Shown: positions 1 to 64,000 of the stretch, in pieces
How the letters are laid out: every line of letters begins with the position of its first letter
Numbering within the stretch: position 1 is the first letter of the stretch
Source: Chondrosia reniformis
Lineage: Eukaryota > Porifera > Demospongiae > Chondrillida > Chondrillidae
Direction: 5' to 3'
NCBI GenBank assembly: GCA_947172415.1
Contig: OX359189.1
Span: 3,114,501-3,178,500, forward strand
DNA: 64,000 bases
The notes under the pieces: model-generated
Databases searched by the model: none
What the model saw: the letters and a program-made list of their open reading frames with translations, nothing else
What the model was told of the DNA's origin: nothing
Made by a program: the position numbers and the translations under genes

Positions 1-305
1 CAACATAAATTATTGATAATAGGACGTTTCAACCCGTAGGTATTCATCAGCAAACATGATGAAAGGAATGGTTGGTTCAACATGGATCAGGGAATCTCCC
101 TTGATCCTATTTGGAATGACCTAATCAATTAACTCCCTTAGCCTAGAATTCATTTTTATCTTAATTTAATATTCGGCGCAATTTCACAATGACATCATCT
201 TTTCACACCTCTCATCCAACTTCTATATAAACCCCAATGCAACCATTCCTCTTTTATCATGTTTGCTGATGAAGACCTACGGGTTGTAACGTCCTATTTA
301 TGTTG
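1..305. mobile_element. Inverted-repeat (MITE-like) element
   Basis: Bases 1-78 and 232-305 are inverted copies of each other, about 75 bp per arm with a few differences. Both contain the word CAACCCGTAGG or its complement, and CATCAGCAAACATGAT. The middle has no coding signal. The left end may lie outside the window, so the tip and any target duplication cannot be checked. Each arm also holds a hammerhead-like string (CTGATGA, then GAAACGTC or GTAACGTC). Long inverted arms with no protein fit a non-autonomous DNA element or a fold-back. Confidence 0.6.
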
Positions 306-499
306 CTGTTGCTCAATAATACCTCTGGATTAAATCATGATCGCAACAAACAACCCTTATCACTTTATTAAAACATGTACAGGCATCACTGTGGGACCAT
401 GTACATCAGGGAAATTGTATCTTCAGATTTATTGAGGATATGCAGCCAATTTTGTATAGGTGGATTTAGGTATATGTATATACTCATGATCAGCATCAC

Positions 500-1493
500 T
501 TATGAATTATTTTGTCTACTTGTATAATATATAGACTGCTCCTCTTGTCGGACTCATGGGTGAACTAAACTGGAAGCCATTACACTGGCATACTAAATTT
601 ACCACCATTAAATTCTGGCATCACCTTTGTGGTCTCCCTATTAAATGCATGCCCAAGAAGGTATTATTGTTTTTAGCCAAACTTAACCTCAAAGATACAT
701 GGTATAGCAATGTTATGGATGTAATCTCTAAATTAATTACCCCCAATGATGCTCCTTATCCTGCTATTTCTAACCCCAGTAATTTCATGAACACCATCAT
801 GTATGATAGATCACACTTCCTCAGTTATACAATGCAACTTATAAATAAATTAGCCTTACAAGATTGGACCTTAAGACTAGACACTATAGACAAAAATAGT
901 AGATCTGGGGGCAGGTTAGCTGACTACAGGCTCATTAAGAGAACGCCCTCAACTGATGACTATATAAGGACTGGTAATTTTGATAAAAGGAGAGTCCTGG
1001 CAGCCCTGAGGTGTGGGTGCCTCCCTCTCGAAATTGAGAAGGGCAGATTGAGACACCCTAAGGTTGATCTGGAGAGCAGGATTTGCCAGCTGTGTAACTG
1101 TGGTGCAATAGAGGACTCCACTCATTTTATTACAACCTGTCCAGCTTTCAATCATATAAGATGTAATCTTTTTGCTGAATGCTCACTTTTATCCCCTAAC
1201 TTCTACTCTTACCCAAGTATCCAAAAAAAATACTTCATCCTAACATACCCAAATCAAAAGATCTCAAATTATATTTACAGTATGTACATTCATCGTAAAT
1301 CTCTCACTCATTCTCACTAATTTTTGTTCCATAAAGGTTTTGTAATACACACACCCTCCCTGCATGGCCCTGGAAATGTATACCCAGTGACTTGTAAACC
1401 CACCATGGGTTGGGCTATTTCTGACTGATCTTTTTTTCAGAATAGCATGTCACATGTCACATTAATAAAAATCATTATTATTATTATTATTAT
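500..1493 (+). mobile_element. 5'-truncated non-LTR retrotransposon (LINE)
   Basis: This is the 3' part of a LINE: the C-terminal piece of the second ORF, an untranslated tail, then AATAAAAATC followed by (ATT)n at 1465-1493. Such a microsatellite tail marks a non-LTR element copied by target-primed reverse transcription. The catalytic reverse-transcriptase region is absent, so the copy is dead on arrival. A relative with the same tail words (GACTTGTAAACC, GGTTGGGCT, TAATAAA) lies on the minus strand at 20457-21120. The 5' edge is approximate. Confidence 0.7.
556..1320 (+). pseudogene. LINE ORF2 C-terminal fragment with zinc-knuckle
   Basis: An open stretch of 254 codons, with no sign of a true start, encodes the region after the reverse transcriptase of a LINE polyprotein. 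It contains a cysteine-histidine cluster of the C-x2-C...H-x4-C type (CQLC then HFITTC, about residues 177-195), preceded by the motif RRVLAALRCGCLPL. The same order (RRVLTALRRGCLPL, then a C/H cluster) appears in the minus-strand relative near 20.9 kb. The 3' end of the ORF is intact; the 5' end is truncated. Confidence 0.65.
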
Positions 1494-1767
1494 ATGTTCA
1501 CTACATTCTTTACAAATATATGCAAAAGTAATTAAATAGTAATTTTAGGTGCATGCTTCCTTGAAGTTCCAAATGCTGCTAATCTAACAAGTTAGGTACT
1601 TTCCCTGTGTAATTTTCCTTCATTGCACTCAACAACCAGTAGTCCACCAGATGTGGACATGTTCCTTGTGTTTGAACAGTAGTCATTCATTGGAAGATCG
1701 AAAAGGGACACACTATATACATGTATATGAAGGCAGCATATAAACCATTATACATAATCATACTCTC

Positions 1768-2020
1768 TAAGTAGGAATGGCCGAAAAAATGGCTGCCCTA
1801 TACAATGTATTAGCAAGCAACACCTCATAAATAACCGATCTACACGCTCTACAGCATTCAAAAAGTGGCTCACCAGGAACAGGCCCATTTCCAAAATTCA
1901 TTTTTCTTCTTTTATTGAATGGACTAGCACTAGTATGAGAATTTATGCGGGCACATACAAGTTATAAATCGTCATAAATATTTCCGAACTAGGGAATAGA
2001 CAGCCCTATGTCCTATGAGT
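1768..2020 (+). repeat. Dispersed repeat family, copy 1 (~250 bp)
   Basis: The stretch begins near CTCTAAGTAGGAATGGCC and runs through GTATTAGCAAGCAA, CTACACGCTCTACA and GAACTAGGGAATAGACAG. The same word order recurs at 20356-20456 plus 21285-21480 (split by a LINE) and at 51918-52140. No coding signal is seen. The family is recognised only from internal repetition; its class is unknown. Confidence 0.6.
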
Positions 2021-2039
2021 ATGATTAAGTCACTTAATT

Positions 2040-2140
2040 AAATCTCACTGTGCTGCCTCTGTATGGCTAGCCTTATCACATGATCACTGTCTTATAACTG
2101 TGCCAGTCACTGTTGTAGGTACTGGGATCCCTATACTTCT
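2040..2140 (+). repeat. Tandem-array junction sequence (first of three)
   Basis: The words CTGTATGGCTAGCCTTATCACATGATCACTG recur, slightly changed, near 9220-9300 and 14250-14335. At each place they lie just upstream of an IgGFc-domain gene or gene fragment. They mark the unit boundary of a tandem array with at least three junctions. Confidence 0.6.
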
Positions 2141-2280
2141 AACTTAATTTTTAAAATGTTTTATTTTAACTTGCATAATACTTTTGCATGGGAATTATAT
2201 GCTATATGAATCTGTCAATGTAAAATTAAAGACATACAAACATGTACAATAAGTATGTAGTTTAATACTATCCATTCCTC

Positions 2281-2625
2281 TTCAGTTTTACATACGTATA
2301 TCTGAACCTCCAGAATACCCATAAGAAATACGTATATTCTATGAAGACCAGCGCTCCAATACTTGTAAACTGGTTCAAAATCTATAAATGTATGTGCATT
2401 AATATCTAAACTCGGTATATTACAATTACTCCTATATTGGATAGCTGTAAATGTAAGATATAATTCTTCAAGTGCATGAGTGTTCATTTAAGACATTGGA
2501 GTAGGTCAGAAGAAATCTTTTGGAACATATACAGGCTCGTATATAGAGAATCATCAGGTACAGTAACTATAGCTGTATATAGCCATTAGTACATACGTAT
2601 ATCATTGCCATAATATATAATTTTG
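2281..2625 (-). pseudogene. Decayed fragment of the IgGFc-binding-domain gene
   Basis: On the minus strand this DNA is clearly related to the 3' third of the large exon of the two intact genes (compare 6700-7030). Shared features are the region coding for LTFTAIQ, the codons near the conserved YGYSGGL segment and the ATCATTGCC block. The frame is broken by stops and small indels, and the A+T content has drifted up. It is the remnant of an earlier array copy. Confidence 0.7.
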
Positions 2626-2774
2626 TTAACCTTCTATATATAAGACCCAAAGACCAACTTTGGCAACTATATATACTATATAATATAGTAAATATATATA
2701 CAAAGTTTTGAGACAATTGCAATTTATATATATACTGTACAAATTAAAAGTGTGCACATGGACATTCGTATATA

Positions 2775-3214
2775 CAGTCGACTCCTGATATAACGAACAC
2801 CAAAATCCCAGCATAATTGTTCTTTATAAAAGAAGTTCTTTATAACCAAATGTACTTTATTTGTATATAACTATACAAATAAACTACTCATCAGTGCAGT
2901 ATGAATACAGTAGAATGTTTACAAAATTAAAATTACGTAAAATAGTCTATTCTGAAAATTCGTCACAAATACCCTTCTCCTTCCTCCCTTTATCCACTTC
3001 GTCCAGTAAATTCGGTTTAAGAATGATAAATACAGCCGTTTTTGGCTTCACACATACAAAATCATAAGTTAACATGTTCGTTATAATAGAAGTTTGTTTA
3101 GGGTTGTTTGTTATAAACAGAAGGAATTGAATGGACAGGAAATTGTTTTTTGACAATCGTTCGTTATAACCCAAAATTCGTTATGAGCGAGTTCGTTATA
3201 AGTGGAGTCGACTG
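2775..3214. mobile_element. MITE with pogo/Tc1-type terminal inverted repeats
   Basis: The left tip reads CAGTCGACTCCTGATATAAC and the right tip, read inward on the other strand, CAGTCGACTCCACTTATAAC. Both are flanked by TA, the duplication expected for Tc1/mariner/pogo transposases. Inside lie further copies of TTCGTTATAA but no transposase frame. The paralogous block near 9540-9570 lacks the element, so this is a precise insertion made after, or lost from, one duplicate. Confidence 0.8.
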
Positions 3215-3300
3215 TATATACACCTCAAATAACCTTAAAATAAATATACTGTTATAATAGATCTTATCCCCCAAATTCTTGTTTGTCTTACTTAATTATT

Positions 3301-3548
3301 CACAAGATTAGATGTCAGGTTTCAGAAGGCATGAAACCTATTTGAAACTCTTTGCAATTGAACAGCCAGGTTTCAAAAGGTATGAAAGTATGTATAAAAC
3401 TGGTGAGGGGGCTGTTAAAATTTGAAACCCATGAAACTAATCTATTAGCAAATATACACATGTACACTTGAGCACCCTTTGAAACCTGGCTGCTCAAGAA
3501 GTTTCAAATGGGTTTCATGCCATAGGAAGCCTGAAATTTGATCCTGTG
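3301..3548. mobile_element. Fold-back element (~250 bp)
   Basis: The left end CACAAGAT and the right end ATCCTGTG are inverted copies, and the inversion continues inward through GGCATGAAACC / GGTTTCATGCC and CAGCCAGGTTTCA / TGAAACCTGGCTG. Most of the element is therefore one imperfect hairpin. The paralogous block (about 9640-9670) goes straight across this point without it. No protein is encoded. Class unknown; the tips resemble hAT-like MITEs. Confidence 0.65.
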
Positions 3549-3639
3549 AATATAACATCTAAATTGGCTAAAAACATACTCTCTGATATATATACTTAGA
3601 GCTAAGGTGATTGGAGACAAGAAGATTAAGACTATATAG

Positions 3640-3790
3640 TATGCATAGGATTGATCACTAATGAAATGTGGAATTCCCAGAAACAGCTGTCTGGCCCTTT
3701 TAAGACAGAAAGAAAACAAAACTGTATCCTCATCCAAAGTTCTCTAAGACTTAGTTTTTCTGTAAGTAACAAGTTCTGAATAAGGAAAAC
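3640..3790 (+). repeat. Hammerhead-repeat family, degenerate copy
   Basis: A diverged member of the ~245-bp family best seen at 14884-15130 and 62364-62610. It retains GTGGAATTCCCAGAAACAGC followed by TGTCTGG, then the downstream words CTGTATCCTCATCCAAAG. The first core box is CTAATGA instead of CTGATGA, so it is probably inactive. Its paralogue in the second array block is at 9760-9915. Confidence 0.65.
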
Positions 3791-4939
3791 AGTATACATT
3801 TTGCCTGGCTGGGCTGCTTCAGCCAGGGCGAATGTAGTAAAATGTTTTCTACGTTCCAGCTAGGGGAGGAGGCCACAGGAAGCATCCCCTTGGAAAGGAG
3901 GCAAGCCTATATAGCTAGCCACGCCAAACTCCTCTATGCCATTAATTCTGTTATCTGTTGATGATTTGGGCCAACTTTGATTTTATGACACATGGAGCTT
4001 ACACCCATCCCGAACCATCCCCCGACCTCTCTCAAAATCAGGGAGGCTTCCCAGCCAGCCAAAAGGCACACCATCATTAAAGAATAAGGAAAACAGTTTA
4101 TTCTGAGTATTTTTCCTCTCCTCATATATATTGATGTCAACCATGCATATCTTTAGGAAAACCTATATGCGGTAAATTGAATTTTAATGTCAGTTTCAAC
4201 TGCATGCATGTACACCTATACATATTCCACTGAAAAATAACTACCCGGTACATCTCAAAAACAATGTCTGCATAATATTATTCCTTCTGATTAGTGGATG
4301 GTTACCAAATTGACACATTTAACCAATAACATGTATTGATAGCAGATATAACTAATGATTGAATATATGTTGAGTGTATGCACCTACCATGCACCTCTGT
4401 TTATTTCTATTCACTTTCAACTACCTGGGTTATTCATGTACTACTCCAGCCACGTTAGATAGCAAGTTATATACAAAATTAATGGATCTGAAACATATAT
4501 TATAACCCTTATGAAGTGATAGGCGTTTTATAGTTGTGTTCACACTATTATATTAAATTGAGTCAGGTATATATACCGGTATGTACGTCTATATATACAT
4601 TCTGGTATACGTATATATATCTGATTCAATTCGTATATATATATAGTGGAGAATTAAGAGTGGCAGTACCAGTAATATGCATATTCCCAAAAACAGCAAG
4701 TACATACGTATACCCTCATTGAGAAAAAATTCACTAAGCTTAACTAAGTCTGTTTATGCATACTGATTAAAGTTCATTTCTTTGGCCAGATTAGCTATAT
4801 ACATAGGGTGGATTCCTAGTACATATCTCAAGTGGCTCATAAGCAGGGTTCTTCTCTAGCTCTTTGTGTTCTGGCTGGTAAATACCTTCAAAAGAGGCAA
4901 TATAACAGGTCACATGTTACATTTATTAAAAATTTATAC

Positions 4940-6120
4940 ATTAGGCCACAACAAGTTAATTTCCTGTTTCTCATCCAAAGAAGTGGCTTCAAAGCTACGC
5001 AGGCAGACGGGCAAATAACAAACACAGGAAAAAAATACACAGCATTATAAATCGATCACACTCCCCCCCTTGTTTAACAAGGGGGCAACAGCTGTTCAGT
5101 GTTGTGCGATCGAATTGTTAAACAAGGGGGTGACAGCTGTTGTGCAATCGACAAAATATTCAATACGAAACACTAGGGACAATGACCATCACCATACAAT
5201 ATTATGTCTGTGTTTTCTAAAAAAATTCAATGTACAATATTCAATGCGGAAGTAGTATTAATACATTGTGTTTTTGATAGCTCCATTGCCAGCAAGTACA
5301 TGAGGAGGAATGATGAAATTTACTTGGTGTGGCCTTATGTAATAATAATCCCATACTGTAGCCGTCACCGTTGCAGTTTTCACACGTTGTTTTTTAGCAC
5401 CGTTAGATAAGTTTAAACGCCGTCTTAAGAAAACGCTGAATGAAACATTGGCTAAGTTAGGAAAATAGTTAAGGAAAACAATATGTTGACCAACATATTA
5501 ATGTGAGTTAAATGGGCACCAGCATCTAAAATCTATTCTACGCCACTTAGACATAATTATAACTTCTGTAGCTTCTTATAGGAAACTACCTTGTACTAGT
5601 AAAAGTCATCATAAAACTAGATAATTATATATTAAACGTCCAAGAAAATGCCATCTGAAAGCTTTAAGCTTTATATTTTAAAAACATGTGTAAGCATCCA
5701 AGGGAGTATGATTCTTTACTGACAGACTGACTCTCCACAGATCATGCGATCAGTTAACTTTCAGTTTTTAAATTCAAAATTCACCAAAGATATAACAGCA
5801 AAATTGAGCATATTTTACCTGATTGGTATATTCATATGAAGAGTTTTATTAATATTGTTTGTAGATTATAGTTTTACCCAACAGCAAAGCAATCATTACA
5901 AGTAAACAGCTACATACATACAACTATATGTATTTTAACATAATGATTCTCTTTGGGTGGATAACCCTTAATAATACCTAAAACGTAGCACCATTGTTTA
6001 GACTGTCTAAAATTTAATTCCAACGGTGTAAACAACGTTTTATAAACTTGTTTATACAGTTTTTTTAAAAAACGTCTGACCTTAGAACCAACGGTATGGG
6101 AAGTTTATTTTGACGCCTAC
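4940..6120. other. Segment present in array block 1 only
   Basis: Flanking words (CCTTCAAAAGAGGCAATATA on the left, ATGTAGGAAATGG on the right) are adjacent within ~130 bp in block 2 (11180-11295) but ~1.2 kb apart here. The extra DNA holds a ~55-bp direct repeat at about 5066-5160 (AAACAAGGGGGTGACAGCTG and a close relative) and otherwise no coding or RNA signal. Either it was inserted here or deleted from block 2. Confidence 0.55.
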
Positions 6121-6343
6121 GTACCCTATGTAGGAAATGGTATGTATACATGATGAAATTTGAATTTTATATATAGGTAGCTATAAAATTAAAGAGAAAC
6201 TCCATGAATGCATGGAAAGGCATTGAAATGAATAGAAATGTAAGGATACATATAAAATTCAAGAGAAATTGAATGGAGACAGATGGTTCACAATTGCAAT
6301 CATTTTAGATATCACAGAATAATTAGACTAAGTCCAGTATATA

Positions 6344-8092
6344 CTAAATATGGGACACTTGCAATTGGGGAATGATAAAATTACCTGCAGCTGACATGAG
6401 CACCTATACGTACGTACCTTCAGAAGGTGTAGTGTGATCTCTATCTCTTATAGATCTCTTACACACACAGCAAGCTACAATACATGTAACTATGAATATG
6501 CTCCAACTGATTATCAGGAGTGAAACCAACACACCAGATGTAGCTATCCAAGGATTAAATCTAGATCCCTCTGAAACTGTATACATACCTATAATTATAA
6601 ATAAGGTTTACTTAAATTCATGAAAGCCGCACTATATATAATTACACAACTAACCACGTGCACTTTCCTCTTCTGGTGGTACTTCAGAAAGATCTTGCAA
6701 TCTAAGACCTCCAGAATATCCATAAGAATTGGTAAGACTAAATCCATAGACAAGCACTCCAATACCGGCTGCCTTATTAAAATGCTTCAATGTTTGTACT
6801 CCTCCACTGATTTCCACCTGAGCTCCATACACTTTAGTCACTCCTAGATGTTGGATGGCTGTAAAAGTGACATTTAATTCTGCAAGCGATTGTCCATTAA
6901 GGAATATTTCAGAAGGTTGGAAGAAATCCATTAAAATGTACAGGTTCATAAAGTGAGTATAGTTCTGTAATCTATCAGGTACAGTAGCTAGTGTGTAGCT
7001 GTTAGCAAATTGCTCAATGGGAGGAATCATTGCCATAAATGGTTCAGAAGAGAGAACTCCATCCACAGTCTTTCCAACAGAAAATTGTAATAAGAGAATT
7101 TTCTTGTCTCCCTCAATCCAGCAATAGTCTGTGCTTGGTATGTCAATATCTCTGAATCTTCCCTCCTGAAGTGTAAAGGATGTAGATAAAGTTTGGGTGC
7201 ACTCAATTTGAACTGTGGTGAAATTCTCTTCTGCCACAATTCTAAATCTGTCGTAAGCCAGTCTTGTTTTAAGGGGAACTGTAGCAAACCTCTTACCCCA
7301 GTTCTGCACAGGAGGAATCTGTTCCACAAGATGATCACAAAATCCAAAGCCAGGAGGTACATTTGTACACTGATGTCCAGAAATGAGAGAGATTAGTTTA
7401 TCAGATACCACTTTAGTTCCTGTGAGATCACCATTTTGTCTTATTAGGAGTGAGTCATATTTCTGTAGTGTTATTTGTGTAGTAGATCCAGCTGTAGTGA
7501 ATGCTGATCCAATTGTTGTGTTTATATTAGGAGTTATGGAGAGAACAGTGTTATGCTCAGATGCAACTATTCCTATGTAACAGTCTAATCTTCCTGATGA
7601 CGCAGTTATTGCAGTGATATACTTGTATGTTTGTGACTCAATTTTAACTGAAGGTAGAGCTAGAAATGCATCTGCAGTATATTGTGCCTCATTTGCTCCA
7701 TACACAACAAGTTTACGATCTCCTTCAGCCTTTACAATAATAGCCTTTCCTCTGTCAGTTGTATTGAGTAATGCAAGAGAATGATTGAAATGAAAAGAGT
7801 TCACTTGACCTTGCCTTGCAACGCCTTCTTCATAAAAGCTTTCAAACTGACTGCTGATAGTGAAGGGTACGGGATTGTCTTCAGGAGTAGTAACGAAGAC
7901 GGTGCATGTGAAGGTGGGATTGAGGTGGTTTTCAAAGAACACTAAAGCAAACTCATTTCCTTCATTACCTTGAGCTAAATAAAGTATATGTATATAGGGT
8001 ATATGCGTAAGTATTATACGTCATGGCTTACCTCCGCACATTCCAAAGGTGGCGAAGAAGACTAGAATTTTTCCATAGCCCTCAATAGCCAT
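6344..8092 (-). CDS. IgGFc-binding-domain type I membrane protein, copy 1
   Basis: Four exons give a 530-residue protein: 8032-8092, 6655-7974, 6418-6588 and 6344-6384, all with GT-AG introns and consistent phase (G|xx at each junction). Exon 1 is a signal peptide starting MAIEGYGKIL, with the hydrophobic run LVFFATFG. Exon 2 encodes the ectodomain, which matches the N-terminal domain of IgGFc-binding proteins: FVTTPEDNPVPF early, two CxxH-type loops in the middle, and YGFSLTNSYGYSGGL at the end. Exon 3 encodes a transmembrane helix (SGVLVSLLIISWSIFIVTCI) and a basic stop-transfer KRSIRDRD. Exon 4 is a short tail. The family binds mucin or immunoglobulin-like ligands in vertebrates; in invertebrates the ligand is unknown. 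Copy 2 (11487-13237) keeps the same exon lengths, which supports the model. Confidence 0.8.
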
Positions 8093-8149
8093 ATCTTACA
8101 GTTTAGCTACAAAGTCGCACACTATAAATCCGTAATTCTCCTTTAAATA

Positions 8150-8420
8150 TATACGTACTAATATAACTTGCAATATATACGCAGACTGGGCAAATGTGCA
8201 AGAAGCCTCGCAGGGGCGAAGACCCGGAGAATGACGTCAGACAAATGGCGGAAGCGACTTGTCCGATATATTGCGCTGAACTTGACAGGCAGTCGCAATG
8301 CGAACTGCGCACAGTGTATAGAGAGAGAGCGGCATATTAAGCATTTGAGGCATCGACTGTCGAAAGAATAGCTCCAGCGGCAATTGCGCAATCGAGGTGG
8401 GGACGACAATGCTATTACAT
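8150..8420 (-). promoter_or_regulatory. Promoter of IgGFc-domain gene copy 1
   Basis: This upstream stretch is conserved with 13310-13480 before copy 2 although surrounding DNA is diverged. It contains a perfect CRE-type palindrome TGACGTCA at 8232-8239 and, a few bases away, AAATGGCGGAAG, which resembles YY1 and ETS sites, about 140-160 bp before the start codon. It is locally G+C rich. The assignment as promoter is inferred from position and conservation. Confidence 0.5.
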
Positions 8421-8429
8421 GGCAACCTT

Positions 8430-9010
8430 TTACGGATCTAAGAAGTACACTTATACAATTTGTAATCATCTATATGTGCATATTAATGTTTATTATATGT
8501 ACTTATCTTTATTTGTCATCAAAGTTAACTATATCTTCTGCTCATTTTTGAGCCATCGAAAGACGCAGTTCGATAAGTCTCAGAAAGAACCTCCCAATAG
8601 ATATTTTCGACACAGTTAGAATCTTTATATAATTAGGTAGTATAAACTGCATGATCAGTGATTCTATGTCTATAGAAGCCATAGACATTTTATGATATTA
8701 AGTCACACACAAGCATATATGGCTCATTTGGCAGACTAATGACCTAAGGCGTCTTTCGAATTGTCAAGAGAAAAAAAGGTGGGAAGTACAAGTTAATAGA
8801 AGCATTCAATAAATGAACTTTAAAGTGGGAATGACAGTGCTGCAACAGTGACTATATATATAGCACATCTAGAAAAGTAATGCAATGAGGCTAACGATAC
8901 AGCAGTGGCATATGTAATTGAATTTAAGCTTTACCATACACATCAATTAATGAAAAAGGAGTGGGTAGGGTAAAATCCAGAGTCAAATGACAAAACATCA
9001 ATTAATGTTT
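8430..9010. other. Intergenic stretch duplicated at 13500-14110
   Basis: No gene is seen. The sequence is nearly the same as 13500-14110 and ends with ATCCAGAGTCAAATGA. That word also appears in inverted orientation around the hammerhead at 54305, suggesting a shared repeat class. Confidence 0.4.
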
Positions 9011-9014
9011 GGGC

Positions 9015-9140
9015 GCATCATCCCGCATCATCCCCCATCATCCTGCATCATCACCCATCATCCCGCATCATCACCCATCATCCCGCATCATCCAGCATCA
9101 TCCCGCATCATCCCGCATCATCCCGCATCATCCCGCATCA
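9015..9140 (+). repeat. 10-bp minisatellite (GCATCATCCC)n
   Basis: About 12 near-perfect copies of a 10-bp unit, GCATCATCCC, with variants ACCCATCATC and CCAGCATCATC. The duplicated block has the same array with about 6-7 units at 14112-14178, so the number of repeats has changed since duplication. It is flanked by TTTGGGCG and GTACCCAAAC. Confidence 0.9.
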
Positions 9141-9310
9141 TGATGTACCCAAACACATGTAGAAGTGTTCATATGATGTATATATGTATATCTTAAATTT
9201 CAGTATACGTATATACGCCACTTCTGTATGATTAGCCTTAGCACATGATCACTGCAATGTCCTGTATTCCAGGTAAGTCACTGTTGTGAGCACTGCTATT
9301 ATAACATCAT

Positions 9311-9405
9311 ATATATCATTGCCAGAAGGAAATCTCTCCACAGCTTTTCCAACAGAAAATTGTAGAAAAATAACTTTCTTGTCTTCTTCAATCTAGCAAT
9401 AGCCT
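9311..9405 (-). pseudogene. Second decayed fragment of the IgGFc-domain gene
   Basis: On the minus strand this short piece aligns with 7029-7135 of the intact gene: the codons around MIPP and the block coding for the conserved CW (the DNA words TTTTCCAACAGAAAATTGTA and TCTAGCAATAG). It has an in-frame stop and a gap. It sits at the junction between array blocks, as the 2281-2625 fragment does. Confidence 0.65.
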
Positions 9406-9759
9406 GCTGCATGGAAATTTTTATATTCAACTCCTGGTTTGTTAATCCTGTATATATATAAGACCCAATTAAAGACCAACTTTTCTAACTATATATATAT
9501 ATCTACAAAGTTTTGAGACAATTTACAAATTCTAAGTGTGTCTCTCACACATTCATATACGTCATACATCTCAAATAATAAGTATACTGTTAGATCTTAT
9601 CCCTTAAGTCAGCTCAGGTTTCCCCAAATTCTTTTTTGCCTTACTTAAAACTTATAACTAATTTGGCAAAATAACATATATATACTCTGTGATATATACT
9701 TTGAGCTAAATTATATCATGGTGATTGAAGACAAGAAGACTAAGAAGATTAAGATTATA

Positions 9760-9915
9760 TATATTTGGTACGCATGCATGTAGGATTGATCACTAATGAA
9801 ATATTATGGAATTCCCAGAAAAAGCTATCTGGCCCTTTGAAAAAGGAAAGAAAACAAAACTGTATCCTCATCCAAAGTTCTCTAAGTTTTTATAATTAAC
9901 AAGTTTTGAATAAGG
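9760..9915 (+). repeat. Hammerhead-repeat family, decayed copy
   Basis: Block-2 partner of the copy at 3640. It keeps GGAATTCCCAGAAAAAGC and CTGTATCCTCATCCAAAG, but core box 1 is CTAATGA and the stem III region is altered. Not expected to cleave. Confidence 0.55.
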
Positions 9916-11486
9916 AAAGTAGTAGTGTGCGTTCTGCCATGGGGGGCATCCCCTTGGAAAAAGACAAGGCCCAGCCAGCCACTCCTCTACACCATTATTC
10001 CTGTCATCTGCTGATGATTTAAGGTCCCAATTAAATTTTGGGCCAACTTTGATTTTATGACACATGGAGCCTTACATCCATCCCAAACCATCCCCTGCCC
10101 CCTCTCAAAATCACCCTTCCCATCAGGGAGGCTTCCCAGCCAGCCAAAAGGCACACCATTGTAAAAAATATGGAGAACAATTTATTCTGAGTATTTCCCT
10201 CTCTTCATATTAAGGTCAACCATGCATATCTTTAGGAAATTGTATACCAATTAATGCAGTAACTTAGATTTTAATATCAGTTTCAACTACATGCACCTAT
10301 ACATATTCCACTGAAAAACATCTCGAAAACAATATTCCTTCCGATTAGCGGATCGCGGATAGTTATATACCAAATAGACATATTTAATTAACCAATAACA
10401 TGTATATTGACAGCAGATCTAAACTGAATATTGAATATAAATATGTTAAGTATATACATCTATACCATGCACCTCTGATCATTTCTATTCACTTTCAACT
10501 ACCTGGATTATTCATGTACTATACTCCATGCACCCATGTTATAGCAAGTTATAAAATTATGCATGGATCTGAAACATATTTTATAACCCTTATGAAGTGA
10601 TATACTTATATAGGGTTTTTAGTTGTGTGCACTATTATATATAATGAGCCAGGTATATACCGGTATGTATGTATACCTGACTCAATTCATATATGGTGGA
10701 GAATATACCAGTAACATGCCCAAAAACAGTGCTATACATATAGCACTGTTTGGCCAAGTATATACCCTCATTGAAAACTATATTATATAGTTCTTCACTA
10801 GGTGTATATGTAGCCTATAAATCAAAACATTCTAATAATATTTTTCCTTATACTAAAATCGTGTCCAGATGTTGGTAGTGTTTTGGATAGTTCAGAAGTA
10901 CGTATTATGAATTTTATTAAAATAATTTAGGGTAGTTTTCTCATCCATCACAATCAAATGGCACAGTATATTGTATTATATTTAATTGACATTGGAGCCT
11001 CTAACTTTCGCTTGAGGCTAAAATCTAAGTCTGTTTAACCAATGAATTCATATACTGATTAAAGTTCATTTCTTTGGTCTGATTAGCTAATATATGTATT
11101 GAATCGATTCCTAGTACACATCTCAAGTGGCTCATAAGCAGGGTTCTTCTCAATCTCCTTGTGTTCTGGCTGGTAAATACCTTCAAAAGAGACAATATAA
11201 CAGATCAAACTATATACATTTGTTATAAATTTACATTATGTAATATAATTAAACTAAATTGCTTATATATACAGTACGTATGTAGGAAATGGTACACATA
11301 ATGAAATTTGAAGTTTATTTTATATATATATATATGTATGTATATATAAATGTATAAAATTCAAGAGAAACTGAATGGAAAGCCATTGATCATGAAATAA
11401 ACAGAAATGTAAGGATTGAATGGAGACAGATAGTTCACAATGCAACCATTTCATAATTAGATATCGCAGAATATTTAGTCTATATA

Positions 11487-13237
11487 CTAAATATGGGACA
11501 CTTGGGGAACAATAAAATTATCTGACATGAACGCTAAATGTACCTTCAGATGGTGTAGTGTGATCTCTATCTCTTTTAGATCTCTTACACACACAGCAAG
11601 CTACAATACATGTAACTATGAATATGCTCCAACTGATTATTAGGAGTGAAACCAACACACCAGATGTAGCTATCCAAGGATTAAATCTAGATCCCTCTGA
11701 AACTGTATACATACCTATAATTATAAATAAGGTTTACTTAAATTCATGAAAGCCGCACTATATATAATTACACAACTAACCACGTGCACTTTCCTCTTCT
11801 GGTGGCACTTCAGAAAGATCTTGCAATCTAAGACCTCCAGAATATCCATAAGAATTGGTAGGACTAAATCCATAGACAAGCACTCCAATACTGGCTGCCT
11901 TATTAAAATGCTTTAATGTTTGTACTCCTCCACTGATTTCCACCTGAGCTCCATACACTTTAGTCACTCCTAGATGTTGGATGGCTGTAAAAGTGACATC
12001 TAATTCTGCAAGCGATTGTCCATTAAGGAATATTTCAGAAGGCTGGAAGAAATCCTTTAAAATGTACAGGTTCATAAAGTGAGTATAGTTCTGTAATCCA
12101 TCAGGTACAGTAGCTAGTGTATAGCTGTTAGCAAATTGCTCAATGGGAGGAATCATTGCCATAAATGGCTCAGAAGAGAGAACTCTATCCACATTTTTTC
12201 CAACAGAAAATTGTAATAAGAGAATTTTCTTGTCTCCCTCAATCCAGCAATAATCTGTACTTGGTATGTCAATGTCTCTGAATTTTCCCTCCTGAAGTGA
12301 AAAGGATGTAGTCAATGTTTGGGTGCAATTGATTTGAACTGTGGTGAAATTCTCTTCTGCCACAATTCTAAATCTATCATAAGCCAGTCTTGTTTTAAGG
12401 GGAACTGTAGCAAACCTCTTACCCCAGTTCTGCACAGGAGGAATCTGTTCCACAAGATGATCACAATATCCAAAGCCAGGAGGTACATATGCACACTGAT
12501 GTCCAGAAATGAGAGAGATAGGTTTATCAGATACCACTTTGGTTCCTGTGAGATCACCATTTTGCCTTATTAGGAGTGAGTCATATTTCTGTAGTGTTAT
12601 TTGCGTAGTAGATCCAGTAGTAGTGAATGCTGAACCAATTGTTGTGTTTGTATTAGGAGTTATGGAGAGAACAGTGTTATGCTCAGATGCAACTATTCCT
12701 ATGTAACAGTCTAATCTTCCTGATGATGCAGTTATTGCAGTGATATACTTGTATGTTTCTGACTCAATTCTAACTGGAGGGAGAGCTAGAAATGCATCTG
12801 CAGTATGTTGTGCCTCATTTGCTCCATACACAACAAGTTTACGATCTCCTTCAGCCTTTACAATAATAGCCTTTCCTCTGTCAGTTGTTGTGAGTAATGC
12901 AAGCGAATGATTGAAATGAAAAGAGTTCACTTGACCTTGCCTTGCAAATCCTTCTTCATAGAAACTTTCAAACTGACTGCTGATAGTGAAGGGTACGGGA
13001 TTATCTTCAGGAGTAGTAACGAAGACGGTGCATGTGAAGGTGGGATCGAGGTGGTTTTCAAAGAACACTAAAGCAAACTCATTTCCTTCGTTACCTTGAG
13101 CTAGATAAAGTATATATAGGTATATGTATATAGGGTATATGCGTAAGTAATATATACGCACGTCATGGCTTACCCCCGCACATTCCAAAGGTGGCGAAGA
13201 GTAAGACTATAATTTTTTCATAGCCCTCAATAGCCAT
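11487..13237 (-). CDS. IgGFc-binding-domain type I membrane protein, copy 2
   Basis: Exons 13174-13237, 11781-13100, 11544-11714 and 11487-11521 give 529 residues. Exon 2 (1320 nt) and exon 3 (171 nt) are exactly the length of those in copy 1. Exon 1 again is a signal peptide (MAIEGYEKII, then VLLFATFG). The ectodomain ends in YGFSPTNSYGYSGGL; the membrane helix and KRSKRDRD stop-transfer follow. The last exon is 6 nt shorter but in frame. Most differences from copy 1 are single substitutions with the frame kept throughout, which argues that both genes are under selection. Likely a cell-surface receptor or adhesion protein; the ligand is unknown. Confidence 0.8.
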
Positions 13238-13309
13238 ATCTTATAGTTTAGCTACAAAGTCGCACACTATAAATCCGTAATTCTCCTTTATTATGTAATA
13301 ATATCGTAC

Positions 13310-13490
13310 TAATATAACTTGCAATGACGTCAGGCAAATGGCGGAAGCGACTTATCCGATATTGCGCTGAACTTGACAGGCAGTCGCACAGAGAGTGAGC
13401 AGTATATAAAGCATTTGAGGCGTCGACTGTCGAAAAGAATAGCTCCAGCGGCAATTGCGCAATCGAGGTGGGGACGACAAAGCTATTACA
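13310..13490 (-). promoter_or_regulatory. Promoter of IgGFc-domain gene copy 2
   Basis: Matches 8220-8420. The CRE palindrome TGACGTCA is at 13325-13332, followed by CAAATGGCGGAAGCGACTT. Copy 2 lacks a ~45-bp segment present in copy 1 between CGCAC and the next block, so the spacing differs. Confidence 0.5.
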
Positions 13491-14111
13491 TGGCTCGCCT
13501 TTTACGGATCTAAGAAGTACACTAACAATTGTAATCGTCCAATTTCGTAAACGTTTTTCTATATGTGCATATTAATGTTTATTATATGTACTTATCTTTA
13601 TTTGTCATCAAAGTCAACTATATCTTCTGCTCATTTTTGAGCCATCGAAAGAGACAGTTCGATAAGTCTCAGAAAGAACCTCCCAAAAGATATTTTCGAC
13701 ACAATTAGAATCTTTATATAATTAGGTAGTATAAGCTGCATGATCAGTGATTCATGAACATGTTTTTATAGAAGCCATAAACATTTTATGATATTAAGTC
13801 ACACACAAGCATATATATGGCTCATTTGGCAGACTAATGACCTAAGGCGTCTTTCGAATTGTCAAGAGAAAAAAAAGTGGGAAGTACAAGTTAATAGAAG
13901 CATTCAATAAATGAACTTTAAAGTGAGAATGACAGTGCTGCAACAGTGACTATATATATAGCACATCTAGAAAAGTAATGCAATGAGGCTAACGATACAG
14001 CAGTGGCATATGTAATTGAATTTAAGCTTTACCATACACATCAATTAATGAAAAAGGAGTGGGTGGGGTAAAATCCAGAGTCAAATGACAAAACATCAAT
14101 TAATGTTTGGG

Positions 14112-14178
14112 CACATCATCCTGTATCATCCTGCATCATCCCGCATCATCCCGCATCATCCCCATCATCCCGCATCAT
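14112..14178 (+). repeat. 10-bp minisatellite, shorter allele of 9015-9140
   Basis: About 6-7 units of GCATCATCCC with the same flanks as the array in block 1 (TTTGGGC and GATGTACCCAAAC). It is the paralogous array with fewer units. Confidence 0.9.
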
Positions 14179-14339
14179 GATGTACCCAAACACATGCAGA
14201 AGTGATCATATGATGCATATATGTAAATCTAAAATTTCAGTATATATACGCCACTTCTGTATGATTAGCCTTAGCACATGATCACTGCAATGTCCTTTAT
14301 TCCAGGTAAGTCACTGTTGCGAGCACTGCTATTAAACAT

Positions 14340-14880
14340 CTTTATTAAAAATGTTTTGTTCAATAACTACATATGTAACAGCTATTTAAGTAACTGTAAA
14401 AACTAAATGGACACTAATGGATATAATGGAACCTTAAATTGAACTGTATGTGGATAGCATGCATGATTGCATTGTATAGCATCTAAAGACACCAGCAAAT
14501 TGACTGTTGCAGTATGTGTATATTATAGAAAAGGCATATCATCTCTCCTATTGGAGAATTTGCTTTAATATGACTTTAATAGTATAATGAGTTGATTTAC
14601 ATATATCAAAAATCCATAATATTTTTCTTCTACAAGTTACCATACTACATATGAGGGCATTTTGCATAATATAGCACTGGTATGTGTCACAGAAATATAC
14701 TGAGTGCAATTTCTATATATATATATATAGCATAGAGTTACTTTCTTGTATAATAAAGTGGTTATCCTATATATACAGTGCAACTTACAAAATACCCCAT
14801 ATATGGTAATCTAATATAAACAATTATATGTATATATACTTGTGTATTATACTTAGAAAATACATATATACAAATACTGT
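14340..14880. other. Intergenic A+T-rich spacer
   Basis: Between the two duplicated regions. It holds short TATATA runs (about 14714-14728) and no gene, RNA gene or recognised repeat that I can support. Confidence 0.4.
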
Positions 14881-14883
14881 ATA

Positions 14884-15130
14884 TGATTCAAGGATTCACA
14901 GAAGATCAAGATAAAAATAAAGCAAAAGACAAAGACTCGGATCACTGATGAAGGGTGGAATTCCCAGAAACGGCTGGCTGACCCAGTGGAGAAGAAGATG
15001 AAGGAAAAAGAAGGAAGAAAAGACTCCTGTATCTTCATCCAAAGCTCTCTTCAGGTTTAGTTCCCCTATAGGCTCTTTTACAGAATAGGCATAGCATGTA
15101 GTAATATGGTATCTTAGACGTTTCATATGT
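14884..15130 (+). mobile_element. Hammerhead-bearing short repeat (~245 bp)
   Basis: Near full-length member of a dispersed family. It opens GGATTCACAGAAGATCAAG, carries a hammerhead core at 14939-14984, then a purine-rich stretch, TGTATCTTCATCCAAAGC, TTTAGTTCCCCTATAGGCTC and CAGAATAGGCATAGCATGTA. The copy at 62364-62610 aligns end to end. No protein is encoded. A short non-coding repeat with a type I minimal hammerhead fits the retrozyme/Penelope-terminal-repeat class (inference). Confidence 0.7.
14939..14984 (+). ncRNA. Hammerhead ribozyme-like core
   Basis: Order of parts: stem I left arm GGATCA, core CTGATGA (14945-14951), stem II GGG...CCC closing a short loop, core GAAA (14967-14970), self-complementary stem III region, stem I right arm TGACCC. 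Stem I pairs TCA/TGA, then one A-C mismatch, then GG/CC. The cleavage triplet position reads GGC rather than GTC, so this copy may be weak. The copy at 62416 has GTC. Confidence 0.55.
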
Positions 15131-15609
15131 AGGTATCATAATGCATGCATTAGGTTAATTCCGTATATTGTGCATTATATATAATATGTAGATACATAAG
15201 CATGTAGTGTTAACTGCAAATTTATACAAACATTTCAAACAAAAAGTAAAGAGTTATGCCTTGCTGATTGATATTCATACGCATAATTTGTTTGATCTAT
15301 TCTTCTATAATCATATGCAAGCATACAGTAATTAATTAACATATAAATGACCTCATTGACAAATTAATATGATGAAAAAATACAAAAAATTCTTTAAATG
15401 TATATATTTTCAAACAGATCATATATGCATAACACTGGCGTATAAATATATATATCAAACAGTGGAATATATCTTGGTTTTATAGCTGTATAACATATTA
15501 TATAATTAACCAAGTGATAGTAATGTTTATATCTGATTAATGTTTCCTGATCACCTGCATGCACTACACAGAAAAAGCAAATTCGGACTGGAGTTAAATT
15601 TTTACTTTG

Positions 15610-18600
15610 TTATTGTTCTTCTTCAAATTCCGACTCTTCATGAGAGAATGGGGTCTCATCTTCCTCGGTATTATCTTGACCACTTTCACATGGAACTCCA
15701 GCTTTCAAAACATGAATATTCCAAAATGGAAAATCTTCAATTTGATTTACTGCATTCCCTGCTTTATTTGCCTTCTTGTTTAAGTTTTCAAAAGCTTTAT
15801 TCATTCTTTCTCTCTGTGATTCTCTGAAGTTTCTCCATCTATCTTTGATACCCTTTGGAATAGGGAAATACATGTATCCATGGTATGTTGTGATGATCCC
15901 AATTTGTATAACAACAGCTGATATAGAAAGTATACTGGCTACTTTAGATACAGAAGGTGTCATGTTTAGACCAACAAGAACACTTGTTACAAAAATATTT
16001 AACAGAGAAAGGGTTTCATTGTTTTCTATATTTCTTAGCCATTTTGCTATATTCCTACATTTCTTTCTAAAGCTTTTATCTTTGGTTGTACCAACTTGAC
16101 TGGTGCGATGACTGGTGGTAATAATCTGTTTGCGGAAGGGCCTTACTACATGTATTTCCAAGAAGAAGAATCCAACCATGAAAATAAATACAAGCAATGC
16201 AAAGGTTTCTATTGGTAATACAATGTGTAACATGAGAAAAATCACTCTAATTATCAAACTCAGTCCAAACCAGAAGCCAAGTGGCCAGCGATAAGCTCCA
16301 TGGAACACATCAAGAAAGTGGCTGAACCATAAGCTTCTAATGCACATTCTTCTGAGTAGGTCACCAAACAGTGTGACTACAGTAAATGGAATGAGGTAGA
16401 GAAGAGAGGCTATCACTGCAACTAATCCTAAAGCCAAGTGCTTCCCTTGGAAGTACAGAAGGGTTGGTTGATAGAGCCATCGTGGTGAAGGGGTGCTAGA
16501 ATCATGAGTGTAGACATTTGTGTATCTGAGAGCAGTGATGATGGCGCCTGTCAGACTGGTGTAAGTTAGCATCATCAGTGTAGCTAGTACAGGTACAGCT
16601 CTTTTAGCTACAAAGTCTACCTTAAATATCCTGAAATTATACTTGTGTGCCCCAATGATGATGATAACCACAAGTGAGAAGAGATAAATTGGAAAGACAA
16701 ACTGAAACATGACTTTTGCAAGCTCATCCATTCCATCATAAAAACAAGTTCCACTTGCACTTCCAAAATTTAGAATAGAAATTATGCTGTAAAATGGTTC
16801 GCCAGCTTGTTCCTGCAGGATGTCGTCATAAAGGTATATAATATTTGCATAGAGACTGATACCATTAATGGTCCCTTGTACTATTGTCAAGTTAAATAAG
16901 AAGAGAAGAGCAATGAGTAGCGGTCCAACAATAGCATAGAAGAGAGCGATCAGGTACCAAGGTCCATGGCATTTTGTACACTTGAATCCTCTAAAGACAG
17001 AACTGTATCCTTGTGGACATTTGCTGCATAAGAAGCCTTGACGTAAATTCACACACTGATCATTTACTCCTTCCGTTAATTTTTGTAGAGTAGTACCTGA
17101 CTCGGCAAGAAGTTGGTTGCAGAAGAAGAAAGGGCATTGATCTGAAAAATATAGCTTTCCTTCTAAGAATCCTAGCCAAAAGTGTTCTGTGGTTTGTTTG
17201 TAAAGGACTTTGTCTTCCTTTGAGCTAATGATACAGCTAAATCCATTCAAACTAAAGAATGTGTTACAAGTGCATGTTAATCTGTTTGAAATATTTATTC
17301 TTTGTAAGCCAATAGGGCAATATTCAAATAAATGTATATTTGCTTTGTGGAAAATAGAAAAATCTTTGTCACTGTTTTCAACTGTAGCAAATGATATTTC
17401 AAGACTTTGATGTATTTGATAAGTGAGAACATTTTTACATTCTCTGTCAACTAACACAATTTGCTTGTTTTGTTGGTCAATGGAATTAACAACTTCAACT
17501 TCTCTATCCTTAATTATTGCACCTATATCACCTACAATTGCAACTAAAAATGTTAAATTTTGCCCTGCATACACTGTGAAATTTGTTTCATGGTCGCAAA
17601 ACCACAGACTTTTATTTAGCTTACTATCATCATTGCAAAAACAAATTTGGTAAGGTGGAGACTTTATATCACCTTCTATCCATTCATGCCTAGATGCAAT
17701 AACAGATGTTTCTATATGATTTTCATGAAATGTTTGGTTGACAACTGTCAGACCAGTTGATGTCTCCATTGTACAATTTTGCAAATGGCCATTAAAAATT
17801 TTGAAAGAACCTTTTTCAAGGAAGCCAGTTATATGAATTGTTGACATGCCTTCATATATTTCTTGTTCACTCCATAATTTTCCATCTTTCTTTACTAACT
17901 GATAGAAGCAAAGACCATTGCATTCTCTATGGTAAATAATACAATTTAGTATAATGATTATAATAATATACTTGACTATCTTCATGGGAATTCGGGATAT
18001 ATGGCCATAGGTATCCCATAGGATCAACCAAAATGCCTTCGGTTGATTGACCTGCATGTACTAAAACAACAGAAGAGTCATCTAATAGAATCCTTGAATT
18101 AAATGTCATTTTAATTCCAATAAAACTGCTTTTATGGCCAGCTGCTGCAAAGTTTTCTATTCTGTTAGTACCGTGCATATGAACAATACTTTCTTCCAAA
18201 ATCAGTCCAATGCCATCTCCAGTAAAAACAGATACATTATGCATATAAATATAGAACTGCTGGAAATTCTTAATTGTTATTATTTTGGGATTGAGGCTAG
18301 CAGTATCAAAATCTGTAAAACATTTTTTTATGTTAAAGGTACAATTGGCCAAGATTAATGTGGGCTTTCTTAATTCATATAAGTTATTAATTGTAGGCCA
18401 ACTATACCATTTAGGTGGAATGAATCTGGCAGAGAAATATGTTAAATATTGGCAACTCTTGTCGTGCTTTATTTCTGTGTTTTGAATAGTAATCCTTGCA
18501 AGCATGGGAATGTTTTTATTCCTAAAAAAGTTGAAATTGGTAACCTCACTGTAATTAAATGTTAATGATATTGGCATGCTTATTGTGCAATTATCAATTA

Positions 18601-19498
18601 GCATTATCACAAGTGGATCTCTGGCTTGCTGTAAGCCATTAGTAGTTGAAATTTCCACTCTGATTGCATCAATATCTTGTGTTGGCCTACTTAATACATA
18701 GTCATTATAGGTGAATGTGGAATTCACAATCTTCACGTTAGCAAGCCCAAACTGGTTGATTTGCATAAAGAACATGGGCCAGAAACCAAAAAACCAACAA
18801 CTGTCAATTGAGATTTCCATAGAATCATATATTAAAGGCTTAAAGTTAAAATGATAATATATCACAATACCCTTTATATTCCAAAATTCGGTCTGTTGAA
18901 TATTTATTGACAGGATTTTTGATTCAATACTTCTATCTGTCACACCCAATATAAATGTTATCAAGAATTCTCCTGAAAATGTTGTTTCTTGTATATTTAT
19001 AATTCCAGTGATTTCAAAAAATGCAACATTGGCAGCAGAAGACGTAAACCACTTTATATTTTTCATTGTTAGATTATGCACATGCGAAATAGATAAATGT
19101 AATTCATATATGACCTTGTAATCTAAATCTCTGAAAAAATACATTTTCAAATTTTCAATTATAATGTTTTTTGAATAATCAATCACCAGGTGATATAGAA
19201 AATGAATGCTACTCTTTAAATAATGTTCTCCTTTAATTTTGACATTTTGTGCTCTTTTAATCTCAATATTTCTCTTTGTTATGAAATGCTCACCTTCAAG
19301 AAAAAACCATGTTACATCAGATGTTGAGAATATACTGTTATTCTTTTGATAGTATCCATCAATTGTGTCACAGGGTGTCCTATTCTGACAACTCGTTTGA
19401 TAATTGGGAGTGACCCAGAAGGTATAACCTAGTGACTCATTGACAACACAGCAACAAACAGCAAGCAATACTAATAGCAAGGTTGTGGTTTTATACAT
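15610..19498 (-). pseudogene. Large beta-helix/Cys-rich polytopic membrane protein, copy 1 (frame lesion)
   Basis: Read on the minus strand, the start is MYKTTTLLLVLLAVCCCVVN, a signal peptide. A Met 14 codons upstream is not shared with copy 2. Next come ~500 residues rich in Asn, Ile and short beta-strand repeats (IKRAQNVKIKG, IIIENLKMYF), like a right-handed parallel beta-helix. A second ectodomain part ends in a Cys-rich module (CSKCPQGYSSVFRGFKCTKC). About nine membrane segments follow, with the loop FLDVFHGAYRWPLGFWFGL, and then an acidic tail (NTEEDETPFSHEE). The frame shifts between about 17927 and 17945, where copy 1 carries ~10 extra bases relative to copy 2 and runs into TAG; downstream the frame is open for ~770 codons. 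So the locus is either a recent pseudogene, two shorter genes, or affected by an assembly error. I know no named family; polytopic proteins with this architecture are expanded in early animals. Role: probably cell-surface recognition. Confidence 0.6.
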
Positions 19499-19668
19499 GA
19501 TCTTACTTGTTCCTGTTGACTGGCCCTTTCTACGTTTCACTGCTCTTTTATAGTAATTTCCCTATTATGTTATTGGTATGTGGGTACCTTTTATACATTT
19601 ACATACATGTAGTATGTCAATATAAATTGTACATATGTGTAGATATATATTTATAGTAGTATACAGCG

Positions 19669-19945
19669 GGCCCTCGTTTAACCGACACTGTTTGTTTCAG
19701 TAAAAACGTCAGATAAATCAGGTGTCAGATAAAAAAAGAGTTGCGAAATAATAAGGTAGGGGAACCTTAAGCGCGAATAGTCAAATATCGCTGACGGTTG
19801 ATCGTTTTTCTGCCATTCTCTGAAACTTTCTTAATTTACTCCGCAACTTTCGGATAATAAAAATATATACACACCTAAATCCCTTTCGGAAATTAGTGTC
19901 GAATACGGCTAAACCAAGGTCGGATCTACGAGGGCCTAAAGTATT
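19669..19945. mobile_element. Small MITE with GGCCCTCG inverted ends
   Basis: Left end CAGCGGGCCCTCGTTTAACC and right end, on the other strand, TTTAGGCCCTCGTAGATCCG are imperfect inverted repeats. Ends of the type CAG...CTCG.TTAACCGAC are typical of pogo/Tigger-type elements. The inside (CAGTAAAAACGTCAGATAAA and a relative) has no protein. The paralogous spacer near 33.4 kb does not contain it. Confidence 0.5.
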
Positions 19946-20355
19946 ACGAGGAATACTGTATGTAATTAATTTGATTTGATTTGATAGATTTTTGATTGAA
20001 TTATTAGACTGGAACTCCACTTACTCCGGGGGACTACTTTTCAGGGAGGCCGTAGCAATACATACATTGATACAACATATAAACACATATACAGTAAATC
20101 GGTCATTAAATTAGTCAGTAATTGGTTTGTTATCTGTTCAGTGGGCAGTGTTTGTTGTCGGGGTGCTGTAACTGAAAACCTGCTGCCATGGCCTGGGCTT
20201 GAACTTGTGATATCCCAATTAATGTTTTCATAACCAAAATCTATGCGTATATAGTGTTGTAAGCGTTTATACAGTACTTACGCAGTAAAGTACAGATCTT
20301 ACATGTACAATTAAGTCTACATATAAATGTATAGAGTTCCACAAATTTACAGGGC

Positions 20356-20456
20356 ATTAGAGAGTACGGAGTAGTGCCCGAAAAAACATGGCCGCCCTAT
20401 CTAATGTATTAGCAAGCAAACCTCATAAGTCACCAACGAAGCGATTTTCGGTCATA
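20356..20456 (+). repeat. Dispersed repeat family, copy 2, left part
   Basis: Matches 1768-1860 and 51930-52030 (GCCCGAAAAAACATGGCCGC, GTATTAGCAAGCAA, GCGATTTTCGGTCATA). It is interrupted here by the LINE fragment; the right part resumes at 21285. Confidence 0.6.
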
Positions 20457-21120
20457 GTAATAATAATGATGATGATTGTTTATTATAGTGACCTGCTATA
20501 CAAATCTGAAATCAGTAAAAACAGCCCAACCACAAGGGTTTACAAGTCACATTGAAGACATCTGCAACTGACTAACTTGGGGAGGGGGAAAATTAATTGT
20601 ATGTGTTTTTAAAACTACATAAACTAGGTGACTGATTTGTGCTGCAAGTACATGAGATAAATACAGTTGGTGATTTGTTTATTAGGGCATGAGAGGATAT
20701 AGAGGCATTTCTGCATATTGTTTAGAGAATAGATATAGAGGCATTTCTGTATATTGTTTAGAGAATATAAATAAGGGTTAATAATATTGCATTCATTAAA
20801 TAATTTACATCTTAAATTGTGAAAGATGGAGCATTTGGTGATAAAATGGGTGGCATCCAACAGACACACAGACCCGATCCTCCAATGCCACCTTAGGAAG
20901 GATGGTTCTGCCCTTTTCAATCTGCAGTGGCAAGCATCCACGCCTCAGGGCAGTCAAGACTCTTCTCCTTTCCGTCACATACTCCTCAGCAGATGGGCAC
21001 CCTTTTACCAGCCTCCCCCCCAGACTCACTGTCACTTCCTATCTTATTTATGGCTTTGTACAAATTATTGAAAGCTATATTATTAAAGTAAATCTAAAAA
21101 AGCCTGTCTACTATTAGCAG
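20457..21120 (-). mobile_element. Truncated LINE, minus strand, inside a repeat
   Basis: On the minus strand: coding remnant at about 21035-20640, then the untranslated tail and (ATC/ATT)n at 20457-20475. The frame is broken near 20870-20940: RRVLTALRRGCLPLQIEKG is in one frame and the downstream HFITKC zinc-knuckle region in another. A 36-bp tandem duplication codes twice for a NN(I/M)QKCLYI-like peptide. Its tail matches the LINE at 500-1493. It split the dispersed repeat (20356-20456 / 21285-21480). Confidence 0.65.
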
Positions 21121-21284
21121 GGACACAGGTATAATGATATTGGAGGGATTTGACAAATTGTGTTGATCCAGTTCAGCCATCACGCTATGTATATGTTAGT
21201 ATATACCAATTATCAATTAGTCTGGAACTTATTTTTGACAAGTAAATGAATATCTTCTTAGGTAGACGTGAACTTTCTAAATTG

Positions 21285-21480
21285 TTTCGAGGCTCTACAC
21301 GCTCTACATGCAGCATTCAAAAAGTAGCTAACCAGGAATAGGCCCATGCATTTCCAAAATTCATTTCTTCTTTTATTGAATGGACTAGCGCTATAATGCG
21401 AACTTGTGCGAGCATGTACAAGTTATAAATCGTCATAAATATTTCCGAACTAGGGACTAGACAGCCCTAAGTCCGAATAC
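21285..21480 (+). repeat. Dispersed repeat family, copy 2, right part
   Basis: Continues the copy at 20356: CTCTACACGCTCTACATGCA, then CAGGAATAGGCCCATGC, then GAACTAGGGACTAGACAGCC, in the order seen at 1840-2010. Confidence 0.6.
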
Positions 21481-21619
21481 GCTCTACAAGAAGCATGCTA
21501 ATTGTGAAAAGCGAAAAGTGGGTCTCCTATCTGAGACGTTATTTTGTGATTTTCGCCAAAAAAAACTTACAAAACTAATTCCAGTAATTTTAACAAGAAT
21601 AATGGAGAATACAAGCAAA

Positions 21620-24130
21620 TACACTTCATGCATTTACGCATGCAAGGTACTGATATAAGACCATATAATTGTATAAAATAAACCTGTTATATAACTTAAT
21701 TAATTAATTAATTAGGTCCAGAGCCTTCTCATGCAACATAGTCTGACTGAAACCACTAAGATCCATAGAGATCTGCCCAACTTCCTGTATACTGTATTAT
21801 ATGTATAGTCATGCACTCTGCAACCATATGTATTATTATATACTTGTTGAGACATATATCCACATGATATTAGTTTGTAATCGACTTATAGTAACTGATA
21901 TTCCTCTATAAATGCAAATGTTATAATATAGGATATTTATTTCAACACCAATATTAAAATCTTATGTTTTTATTTTGCATGATGTATATACTTATTTTAC
22001 TCTTTAGCCACATGAATATTATGTTATATATAGGTGTATATACGTGAAGAGTCTCCCGAAAGACTTTTATAGGGCCTCTAATGAAAGGTGTATGCCATTC
22101 CCAGAAAGAACAGGATCAACACAGTGGAGCAGAAGAATGATAAAGAGCAGATAGGATAATGGTGTTTTTGATGTTTTGATGAGCTCATGATCATGCCATA
22201 CAGTTCATTTAACTGTGGAATAGATCTGTATAGTTCACATATATAGTACACATCTGTATAGTTGAATACGACTGAAAATAATTATTTTATGCAGTCTATT
22301 CTTCATCATGAACATGAAGCTGCATGAAGGAACACATATTGTTCCAATCAATTAACTGCTTGGTAAACATGTATTTAAAGCTCTTCAATAATATAATTCA
22401 TGTATCATAACCACATAATAGGATAAACACAATATACAAGTTATACAGGTAACAAGTTAAATTAAATGAATGGGCATTGTCTTATTCATTACCAATTTTA
22501 ATTTACAATGCACAGATTTCTGTGGATCAAACAAGTTCTTTATAAATGTGTCTAAATGAGCAATGTATTTATTGTTCAAGCCACATCATGATATTCAAGC
22601 CATTCCACCATACTATTAAAAGTCATAAACAAATTATATAGCCAGTCAGAGCAATAATTTGTAAAATTCAAATGTGAAGAGAATATTGCATCATTGGTTT
22701 GAACAATACCTATTTATTGGTTACTATATATGTGGGACACACAATTCAGGTATGTATTAGCTCAATTATATATGTCTTCATGAAATTTGTGGTGGTTCAA
22801 ACTGAAGGATTTGTTGAAGTATAAATCAGGACTGATGTCTTAATATTTACACATACTTGTCACAATAGATTTCCTAAGAAGGCCCTTTCATGTAGTATAT
22901 GAATGCAGTGTGTATATATTAAAACTGGGAAGCATTGAAAGTAGCTATATAAGGCTTAGAAAGGATTTTTAATTATATTTATGTATATGGTAATTGGTAA
23001 TCAATGATTTATTGAGCATTAGCAAATGTTGACAGATCAAAATGTCCAAATCTGTTAAATATATGTTACTGATGCTAAATAAATAATTAATTACCATTAT
23101 GATCACAAATGGCAGATATCCTTTTAATCTGAGTGTGGTTCTTTTCACATTCAATAGCATATAACAATATAAAAGTATATGTCATGTACTGATAAATTAT
23201 AGTTACAAGATTGGCTGCATGCATGCAAATTGATCACTGCATGTCAAACAGTTTGGCAAAGATACTAAATTGAAGAGAAAATATCATGTGCACTGCAATT
23301 TGTGAAAATGGCATATACTTGCAGCAACCATAATAGAATAAGGATTCTTTTATAGTCACTGAAGAAGACCCTTGGGGTTGAAACGTCCAACAACAAAACA
23401 AAGTCAAAAGATGATCCTCTTTAAGTTAAAAGATAACCAAACAATGAGTTAAAAAGGTATATTTGTCTCTTTGATAAGGAAGATAAATTTTGTAGCCAGT
23501 TAAAGTGAATAATAAGGAGAGAGAGCTGCTGGTATATTTTAGTGTGCATGACATTAACTTCTTTAAACCATAACCTTCTTTTATAAAGACTGCTTATACA
23601 GTATAATAGAGTCTCATGGCCAATATGTGGAAGATAAATGTATATATATATATATATATATAGTTTGGTTAATATGCTAAAATAACAGAAAACCAATTGC
23701 GACATGTGAAGTGGGTGACACTGTATACAAAGAGAGTATGTAACGATCTTCAAATTCAGAAATACTTTGTCTTCCAGTGGTTGTGAAAAAGAAAAAGGGA
23801 CCTTCCAGACCTTGTTGAGGAGAAGCTAGAGAAAAGGCAGGAAAAGGAGTTCAGGACTGCAAGCTGGCCTGTGGGCGTGCCCAGCCCCCTCCCACCACCT
23901 TCCCATTCCCTCCCCCAGCATGTCCATCCATCCAAAGCTGACCAGTCCAAAGCTCTTGTGCCTCCTATATCCATCAAGTAGTAGTTAATAACATAGCTGT
24001 GGATATGGGTGAACCTACATGCATGTAGTTTAAATTAAGACATTACGTATACTATCATATGCATCTAAATGTAAATGTTTGATTCGATTTTGTGTGACTC
24101 AACACTGGTGTTATGTAACAGTACATCATG
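21620..24130. repeat. Duplicated spacer, copy 1 (with 37250-41510)
   Basis: Noncoding A+T-rich DNA that aligns in order with 37250-39190 and, at its far end, with about 41440-41510. Shared words are CATGCATTTACGCATGCAAGG / CATTTGTGCATGCAAGG, CATGAAGCTGCATGAAGGAA, CAGATTTCTGTGGATCAAAC and TTGATTCGATTTTGTGTGAC. It holds a (TA)n run at 23639-23662, a decayed hammerhead-family piece at 22050-22170, and no gene. Confidence 0.7.
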
Positions 24131-24342
24131 ATTAACAAATCCATTCTGAATAACAATAATAATAATTATATACAAGTACTGATATATAAATACAAATATC
24201 AGACAATGGATTGTTTGCTTTATAGCAAATGTATAACATATTAACCAAGTGAATAGTAATGTTTATATCTGAATGTTTCCTGATCACATGCATGCACTAC
24301 ACAGTAAAAGCAAGTTCGGACTGGAGTTAAATTTTTACTTTG

Positions 24343-27300
24343 TTATTGTTCTTCAAATTCCGACTCTTCATGAGAATATGGGGTCTCATCTTCCTCGATA
24401 TTATCTTGACCACTTTCACATGGAACTCCAGCTTTCAGAACATGAATATTCCAAAATGGAAAATCTTCAATTTGATTTACTGCATTCCCTGCTTTATTTG
24501 CCTTCTTGTTTAAGTTTTCAAAAGCTGCATTCCTTCTTTCTCTTTGTCTTTCTCTGAAGTTTCTCCATCTATCTTTGATACCCTTTGGAATAGGGAAATA
24601 CATGTATCCATGGTATGTTGTAATGATCCCAATTTGTATGACTGCAGCTGATACAGAAAGTATACTGGCTGCTTTAGATACAGAAGGTGTCATGTTTAGA
24701 CCAACAAGAACACTTGTTACAAAAATATTTAACAGAGAAAGGGTTTCATTGTTTTCTATATTTCTTAGCCATTTTGCTATATTCCTACATTTCTTTCTAA
24801 AGCTTTTATCTTTGGTTGTACCAGCTTGACTTGTGCGATGATTGGTGGTAATAATCATTTTGCGGAAGGGCCTTACTACATGTATTTCCAAGAAGAAGAA
24901 TCCAACCATGAAAATAAATACAAGCAATGCAAAGGTTTCTATTGGTAATACAATGTGTAACATGAGAAAAATCACTCTAATTATCAATCTCAGTCCAAAC
25001 CAGAAGCCAAGTGGCCAGCGGTAAGCTCCGTGGAACACATCAAGAAAGTGGCTGAACCATAAGCTTCTAATGCACATTCTTCTGAGCAGGTCACCAAACA
25101 GTGTGACTACAGTAAATGGAATGAGGTAGAGAAGAGAGGCTATCACTGCAACTAATCCTAAAGCCAAGTGCTTCCCTTGGAAGTACAGAAGGGTTGGCTG
25201 ATAGAGCCAGCGTGGTGAAGGGGTGCTAGAATCATGAGTGTAGACATTAGTGTATCTGAGAGCAGTGATGATTGCGCCTGTCAGACTACTGTAAGTTAAC
25301 ATTATCAGTGTAGCTAATACAGGTACAGCTCTTTTAGCTACAAAGTCAACCTTAAATATCCTAAAGTTAAACTTGTGTGCCCCAATGATGATGATAACCA
25401 CAAGTGAGAAGAGGTAAATTGGAAAGACAAACTGAAACTTGACTTTTGCAAGCTCATCCATTCCATCATAAAAACAAATTCCACTCGCACTTCCAAAATT
25501 TAGAATAGAAATTATGCTGTAAAATGGTTCGCCAGCATCATAAAGGTATATAATATTTGCATAGAGACTGATACCATTAATGGTCCCTTGTACTATTGTC
25601 AAGTTGAATAAGAAGAGAAGAGCAATGAGTAACAGTCCGACAATAGCATAGAAGATAGAGATCAGGTACCAAGGTCCATGACACTTTGTACACTTAATTC
25701 CTCTAAAGACAGAACTGTATCCTTGTGGACATTTGCTGCATAGGAAGCCTTGACGTAAATTCACACACTGATCATTTACTCCTTCAGTTAATTTTTTTAG
25801 AGTTGTACCTGACTTGGCAAGAAGTTGGTTGCAGAAGAAGAAAGGGCATTGATCTGAAAAATATAGCTTTCCTTCTAAAAATCCTAGCCAAAAGTGTGCT
25901 CTGGTTTGTTTGTAAAAGACTATATCTTCCTTTGAGCTGATGATACAGCTAAATCCATTCAAACTTAAGAATGTATTATAAGTGCATGTTAATCTGTTTG
26001 AAATATTTCTTCTTTGTAAGCCGATAGGACAATATTCAAATAAATGTATTTTTGCTTTGTGGAAAATAAAAAAATCTTTAAATTTATCATATCTGCTTTC
26101 AACGGTAGCAAATGATATTTCAAGACTTTGATGTATTTGATAAGTGAGAACATTTTTACATTCTTTGTCAACTAACACAACTTGCTTGTTTTGCTGGTCA
26201 ATGGAATTAACAACTTCAACTTCTCTATCCTTAATTATTGCACCTATATCACCTACAATTGCAACTAAAAATGTTAAATTTTGCCCTGCATACACTGTGA
26301 AATTTGTTTCATGGCGGCAAAACCACAGACTTTTATTTAGCTTACTATCATTATTGCAAAAGCAAATTTGGTAAGGTGGAGACTTTATATCACCCTCTAT
26401 CCATTCATGCCTAGATACAATAACAGATGTTTTTATATAACTTTCATGAAATGTTTGGTTGACAACTGTCAGACCAGTTGATGTCTCCATTGTGCAATTT
26501 TGCAAATGGCCATTAAAAATTTTGATAGAACCTTTTTCAAGGAAGCCAGTTATATAAATTGTTGAGTCAAACAAGCCTTCATATATTTCTTGTTCACTCC
26601 TTAATTTTCCATCTTTCTTTACTAACTGATAGAAGCAAACACCATTGCATTCTCTGGTAAATAATACATAATGATTATAATAATATATTTGACTATCTTC
26701 ATTGTAATTCGGGATAGATGGCCATAGGTATCCTGTAGGATCAACCAAAATGCCACCTTCTGTTGATTGACCTGCATGTACTACAACAACGAAGAGTCAT
26801 CTAATAGAATCCTTGAATTGAATGTCATTTTAATTCCAATAAAACTACCTATATGACCAGCTGCTGCAAAGTGTTCAATTCTGTTAGTACCGTGCAAATG
26901 AACAATACTTTCTTCCAAAAGCAGTCCAATGCCATCTCCAGTGAAAACAGATACATTATGCATATCAATAAAGAACTGCTGGAAATTCTTAATTGTTATT
27001 ATTTTGGGGTTGAGGCCAATAGTAGTATCAAAATTTGTGAAACATTTTTTTATGTTAAAGGTACAATTGGTCAAGATTATTGTAGGCTTTCTTAAGTTTT
27101 TAATTGTAGGCCAACTATACCATTTAGGTGAAATGTATCTGGCAGCTGCAGAGAAATATGTTAAATATTGGCAACTCTTGGTAATCCTTGCAAGCATGGA
27201 AATGTTTTCAGAATTTTTAACCTTACTGTAATCATGTGTTATTGATATAGGCATGTATATGGTACAATGATCAATTAGCATTATCACAAGTGGGTTTGTG

Positions 27301-28178
27301 GTTTGCTCTAAGCTGGTAATATTAGTTGAAATGTCAACTCTGATGGCATCAGCACCTGATGTTGGTTTATTTAATATGAAGTCATTATAGACAAATGTGG
27401 AATTTACAATCTTCACATTAGCAAGCCCAAACTGGTTGATTTGCATAAAGAACATGGGCCAGTAACCATAAAAACAACAACGGTCAATTGAGATTTCCAC
27501 AGAATCATAAGTCTTACGGGTACGATGATGATCTAATTTAATGCCCCTTGTATTCCAAAAATCGGTCTGTTGAATATTTATTGACAGGAATTTGGATTTA
27601 ATTCTTCTATTGAACTCTTCAAATATAAACTTTATCATGAATTCTCCAGAAAATGTTGTCTCTTGTATGTTAATAGTTCCAGTGACAAGGCATATAAAAT
27701 CGGTAGCAGAAGCTGTAAACCACTTTACATTTTTTATTATTAGATTATGCACATGCTGAAACTTTAAAAATATTTCAGTTGTGAGCCTATAATCATCTCC
27801 GAAAGTATAAATTTTCAAATATTCGATTGTAATATTTTTTTGAAAAATTGATCTCCAGGGAGAGTGAATTTGTTCAAAATAGATGCTAGTACTCTTTAAG
27901 TAATGATCTCCTTTAATTTTGACATTCTGTGCTCTTTTAATTGCAATATCTCTCTCTGCTATGAAATGCTCACCTTCAAGAAAAAAACATGTTACATCAG
28001 ATGTTGAGAATATACTGCTATTCTTTTGATAGTATCCATCAATGGTATCACAGGGTGTCCTATTCTGACAACTCGTTTGATAATTGGGAGTCACCCAGAA
28101 GGTATAACCTAGTGACTCATTGGAAGTATAGCAACATACAGCAAACAATACTAATAGCAAGGTTATGATTTTATACAT
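24343..28178 (-). pseudogene. Large beta-helix/Cys-rich polytopic membrane protein, copy 2 (1-nt frameshift)
   Basis: Paralogue of 15610-19498 in the same orientation. It starts MYKIITLLLVLFAVCCYTSN (signal peptide). The N-terminal ~460 codons are open to about 26781, where a single missing base relative to copy 1 turns SSVVLVHAGQ into SSLL and a stop. From 26748 the frame is open again to 24343 (about 800 codons). At the place where copy 1 is broken (NHY|VLFTRECNG here) this copy is continuous. It also lacks 7 residues after IIYLYD that copy 1 has. The Cys-rich module, ~9 membrane segments and acidic tail are kept. The two copies together show that the ancestor was one uninterrupted ~1270-residue ORF; each copy has since acquired a different lesion, unless these are sequencing errors. 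Confidence 0.6.
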
Positions 28179-28279
28179 GATCTTGCTTGTTCCTTTGACT
28201 GGCCCTTTCTAAGTTTCACTGCCCTTTTATAGTAATTTCCCTATTATGTTAGGCACCTTTTATACATTTACATTGATTA

Positions 28280-31200
28280 ACAACCTGACTTGGCTTCGAC
28301 TGACTATTAGTCACTCCATATACAAATTGACAACCCGATCATTACCGAATCTAGTCGGCCTCTAAACAAGTTTATCGAATAAAGCTAAGTGACTATTTAG
28401 ATGACTACAGAAGAGAACCTTTTCGGTTTCAGTTATTAATTCGGGATAAAACTTGAGAGTGACCCCAATTTTTCGATGTTCTTATATCTTAAAAACGTGA
28501 CTAAAACTCAGAAACCATTGCAAATATTAAACTGATGAATGTGAATCTCTTAAGACATGAAAGTGGTGGCTTCATTTCAAATCATGGTTGATTAAATTAT
28601 CTTGAGATACATTTGCCGCTTCTTGATATCCCCTTGCGCGCCACTGTGTTCTTGCCTACTATAAGGGGCAGCATGGTGAACGAAATATACGGCGAGAATT
28701 CCGATATGATACAGTATAGAGCAGATAGTACTGTATATTGCTGCTAGGCCGTATCATACGGGATATGCCTAATAACGGCGATTCAGAAGTGATAATTGGT
28801 GTCCTTGTGGTCAAATGATTGCAATTCCAGTTTTCACGCAAATTTCAGGGCAATCTCAGCAAGGAACCCTGAATGCGTGAAATGTCACCTGAGTGTTCAA
28901 ACGCTCCAGGGTTACTCTTCCATACAGAGTGAAGACTTAATTCCAGACAATGAACTGCCTTTCTGTCCTAAATTCGTCAGACTTTTTGACTGAATGATCA
29001 AAAGTCTATGAGTTAGGATTTAAGGTAAATTTTTGATTGCATAGTAACGGGGATGTTTTCGATGACATGCCTGTGCTATCTCAAAAAAGCAAGGGTTGCT
29101 TAAGGGTTCTTGAGTGGAAAGAGCTTGAAATCAGTGAAATGGTACCGGTACTGTCACGTGCCGAGAGCTGGGAATCCTGATATGCTGAAGGATTCCAAAG
29201 CAGCCGAGCCGAGACCAAAGTTGTAGCTCCAAAGGAGGCCGTCCTCCTACCTTGAGCCGAGAGCTGGGAAGTTGTAGCTCCAAAGGAGATTGCCCTCCTC
29301 CCAGCTGAGAGCTGGGAATGAGCTAGGAATCCTAATATGCCGAAGGATTCCAGAGTAGCCGAGCCGAGACCAAAGTTGTAGTTCCAAAGGAGGTTGTCCT
29401 CCTACCTTGAGCCGAGAGCTGGGAATCCTGAAGGATTCCAAAGCAGCCGAGCCGAGACCAAAGTTGTAGCTCCAAAGGAGGCTGTCCTCCTACCTTGAGT
29501 CGAGAGCTGGGAATCCTGAAGGATTCCAAAGCAGCCGAGCCGAGACCAAAGTTGTAGATCCAAAGGAGGTCGTCCTCTTACTTTGAGCCGAGAGCTGGGA
29601 ATCCTTATATGCCAAAGGATTCCAAAGCAGCCGAGCCAAGACCAAAGTTGTAGCTCCAAAGGAGGCCGTCCTCCTACCTTGAGTCGAGAGCTGGGAATCC
29701 TGAAGGATTCCAAAGCAGCCGAGCCGAGACCAAAGTTGTAGATCCAAAGGAGGTCGTCCTCTTACTTTGAGCCGATAGCTGGGAATCCTTATATGCCGAA
29801 GGATTCCAAAGCAGCCGAGCCGAGACCAAAGTTGTAGCTCCAAAGGAGGCCGTCCTCCTACCTTGAGTCGAGAGCTGGGAATCCTGAAGGATTCCATAGC
29901 AGCCGAGACGAGACCAAAGTTGTAGATCAAAGGAGGTCGTCCTCTTACTTTGAGCCGAGAGCTGGGAATCCTGATATGCTGAAGGATTCCAAAGCAGCCG
30001 AGCCGAGACCAAAGTTGTAGCTCCAAAGGAGGCCGTCCTCCTACCTTGAGCCGAGAGCTGGGAAGTTGTAGCTCCAAAGGAGGTCGTCCTCCTACCAGCC
30101 GAGAGCTGGGAATGAGCTAGGAATCCTAATATGCCCAAGGATTCCAGAGTAGCCGAGCCGAGACCAAAGTTGTAGCTCCAAAGGAGATTGCCCTCCTCCC
30201 AGCTGAGAGCTGGGAATGAGCTAGGAATCCTAATATGCCGAAAGATTCCAGAGTAGCCGAGCCGAGACCAAAGTTGTAGTTCCAAAGGAGGTTGTCCTCC
30301 TACCTTGAGCCGAGAGCTGGGAATCCTGAAGGATTCCAAAGCAGCCAAGCCGAGACCAAAGTTGTGGCTCCAAAGGAGGCTGTCCTCCTACCTTGAGTCG
30401 AGAGCTGGGAATCCTGAAGGATTCCAAAGCAGCCGAGCCGAGACCAAAGTTGTAGATCCAAAGGAGGTCGTCCTCTTACTTTGAGCCGAGAGCTGGGAAT
30501 CCTTATATGCCGAAGGATTCCAAAGCAGCCGAGCCGAGACCAAAGTTGTAGCTCCAAAGGAGGCCGTCCTCCTACCTTGAGTCGAGAGCTGGGAATCCTG
30601 AAGGATTCCAAAGCAGCCAAGACGAGACCAAAGTTGTAGATCAAAGGAGGTCGTCCTCTTACTTTGAGCCGAGAGCTGGGAATCCTGATATGCCGAAGGA
30701 TTCCAAAGCAGCCAAGCCGAGACCAAAGTTGTAGCTCCAAAGGAGGCCGTCCTCCTACCTTGAGTCGAGAGCTGGGAATCCTGAAGGATTCCAAAGCAGC
30801 CAAGACGAGACCAAAGTTGTAGATCAAGGAGGTCGTCCTCTTACTTTGAGCCGAGAGCTGGGAATCCTGATATGCTGAAGGATTCCAAAGCAGCCGAGCC
30901 GAGACCAAAGTTGTAGCTCCAAAGGAGGCCGTCCTCCTACCTTGAGCCGAGAGCTGGGAATCCTGAAGGATTCCAAAGTAGCCGAGCCGAGCCCAAAGTT
31001 GTAGCTCCAAAGGAGGCCGTCCTCCTACCTTGAGCCGAGAGCTGGGAATCCTGATATGCCGAAGGATTCCAAAGTAGCCGAGACGAGACCAAAGTTGTAG
31101 CTCCAAAGGAGGCCATCCTCCTACCTTGAGCCGAGAGCTGGGAATCCTGAAGGATTCCAAAGCAGCCGAGCTGAGACCAAAGTTGTAGCTCCAAAGGAGG

Positions 31201-33365
31201 CCGTCCTCCTACCTTGAGCCGAGAGCTGGGTATCCTGAAGGATTCCGAAGCAGTCGAGCCGAGACTAAAATTGTAGCTCCAAAGGAGGTCGTCCTTCTAC
31301 CAGCCGAGAGCTGGGAATGAGCTAGGAATCCTAATATGCCGAAGGATTCCAGAGCAGCCGAGCCGAGACAAAGTTGTAGCTCCAAAGGAGGTTGTCCTCC
31401 TCCCACCTGAGAGCTGGGAATGAGCTAGGAATCCTAATATGCCAAAGGATTCCAGAGCAGCCGAGCCGAGACCAAAGTTGTAGTTCCAAAGGAGGTTGTC
31501 CTCCTATCTTGAGCCGAGAGCTGGGAATCCTGAAGGATTCCAAAGCAGCCGAGCCGAGACCAAAGTTGTAGCTCCAAAGGAAGTCGTCCTCCTACTTTGA
31601 GCCGAGAACTGGGAATCCTGATATGCATGCCGAAGGATTCCAAAGCAGCCGAGCCGAGACCAAAGTTGTAGCTCCAAAGGAGGCCGTCCTCCTACCTTGA
31701 GCTGAGAGCTGGGAATCCTGAAGGATTCCAAAGTAGCCGAGCCGTGACCAAAGTTGTAGCTCCAAAGGAGGTCGTCCTCCTACCTTGAGCCGAGAGCTGG
31801 AAAGTTGTAGCTCCAAAGGAGGTCGTCCTCCTACCAGCCGAGAGCTGGGAATGAGCTAGGAATCCTAATATGCCCAAGGGGATTCCAGAGCAGCCGAGCC
31901 GAGACAAAGTTGTAGCTCCAAAGGAGGTTGTCCTCCTATCTTGAGCCGAGAGCTGGGAATCCTGAAGGATTCCAAAGCAGCCGAGCCGAGACCAAAGTTG
32001 TAGATCCAAAGGAGGTCGTCCTCCTACTTTGAGCCGAGAACTGGGAATCCTGATATGCCGAAGGATTCCAAAGCAGCCGAGCCGAGACCAAAGTTGTAGC
32101 TCCAAAGGAGGTCGTCCTCCTACTTTGAGCTGAGAACTGGGAATCCTGATATGCCGAAGGATTCCAAAGCAGCCAAGCCGAGACCAAAGTTGTAGCTCCA
32201 AAGGAGGCCGTCCTCCTACCTTGAGTCGAGAGCTGGGAATCCTGAAGGATTCCAAAGTAGCCGAGCCGAGCCCAAAGTTGTAGCTCCAAAGGAGGCCGTC
32301 CTCCTACCTTGAGCCGAGAGCTGGGAATCCTGATATGCCGAAGGATTCCAAAGCACCCAAGCCGAGACCAAAGTTGTATATATATAGCTCCAAAGGAGGT
32401 CGTCCTCCTACCTTGAGCCGGCAATCCTGAAGGATTCCAAAGCAGCCGAGCCGAGACCAAAGTTGTAGCTCCAAAGGAGGCCGTCCTCCTACCTTGAGTC
32501 GAGAGCTGGGAATCCTGAAGGATTCCAAAGCAGCCGAGCCGAGACCAAAGTTGTAGCTCCATAGGAGGTCGTCCTCCTACCTAGAGCTGAGAGCTGGGAA
32601 TGAGCTGGGAATCCAGATATGCCAAAGGATTCCAGAGCAGCCTAAAAGGCCAAAGTTGTACCTTAGGAGGTCGTCCTCCTACCTTTAGCCGAGAGATGGG
32701 AATCCTGAAGGATTCCAAAGCAGCTGAGCCAAGAAAAAGTTGTAGCTACAAAGGAGGTCGTCCTCCTACCTTGAACTGAGACCTGGGAATCCATTAAAGT
32801 TACAGTTGATTTTTCATCTCGTAACTTGACAAAATTTTGAGATACATATTACTGTAAAGGTCGGCATTTTATTTGTCACGATATGGAAACGATTTTGTAA
32901 CGTCGGTAATACTCCCATACCTCTAGGGCAAATTACATGTCCCTGAATATTGATCATATCGATTTGAATTGATTTTATGATCGATAACCAAAAAATTGAC
33001 AAAAGATTTTTCTTGTGAGACACCTTCCAGAAGTCTATAGAGTCATTTAAGTGATCTGCGACTTGGAAAGGGTTAAATTATCCGTTTTTTGAGACGCCCT
33101 TGGTTTGCATGATGCCTTAAATGATTTCTCTTGGTATGCCTCACCCTCTTGCAATTGTTAGATTCTTATACCTGGATTGTTCCAATATAATTTATTATTG
33201 TAGGATCTAGGTGTATGCCGGCACCCCTCTTTGTTTTTAGTGATGTTGTGGCCTATAGTATATGTATAAGTTTCTGCCCCGATGCCTGGGGTTCCTGTTT
33301 TTAAATTTATATTTTTTGTATTTTTTTTATTTAAGATAAATTATTAAGTATACACCTCATGAAAA
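28280..33365. mobile_element. ~5-kb insertion between gene copy 2 and its duplicated flank
   Basis: In copy 1 the DNA upstream of the large gene runs TTTATACATTTACAT...GTATGTCAATATAAATTG within ~30 bp (19590-19630). In copy 2 the two halves are at about 28265 and 33390. The inserted DNA is G+C richer. It includes unique flanks (28280-29150 and 32800-33360) around the satellite at 29160-32795, and ends in a T-rich tail (33295-33335). No transposase or reverse transcriptase is seen. It may be a non-autonomous mobile element that carries the satellite; class unknown. Confidence 0.45.
29160..32795. repeat. Satellite of ~88/96-bp units, about 40 copies, each with two hairpins
   Basis: Each unit contains GCCGAGAGCTGGGAATCC, a hairpin GGAATCCTGAAGGATTCC, GCAGCCGAGCCGAGACCAAA, GTTGTAGCTCC, and a second hairpin AGGAGGCCGTCCTCCT. 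About half the units have 8 extra bases (ATATGCCG) in the first loop, giving 96 instead of 88 bp. A third, shorter unit type joins GCTGGGAA directly to GTTGTAGC. Differences in the second hairpin fall mostly in its loop (GGCCGTCC, GGTCGTCC, GGTTGTCC), while the paired arms stay complementary. On the minus strand all frames are long and open because of the repetitiveness; these are not genes. Confidence 0.92.
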
Positions 33366-33690
33366 ATATTAATGGAAGCACTGACGAATAAAGTATATCA
33401 ATGTAAATTGTATGTACATATGTGTAGATATATATTTAGTAATAATAGTGAACATTAAATGTTTTCCGAACCAAACTATATACACTACATATATAATATT
33501 GTATGTGTTTATAAAGTACTTACATATAATTGTATAATAAAGTACAGATCTTACATGTACGTACAATTAAGTGTAAATCACATGTGAACTTGTGGAATTA
33601 TTTATGATATTGATGGAGGTATAATATACAGCAAGATAGAAGAGAAACTTGACGATGAAATGATAGCAATATATATAATTTATAGGTGCA
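33366..33690. repeat. Duplicated upstream flank, copy 2
   Basis: Aligns with 19600-19660 and 20270-20320 (CATATGTGTAGATATATATTTA, AAGTACAGATCTTACATGTAC, CAATTAAGT). No gene. Confidence 0.55.
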
Positions 33691-33699
33691 TGAAGTCAT
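33688..33699. repeat. Target-site duplication, left (GCATGAAGTCAT)
   Basis: The 12-bp word GCATGAAGTCAT is repeated at 36993-37004, exactly bounding the R2-type retrotransposon. It fits target-primed insertion. Confidence 0.85.
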
Positions 33700-34006
33700 G
33701 TCGTGGGAATTGGAGGTTGTGGTTCCGAGCTGACAAGAGGATGGGTATTGTCCAGTTCAACCCCCTGACGGAGCAGGGTGCTTAGCCCTTCATGTGGCAT
33801 CCTGTGACTAAATCAGCCTCCCTGCCAGTATGGGCTAACCCCCCGTCTGGCAGCTTCACTGGGTTACGTTAAGTCACGAGAATGAAAATTTTCAAGACAG
33901 GCCGTAGCCTAGGTACACCAGTGGTGAAGAAAACCCTGGGTCAACCAGAATAGGTGATTCCACTGGTGCCTCGCAGGTAGATGTACCTGAATGTAATAGC
34001 CTTTCT

Positions 34007-34963
34007 TTGGTCCCCGTGACGGGCCAACCAGCCCTCTGGACCGAGGAAATGGTTAGGGCACTAATTGATTGCTATGAGCGATCTGAACCCAAAAGAGGTG
34101 GCTATCAGAAGCGTTTAGAGCGGGAATGGCTGAGCAAATACGCACATTTGCCTCAGACCGGTCGAACCCTTGCCTTCCAAGCCAAAAGGAACTTGGTAGG
34201 AGACGGAGTACTGCAAGTAACTGGTAGCCGAGATTTAGATTTGGTTAATGATGCACCGCAAGGTGCCTCTAGAAGGAGAAGAATCCAAGGGGTGATCTGG
34301 AACCTTAAGCTTCAGAGGGATAATATCCTCATGGAGCTCTACCGAGAAAGTAAGCCCATGGAAAAGGGGTATGCCGAGCGGTTGTACCAGGCTTGGAATG
34401 TTAAAATGCCAGACCATAAAACCACAAAGGTAGCGCTAACTACAAGAGTTAGTAGAATCCGAAGAGGTCAAGGTCTCTCGAGACTAAACCTTGTGGACCC
34501 TGACTCTCGTAGTGTAGCCAACCTAACTGAGACTGTGGAGGAAGGTGTGAGAGCCCAGGGACAGGAAGAGCCTCACCAAGTTCAGGCTGGGACTGGACAA
34601 AATGGTGAGATGTTTACAGGCCCTATTGAAACTCCCACACATGATCATCCCAGTCCCAGGACAAGTGGCAATGATCATCTGATGCAACTTTTAGGCAAAG
34701 CAAAAGATGCCTGTCTCCGAAAGAAACCTGGAGATTTTGCTGATAGAAAACCCTGTAGGGCGGTGCGGTTCAACCATGTTGATACGGCACTGCTTCAGGA
34801 GGCAAATGATTGGGTGGAGAAAGAGTGGCAGGAAGGCCCTAGGTCGGCCTGGCACCTGAACTGCCTGGTCTACTCTGTTGCTATGGCTGTGAGGGGAAAA
34901 ACAACCATGCAACGAATTGCAGCCATGCAACCAGGGAAGGAAATCAGACAATCAAAAGAGTAG
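34007..34963 (+). CDS. R2-type element N-terminal ORF region
   Basis: 318 codons are open from a Met in the context LVPVTGQPALWTEEMV. It has two similar blocks, each with a W..., a run of charged residues and a K/R-rich end (residues ~12-55 and ~92-150: LWTEEMVRALIDCYERSEP and WNLKLQRDNILMELYRESKP). These look like a tandem DNA-binding SANT/Myb-like repeat. The C-terminal part (ANDWVEKEWQEGP) leads to the region before the reverse transcriptase. The reading continues in another frame at 34917, so the ORF is broken. No AP-endonuclease domain is present, as expected for the R2 lineage. Confidence 0.6.
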   Translation: MVPVTGQPALWTEEMVRALIDCYERSEPKRGGYQKRLEREWLSKYAHLPQTGRTLAFQAKRNLVGDGVLQVTGSRDLDLVNDAPQGASRRRRIQGVIWNLKLQRDNILMELYRESKPMEKGYAERLYQAWNVKMPDHKTTKVALTTRVSRIRRGQGLSRLNLVDPDSRSVANLTETVEEGVRAQGQEEPHQVQAGTGQNGEMFTGPIETPTHDHPSPRTSGNDHLMQLLGKAKDACLRKKPGDFADRKPCRAVRFNHVDTALLQEANDWVEKEWQEGPRSAWHLNCLVYSVAMAVRGKTTMQRIAAMQPGKEIRQSKE

Positions 34964-35863
34964 TAAGAGACAGGGAGGTCACATAAGTGACAGGAAGGCC
35001 AAAGGCCTTAGGTTTAGAAAACTGCTTGCCTGGTTGGATGTGGAAATAGCGCGTCAACAGAGTAATAATCCTATGACCAAACGCCAGAAAGTACTCCGAA
35101 GAAAGCTTAGGAGGGAGTTCCATTCATTAAACCTGAATGTGCTGATCAGAGCTCGGGAACAGACACTGGGGAAACTCAGGGTCTGGACCCTACAAGAGCG
35201 AAGATCGGCTGAACACAGGAAATTCCAGGAACAAAACCACCTTTGGAATACCCAAAGGAAGTTCCGGATGAATGGCAATGTTCCAACCTCCAATGAAGCT
35301 CCCTCAATTGAGGTAGTAAGAGACTTTTGGACAAAGATTGTAGGTACTGTTGGTAAGGTCAACAAAGACGACCCAGGGGTGAAAGAATGGCTAAAGGAAA
35401 CCAAAAAGAGGGTGGGTAGAACCTCCTCTGAAGGTCCCGATAGCATTGATGAGACCAAACTGCAAAAAGCTGGTCAGCCCCTGGGCCGGATGGCATCCAC
35501 ACTTTTTGGTGGAAAGCACTCCCCTCTGCACAGTCTGCCTTGGCAGATGTACTACGGAGGATGGTGAGCGGAGATCTGTCAGTCCCAGACTGGCTTACAA
35601 GGGGTCGCACTCTACTCATCCCCAAAAAGGGTGACCCGAAAAGTGCGGCCAACTACCGACCTATTGCGTGTCTCAACACAATGTACAAGGCTGTCACAGC
35701 ATACATTGCATCAGAATTATTCACTTACACCTACACTAATGATCTTTTGCCTATGGCTCAACAAGCCATGAGGAAAGGGAGGTGGGGCTGTGTGGACTGT
35801 GGGAAGCCACGGAATAGAACTAAAACCGGAAATGTGGCTAAAGACAGATCCCTCACAAAATAG
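34917..35863 (+). pseudogene. R2-type element reverse-transcriptase N-part, truncated
   Basis: Two overlapping frames. The first (34917-35567) has a basic helix-rich linker (MTKRQKVLRRKLRREFHSL). The second (35540-35863) has the first reverse-transcriptase boxes: WLTRGRTLLIPKKGDP, NYRPIACLNTMYK and LLPMAQQAMRKGRWGCVDC. Then the sequence jumps, and palm motifs with the catalytic aspartates are absent. A frameshift near 35550 separates the two. Confidence 0.75.
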
Positions 35864-35989
35864 TGTAAGAGAATGGAGGAGAGTGGCACGTGAGCTCCGG
35901 GAGGCTCAGACTGAAAGGTTAAAAGTAACCTAGCCGAAAAGTCTCACCAGGGCTCATACCACAGACAAGTCACAAATAGGGAGTCTTAT

Positions 35990-36715
35990 GTGTGGCTTTC
36001 TGAGGGGAGACTCAGACCTCAAACTGAGGCTCTGATTCTTGCAGCCCAAGATGATGTGCTGCACACTAGGTGGTACCGAAATAGGATTCTGAGGAATTCT
36101 AGCCTCCTAATGTGCAGAGAATGTGGGAAGGCTATGGAAACTGTCAAACACATATTAATATGTGTGAGCCCAAGGGATTTTCTCTCTACAAAGAGAGGCA
36201 TGACCGGGCAATACTGATAGTGTTGTGGAGATTGTTGAAAGAATATGGATTCAAGCAGGAAGAGCCCTGGTACAAACTAGAAGCAAAACCAGTCTATGAG
36301 AATAGGTCTGTCAAAATCTTGTGGGATCCTAGCATCCCTACAGATGAAGAAATGACAGAAAGAAGGCCAGACTTAGTGGTTGAGGATCGGCTATGTAAGT
36401 CCATCTACATTATTGAGATGTCAGTTCCTACTGACAGCAATATTAATGGAAGATGGCAAGAGAAGTTCCAAAAGTACCAGAAGCTGGCGGCTGATATATG
36501 AGGAAACAATTTAGGGGCTACCGAATTAAGGTAGTCCCGATGATAATTGGTGCTTTGGGGACAGTGGAGACACTCCTGGAAGACCTTAGGGGAATTCAAA
36601 AGCTGTCAAAAAGTGCAGTAGAAATGATAAGAGCCATGCAGAGAACTGTTCTCTATTCGGCTGTGAGGATATTGAGGCGACATCTATCTGTTGAGGGATT
36701 GGGGCCTGGACGATA
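35990..36715 (+). pseudogene. R2-type element zinc knuckle and restriction-like endonuclease
   Basis: Three overlapping frames encode, in order, CRECGKAMETVKHILIC (a C-x2-C-x8-H-x3-C knuckle), WDPSIPTDEEMTERRPDLVV, then IYIIEMSVPTDSNI. This is the PD...E-x-S arrangement of the PD-(D/E)XK nuclease of R2-like elements, followed by KYQKLAADI and YRIKVVPMIIGALGTV. Single-base shifts near 36140 and 36500 break the frame. Confidence 0.75.
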
Positions 36716-36992
36716 AGTAGTCCTGTCCCAGTCCTTGCCTGTCGACCTCTGGTAAGCAGTGGTGGATTGGTGTATGGAGGTACTCCCTCCTATTATGATG
36801 GTCAACTTTGGCCCGACATGCCCCTGTCTGCTGCTGCCGGAAGGAGGCAAAGCCGAGGCTTCTGGCTAAACACCCGAAGAAGGGAAAACATAACTGACTC
36901 AGGAAGGTTGTTCAAGCCAGATACTCCTTGCCTTAGTAAACTAAGGCAAGAAGCTTGTAACAAGGTTCTCCGTTAAGGCTTTTGTTTCTAAA

Positions 36993-37004
36993 GCATGAAG
37001 TCAT
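36993..37004. repeat. Target-site duplication, right (GCATGAAGTCAT)
   Basis: Identical to 33688-33699. It lies directly after the 3' end of the R2-type element (…TTTCTAAA). Confidence 0.85.
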
Positions 37005-37249
37005 TGATGTTTATACAATTGATTGTTAAAGAGTTTATAGCAATATATACTTACATAAAGAGTTTTGCAGAGATGTGGGACAGAAGATTCTTCAACTTAT
37101 TTTTTATATGCTTTTGTATAAGGCAGCATGAAGTAAATACAATATAATATAATATAGCAATGAATAGTTACAGCTGGCTTTTCTAACATATATAATGTCA
37201 TGTATACAGTCACAGAATATGTTTAAATATATAGTTATATTAAGCATCA

Positions 37250-39190
37250 ATATATGTACATTTCATGCATTTGTGCATGCAAGGTACGAATGAGACCATA
37301 TAATTGTAAGCAAACTATTTAGGTTTAAAATAAAAAATAAACCTGTTATACATGTTAATTAATTAAATATGTTCAGAGCTTTCTCATATACATATATACA
37401 ACACAGTCTGTCTGAAGCCATTCAAACTCAGAGAGATCCTTGCCCAACTTCCTATATATATACATATAGTCATGCACTCTGCACATATTATTCCTTGCAG
37501 AGACATGCACATGATATTTTATGTTAACATTGTAAGTTTGTACTTGAAGTTTAACAGATATAAATGCAAATGTACGTAATATATATATATGTATATATAG
37601 GATATTCTCTTTTGAATATCAATATTTAATTTAAAATTTATATGGTCATGCATGAGGTATATACAGTTCTTATTTTACTATTTAGTCACATGAATATTCT
37701 CTTTAATTATGTTATAGGTGTACATAATATAAAGATCTATATTAGGATTCAAACCTGAAAGAATTTTAGGGTTTCTATAATGAAGGGTGCTATTTCCAGA
37801 AAGGACAGTCAGGCCAATACAGTGGAGCAGAGAATGATAAAGAGCAGAAGTTTGTGTCCTTATCCAAAGCCCTCACTAAGTGTATATATAGTTCCTTTAA
37901 CTGTACATGTAGAATAGATGTATGCAATATATATAGTTGAATACAACTGAAAATAATTAAATTATATACAGTCTATTCTTCATCATGAATATGAAGCTGC
38001 ATGAAGGAATACATATTGTTCCAATCAATTGACTGCATGATAAACATGTATATAAAGCTCTTCAATAATATAATTCATATATCATCACCACATAATAGGA
38101 TAAACACAGTTATACAAGTTATACATGCAACAATTTCTGAGTGGCTGTTGTCATATTCATTACCATATTGTGATTAATTTACAATGCACAGATTTCTGTG
38201 GATCAAACAAGCTTAAGTTCTTTGCAAATGTGTCTACTGCAATGAGCAATGTCTTTATTGTTAGTCTCTATATATACATACAAGCCACAAAACAATATTC
38301 AAACCTTTAATTCCACCATACTAAAAAGTCATAAATCAAGAACAACAAATCGAAATTTCAAATGTAAAGATAGCTTATTGCTGGTTAGAAAAATAAAAAT
38401 CCCTATTTATTGGTTAAGTTAAACAGTATAGAGCTATATATGAAGGAAGCACAATTCAAGTGTTTGCTTAATTATATATGTCTTCAGGAGTTGCGGTGGT
38501 TGAAACTAAATGATTTAGTATATATATATACGTATATACGTGTATATCACAACCTTGTCACAATTAATTTGTTAAGAAGGCCCTTACATGTAGTATATAT
38601 ATATAGGAATGCAGTATGTATTGAAGCTGGGAAGGATTTATTGAAAGTATATACATACGTATATATACGTAGGCTTAGAAAGGATTTTAAATAACATTTA
38701 TATGTACTTATATATAATACTATGTCACTTCAAAATGGCATATGTACATGTCCTTTAAATTATCTGAGGTTGAATGTGGTTCTTTTCACATTCAATAGCA
38801 TATATACAACTATAGTATATGTCATGTATTGATTAGCTACAAGATTAGTTATATACATGCATGCATATATATGAGAATTTGTCATTGTCAATAGATTGGT
38901 AAAGATACTAAATTGAAGAGAGAGTATCATGTGGATTAACAATTTGTGAAAATGGCATGCTTGCCGCAATCATAATTTTCTTCCAGTCACTGAAGAAGAT
39001 CCTTATGGTCTAAGCGTCCGACAGCCAGAAGAGACAACAAAGCAAAGTTGAAAGATGATCCTTTCAAAAGATAACCAACCAATGAGGTAAAAAGCTGTAT
39101 TTGTCTATTTGACAAACTTTTACAGCCAGTTAAAGTGAGCAATAATAAAGGAGAAAGAGCTGGGTATATATTAGGGTACATGGCATTTAC
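37250..39190. repeat. Duplicated spacer, copy 2
   Basis: Paralogous to 21620-23560 over most of its length, with many small indels and TA-rich expansions. It includes a decayed hammerhead-family copy at about 37740-37900 (AATGAAGGGTGCTATTTCCA) and a decayed hammerhead-like string at 38989-39015. No gene is seen. Confidence 0.65.
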
Positions 39191-41660
39191 TAAGACAGAT
39201 CACATTGCAATGTTAGATTAATTAAATGTCGATATACTTATATATTCAGTGAATGGTGATTATATACATAGGGTGGAATAAGTACTGGGTTCCGCACTGT
39301 AGGTGGTTGCTTACCCCAGTCCAAGTTCATTGCCCCACCACTGGTCTTATATAGTAGGTGTAGTACTCTTAACTCTGGCACCATCCCAGTCTGGGTTTCA
39401 ATACCATTGTTAGAATCACCTCTCCTCATCACTGCCTCTCACCTTAAGAGTCCTCTGTTGCAGTCCTTGTAATGGAATACACATCTTATCTTTCTTTCTT
39501 CCTTTTTTCCTTTTTCGCTTTACTTTCCTCCTTCCCCCCTTATTTCTTTTTCCCTTTGCTTTAATTACTTACAACACCGATTACATTTATGATACATTGC
39601 CGCAATCTAAACTATACGTATCCTTTGGATTTTTGTATACGTAATACTTGTATATAATGCAACAATTTACAAGAGTTTACTGAATGCTTAAAGATCCTGG
39701 ATTACATCTGTTCAATTGAGACCACCAGATTTACCATGTCTACCAGTCCACTGTACTTCAGTTAGGGTAAGTGTGTAGTACATGCATGGTTCTCTGTATC
39801 CTATAGATCAGTTGGCCTTGCTATTTGGCTATAAAATTGTCCAATCCCTTTGAGTTTATTGTTGCTTGAGCTTTTATTAGAACCTTTGGCGGCAGGTTAG
39901 TTGGACCTCAGTGTGCCATTGACATTTGGCAAGATATCTGTTTTTGATTTTTAAATGGCAGTCAATTGAAGCTGTTTGCTATCAATGACAAACTCTATTT
40001 TAAAACAAAATTCTATTATAATTAAAGTTATCTGGTTCCCTTCTTGTTCACTTATAAGATACGTATGTATCACATTCTAGCAGCTTTGTATGGATTTGTT
40101 TGTCTTGTCTAATTACAACTTTGTAGTTATTTGTTTATGAACTCATAGGACTTATCAGAATGCACTGGACATTATCTCGGATGACAAGTTTGACTAAGAA
40201 AGTGACAAATAAATAGACAAATGCAAGATGATGGGAGATGCTACATGCACAGTTCTGTGAGGTTTTGGTACTTAGGAATTATGTTTGTCATTTGTATTTT
40301 GTAAAGTTTACATTATGTTTAAATTAAGACATTCTACTACAAGCTAAGTTAATGTTTAGTTGCAGCCTAAATTGGTTGCATGGATTGTTGCTATGGCAAT
40401 CTTGTTATTTAGTTGTAATCATCATTTTTTGGTTCCATAACACTAGCTATATAGTTTTTAAGCCCTCAGGTAATGTTCTCCAGCCAAACCAGAAATGTGG
40501 CAGTGCTCAGCTGGAGAGCTCCTTGGCCATGTAGAAGCCATTTAATAGGTCAGCAATTAGTTGTACGTAGCTATAGCTGCTTGGGTTTCATAGTGATCCT
40601 TAATTGTTCTAATTTTAGTTTAAAGTAAAGCCCTTAGGCCTGGTATGTTTTAGTTTGAAGTAGGGCATGTCAGTTTGTCTTCTTAAATCTTTGTGTGATA
40701 ATTATTTGTGATCAACTAGAGAACTTTGTTAGAATGTTCTATAGACTAAGTCCAGATTATTGTTATACGTATATAAACAGTTATGGGGAATAACAAAGAA
40801 CAATGGCAGGTCTAGTTCAAACTAACTCAGTAGCTGTCTTACGTATGGCAAGGAATGATATTTGTTACAATAGCTACAGTTACAATTACTGTACAAACAA
40901 GTGGTGGATGCATGTGACAATTCTGGCCCAGGAGCAGTAACTTATGTATTTCAATACAAAGAGACATCATGAGGTGTGGAAAGGAATTGAAACAAGTACA
41001 CGTGTACTTCATCTTTACAACAGTATGCTCAACTCTGTTGGTACGTAGGTCACCCTAGCTACACAACTGATAGAGGAACAGATGTGGTCTAACTAAGAAC
41101 ATGATCTGAATATGTCTAAGTAGAAATTCACATAATTACAGGTTTAATGGACCTCACTCCAACACCAAATATAGTATTGGTATTGTTGCAACCAACAGAT
41201 GGGGAAGTGGAAAAACTATGATGGTCAGAGCATGGACAAGTAGTTAGTAAACTTTGATGCAGTGATACTGAACAATGAATTCTTGGTAGATTAATTGGAA
41301 TTTGAATGACTTAACCGGCGCGGCCATGTTGCTGCTTGCAGATCAGTAGAGTTAATCATGTCATGTTTTATTTCTTATAATTATGAAGTCCATAGAGAAC
41401 TAGTGTATTAAAGCATATACCTAATGTTTGTTTAGGATGTAAAGCATCATATCTAAACGTTTGATTCGATTTTGTGTGACTCAATACTGGTGTTATGTAC
41501 ATGGAGTTAAGTAAGTCAGCTATTTCCATAATAAGCATGTTTCTATATATGCAGTACTAGTCAACTGCAAATCACATGTAAAGAAATAAAGCATATTACA
41601 GTAACGGTACATCATTAGAAGCTGACAAAGTTAAATAGAAAAATTGAAAACAGTCACTGG
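39191..41660. other. Intergenic region, no gene recognised
   Basis: A mostly unique, A+T-rich stretch with a pyrimidine-rich run at 39489-39565. The far end (41440-41510) returns to homology with 24050-24130, so a large indel separates the two copies of this spacer. Short open frames here (for example near 40352) show no family resemblance. Confidence 0.4.
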
Positions 41661-41667
41661 TAAGACT

Positions 41668-43482
41668 TCACTCAGTAGCCTCCCTTAATATATGTAGTAC
41701 AGTCTCTAATACAGTGGCAGTCAACCCCCAAATCCTTTCTCCATCTACAATAAAGACTGGTAGTCTTGTGACATCTTTGAATTCTGTGTAGAATTGATTA
41801 GTAGTGTTCTGAAGGTCTTCCACACTAACTGTAAACACATACTCAACCTACGTACACAAGAATATCATTACTACGCATTACGATGCATGTTAAAATGGCT
41901 ACCTATAAAGTTTAAAATTCAGTGAAAGGACATATGCAAGTACATACTGAATTCTTGACAGAAAAATAATAAACAGAGAGATGATACATATTACAATAGT
42001 AATAAGGCTAAACATAGAACATGTACTACAGTGCACTCCACTTAATCTACATAATCTACATACAATCTACATCTAAAAAAAAAGAAAGACTTAATCTACA
42101 TTACATCTCATACCTCATTAGGATTGATTGCTAGGGTAGTATTCGTTACATCATCCAGTATCACATGTCCAATTACTGGGACTATGTCCATTTTTCTTGA
42201 CTGCGAATTAAACAAATTAATATATTTCAAAGATAGGAAATTCACATCAATACTGTATAACCAGAAATGTTGAATTATTGGTATATGGTTGTTTAGCATA
42301 TTTTAATAATATTCATGGCTAATTGTGACTAATGTATGTCACTAATGTATGTGATGTCTGTAATTTCATAACTTAAAGAGATGTCCTACTACACAAGCAG
42401 ACCCATTCAAGAAAGGAAACACAGAACTTAGTGCTGGTTCCTCTTCAATGTCCTTCTTTTTAAAGTAATGCTATGGAAGAATTTGTTTATTCATTGCATA
42501 TACATAAGTGACAATGACTTTGCAGTAACTTCCCCACCAATACTCCTGGCTATACAGAAATCAGATCAAAACACTGCTTTTAAATTAAATCATTACACAA
42601 TCAATGGCTAAAGAATCTGTCATGGTAATATTAAAGACAGTTAAACAGGTGCACACAGTAACTTGATTGAGTAAACAAATGCACGTGGTGAGTGGATATA
42701 GCTAATATGCTCAGAAAGAGTTGACAAATGAACATGGTACAATATTGAGTACTTTGTAATCGTAACAATAATGAGAAAATGGATTATGTGCTTTTCCCTG
42801 TATAACAAACAATTTTCAGTCAAACCATTATAATAAATCATAAGGCACTAAACATGGTAAAATCAATATCATAAATATCTAAGAGTAAATATCTTTATTC
42901 TCAGGAAAGAATTATCCGTAAATGTTACACTGAACAGACACTTACTCTGTCTGGAAATGAAATTAACCTTCCAAGAACAGATATATGAGCTTGACTTATT
43001 CCCAGCTCTTCCCACGTTTCTCTTAGAGCTGCATCAACAGGGGTTTCCCCATTTTCAAGAATGCCACCAGGAAAGCTAGATTAGATGAGGCTATTGTATT
43101 TTTATATATAATACTATGAGCAAATAGATTACAACAAATGAGAAAACTAATCCAAGGAAATTAAAATACTGTATCAACATAAAATTAACGGCTATTGCTA
43201 ATTGAGGCTATTGTATAGTTATCAGTATAATAATAAAGGAATCGCAAAGGCAACAGTATTAATGCTACATGTGACTATAATTGCGAACCTCACTTGACCC
43301 TTATGCTGGGACAAAAACCTAGAGCGCCTTGTAAGCAGAACGTGTGTCTGTCCCTGACAAGATACCAGCGGAACTAAAACAGCTGCACACTTACGTTTAC
43401 TTGAAACGGGAGCTGTAACAATAGAACCCAGTATTTGCCTAATTTTGGAGCAGTATTCAAGTGTTAACGAATACTTGTACAT
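41668..43482 (-). CDS. Nudix hydrolase, CoA-diphosphatase (NUDT7/8-like)
   Basis: Four exons: 43289-43482, 42946-43075, 42114-42200 and 41668-41847, with GT-AG introns and phases that close, giving 196 residues from MYKYSLTLEY. The conserved HKGQVSFPGG spans the first intron. The full Nudix box follows: G-x5-E-x7-RET-WEE-LGI (GILENGETPVDAALRETWEE). Box glutamates bind the catalytic Mg2+. The upstream LTRRSRFLSQHKGQ and the C-terminal NPNEVEYVFTVS segment resemble the CoA pyrophosphatase branch (NUDT7/NUDT8), which splits CoA or CoA esters into 3',5'-ADP and phosphopantetheine in mitochondria or peroxisomes. The C-terminus HILREATE is not a peroxisomal signal. Exact substrate inferred. Head-to-head with the ATPase gene. 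Confidence 0.85.
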
Positions 43483-43701
43483 GCCCACCTAGTACCTATA
43501 AACGATAATGACAGAAAGTGAGGCGAGACATTTTACGTTTACGAGAGTGTTGTTCACGTGATAAGTAACTTGGACGTAAATTGTTGAAGAAGAAATGTTT
43601 ACTGGGATAGCATGTTTCTGTTTATTCTGATTGCTTCAAGTGTTATTAGTTTGAGAGACTATTCTAGTCTCGCTCTCCCAAGCTAGTATTTTTAGGAAGG
43701 T
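43483..43701. promoter_or_regulatory. Shared bidirectional promoter (Nudix / P5B ATPase)
   Basis: Only 219 bp separate the two start codons on opposite strands. The interval holds the E-box palindrome TCACGTGA at 43554-43561 and GACATTTTACG, and no TATA box at a usual distance. TCACGTGA is the core bound by USF and MiT/TFE-type bHLH-zip factors. The same octamer lies before the oxidase gene at 58334-58341. Untranslated exons could not be mapped. Confidence 0.55.
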
Positions 43702-45915
43702 ATGGAAGAAAACTCGCAAGTAACGGAATGTGAGGTAAGCATATACGTACGTACATATAAGTTATTTCTCAGTTGTGTCAAGGATATAGATGATGCGTCC
43801 TTAGAACACTGATGACAAATTTATCTAGTTTTTAATAATTATGTTTACATGTAATATCAACGATATTTATTCTAAAGACATTTCGTTTACTCATTGTTCC
43901 CGTCTTTCTCGTCTACTTTGACTACAGTATCAAGTGGGTTACCGCGTAAGTATTCTCCGATGTTTGTTGGTAATCCCTCTGGCCGTTTTACCGCTCTTTA
44001 CTGGCCTCTTACTGATGTACTGGTTCCCCCATGTCGCCACCCGGGTCCTGTCAACCAAGGTGCCTCTCTGTAAGGCTCAGATTGTGATTGTCAAGGTAAG
44101 AGAGTACTGTAGTTTGGTCGTACACACAGGTAATGTTGTTAAACATGCATGTCTGGTTTTTCAGTCTGTTGTGTAAATGAGATACGTACGTAAGGTAGAA
44201 ATAATTAATCACTGAGATACCAGTTACACTGATCAACTACGTAACTGACCAACTGATTTCAGCTGGGAGGCCAGAATTCTTATTAAATGGCAACCAGTGA
44301 TTAATTTCGTACTTCTATCACTTCATAGCCTTAGTGCAATTAGCTCTCCTCTTTACTGAGTCAGATTTGGCATCTGTCACAGTTGGACTGTTTTATTGTA
44401 AGCTCCTCCAGAACTGAAACAGTAGTAGTGCCAGTGCTATTTTGGTTCCAGCGAATTACAGGGCATGAATTAAACTTACTGGGCATATTGTTTGTAAACG
44501 TTTTTGTAAACGTTTTTGTAAACGTTTTTGTAAACGTTTTTGTTAATGTACTTTAATTCCATTATAAATACATATATACATTTAAAAACAATACTACATA
44601 CGTATATACATATGTACGTACACGTATGTAGCAAAGCTTGTGTTGATAAATAATTTACTGTCATCTAATTCAATACTTCTCTCAGAAAACCAAGTGATTC
44701 CTCTGTGTAATAATAGATTTACTAACAGTTTTCTTAAGTGAATAAGTGTCGAGTGCTCTGGCCTCTTTCAATTCAATTTTATGATAGCTAGAAAGTGACC
44801 AGACATTTAAAAACAATACTACATACATACGTTCATACATTTATACTTACATATATTTTATGGATTCCCGTCACCATTATTATTTTGCAATAACATTTTT
44901 GAATGACAATTTACTCTATGGACTATTCATACTTTCATGTCATTTCTTTTATCTACTGTTTTTCTGTTATATCTACTGACCCCCGTTCATACTAACTTTG
45001 TGCTGAAGAGGTTACCTACCTAAATAACATATTTTAGTTGTATTTTTTCTTTTTTGTCCTATGTATGTAATAGGATCTGAATGGCAAATATTGTGTTGAA
45101 AAGGTCAAAGAGGCTGTCGTACCAAGTGTTTTTGAAAAGGACTATAAGGGAAGCAAAACTATATCTTTTCTACCACAAACAAGAATGCTGGCCTACTTTG
45201 AACACCGCCACATAAGATTCTTTTATCATCCTGAGAAAGATAGATTTGTAAAACTGAATCAGCTGGACTCTGGGAAAACATTTGATTTCTTCCATGATGC
45301 AACTCAAGGCTTGGACTACGAAACACAAGATAGAAGGTACATACATAATTTGCTGGGCAGAACTGTACAATATTTATATGTACGTAAAATGGTGACTACA
45401 GTACTGTACTTCATACTTACGTATGTATGTACATAAATTTTTTAACATTATTTTTGAACCTATATACATATTTTCCACTCTAATGCATTCTTCATTATTG
45501 CTTACTGTAAGTGACCAATTGCCACCTATGCAAGGATTTAGATATTGAAAGCGTCAGGTCAGTATAAGAGTTTGTAAAACTACTAAAGAATGAAGTTGTA
45601 ATGTGGAATAACAGAAGGAGATGCCTCATTTGTCAATGAATTGGTTTTGGTTCCCTTGCTGCAGTGTGTGCTAAGCGAGGCCTTAACTGTACTGAAATAT
45701 ATTTATGTAACTATTGTTATTTAAGTACGTATAACCTCTTTGTTACATTATGTCTAAATAGCACATTTTCCTTTCATCAACTATTTAATATTGTCATAGG
45801 TGGGCTCTAAATGGAAGAAATCTCATTGATGTTCCTGTAAAGCCACTGTATTCCTTGTTCATTGATGAGGTACTGTAAGACATGCAATTACATACTTCAT
45901 GTATACGTACATACT

Positions 45916-45946
<31 letters not shown>

Positions 45947-48900
45947 GAAAATTATGTATTCCTAAAATCATTATGCAATTACTTCATATGTATGTACGTA
46001 TGCATGTGCCACTGTGCCATAATTTCGATTTCCTAGCCTGTTTTTTGTGTCATTAGACATTTTCATGCCAAGTTAGTACTAATGACAGTAATGTACATAA
46101 ATCATAACATATATGAAAAATCCTCTGTTCTCTAAAGGGTTGAAATGCCCAGACATTCAAAAAGAGTTGAAATACGAAACATTCAAAAGATCCATTTGGC
46201 AGAGCTAGAAGAAATCCTTATTTTATTAGCCTGAAATATGTTTCATTATCATTTCAAGCTTTATATCCACTTGTAAATAGGTCAATAACATTCAGATACG
46301 TAACTATAACTTGTGTAACTCATACTTACGTATGTACATACGTACGTACGTATATAGATTATGTATTCCTAAATTGTTATGAGAGATTTAGCTACATACG
46401 TACGTATCTACGTACGTATAAAGGAGGTTAACACTTTTATTATATACGTACGTAGTTCCTGTTAAAGTGTTTATGTACGTGTGTGTACTTATGAATATGT
46501 GTAGGTGCTCCATCCATTCTACATATTTGAGTTTATAACGGTTGCCTTTTGGATGGCGGACGAGTACTACTACTATTCTGGTTGTATTATACTCATTCAA
46601 CTCATATCTATCGTTATCAGTCTCTACCAAAGCAGAAAGGTATGTCCCTGTCATTATGGCTAATTGATTTATCAAAAATATCTAGATTATGACTCATTAA
46701 GACTTCTTTTATGAATAGCAAGCAAAGCAGTTGCATGATTTGGTGGTATTTAGAAATAGAGTCACAGTAAGGAGAAAGGGAGTAGGTAAGTATGTAGGTT
46801 CAATAGTGCCATCTGTACATGTTAGTGCCAGCTATTATTAGATCATTCACCATATTGATATATTCATTTCCTTGTTGAATGTGGTTACTTGTTATTCTTT
46901 CCTTACTGGGTGTCCTAGTATTGTGTGGGATATCTACATACATACAGGTATCACAGTGTGTACATGCATAATCTAATTTATATTTCAATACGCTCTATCT
47001 AATTTACAAGTTATATATCTACACTGCTCAAAGAAGGATGACTATCCAGCCATCACGTAAATCCTCCCCCACAGACCAAATGGTGGGGAAGGATTTACGT
47101 GATGGCTGGATAGTCATCCTTCTTTGAGCAGTGTAGATATATAACTTGTAATGTGATGATAACCTGCTCACATAGAACTTACTGAAATACATACGTACAT
47201 AGAGATAAAGGCCCATAGTAAACTAAATCTACGTAGTAAGAGCTTTGGATGGGGATGCAAGGTTTCTCCTTCACACTGTCAGTTCCTTTATGTTTGTGTA
47301 TGTACTTTTCTTATTGCGACTGTCTTCCTTTACATTGCTATTTGGTATTTTTACTCAAACATGGAAACCATAATATTATTACTCTTAAGGACATGACCAT
47401 AGTGGGATCCATTCTTGTAATTTAGTACTTACATTTGTTGGTGTTTTCACTTTACCATTGTCTTTGCCTGTCATGATGGTTCTAGAAGTTGAAGGTGTCT
47501 GCAGTGAAATGTTGGTGCCTGGTGATGTCATTGTGATTCCTAAAACTGGCCTCAAATTTCCTTGTGATGCCGTGCTGGTCTCAGGGACAGCAATTGTCAA
47601 TGAGAGTCTTTTGACAGGTAAGACAGTGCACCTTTATGCTCTCAATACCTAGTATACGTAGGTGCCTTTCAAGCATTTGTTATTACATGTAATATACATA
47701 TACATACGTATATATGTTTAAGAATTAATGGCACTATATGTACGTACATTAGGAATACGTACATTAATAGCTACTGATACATGGACGTATGTACATACGT
47801 CCGTATCTTACTTGATAATTATTGAGCTACAGCAACAGTAAATGCAACAATAAATACTGTTACTGTACATAGCTCATTAATTATTTGCTAATTATCTTGG
47901 TAACGACTACTCCATATCATTTCATGTACAACTGTACGTACATATACGTACATATCTAAAACGTCCATTTTTTTTAAATATGGTTGGCATGCTTACAAGG
48001 TTAAGAATACATACAAATAGAAACATTAATTTTCTAGACTTATTATTCAGGAAAGCCTATAGTGCTTTAAATGAGGATTCAGCTTCCATACCAACTTCCT
48101 CTCTGTCTCCATTGAGCCTGTGTATACGTATATGTACGTATATACGCATTGTATTGATTACTATTGAAAATCACAATGAGGCATTCTGTGTATTGTCATG
48201 TTGATTTCCTTTCCATTCCACTTTAAGGAGAGAGTGTTCCTGTTACCAAGACTGCTCTACCCCATGGTGATGGAACATACTTTAGCAGCGTTCACAAGAG
48301 ACATACCATATACTGTGGCACTGAAATTATACAAACTCGTTATTACAGAGAGCAGAAAGTTTTGGCCGTATGTGTCAGCACTGGATTCTGGACAGTCAAA
48401 GGAGGCCTTGTCAGATCTATCCTCTTTCCTAAGCAGCTGAATGTTAAACTGTGGAAGGATTCAATCAAATTTGTTTTAACACTTGGTGTGCTAGCTTTCT
48501 TTGGGGTAGTGTACTCTTTGACAGTTTTGCTCATACACGGAGTAAGTTTTTGAGTCAACCAGTTTCTTTTGATTTCTCATATCTTAATTATGGATGTTTG
48601 TACACATATACGTATGTGGTGCTGTTTAGGTTTTCTATGCTTTTGAATTCATTCTCAGTAATCAGGGGTTTCTTACATGTTATACATCTACGTACGTACT
48701 TTAAAGTTAAGGCCAATAAGGAACTAAACCTAGTGAGAGCTTTGGATGTGGATACAAGAGTTTTCTCCTTCTACTTTTTTCTTCTTCACTAGCCAGACAG
48801 CTGTTACTGGGAATTCCACCCTTTATTGGTGACCCTGGGGGTCTCTGTCATTTTCTTGATTCTGAGAATTGTTGTCTTCTTATTGATCTTTTGTAAGTCC

Positions 48901-51900
48901 TGCGCACGTATGTACATTATTTGTTGTGTTTGTAGTATGAAGTAGAGGAGAGCATCTTCAAGTCTTTGGATGTGATAACCATTCTTGTTCCCCCAGCTCT
49001 TCCAGCAGCTCTCACAGTTAGCACAGTGTATTCGATAGCCAGACTGAGGAAACAAAACATATATTGCATAAGTCCTCAGAGGTGCGTATCTATGTACATA
49101 CATACCTGATTTTCTTCTTGTTAAGGTATTTTACACTCTGAGATGGCTCTTGGCTCTGCTGCATGCTCTCTGAGACCTCTCTAATGTCTATACAATATTG
49201 AACGTTTTCATTTTTCTTTCTATTAGGATAAATCTGTGTGGAAAAATAAAATTAGCTTGTTTTGATAAAACTGGTACACTTACAGAAGATTCAATGAGCC
49301 TGTTAGGAGTAAAACCCTCTGATTATTCTAAGAACTATTTATGCCAGTCTTGCAGTAGCAATTCAATGGATATGCCTGCCCACCAACCAACGTATGTAAG
49401 ATCATTATCACCGTGTTTTACTTTCAGTGTGTGATTTGCATAATTGAAGGCTCGCATTTCTTTGTATTACAGATTTGATGACTTGATTAAGGACCCTTTA
49501 GTATTGCCTGAGAACTCACTACTTATTCAAGCTATGGCATGCACTCATTCCTTAACTCTAATCAATTCTGTTGTCTCTGGTGATCCTTTAGACCAAGTCA
49601 TGCTAAAGTCAACAGGATGGGTACGTATGTATGTAGGTATACAATGAGTGAGATGAGATTGTACGTATGACGAGAGTCTGCTGTATACAGATTGTTCATA
49701 TTTTGTTGCTTTAAATAGGTACTGGAGGAACCAGGAGAAGATACAACACGTTATGACATCATTGTGCCCAGAATGGTGAAGCCAGCCACTTCTAAAGAGG
49801 TTTGTTGTGCACTTTATTTGCTTAAGAAGGCATTGAGAAGAGATTTTTTATATGAGAAGTGTACTTACGTAGTTCTTTGAATATTTATCCTGCCTCAAAT
49901 GAATGATATACAGTACATGTACATACCCAGCAAGTCAGCAATGATTTATGCATAGCTTCAACTGGCCTACCCTTGTGAAGTTGGCTACTTTCTGATTTGA
50001 CCTCATCACCCATATTTAGTTATTAATTACTCCAATGGGACAAATGTTGTCGCAATAGTTTAACCTAGCGGAAAAACTCCTTAATAGTTTTGCATTTTCC
50101 CCTTGCATTGAATTTACAATATTTATAGATTGTAATTTTCATGTTGTGATAGTTTTACTGTATTTACCAAATTTTCCCACTTCTTCAATTCTCCAGTCTA
50201 CAGTTTTGGGTATTATGAAGCAGTTTACTTTTTCATCTGACCTGCAACGAATGAGTGTTTTAGTGAGATCTCTGCCCCAGACTGACCCAAGGAGAACAGA
50301 TGTCTTTGTGAAGGGTTCTCCAGAAATGATATCTCAGCTCTGTCTCCCTGACACTATGCCAGATCAGTTTAACCAAGTGTTGGCAAAGTATGCACACTGT
50401 GGTTACCGTGTGCTAGCATTAGCACACAAAGTAATGTCCATACCATGGCATAAGATGGAGAAAGTGAACAGGTACAGATTTAGCTTGAAGCTAATTACGT
50501 ATGTATGTCTTTTATACATAGCCAGGGTTGCATGCAGAACTTGGTATGGTATGAGGGTGTCAAAGCAGTTACGTACGTACGTATATACGTATACTTCCCA
50601 AAAGTCTAGGGGGGGGGGGAAATGTCCCCTGCCCACCCCCACCTCTATGCAGCCCTGATAGCATTTTGCTACAAATTATGCTCTTTAATCAATTTGCGTA
50701 ATTGATGATGAGACTTTATTCATTAAAATAATTAAGTTTTGCAATATCTAAGTCAGCCCTCCCACAGATGCAGACTGCTGTTTGTTCCAAGTCATGTGTA
50801 TGATTTTATAATCGATACTTAGGCTAGGCATGGCTGGTGAAGGGTTAAGGATATATACCTCTCTACAGAAGGACATTGTTAGAAGGTCCAGAGTGTCCTT
50901 TGAATGAAGGGTACACTGTAAATGTTCATTTTAAGTAGTTTACTATTTGTCTTTGTGTTGTTTCTTTAAAGGACATCAGTTGAATCAGACTTGACATTCC
51001 TCGGACTACTTGTTCTTCAAAATCAATTAAAGAAAGAAACCACTCCTGTTATTAAGACACTCACTACTGCAGATATAAGAGTTGTGATGGCAACAGGTAC
51101 GTATATACATACTTATGTATGTCTCCAAATTGACCCAACACCTGAAACAGTGATTTTATGCCAGTTATCTCTCCTCATACATGACATATTTTAAGCATAA
51201 AAATATATTCTTACACGTACGTACGTACATTGTACATGTTACTGTATGCTTAAGTACATACGTACATACGTAGGTATGTTGCTAGATGCCTTTTACTGAT
51301 TATTTAGGAGACAATCTGTTAACAGCAACCTGTGTGGCCAGGGAGTGTGGAATGGTGGCTCCTCACGACTTCCCAGTTCTGGTAAAGGCTGAGTATGATG
51401 CTTCTATAGATTCCTGTTCTGTTACCTATGAGTCCTTACCGCGATATCCAAGCATTGAAACTTCAGTGGAAATTGAGAATGAGTCCAAAGGTGACATTGA
51501 AGAGCCATTGGTTAGTCAGATAACCTTTCTGAGCTGCGTATAATAGCATGTGTATGTACGTAGGTGTCTAAGGGTGTTTGTATACTTTTACCAATGGCAC
51601 ATTTCCTTCTTCACCTTCTGAACATAATTTGAGAAAGTTCTTCCAAAAGTAGCAGAAATTGTGGTTTTAAAGTGTGTAACCAAATTGCTTAATATTTGTG
51701 CAAACAGTTAAAATAAACAGTCGAAATGGACAAGTACGTATGTACATATGTGAATTTGCTATCTGATTGGATAAAATCCTTAACTCAGCCAAAAAGAGTC
51801 CTACCATAGGTAGTAGAGAACTAGGATATGCAGCTCCCAACTCCCCTTCGCATGAACACTTGTACATCTGGAATTGAATGACCATTGCTATTCCAAGTTA

Positions 51901-54900
51901 CGTACAAATGGTTATCAGAGAGTACAATAGTACTCTCTAAGTAGGAATGGCCCAAAAATGGCCGCCCTATCCAATGTATTAGCAAGCAACACCTCATAAA
52001 TCACCAACAAAGTGATTTTCGGTTATATTCAGTTATTTTCAACCATTAATGCACGCTTTTCAAAATGCCAAAACATGTTTCGACGCTCTACGCGCTCTAC
52101 AGTGTTCAAAAAGTGGCTAACCAGGAATAGGCCATACAAATGTTTTTGCAATTCCATACCTGTAGCTAAAGGAATATCCTGTTGATGTTGATCGGAAGAT
52201 ACATTTAGTGATGAGCGGCCAAACATTTGAATGCGTTCTGAATCACAAACCTGAATTGATCCCAAGAGTGAGTTTTGCTATAAGAAATATTTCTACTAGC
52301 ATCCTGAAACATCTCTCCATACACATATTGCTTTTATCAATTTTATTCCCAAGAAGGTCATATTACATTTAACTGTAAATCTTAACTTGTCATTAAAGAC
52401 AATGCTTCTGTGTATTCTAAATACACAGAATGCACTCCATTTTGGAACTGATTGTTAAGGTTTTATACTGGCTCCATAGGGATTTGAATTTGGTGGACTG
52501 CACTCTTTCACACCATATGTACCTGCAGTTTCATAAGTAATCATATGGACTTATTTTATCTTATTTACAGTTAGTAGTAGCGGGAACAGTGTTTGCTAGA
52601 ATGTCACCAAATCACAAGCAGCTTTTGGTGGAAAATTTGCAGTCACTTGGGTTAGTGGTCTTCTGGTCCGTGTAGAGTAACTATCTTGTTAGACATACGT
52701 ACATAATATTAGAGTGTCAATCACAGGTTTTCTTTTAGAAAATATCATAGAGGGCGACATAATGCTACATACGTATGTACGTACGTAGCAAAATGTTTAA
52801 GGGGCAACCCACGTATGTAGTTCATTATGTTTGTATACTATTGAAAATTGGCTATTCTCCAAAGGGGAGGAAGTATGTTTGAAAGTAGAGCAAATTTCCT
52901 CCATACCTCTGCCACCATCCCTGAAAGAAATCCAGAATTGTTAATGACTTTTGACTGTTATAATTCTTGAGTATGGAGAAATCCCTAGTCAAAAGGTTTG
53001 TTCTCAAGATAAATCAATTTACATTTTCATGAGAATGGAAATTCCAAAGTAATTTCACCTGATCAGGGGTCTGAGATTAGGAATCAGTTATGGCCGTCTT
53101 TTTCCTGCCATAACTCATCAGGCGGATGGATTATGGTACCAGACCAGATCTTGGGTGACAGCTCTCCAGTGGGAATTGCTTGTGCAATATTATTATCTAT
53201 TTAGTAGCATTACATAATTCGTAATAAGGCCCGTTAGAACATGTGTACAGTGTACAAAATATTCTTACCTGTAGGAAGTACGTAGAAATGACCTGAATCT
53301 GTGTCCAGTTGAGCATATTATGAAGTTTGCTTACTTGTTGTTTATTTCTTGTTAGTTATAATGTGATGATGTGTGGAGATGGAGCAAATGATTGTGGAGT
53401 AAGTTGCTTACGTTATTTTACAGAGTAGTGTGTTTGTTGAGGTTACCTTTCTGAATTCAACTGTATTATACTGTAAAGTGTGTAACTGGTCTATCTGTGA
53501 TTCCATCTTACATACGTATATACATACCTCCATATGTTACATCTGATCCTTTGAATGCCAGTAATTATTAGTCGGTAGTATGTATTTCTGCTAGTTAACC
53601 ATTTGACAGATGTTTTGATCTTTCCCATATATTCTGTACACACATACGTATGTCAATACTCCTACTCCTTAGCTTACACTTGCATACCTGGCTTTTGATT
53701 TTACATTTGCTGACTTTTATATTCTGTTTTAATTTGCCGACTACTGAATGCTGATGTAATGTAGTGCAATATACGTAGTACCTGTATTTATGTACGTATG
53801 TGTGTAATGGCATATGTTTGTAGGCTTTGAAGGCAGCACATGCTGGCATATCATTATCTGAGTCGGAAGCATCCATTGCAGCTCCTTTTACATCAAAAAA
53901 ACAAGATATAGAATGCGTCCCAAAAGTTATTCGGTTAGTCCACACAGCTTATGCTTATCCATTCTCTATAGTACAGTTGTGCAACTTAATGAGTACAATT
54001 ACGTACCTTAGCTCACATCAGTCGTTAACTGAAAAGTGTTTTTAAACCTGTCAATAGTATTACCATATAGCGATACATTTGCCATTTTGATAGTAGTGTC
54101 TTTGGGATGGTTTATAGACTCTCAAAAGAGTAAACACTGAGCCATCTGAAATACAAGTGTCTTGAAGTACGTAGTTAGAAGAATTTCTTAACATCTACTT
54201 GATATGAAAAATAGGAGACTTTGAGATCTTAAGGCAATCTTTAAGCCATGATGTTTCGTCATTTGACTCTGGATTGAGAGAGCTACTCAAAACCTCCCTC
54301 ATATGCCATACTGATGAGTCCTAATATGGACAAAGCAGCTGTCTATGGCTTTACCATCTCTTTGAGTGGCTAAGGGGAGACTCTTGTTCTCATCTAGTGA
54401 AGGTTTTGCCCATTAGCTCATTGCACTCTTCAGGAGACATTAGTGGGTGGGGAAATATCCAGAGTCAAATGATGAGACATGAATAATCTAATACACCATT
54501 TTCCTACATGCTATGCCTACTCTGTAATAAATAAAAAAAGGCCTATAGGGAACTAAATCCAGGAGAGGCTTTGGATTAAGATACAGGAGTCTTCTCTTCC
54601 TTCTGCTCCACTGGGCCATCTACTTGATAGTAGTAGTCTCACTTAATTTGTTAAAGGTCTTTAGTAGTGTACATGTGTACGTACGTATGTCTGAAGTGTA
54701 TTATGGTGTACATTTTTGTGTTGTATTCAGGGAGGGTAGAGCTTCTCTGGTAACAACCTTCAGTTTATTCCAGTTCATGGCTCTCTACAGCATAGCAGAG
54801 TTTGTTACAGCTGCCACATTGTACTTTGTGAGTTGTGAAACCATTGCCTTAATAGTCACATATGCACTGATTGTGTGGTGTGATTGACTATTTCTTGATA

Positions 54901-56671
54901 GATTGAATCAAATTTGAGTGATTTCCAGTATTTATTTGTGGATCTGATCTTGGCTTTAGCAGTGTCTTTTGGAAGTAAGTAACCACACAGCTTTAGACTG
55001 ACCAACTACATATATGTCTCTTCGTGCTTCACACTAGTCCTTCCCCTTTCTAATGCAGTGGGATATAGTGGTCCATCTAAGAGATTAGTGAAGCGTCGTC
55101 CCTTGGGAACGCTGGTTGGCCCCATTGTAGTTTCATCTCTCGTGATCCACACTCTCTGGATTGTGTGTTTTCAAGTTGGAGTCTGGTTTTACCTTCGCTC
55201 TACTCTGTGGTAAGTAGAGCTTTTAATGCATTTTGTTTCATCATACTTTTATTAGAGTTAATTAGTTTCCTGTGGTCTAATTATTACGTACTTTGATTAC
55301 TTGTTCACATACTTACATGAATACGTAGGCATCCTATAGGTGTACTCTATGTACTAACATACACATGTGAGCGCCGCCAGTAGAAATTGCAGAAAATGGA
55401 ACACAAACAGAAATCAACTTTTTCCTAACAAACGTCTTTATGACCCTTTGAGAACATTTGTACTAAGTGTGAATGAAATCTCTTTTGTACTGTATACATT
55501 TTTACCATATCAAAAATATGAAACATTTGACATCAGCAGAATCAACAAACTGCATCTCTAAACACCTGTATCATCCCAAAAATAAGTGCTTTGTTGGTTT
55601 AACTGTTTTTTTCTGTTTCGTTTGAAGGTATTATCCACTCCAGCCGGACCCAAATGGTGATAACTTCTGGCGTTTTGAGAATGCTGCATTGTTTCAGTTC
55701 TCCAACTTCCAGTATATTACTTTAGCATTAATCCTCTCAGCTGGACCACCCTATAGACAACCAGCATACAGAAACTGTGAGACTACTTGCATAACATTAT
55801 ACGTAAATAGCGTATTACATAAATGTACATATAGCATGTATTGTAGTTTATAAATGAAGTGTGGTATTTGAGTCTTAAAAGTATGTACGTACGTATATAT
55901 GTTGCTATCACACTGAAATGTCTATGCACATAAGACAGCTCCATTAAGCTTACTTGCATGTTTTGATAATGTTGTTACAGTACTTCTAAAATGATTTCAC
56001 ATCTATTAATTTCCTTCCCTCTCCTTCTTTTGCTGTTATTTCTTCTTTCCAGTGTATCTCATGATTGCTGTGGTAATTCTGCTTCCATTTTGCATTTTTA
56101 TTACATTGGCTCCTGCCGAATGGTTCCATCAGGTTTGTGTAACACTTAATCCTAATTTTATAATTACTTATAGCTGACCATATTATGTACGTATGTACGT
56201 ACATGTTGTAATCAGTAAATTTTGATATGCATGTACGTATGTATGTACGTATATACGTATATAGGTAATATTCAGTATGTATTACAATTAAAATGGCATT
56301 ATTCACCCGTGTAGCCTCCCCTGAATATACTTACAATAGAACAGAGTCCTTCATGGATGTTCAGAATTGCACTGGTTGAGCTGGCTTTCCTCAATTTTCT
56401 GTTTGCATACTTCCTCAAGGTAAGATGATACAAGGGTACGCAAAGTGTTGTGTGTGATGTCATAAGTGAATATACGTATAACCATTAGGAGGGTATAGAG
56501 TTAAGTAATGTTGTTTGTGTGATGGTGCAGGTGTTTGTGTTGGACACAGCCTGGTACAGGAGCATGTGGCGAGTTCTTAGGAGGAAGAAAAAACCCAAAA
56601 ACAAGTATAAGGAAATTTTACAAGAAATAGAACGTGATACTCTTTGGCCTCCTTTGTTGGACCCCAAATGA
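43702..56671 (+). CDS. ATP13A: P5B-type ATPase (ATP13A2/3-like), 26 exons
   Basis: Reconstructed exons: 43702-43734, 43928-44095, 45074-45336, 45800-45869, 46505-46639, 46719-46785, 47486-47617, 48228-48541, 48936-49081, 49227-49391, 49473-49620, 49719-49799, 50197-50471, 50972-51096, 51308-51510, 52166-52267, 52571-52650, 53356-53398, 53824-53933, 54731-54827, 54902-54974, 55059-55209, 55628-55776, 56053-56132, 56345-56419, 56531-56671. All junctions are GT-AG and in phase; 1141 residues, as usual for the family. Motifs: actuator TGES (289-292), membrane helix 4 PPALP (413-417), phosphorylation site DKTGTLT with Asp456, KGSPE (613-617), GDNLLTA, and hinge GDGANDCG (843-850). The N-terminal GYRVSILRC plus hydrophobic run and the [10 protein letters not shown] segment are typical of P5B. 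Known members export polyamines from late endosomes/lysosomes; the same role is inferred here. Confidence 0.93.
44494..44541 (+). repeat. 12-bp tandem repeat (GTAAACGTTTTT)4
   Basis: Four exact units in the second intron of the ATPase gene. The unit contains the palindrome AAACGTTT. Confidence 0.9.
45921..45946. repeat. (AT)n microsatellite
   Basis: Thirteen AT units in the intron after exon 4 of the ATPase gene. Confidence 0.9.
47004..47151. mobile_element. Near-perfect 148-bp palindrome: mariner-type MITE within a palindromic target
   Basis: Arms of ~69 nt differ at a single position and enclose a 10-nt loop, in the ATPase intron after exon 6. The inner element 47022-47133 begins CACTGCTCAAAGAAGG, a typical Tc1/mariner end, and is flanked by TA on both sides (47020-47021, 47134-47135). 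The outer 16 bp on each side are also inverted copies (TTACAAGTTATATATC / GATATATAACTTGTAA), so the target was itself a palindrome centred on the TA, or the arms are longer than the CACTG tips suggest. Confidence 0.8.
47205..47290 (-). repeat. Hammerhead-repeat family, 3' fragment
   Basis: Minus-strand piece containing CCATCCAAAGCTCTTAC and ATTTAGTTTACTATGGGCC, matching the part downstream of the ribozyme at 15040-15075. The core itself is missing. It lies in an ATPase intron. Confidence 0.55.
48700..48890 (-). repeat. Hammerhead-repeat family copy in ATPase intron
   Basis: On the minus strand: the upstream part, then at 48792-48836 GGTCACCAATAAAGGGTGGA, ATTCCCAGTAACAGCTGTC and TGGC, then the family's downstream words (CTTGTATCCACATCCAAAGC, TTTAGTTCCTTATTGGCC). 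Stem I (GTCA/TGGC) and the palindromic stem III are kept. The first core box is CAATAAA and GAAA is GTAA, so probably inactive. Confidence 0.6.
51918..52140 (+). repeat. Dispersed repeat family, copy 3 (uninterrupted)
   Basis: Contains CTCTAAGTAGGAATGGCCC, GTATTAGCAAGCAACACCTC, GCGCTCTACAG and CAGGAATAGGCC in the same order as 1768-1900. It is preceded by the palindrome GAGAGTACAATAGTACTCTC. It lies in the ATPase intron before exon 16. Confidence 0.6.
53085..53130 (-). repeat. Inverted repeat with CTGATGA
   Basis: On the minus strand CTGATGA is directly followed by an 8-bp perfect stem GTTATGGC...GCCATAAC with a ~12-nt loop. The GAAA box expected of a hammerhead does not follow (TGATTCC instead). 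Listed as a structured inverted repeat only. Confidence 0.3.
54250..54490 (+). mobile_element. Second hammerhead-bearing element (~240 bp) in ATPase intron
   Basis: Bounded by inverted copies of CATTTGACTCTGGAT (54264) and ATCCAGAGTCAAATGATGAG (54468). A hammerhead-like core sits near the left end at 54305-54349. The word ATCCAGAGTCAAATGA also ends the duplicated stretches at 8970-8988 and 14070-14090. No coding capacity. It lies in the intron between exons 19 and 20. Confidence 0.6.
54305..54349 (+). ncRNA. Hammerhead ribozyme-like motif with perfect stems I and II
   Basis: Stem I: GCCATA pairs perfectly with TATGGC. Core CTGATGA (54311-54317). Stem II: GTCC / GGAC around TAATAT. Then AAAGCAGCTGTC, where a canonical core would read GAAACAGCTGTC; the cleavage site would follow GTC at 54343. 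All three stems and the first core box are ideal. Two changed bases (G12 and the first pair of stem III) may weaken or abolish cleavage. Confidence 0.6.
54495..54625 (-). repeat. Hammerhead-repeat family, 5'-truncated copy
   Basis: On the minus strand GCCCAGTGGAGCAGAAGG, GACTCCTGTATCTTAATCC, AGTTCCCTATAGGCC and GGCATAGCATGTAGGAAAA match the part downstream of the ribozyme. The ribozyme itself is missing. It abuts the element at 54250-54490. Confidence 0.6.
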
Positions 56672-56688
56672 AATGGATGCAACCCTTT

Positions 56689-56690
<2 letters not shown>

Positions 56691-56734
<44 letters not shown>
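56691..56734. repeat. (AC)22 microsatellite in ATPase 3' untranslated region
   Basis: Forty-four bases of alternating AC, starting 20 bp after the ATPase stop codon. Confidence 0.95.
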
Positions 56735-56736
<2 letters not shown>

Positions 56737-57014
56737 ACATTAACACAACACATTCCTTTTATGATTTGAATAATGCAAATACGTAGGTACTGATCTGTTT
56801 GTCAACACCTACCTACATACGTAAGTGCAAAGTTTTAAACTTTTATTGTTGAGTTAAGTTAACTTTAATTTGTGGTGGTATTCGGTATTGACTCATCAAC
56901 AAATCTGCATGTGCTGTATGGGATTCTTAACTTAAATTATCCATATTCTTGAATGTACATACTCCAACTATATAACCTAGTCAGATGGCATACTAGTACA
57001 TAATCTAATACACT

Positions 57015-57105
57015 AGTACTTTAGGTTTAGTTCCCCTATAGGCTCTTTTTACAGAATAGGCATATAGCATGTAGGAAAATGGTATCTTAGATTTTTCATA
57101 CGTAC
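57015..57105 (+). repeat. Hammerhead-repeat family, 3' fragment
   Basis: Contains GGTTTAGTTCCCCTATAGGC and CAGAATAGGCATATAGCATG plus GGTATCTTAG, matching 15055-15122. It lacks the ribozyme part. It is between the ATPase and the oxidase genes. Confidence 0.65.
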
Positions 57106-57258
57106 GTATCCACATTTGTTAAAATATACGTAAGGTGGTATATGTAACGTTGCAACTTCAGGCTTTAGGATGACAATGTTGGTTATACAACAATACTTTT
57201 GTGAGGTAGCTTATTAAGCATAATTAATTATATAAATATCTCATTTCATTATAACTGA

Positions 57259-58320
57259 CTACAATTTTGAATACATTTGATCAGTGTCCACTTTGTTTTC
57301 AAATAGTCTGTTAGCATCAATTGCGCAACCCCAAGAGAAATTAATACCATGACCGGAGTGACCATAATTGTGGAGAATATATTTTCCGTTGCTCCGTTCT
57401 ACTTCTAGTCTAACAGATTTTCTACCAGGCCTCACTGCCGCCCACTCCCGCAGAACGATCGATTGCTTTAGGCCAGGAAGGATGCCTTCAGTTCCTTTAG
57501 AAATCTGCGCTCTTACTTCCGGATCTACCTTCAAGTCCACTCTATCTCTTACTTTTATACCTCCCAAAAATGTATCATTTGTTCTCGGGAAAATGTTAAT
57601 GTATTTGCCTGCCTGTGCAGGGTTCTCCTCGCGACCAGGTTCGGACTTAACAAAGAGCTTCACCCAAGGAGCGTCCACGGCCTTACCCTGACCCCAGTAG
57701 GGGATCATGCCTGGATCAGGCACTAGCCTCTTGGCGCCTAGTCCACTGCAGTTGATGACCACATCACAATCTGTCAGCGCAGAGTCTAGATTAGCCAGAC
57801 GCTTCTGATTAAAGGTCACTCCGAGGTTCTGTAGTTTTAGGGTCAGCCAAGGCAAATAACAGTCGCAATCCACTGAAAAGGTACCAAAAAACCAGCAAGT
57901 TGGGTGGAATGGTAAACGGAGACGTCCTTGTTCTTCCTCAGAAACAACCCGAAATCCGGTTACCGCCTTTAAGAGCCAGGCCGGAGCTGGAACTTTGAAA
58001 GGTAGTAGAAAATAACCAAATATGAGAGATACCCCTGCGTCACCCGCCTCTTCAGAGTGGAAGAGGTTTCTAAAGTGATTCATCCCATCGATATACCACC
58101 TCTTGCGTTCTTCCTGTTCTGGTGTTAGGGCGCTGTCGTGGAACAAGATATCGGGTGGAGGAAAGACAACTCCGCCGGCAGCATTGCTACACGTATTTGG
58201 AGTAAAATCTTCGGCTGTTACCTTGACTACGATGTCAGGATGACTGCTCTTCAAGTGAAGGGCAGTGGTAAGCCCAATAACACCACCACCTACAACCGTT
58301 ACTACTCTCGTCGAGCTCAT
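57259..58320 (-). CDS. D-amino-acid / D-aspartate oxidase, peroxisomal
   Basis: A single exon of 353 residues. The start MSSTRVVTVVGG is chosen because the FAD-binding GxGxxG (GGGVIG, residues 11-16) should lie near the N-terminus; a longer upstream frame adds 38 hydrophobic residues without homology. The C-terminal signature LHNYGHSGHGINFSWGCA fits the D-amino-acid-oxidase pattern, with RPGRKSVRLE before it (the substrate-carboxylate arginine region). The protein ends in SKL, a canonical peroxisomal targeting signal. The enzyme oxidises D-amino acids to imino acids with H2O2 release. Substrate preference (neutral versus acidic) cannot be read with confidence. Lack of introns next to intron-rich neighbours is notable. 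Confidence 0.92.
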   Translation of the reverse strand: MSSTRVVTVVGGGVIGLTTALHLKSSHPDIVVKVTAEDFTPNTCSNAAGGVVFPPPDILFHDSALTPEQEERKRWYIDGMNHFRNLFHSEEAGDAGVSLIFGYFLLPFKVPAPAWLLKAVTGFRVVSEEEQGRLRLPFHPTCWFFGTFSVDCDCYLPWLTLKLQNLGVTFNQKRLANLDSALTDCDVVINCSGLGAKRLVPDPGMIPYWGQGKAVDAPWVKLFVKSEPGREENPAQAGKYINIFPRTNDTFLGGIKVRDRVDLKVDPEVRAQISKGTEGILPGLKQSIVLREWAAVRPGRKSVRLEVERSNGKYILHNYGHSGHGINFSWGCAIDANRLFENKVDTDQMYSKL

Positions 58321-58333
58321 CCTCAAACTAATA

Positions 58334-58341
58334 TCACGTGA
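58334..58341. promoter_or_regulatory. TCACGTGA palindrome upstream of the oxidase
   Basis: The octamer lies 14 bp before the oxidase start codon on the minus strand. It is identical to the one in the Nudix/ATPase promoter (43554-43561) and is a bHLH-zip (USF, MiT/TFE) type site by sequence. Confidence 0.45.
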
Positions 58342-58659
58342 TACGAACAGGAATGGTGAAAGGGCAATATACGTATATTCATTGGGATACAAGAATTTGA
58401 GTATAAAAATATATAACATCAAAAAGCCATGCACAACTCAAGTCTGAAAAAACTGAAGTCAATAATTATTGAGAACACGCAGAATTTGATACTTTTGTTC
58501 GGCAGACCTGTACATTGAATGGCAAAATTAAATAATATTTGACTCAGAGCATCAGTACAGGTCAGTTTTAATGTTAAGATTTGACTGCATGCAAGTTAAA
58601 AGTTATAATCACTACACACATTACTGATCACATATTAAAGAAAAGCTATTCTCTCAGTG

Positions 58660-58900
58660 GTATAATGGATTTGGATATGTAGAGTGACAAGGCAAGCACA
58701 CTCCTTCCTTCTCAATAAGTCATCATGAGAAGTAATCAAATTTTACTTTATATACTACTAGGATATTTCCATCCTTATTGATGAGATTGAATTGAAGAAG
58801 AGAAGAGCCAAGTGGCCCTCCATGTTCTTTTAATTCCATAAAATCCTATAATTTCTTGGTACTATCATACTACTAGCTAGGGCAGGATAATATTCTTGTT
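58660..58900 (-). other. Candidate terminal region of the exchange-factor gene
   Basis: On the minus strand an open stretch starts after an acceptor-like TTATAG (DFMELKEHGGPLGSSLLQFN) and runs 40 codons to a TGA. Its frame does not match the phase left by exon 58973-59048 (two bases over), so it is either not an exon or another exon intervenes. Recorded because nothing else explains the open frame. Confidence 0.2.
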
Positions 58901-58972
58901 TAGCAACATGTATGACTCTATACCATGTCAGGAGAGCTCAGAGGGTTAACATACGTAATATACAGTACTTAC

Positions 58973-61900
58973 TGGCTACGTAATAAAAAATGACATGCTT
59001 TGCTGTCTCCTAATTGGGCACCATAAATTTGCCACATATTGGTAACACCTGCATCAGTCAAAGGGAAAATACAGTGTTACGTGTTTGGAAAGGTATACAC
59101 ATTCACTAATGATAATTAAATATACGTATATCTATTGTCCCTACCATCTGAATCAGGTAAATCTCTAGCAACACTTGTATTCCTTAGAAGGGCTGCCTTG
59201 TACTGAACATCTTGAATTGAAAATGGAGGTGTGGTTGCCATTGACTACATAAAGAATATAATCAATCATATCACAGACACATATCCCAAGTATACAATAT
59301 CTTACTCTTGATGGGCGTCTTCTTCTACGATCAGTAACAAAGAAAACAATGACTCCTATGAACACTAGAGAAATACGTACAATTAGTAAAACTATTTATT
59401 GCATCAACTTTTGTTCAAAAGAAGTAAGTTTTTTACCATAGAAATTGAGATCTGGACCTTCTCCCTTGTGTAGTCCCTTTGCTAGTTCCTCGTGTGGATT
59501 TAACCATGTAATGGTCTCGTAGTGCTTAAGCTGGCCAACATTAACACAAGGGTTTAGCTGCAATGAAGTAAAGTACACTTAGCATTCACATTCAGTGGCA
59601 ACCGCTTTATATGCACCATTTAATACGCCAACTGTCATATAGGCCACAAAAATTCTGAAACACATTTGTTAGTATGACAGAGGTATGCATAAAATTGGCC
59701 AACCTGTAAACCATCCGCCATTTTTTTATTGGTACCATTTACATTTTATGTATGTGTTACATAATATTAAATCGGCCAAAAAACTCATATGGAAAGGAGA
59801 GTGCAGAAAACAGCATGCAAACGTTCAAGAACAGATTTGCAAAAGAAGAACTGAAGATTTGCAAATATAAAGAGACTAACGCAAACGCTACTCAAGACTT
59901 GACATTTTACATAAAAAATTGGCATTACATACGTATGTGCATGATTAAGGCCACATTGGATAATAGGCTGAAAACCAATTGTTAAGTGGTTGCCACTGTA
60001 TATATATACATGTGCGTACATGCTGTGCTACCAATACATAGCGAGACTACAATTCTGTAATGCCCACCTTCCACTGATTAGCTTCCCTTAAAATGGTATC
60101 AAATATTTGGGTACAATTGTCACTAATTCTTTGCATTTCATTAATGTAATTTACTGTTGATTCCATCTTCGCTATTGCATCTAAAGACACAAGTACGTAC
60201 TAATGATGTTGTAGATTCTCGACAAATCATACAATGACTTTAGATTTACCTTGAATATCTCTCTTTTCTTGGCTATCTTGAGGTAGCTGCTTCAAAAGGA
60301 CATGAAGGTACAGAGGATACTGCAAAACACGCTGAATTGGTTTTGTAAAAACTATTTCCAGACCAAAATGAAGTTGCTCTGAAATAGGACACGTCTCCAG
60401 CAAGGCTTTAAGCTCTGAAGGTTTGTCAGATGGAGCTGCATCAGATACGTATATACATATATGGCCTTTCATTCAGTATCTCTATTCAAATATTCACACA
60501 GCACATAAGCAGTACAGAACAGAAGAAACTGAAACTGAAATATTCATTCTCTCCTTGTCAGAAACCTTAATATTGTGCAATTATTTTGTATCTGTCTTAA
60601 GTGAACTATGTAGCTAAAAGATTGTGCAATTGCTAACAATTGTATTTCTAATGATGAGCTGTATACATACGTACGTACCTAATATATTTCTAAGTCGACA
60701 ATGATTTGTGCAGAAGGCAGCGTACACCTTGAAATTGGCAGTATGATGAATGAAGACACTTGCTATTCCTCCAATCAGATTCTGCGAGAATACGCATATA
60801 ACAATATATCTCGTTGTTGGATTTAAAGCTGAATATTATATCAGCAACTTACTTGAACATTGCTGTAGTGATGTAATTCAGCAATACTTGATGTGACGGT
60901 CTATAGAATAGTATAACAAGTATCAGGCATCATTTAAGGAAGTAGGGAAAGCAAGGGTACTACACTGCAGGGAGGTCTATGATAGATGACTAGTTATTGA
61001 TAACAGCAGTACATACATGCATATGTTTGAGTGATAATCAAACCACAAGTATTTCATTCTCAATTATCACATAAAAGTATGAAACACATAAAAGAAGCAA
61101 ATGCTGGCAATTGAAGCCAGGAGACCACCAATGCTCTGTAATCAAAGCAATAATCCACTCATATTTCCCCTAAATGTATAACTACAAAGTAAACAATTAG
61201 TCTCCATTAACACTAATTAGTGGTGATTAAATTAATCAGAAAGGGCTGATAATTAGAGATCCTGCCCCTTTCGTTGAAGCTAGGTGTTAGGCAGTGTCTA
61301 GGATCCCTAGAAGTATGGGCTACATTGTATATTTAAAAGAGAGTTAAACAGTCAGACAAAGTCAACAGTATGTGGTGTGATACCAGTTTATAACACAATA
61401 GCCACATGAATAGGTTAACCAAGCCTTGGAGTAAAAATGTTAAATAATTGAAAGCTTAGCTAACTGTAAGCTTAAATTACAGTGATATGTATATGTGCCA
61501 TCTTTAGACAGCATTGTTATATTGTCACTATAATATATACCTCTAGGTCTTGTAATAATCTCTTCTGAAATAACTTTGCATCTTTAAATCCACTGAATAA
61601 TGACAAAAGTTCTTCATTTGGCACATCCCTTTCCTTCAGCTGCCGATAACATGCATCAATAACCTCATTAAAGTGCTAAAATGCAATATTAAAGGTGTAC
61701 TTTAAGTAAGCAAAGTATCTGATGCAAAAACACACCTTTGTGAGATCTTTCTCAGTCTGCAGGAGATCAGAAATGGTTTTATGAAGCTTTTCAAGCATTT
61801 TTTGTCGTTGCGGACTATATGTTTCTTTGGGACTCTTTACTCCTGTAACATCTGGGATATCGTCATCTAAAGCATCCACAAGGAATACGTACATAAAGCT

Positions 61901-63994
61901 ATTTAGTTGACATTTCCAGTTCCAGGGAGAAAGTAGTGGAATGAAACAAACCTTCTTTAAGGTAAGCTTCTAAAACCTCCTCGCTAACATTTTGCATGTA
62001 GTCCTCAGTGCAAGACCGAGGTCTTCTTCGTCTTCTACCACTATGACACCCAGTACTGTCTATCCGGGTCCTCTTAGAACGAAATGTCAGGCTAATTTCA
62101 GTTTCTGCATACAAGTAAACAATATTGTGTAAATCTATAATCTTGTAATCCTAATATGAATATTGGATAAGTGCAGCAAGACTGAAAATAAAAACAGTTG
62201 CTTATGACTATACATACAGCTAAACGTTTTACCATTTTTCAAGAGATCCTGTACCTGCCTCCAGGTTAATTCAAATATAGCTATGTCATTAATTAGAACA
62301 ATTTCATCAGAGACCATTAACCCTAATAATAAAGAAAAGATATATAAAAAGTTATAAACAAACATATCCAAGGATTCACAGAAGATCAAGGTAAAGAAAA
62401 AGATAAAGACTCCCAGGATCACTGATGAAGGGTGGAATTCCCAGAAACGGCTGTCTGACCCAGTGGAGAAGAAGATGAAAGAAGGGAAAAGAAGGAAGAA
62501 AAGACTCCTGTATCTTCATCCAAAGCTCTATTCAGGTTTAGTTCCCCTATAGGCTGTTTTACAGAATAGGCATAGCATGTAGGAAAATGGTATATTAGGG
62601 TTTTCATACGAATGTACATACGTATATTGTCTTGAACACTAAGTACCTTGCATGTGAGCAGGACCTCCTAGCTGTATTTCCAAAACAATTGCACTAAGTA
62701 GAATTGATTTGTCTTCTGTGAAGATAGGTTCCAAAGAAAGCCCAAAATTCTCCATTGCAATCTGCTTTTGTTGAAGGTAGACTGTGCAGATGTCCTTTTC
62801 CCAAATCTCAACACAAGAAAATTCCTACAAACATTCATCAGACTCAATTACCTTGTGTATGTCCAGACAGACACATGCACACATGTACTCTGAAATAGAA
62901 GTGCAAGGGCTATGATGTAACAGAAACAAATCATCACATCATGGAATTTGCACAGGATTAGTGCAATTACCTACGTACATAAATCCCATTTCACAATGAG
63001 TACTCAGCCTGCCTAGACTGTAGCCTCCATCTTCATTTATTATGAAACCACAAGTGTTTTATTTATGGTGGATTAGTAGGTTGAAGGCAGTCATCCAAAC
63101 TCACCATCAGAAGTATACCACACTGATCAGCCCTAAGTAGGGTGAAACAGCTGTCTGCGGTTCTGTAATTTTATCATCTTGGATGAATGGGAAGTAATCA
63201 TTGGGAGGTTATCACTGGCTGGTGTTTAATAGGACTTCAGTCTCCCAACTAAGATCAGATTTAGGGTCACTTGGCTGGTTCAGGTCCAGTGATTATATCC
63301 ACCCCATACGTACATTTATACATATGTATGTACATGTACTGTAAATGTAATACTTACCAGATTACCAATGACTTCTGAGTCACTTGGCAGCGAGAAGCCT
63401 GTATAAGGTAGTGACATCGGTAAAGGTACGTATGCCTGAGTAATATAGCAGCAGTGCACCCGTAAGATGGAGAAACTAACTATTCATTACAGCTCCAGCA
63501 AATTAAACTTCACTATGGCACTACTACGTATGTAGTCAGCATCGCTTAAACTCACAAAACTACCAAGAACACTACCACCACCTTTTAGTGAGGCGGTAGT
63601 GGAGGCATATGTACGTATGTACCTCTACGACATCTACGTACCTCTCCAGAAAATACTTTGCTGTACGTACCTCCCTCCATCCATCCCTCCCCCTCCCTCC
63701 CTCCCTCCATTAAAGTAAACTAAATTCGTTTTAACAGCAAATAAACACTGAATTAGGCTTGCTTCCTTAAAATGTTACCATATACGTATATTCGTATATA
63801 CATACGTACGTACATATATATAATTTCAACCCCTCCCCCTTTGTGATAATCTACCTTTTATGTATAGTCTTGATAGTTTAGTGGTTACAAGATTATGAAT
63901 TATGCAAAACCATGTTTAGAATTTTATCAAGATGTTAAACCTTTGGAGTTAATCATGACTGACTCACTTTGACTGGAACCTTCTTTATTGGTGA
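58973..63994 (-). CDS. Tiam-like Rac guanine-nucleotide exchange factor (PDZ-DH-PH), partial
   Basis: Exons in transcript order: 63968-63994 (weak, at the edge), 63358-63435, 62647-62824, 62233-62322, 61952-62104, 61736-61866, 61541-61675, 60853-60900, 60679-60781, 60250-60435, 60068-60180, 59437-59557, 59306-59364, 59145-59244, 58973-59048. Phases close throughout, giving over 520 residues. Domains: PDZ (FGLSLEPIF... QLGGPAHMQGLMVSDEIVLI... EISLTF); a basic linker (SGRRRRRPRS); a DH domain starting KLHKTISDLLQTEKDLTK, with FKVYAAFCTNH and FTKPIQRVLQYPLYLHVLL, ending YINEMQRI; then a PH domain (TITWLNPHEEL, VFIGVIVFFVTD, CHFLLRS). PDZ then DH-PH, with these words, matches Tiam1/2 (Rac activators at the membrane and junctions). 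The 5' part (PH-CC-Ex, Ras-binding) would lie beyond the right edge. The 3' exon after 58973 was not resolved. Confidence 0.85.
62364..62610 (+). mobile_element. Hammerhead-bearing short repeat (~245 bp), best copy
   Basis: Aligns end to end with 14884-15130 (GGATTCACAGAAGATCAAGG at the left, GGCATAGCATGTAGGAAAAT at the right). It contains a complete hammerhead core at 62416-62461. It is antisense inside an intron of the exchange-factor gene, between exons 62233-62322 and 62647-62824. Confidence 0.75.
62416..62461 (+). ncRNA. Hammerhead ribozyme, complete core
   Basis: Left arm GGATCA; CTGATGA (62422-62428); stem II GGG/CCC with loop TGGAATT, with A-A opposed next to the core; GAAA (62444-62447); stem III formed by the self-complementary ACGGCTGT; cleavage after GTC (62453-62455); right arm TGACCC. 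Stem I pairs UCA/UGA and GG/CC with one internal A-C mismatch. All invariant core bases of the hammerhead are present. The stem III word can pair with itself, the arrangement seen in dimer-type minimal hammerheads of animal retroelements. Confidence 0.65.
63117..63161 (+). ncRNA. Hammerhead-like motif, one core change
   Basis: Left arm ACCACA pairs with right arm TGCGGT (one A-C mismatch). Core box CTGATCA has C where G is expected. Stem II is GCCC/GGGT with loop TAAGTA, then GAAA, palindromic ACAGCTGT and the GTC cleavage site. Stem I and II sequences differ from the 62416 copy but still pair, so the structure, not only the sequence, is conserved. Confidence 0.55.
63668..63712 (+). repeat. 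Pyrimidine tract (CCCT)n
   Basis: CCTCCCTCCATCCATCCCTC followed by further CCCT units, in an intron of the exchange-factor gene (its sense strand is purine-rich). Confidence 0.85.
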
Positions 63995-64000
63995 CTAAGA

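Follow-up and report, generated by a model that had tools for sequence, protein, structure and literature searches.

Minimal type I hammerhead ribozymes of Penelope-like elements and Terminons are reportedly the subject of Cervera & de la Pena 2014 and Lunse et al. 2017, and the Naiad-type elements, which have an N-terminal endonuclease (EN+), are said in Craig et al. 2021 to be without canonical hammerhead motifs. A GIY-YIG domain located N-terminal to the reverse transcriptase (RT), together with a CxC linker, is the mark of Naiad-type Penelope-like elements.

Three papers describe minimal type I hammerheads in Penelope-like elements (PMC7761336, PMC6155905, PMC11167929). The role of the hammerhead in these elements is called a mystery, and it is suggested that Penelope-like hammerheads may act as dimers (PMC7761336). 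The axolotl hammerhead HHR_Amex2 displays U.U at the base of helix II; 22% was cleaved in 1 h as a monomer and cleavage was better as a dimer (PMC7229834). In Anolis carolinensis, reverse transcription of the Poseidon element PAc was shown to be initiated internally, and insertion in vitro did not require cleavage (PMC11167929). In PMC10941475 Naiad is named only as a class. Among the papers listed for hammerheads with sponge, Porifera or Amphimedon there was none on such an element, and among those listed for Naiad none addresses hammerheads in Naiad-type elements.

The window, i.e. the whole 64-kb stretch of DNA analyzed (C1:3114501-3178500), is part of a 117-Mb assembly of 15 contigs, which was the genome searched. 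At positions 62410-62468 of the plus strand it displays, in order, CTCCCAGGATCA, CTGATGA, A GGG TGGAATT CCC A, GAAA, CGGCTG, TC and TGACCCAGTGGAG. This is the order of left arm, core, hairpin, GAAA, CGGCTG, TC and right arm that a preliminary description of this DNA had claimed, and its further claim that every invariant hammerhead core base is present, in order, is also borne out by the sequence. The left arm of helix I, CTCCCAGGATCA, is at positions 62410..62421 and is followed by CTGATGA at 62422..62428, which corresponds to core C3-A9. Helix II (62429..62443) consists of the three G-C pairs of a GGG/CCC hairpin (62430-62442) behind an A62429.A62443 mismatch at 10.1/11.1. GAAA at 62444..62447 supplies core G12-A14 and A15.1. 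The sequence CGGCTG (62448-62453) lies within helix III, ACGGCTGT (62447..62454), which ends with U16.1 at 62454. C17 is at 62455 and cleavage is predicted 3′ of this base from its position within the motif. The right arm of helix I, TGACCCAGTGGAG, is at 62456..62468.

From the pairing tables, five of the first six pairs of helix I are formed in the window copy and A62418.C62459 is unpaired. The run consists of three pairs, the A.C miss, two pairs, an A.A miss and five more pairs around a bulged U. Helix III of this copy displays an A-U and a C-G pair with a GGCU loop and, judging by its bases, could pair in cis (2 bp and a tetraloop) or between two RNAs. ACGGCTGT had been termed self-complementary; this is correct when G.U pairs are counted, but the sequence is not a true palindrome.

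The motif is found in a solo, 5′-truncated pLTR copy of a Naiad-like Penelope-like element at positions 62368..62605 (plus strand), as delimited by BLAST to positions 1447-1689 of locus L034 and to the pLTRs of locus L110. Its 5′ boundary is the hotspot (CC)AAGGATTC, and its 3′ boundary, TTTTC, is the one common to the copies. The same pLTR is represented a second time at 14886..15140 (plus strand), by a decayed copy with 88% identity in sequence comparison; the copy at 48700..48910 (minus strand) belongs to an older sister subfamily and its core is decayed; and a copy of a third subfamily with a CTAATGA core is at 3648..3744 (plus strand). The repeat is about 240 bp in length, and in 40 places scored among 1286 candidates the other 39 are 94-98% identical. 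The 34-nt core, at three mismatches or fewer, is present at 2526 places genome-wide with the sister subfamily counted in, and the reversed core pattern matched no place in the same genome search. Copies aligned with their flanks share a 3′ end, their 5′ ends are spread over hundreds of bases with the hotspot at (CC)AAGGATTC, and the longer copies run into an RT frame.

L110 (C1:4318400-4322300) represents the whole element, pLTR - open frame - pLTR. Its pLTRs (1-291 and 3502-3792) show no difference over their 291 bp (100% identity). Each has one core, at 101 and 3602, and the two cores are in direct orientation 3501 bp apart. The open frame between the pLTRs (347-3337) has 997 codons, counted stop to stop, and has an N-terminal GIY-YIG, a CxC linker (CEC in EPCECHK) and C-terminal RT motifs. 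GIY-YIG at residues 126-159 has a Pfam E-value of 2.2e-4 at 21.9 bits (cut-off 22.6), and the RT part of a further copy, L086, is matched by RVT_1 (E=2.9e-6, 27.6 bits, cut-off 29.6); both matches are significant and fall slightly short of the curated thresholds. For the L110 frame in full, RVT_1 was not listed at E<=1, and comparison of the RT with PDB sequences yielded three matches (best E=0.067), none of them an RT. The RT motifs in the L110 frame resemble those of this enzyme family. Among 150 scored matches to part of the L110 frame, 24 rows have an open frame of 806-1010 aa and 20 of these are without a stop inside the match. At least three further pairs of pLTR starts, among 100 places listed, are 3464-3502 bp apart with a frame match between each pair.

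On these alignments the carrier is firmly assigned as the pLTR of a Penelope-like element, and the window site lies in a fragment of its end repeat, of which the genome has a few thousand. The preliminary description had proposed a non-coding repeat of about 245 bp, perhaps an undescribed carrier, in an intron of an exchange-factor gene. The repeat is real, but it is part of a coding element and is not free-standing, and a new class of short carrier is not upheld, as the copies are 5′-truncated ends of that element. The identity of the host gene as an exchange factor was not borne out: two minus-strand open reading frames gave no Pfam match above cut-off.

Compared with the known systems, the element is like Naiad-type elements in its N-terminal GIY-YIG, CxC linker (EPCECHK), C-terminal RT, pLTRs and high copy number. 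Those elements are reported to have no canonical hammerheads, whereas the present family has a near-complete, non-canonical one. Features in common with the hammerheads of Penelope-like elements and Terminons are the pLTR location, the short self-complementary helix III, the lack of evident loop-loop contacts and the many dispersed solo copies; here, unlike there, the base of helix II has a mismatch, no Rfam match is found, and GIY-YIG is N-terminal. PAc also has a hammerhead in the pLTR/ORF-start region, however its endonuclease is C-terminal and its hammerhead overlaps the ORF start (PMC11167929), whereas here about 210 nt separate the motif from the start of the open frame downstream. The only feature that may be new is the N-terminal endonuclease of the carrier, as in Naiad-like elements.

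With about 240 bp and thousands of copies, the repeat would also fit an animal-type retrozyme, i.e. a non-autonomous element of short tandem units that has a type I hammerhead and is propagated through circular RNA. However, this reading is rejected and is hardly credible, because each copy is a 5′-truncated end of a coding element; the starts are scattered, apart from one hotspot. In addition, the closest same-strand cores are 1089 bp apart (among 100 exact places listed of the 2526, all on C1 and part of C2), two less exact cores in locus L033 lie 970 bp apart, and a canonical retrozyme-type family exists separately in the same genome. Animal non-LTR retrozymes (PMC7229834) do have type I hammerheads in which helix III is short, but they are tandem repeats of about 150-450 bp with canonical hammerheads, whereas the present motif is in a pLTR. 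The repeat does not have the look of a retrozyme.

The Rfam hammerhead models at gathering cut-offs reported no match in the whole 64-kb window. At E<=10 there was no match in the 1101 bases around the site or in sister copies in six loci, and the covariance search that the preliminary description had proposed gave no match at the site even on 101 bases at this threshold, which is one half of the outcome it had named as refuting. The term "complete" hammerhead therefore appears too strong for a motif with A.A at the base of helix II, A.C in helix I and no Rfam match. As a positive control, the Rfam family model was run genome-wide and 51 of 73 scored matches were above the cut-off. The bona fide hammerheads of this genome read TGCCATA-CTGATGA-GTCCTAATAAGGAC-GAAA-CAGCTG-TC-TATGGCTC and variants.

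A model, R1, was built from 14 of these bona fide hammerheads and run without filters; it carries the CAGCTG of its training set. R1 gives the window site (62420-62457) 15.1 bits, E=0.087, the fourth best score in the window, and the 28 other window sites listed below it have 12.5 bits or less. The third-best match, at 3648-3701 (20.5 bits), is in the copy of the third subfamily. In 17 fetched loci the older sister copies reach 19.6 bits, E=0.003. In the matches shown for the window site and the older copies, the core and helix III are matched and helix II is skipped.

The minimum-energy fold of the site is not the hammerhead. That of a bona fide hammerhead of the same genome is likewise not the hammerhead, thus minimum-energy folding is uninformative as a test.

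The bare pattern is expected by chance 0.42 times per window and occurs at least once in 33 of 100 shuffles. With a helix II of at least 3 bp, a helix III of at least 2 bp and at least five of six helix-I pairs, all constraints chosen after the site had been seen, the expectation is 0.003 per window (6 matches in 240 Mb of Markov-random sequence). With 6/6 helix-I pairs, also post hoc, it is 0.0005 (1 match in 240 Mb of random sequence). In the genome as a whole (235 Mb, both strands) about six such sites are expected by chance, and about one with 6/6 helix-I pairs. These numbers bear on the possibility that the hammerhead resemblance is due to chance and that the pLTR sequence is kept for protein binding, reverse-transcription priming or the like. 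The one to six sites expected genome-wide and the lack of an Rfam match at the site or in sister copies favor this possibility, however the site is rare at the scale of the window.

Alignment of the copies bears further on this question. The 107 places in the fetched sequences, with overlapping loci counted twice, give 61 distinct stretches; nine with gaps or insertions were left out, and the set analyzed was of 44 different 59-mers. The older consensus is TTCCCAGGGTCA-CTGATGA-AGGGTGGAATTCCCA-GAAA-CAGCTG-TC-TGGCCCAGTGGAG. Its inner helix I, GGGTCA/TGGCCC, has 6/6 pairs and its helix III is ACAGCTGT, a true palindrome that is present in 17 of 25 older-type rows. The young consensus has GGATCA/TGACCC and ACGGCTGT, and the window copy belongs to this young subfamily. 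Between the two consensus sequences there are four differences in the 59-nt block. Three keep a standard pair, and one pair is lost through the fourth, a G-to-A change in the left arm.

The core is intact in 27 of the 44 distinct rows, i.e. 12 of 15 young, 12 of 25 older-type and 3 of 4 others. All six helix-I pairs are found in 13 of 25 older-type rows (seven of the 25 also have an intact core) and in one of 15 young rows. Helix-I pair 4 is formed in 19 of the 44 copies; five of the 25 older-type rows have A.C at this pair, so this mismatch is not confined to the young subfamily. The core is lost in 13 of 25 older-type rows, nine of them as CTAATGA, where G5 is lost. The 10.1/11.1 position is paired in none of the 44 copies (A.A in 43 and A.G in one). 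Both the core losses and the mismatch in 44 of 44 copies favor chance resemblance.

The hammerhead structure pairs 87.4% of cells, compared with at most 53.7% when slid along the alignment. Covariation is not convincing, a further point for chance: pairs changed on both sides are as frequent in 176 of 500 shuffles, the covariation score is as high in 16 of 500, and RNAalifold prefers another fold over the hammerhead. In 31 old copies the parts of the hammerhead block have a mean identity of 0.83-0.99 and the flanks 0.60-0.79, a comparison that is biased by ascertainment, as the copies were found through the hammerhead block. The conservation extends past the motif into TGTATCCTCATCCAAAG, which also favors chance. 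On the other side, GAAACAGCTGTC is common to the older consensus and to 14 of 14 bona fide hammerheads, and CACTGATGA and GAAACAGCTGTCTG are both common to it and to 5 of 14. The older consensus is better paired and resembles the bona fide hammerheads of the genome. These shared non-core bases argue against chance, as does the presence of the motif in the exact element class and region known for such ribozymes. Chance resemblance, with conservation for other reasons, is considered a serious possibility that falls well short of an even chance.

The block might instead be conserved as coding sequence, a frame of about 61 aa (AKDSQKIKIKKK...GLVPL), with the hammerhead look as a by-product. Consistent with this, 142 of the best 150 scored matches to the frame are without an internal stop, and subfamily gaps of 6 and 12 bases are present in several aligned rows. 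However, all four of the consensus differences in the 59-nt block change an amino acid (hand count), and on this basis coding conservation is rejected. Other rows have frame-breaking gaps, such as one of 13 bases, the first in-frame ATG is not before codon 37, and stop codons are located directly upstream. This explanation is very improbable.

A hammerhead-type motif in a retroelement is the likelier reading, because the carrier class is known to carry minimal type I hammerheads. The reading preferred here derives the site from a hammerhead of the minimal Penelope-like type, located in a solo pLTR copy of an autonomous Naiad-like element, and it is given an even chance. The estimate for hammerhead origin had been slightly above even and was reduced because of the older-type rows, with the core kept in 12 of 25 and CTAATGA in nine. 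The motif is near-complete and structurally flawed, thus a weak or decaying ribozyme in the pLTR is probable, more so than a novel type of ribozyme carrier. It would be weak or dead as a monomer and possibly active as a dimer.

As to the origin of the short copies, a TATA-like box, TATATAAGG (L110 positions 16-24), begins 33 nt upstream of the hotspot. Counts of 34-mers at three mismatches or fewer give 647 places across the hotspot upstream and 1353 just after it. About half of the copies that reach the hotspot thus seem to stop there, although the variability of the patterns may differ. At the core there are 2526 places (sister subfamily included), and just after the cut 1659. Copies that start at the cleavage site were considered as a sign of cutting in vivo, and no excess is present after the cut; this is weak evidence, as the four patterns differ in variability.

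The short copies run across the presumed cleavage site, so uncut RNA is a regular template, much as with PAc, whose insertion in vitro did not need cleavage. In 46 copies measured, 28 were sorted as hotspot starts, two of which (L020 and L077) are actually longer. The flanks of these 28 copies share words of mean length 4.61, e.g. CATACTTCAA in L004, and shuffled flank pairs have a mean of 3.87 (sd 0.18, maximum 4.46 of 200). The shared words fit retroposition with short target-site duplications.

In the proposed process, transcripts of the pLTR would begin about 33 nt past its TATA-like box, close to AAGGATTC, with the motif lying about 52 nt further on in the RNA. An active core would be cleaved 3′ of GUC (3′ of 62455 in the window copy), and cleavage at both cores would set free a 3.5-kb monomer. 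For helix III (ACAGCUGU or ACGGCUGU), pairing of two copies in a dimer would be the most favorable arrangement. Short copies would be formed when reverse transcription begins at the pLTR 3′ end on uncut RNA, in line with the internal initiation known for PAc. Slow or absent cleavage is to be expected, as the young subfamily is missing one helix-I pair and all sampled subfamilies have a mismatch at the base of helix II. In principle a mismatch at this position is not fatal, as HHR_Amex2 with its U.U shows. The window copy is solo, has no promoter and has a weaker helix I, so its activity is unlikely to matter; alone and promoterless, it very probably does nothing at its locus.

A broader proposal is held more tentatively, at clearly less than an even chance. 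A Naiad-type element would carry in both pLTRs an unusual hammerhead, with an A.A-opened helix II and a palindromic dimer helix III, that has a common origin with the retrozyme hammerheads of the genome. Several subfamilies, including the young abundant one, would be losing it while transposition continues. If a Naiad-type element does have a hammerhead, the ribozyme may be older in the class than thought, or alternatively may have been exchanged between elements and retrozymes. One genome with retrozyme-type hammerheads and with both an older, better-paired and a younger, degraded pLTR motif would offer a direct way to test the importance of cleavage for transposition. The case also illustrates that a ribozyme can be overstated when it is called from the core pattern of a solo copy.

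The retrozyme-type family (loci L041-L056) has canonical hammerheads, and some direct pairs are 354-355 bp apart, e.g. C3:1599837/1600191, C6:3921765/3922119 and C6:4724360/4724715. L050 displays a 130-bp direct repeat, 352 bp apart. Two strong R1 matches are found on the plus strand of the window. The one at 63113-63165 (58.4 bits; Rfam 25.5 bits, cut-off 34) is a decayed bona fide type I hammerhead in which G8 is changed, with CTGATCA for CTGATGA; it is the better hammerhead relative in this neighborhood, located about 650 bp from the site at 62410-62468. The other, at 54301-54353 (64.9 bits; Rfam 25.1 bits, cut-off 34), has a changed GAAA and is contained in a second decayed retrozyme-type hammerhead unit at 54277-54484 (plus strand). 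This unit directly adjoins the 3′ end of an inverted Naiad-like pLTR fragment at 54477-54604 (minus strand), and the two are perhaps a joint insertion.

At locus L065 (C1:2151588-2151767) a repeat copy is found inside an open frame of 469 aa and was possibly taken into a gene. The window also displays a long tandem-repeat array at 29160-32792, which is open as long minus-strand frames such as EDDLLWSYNFGLGSA... Two duplicated pairs likewise have long minus-strand frames; the pair at 6127-9308 and 11279-14340 is 87% identical in DNA and the pair at 15441-19604 and 24185-28273 is 89% identical.
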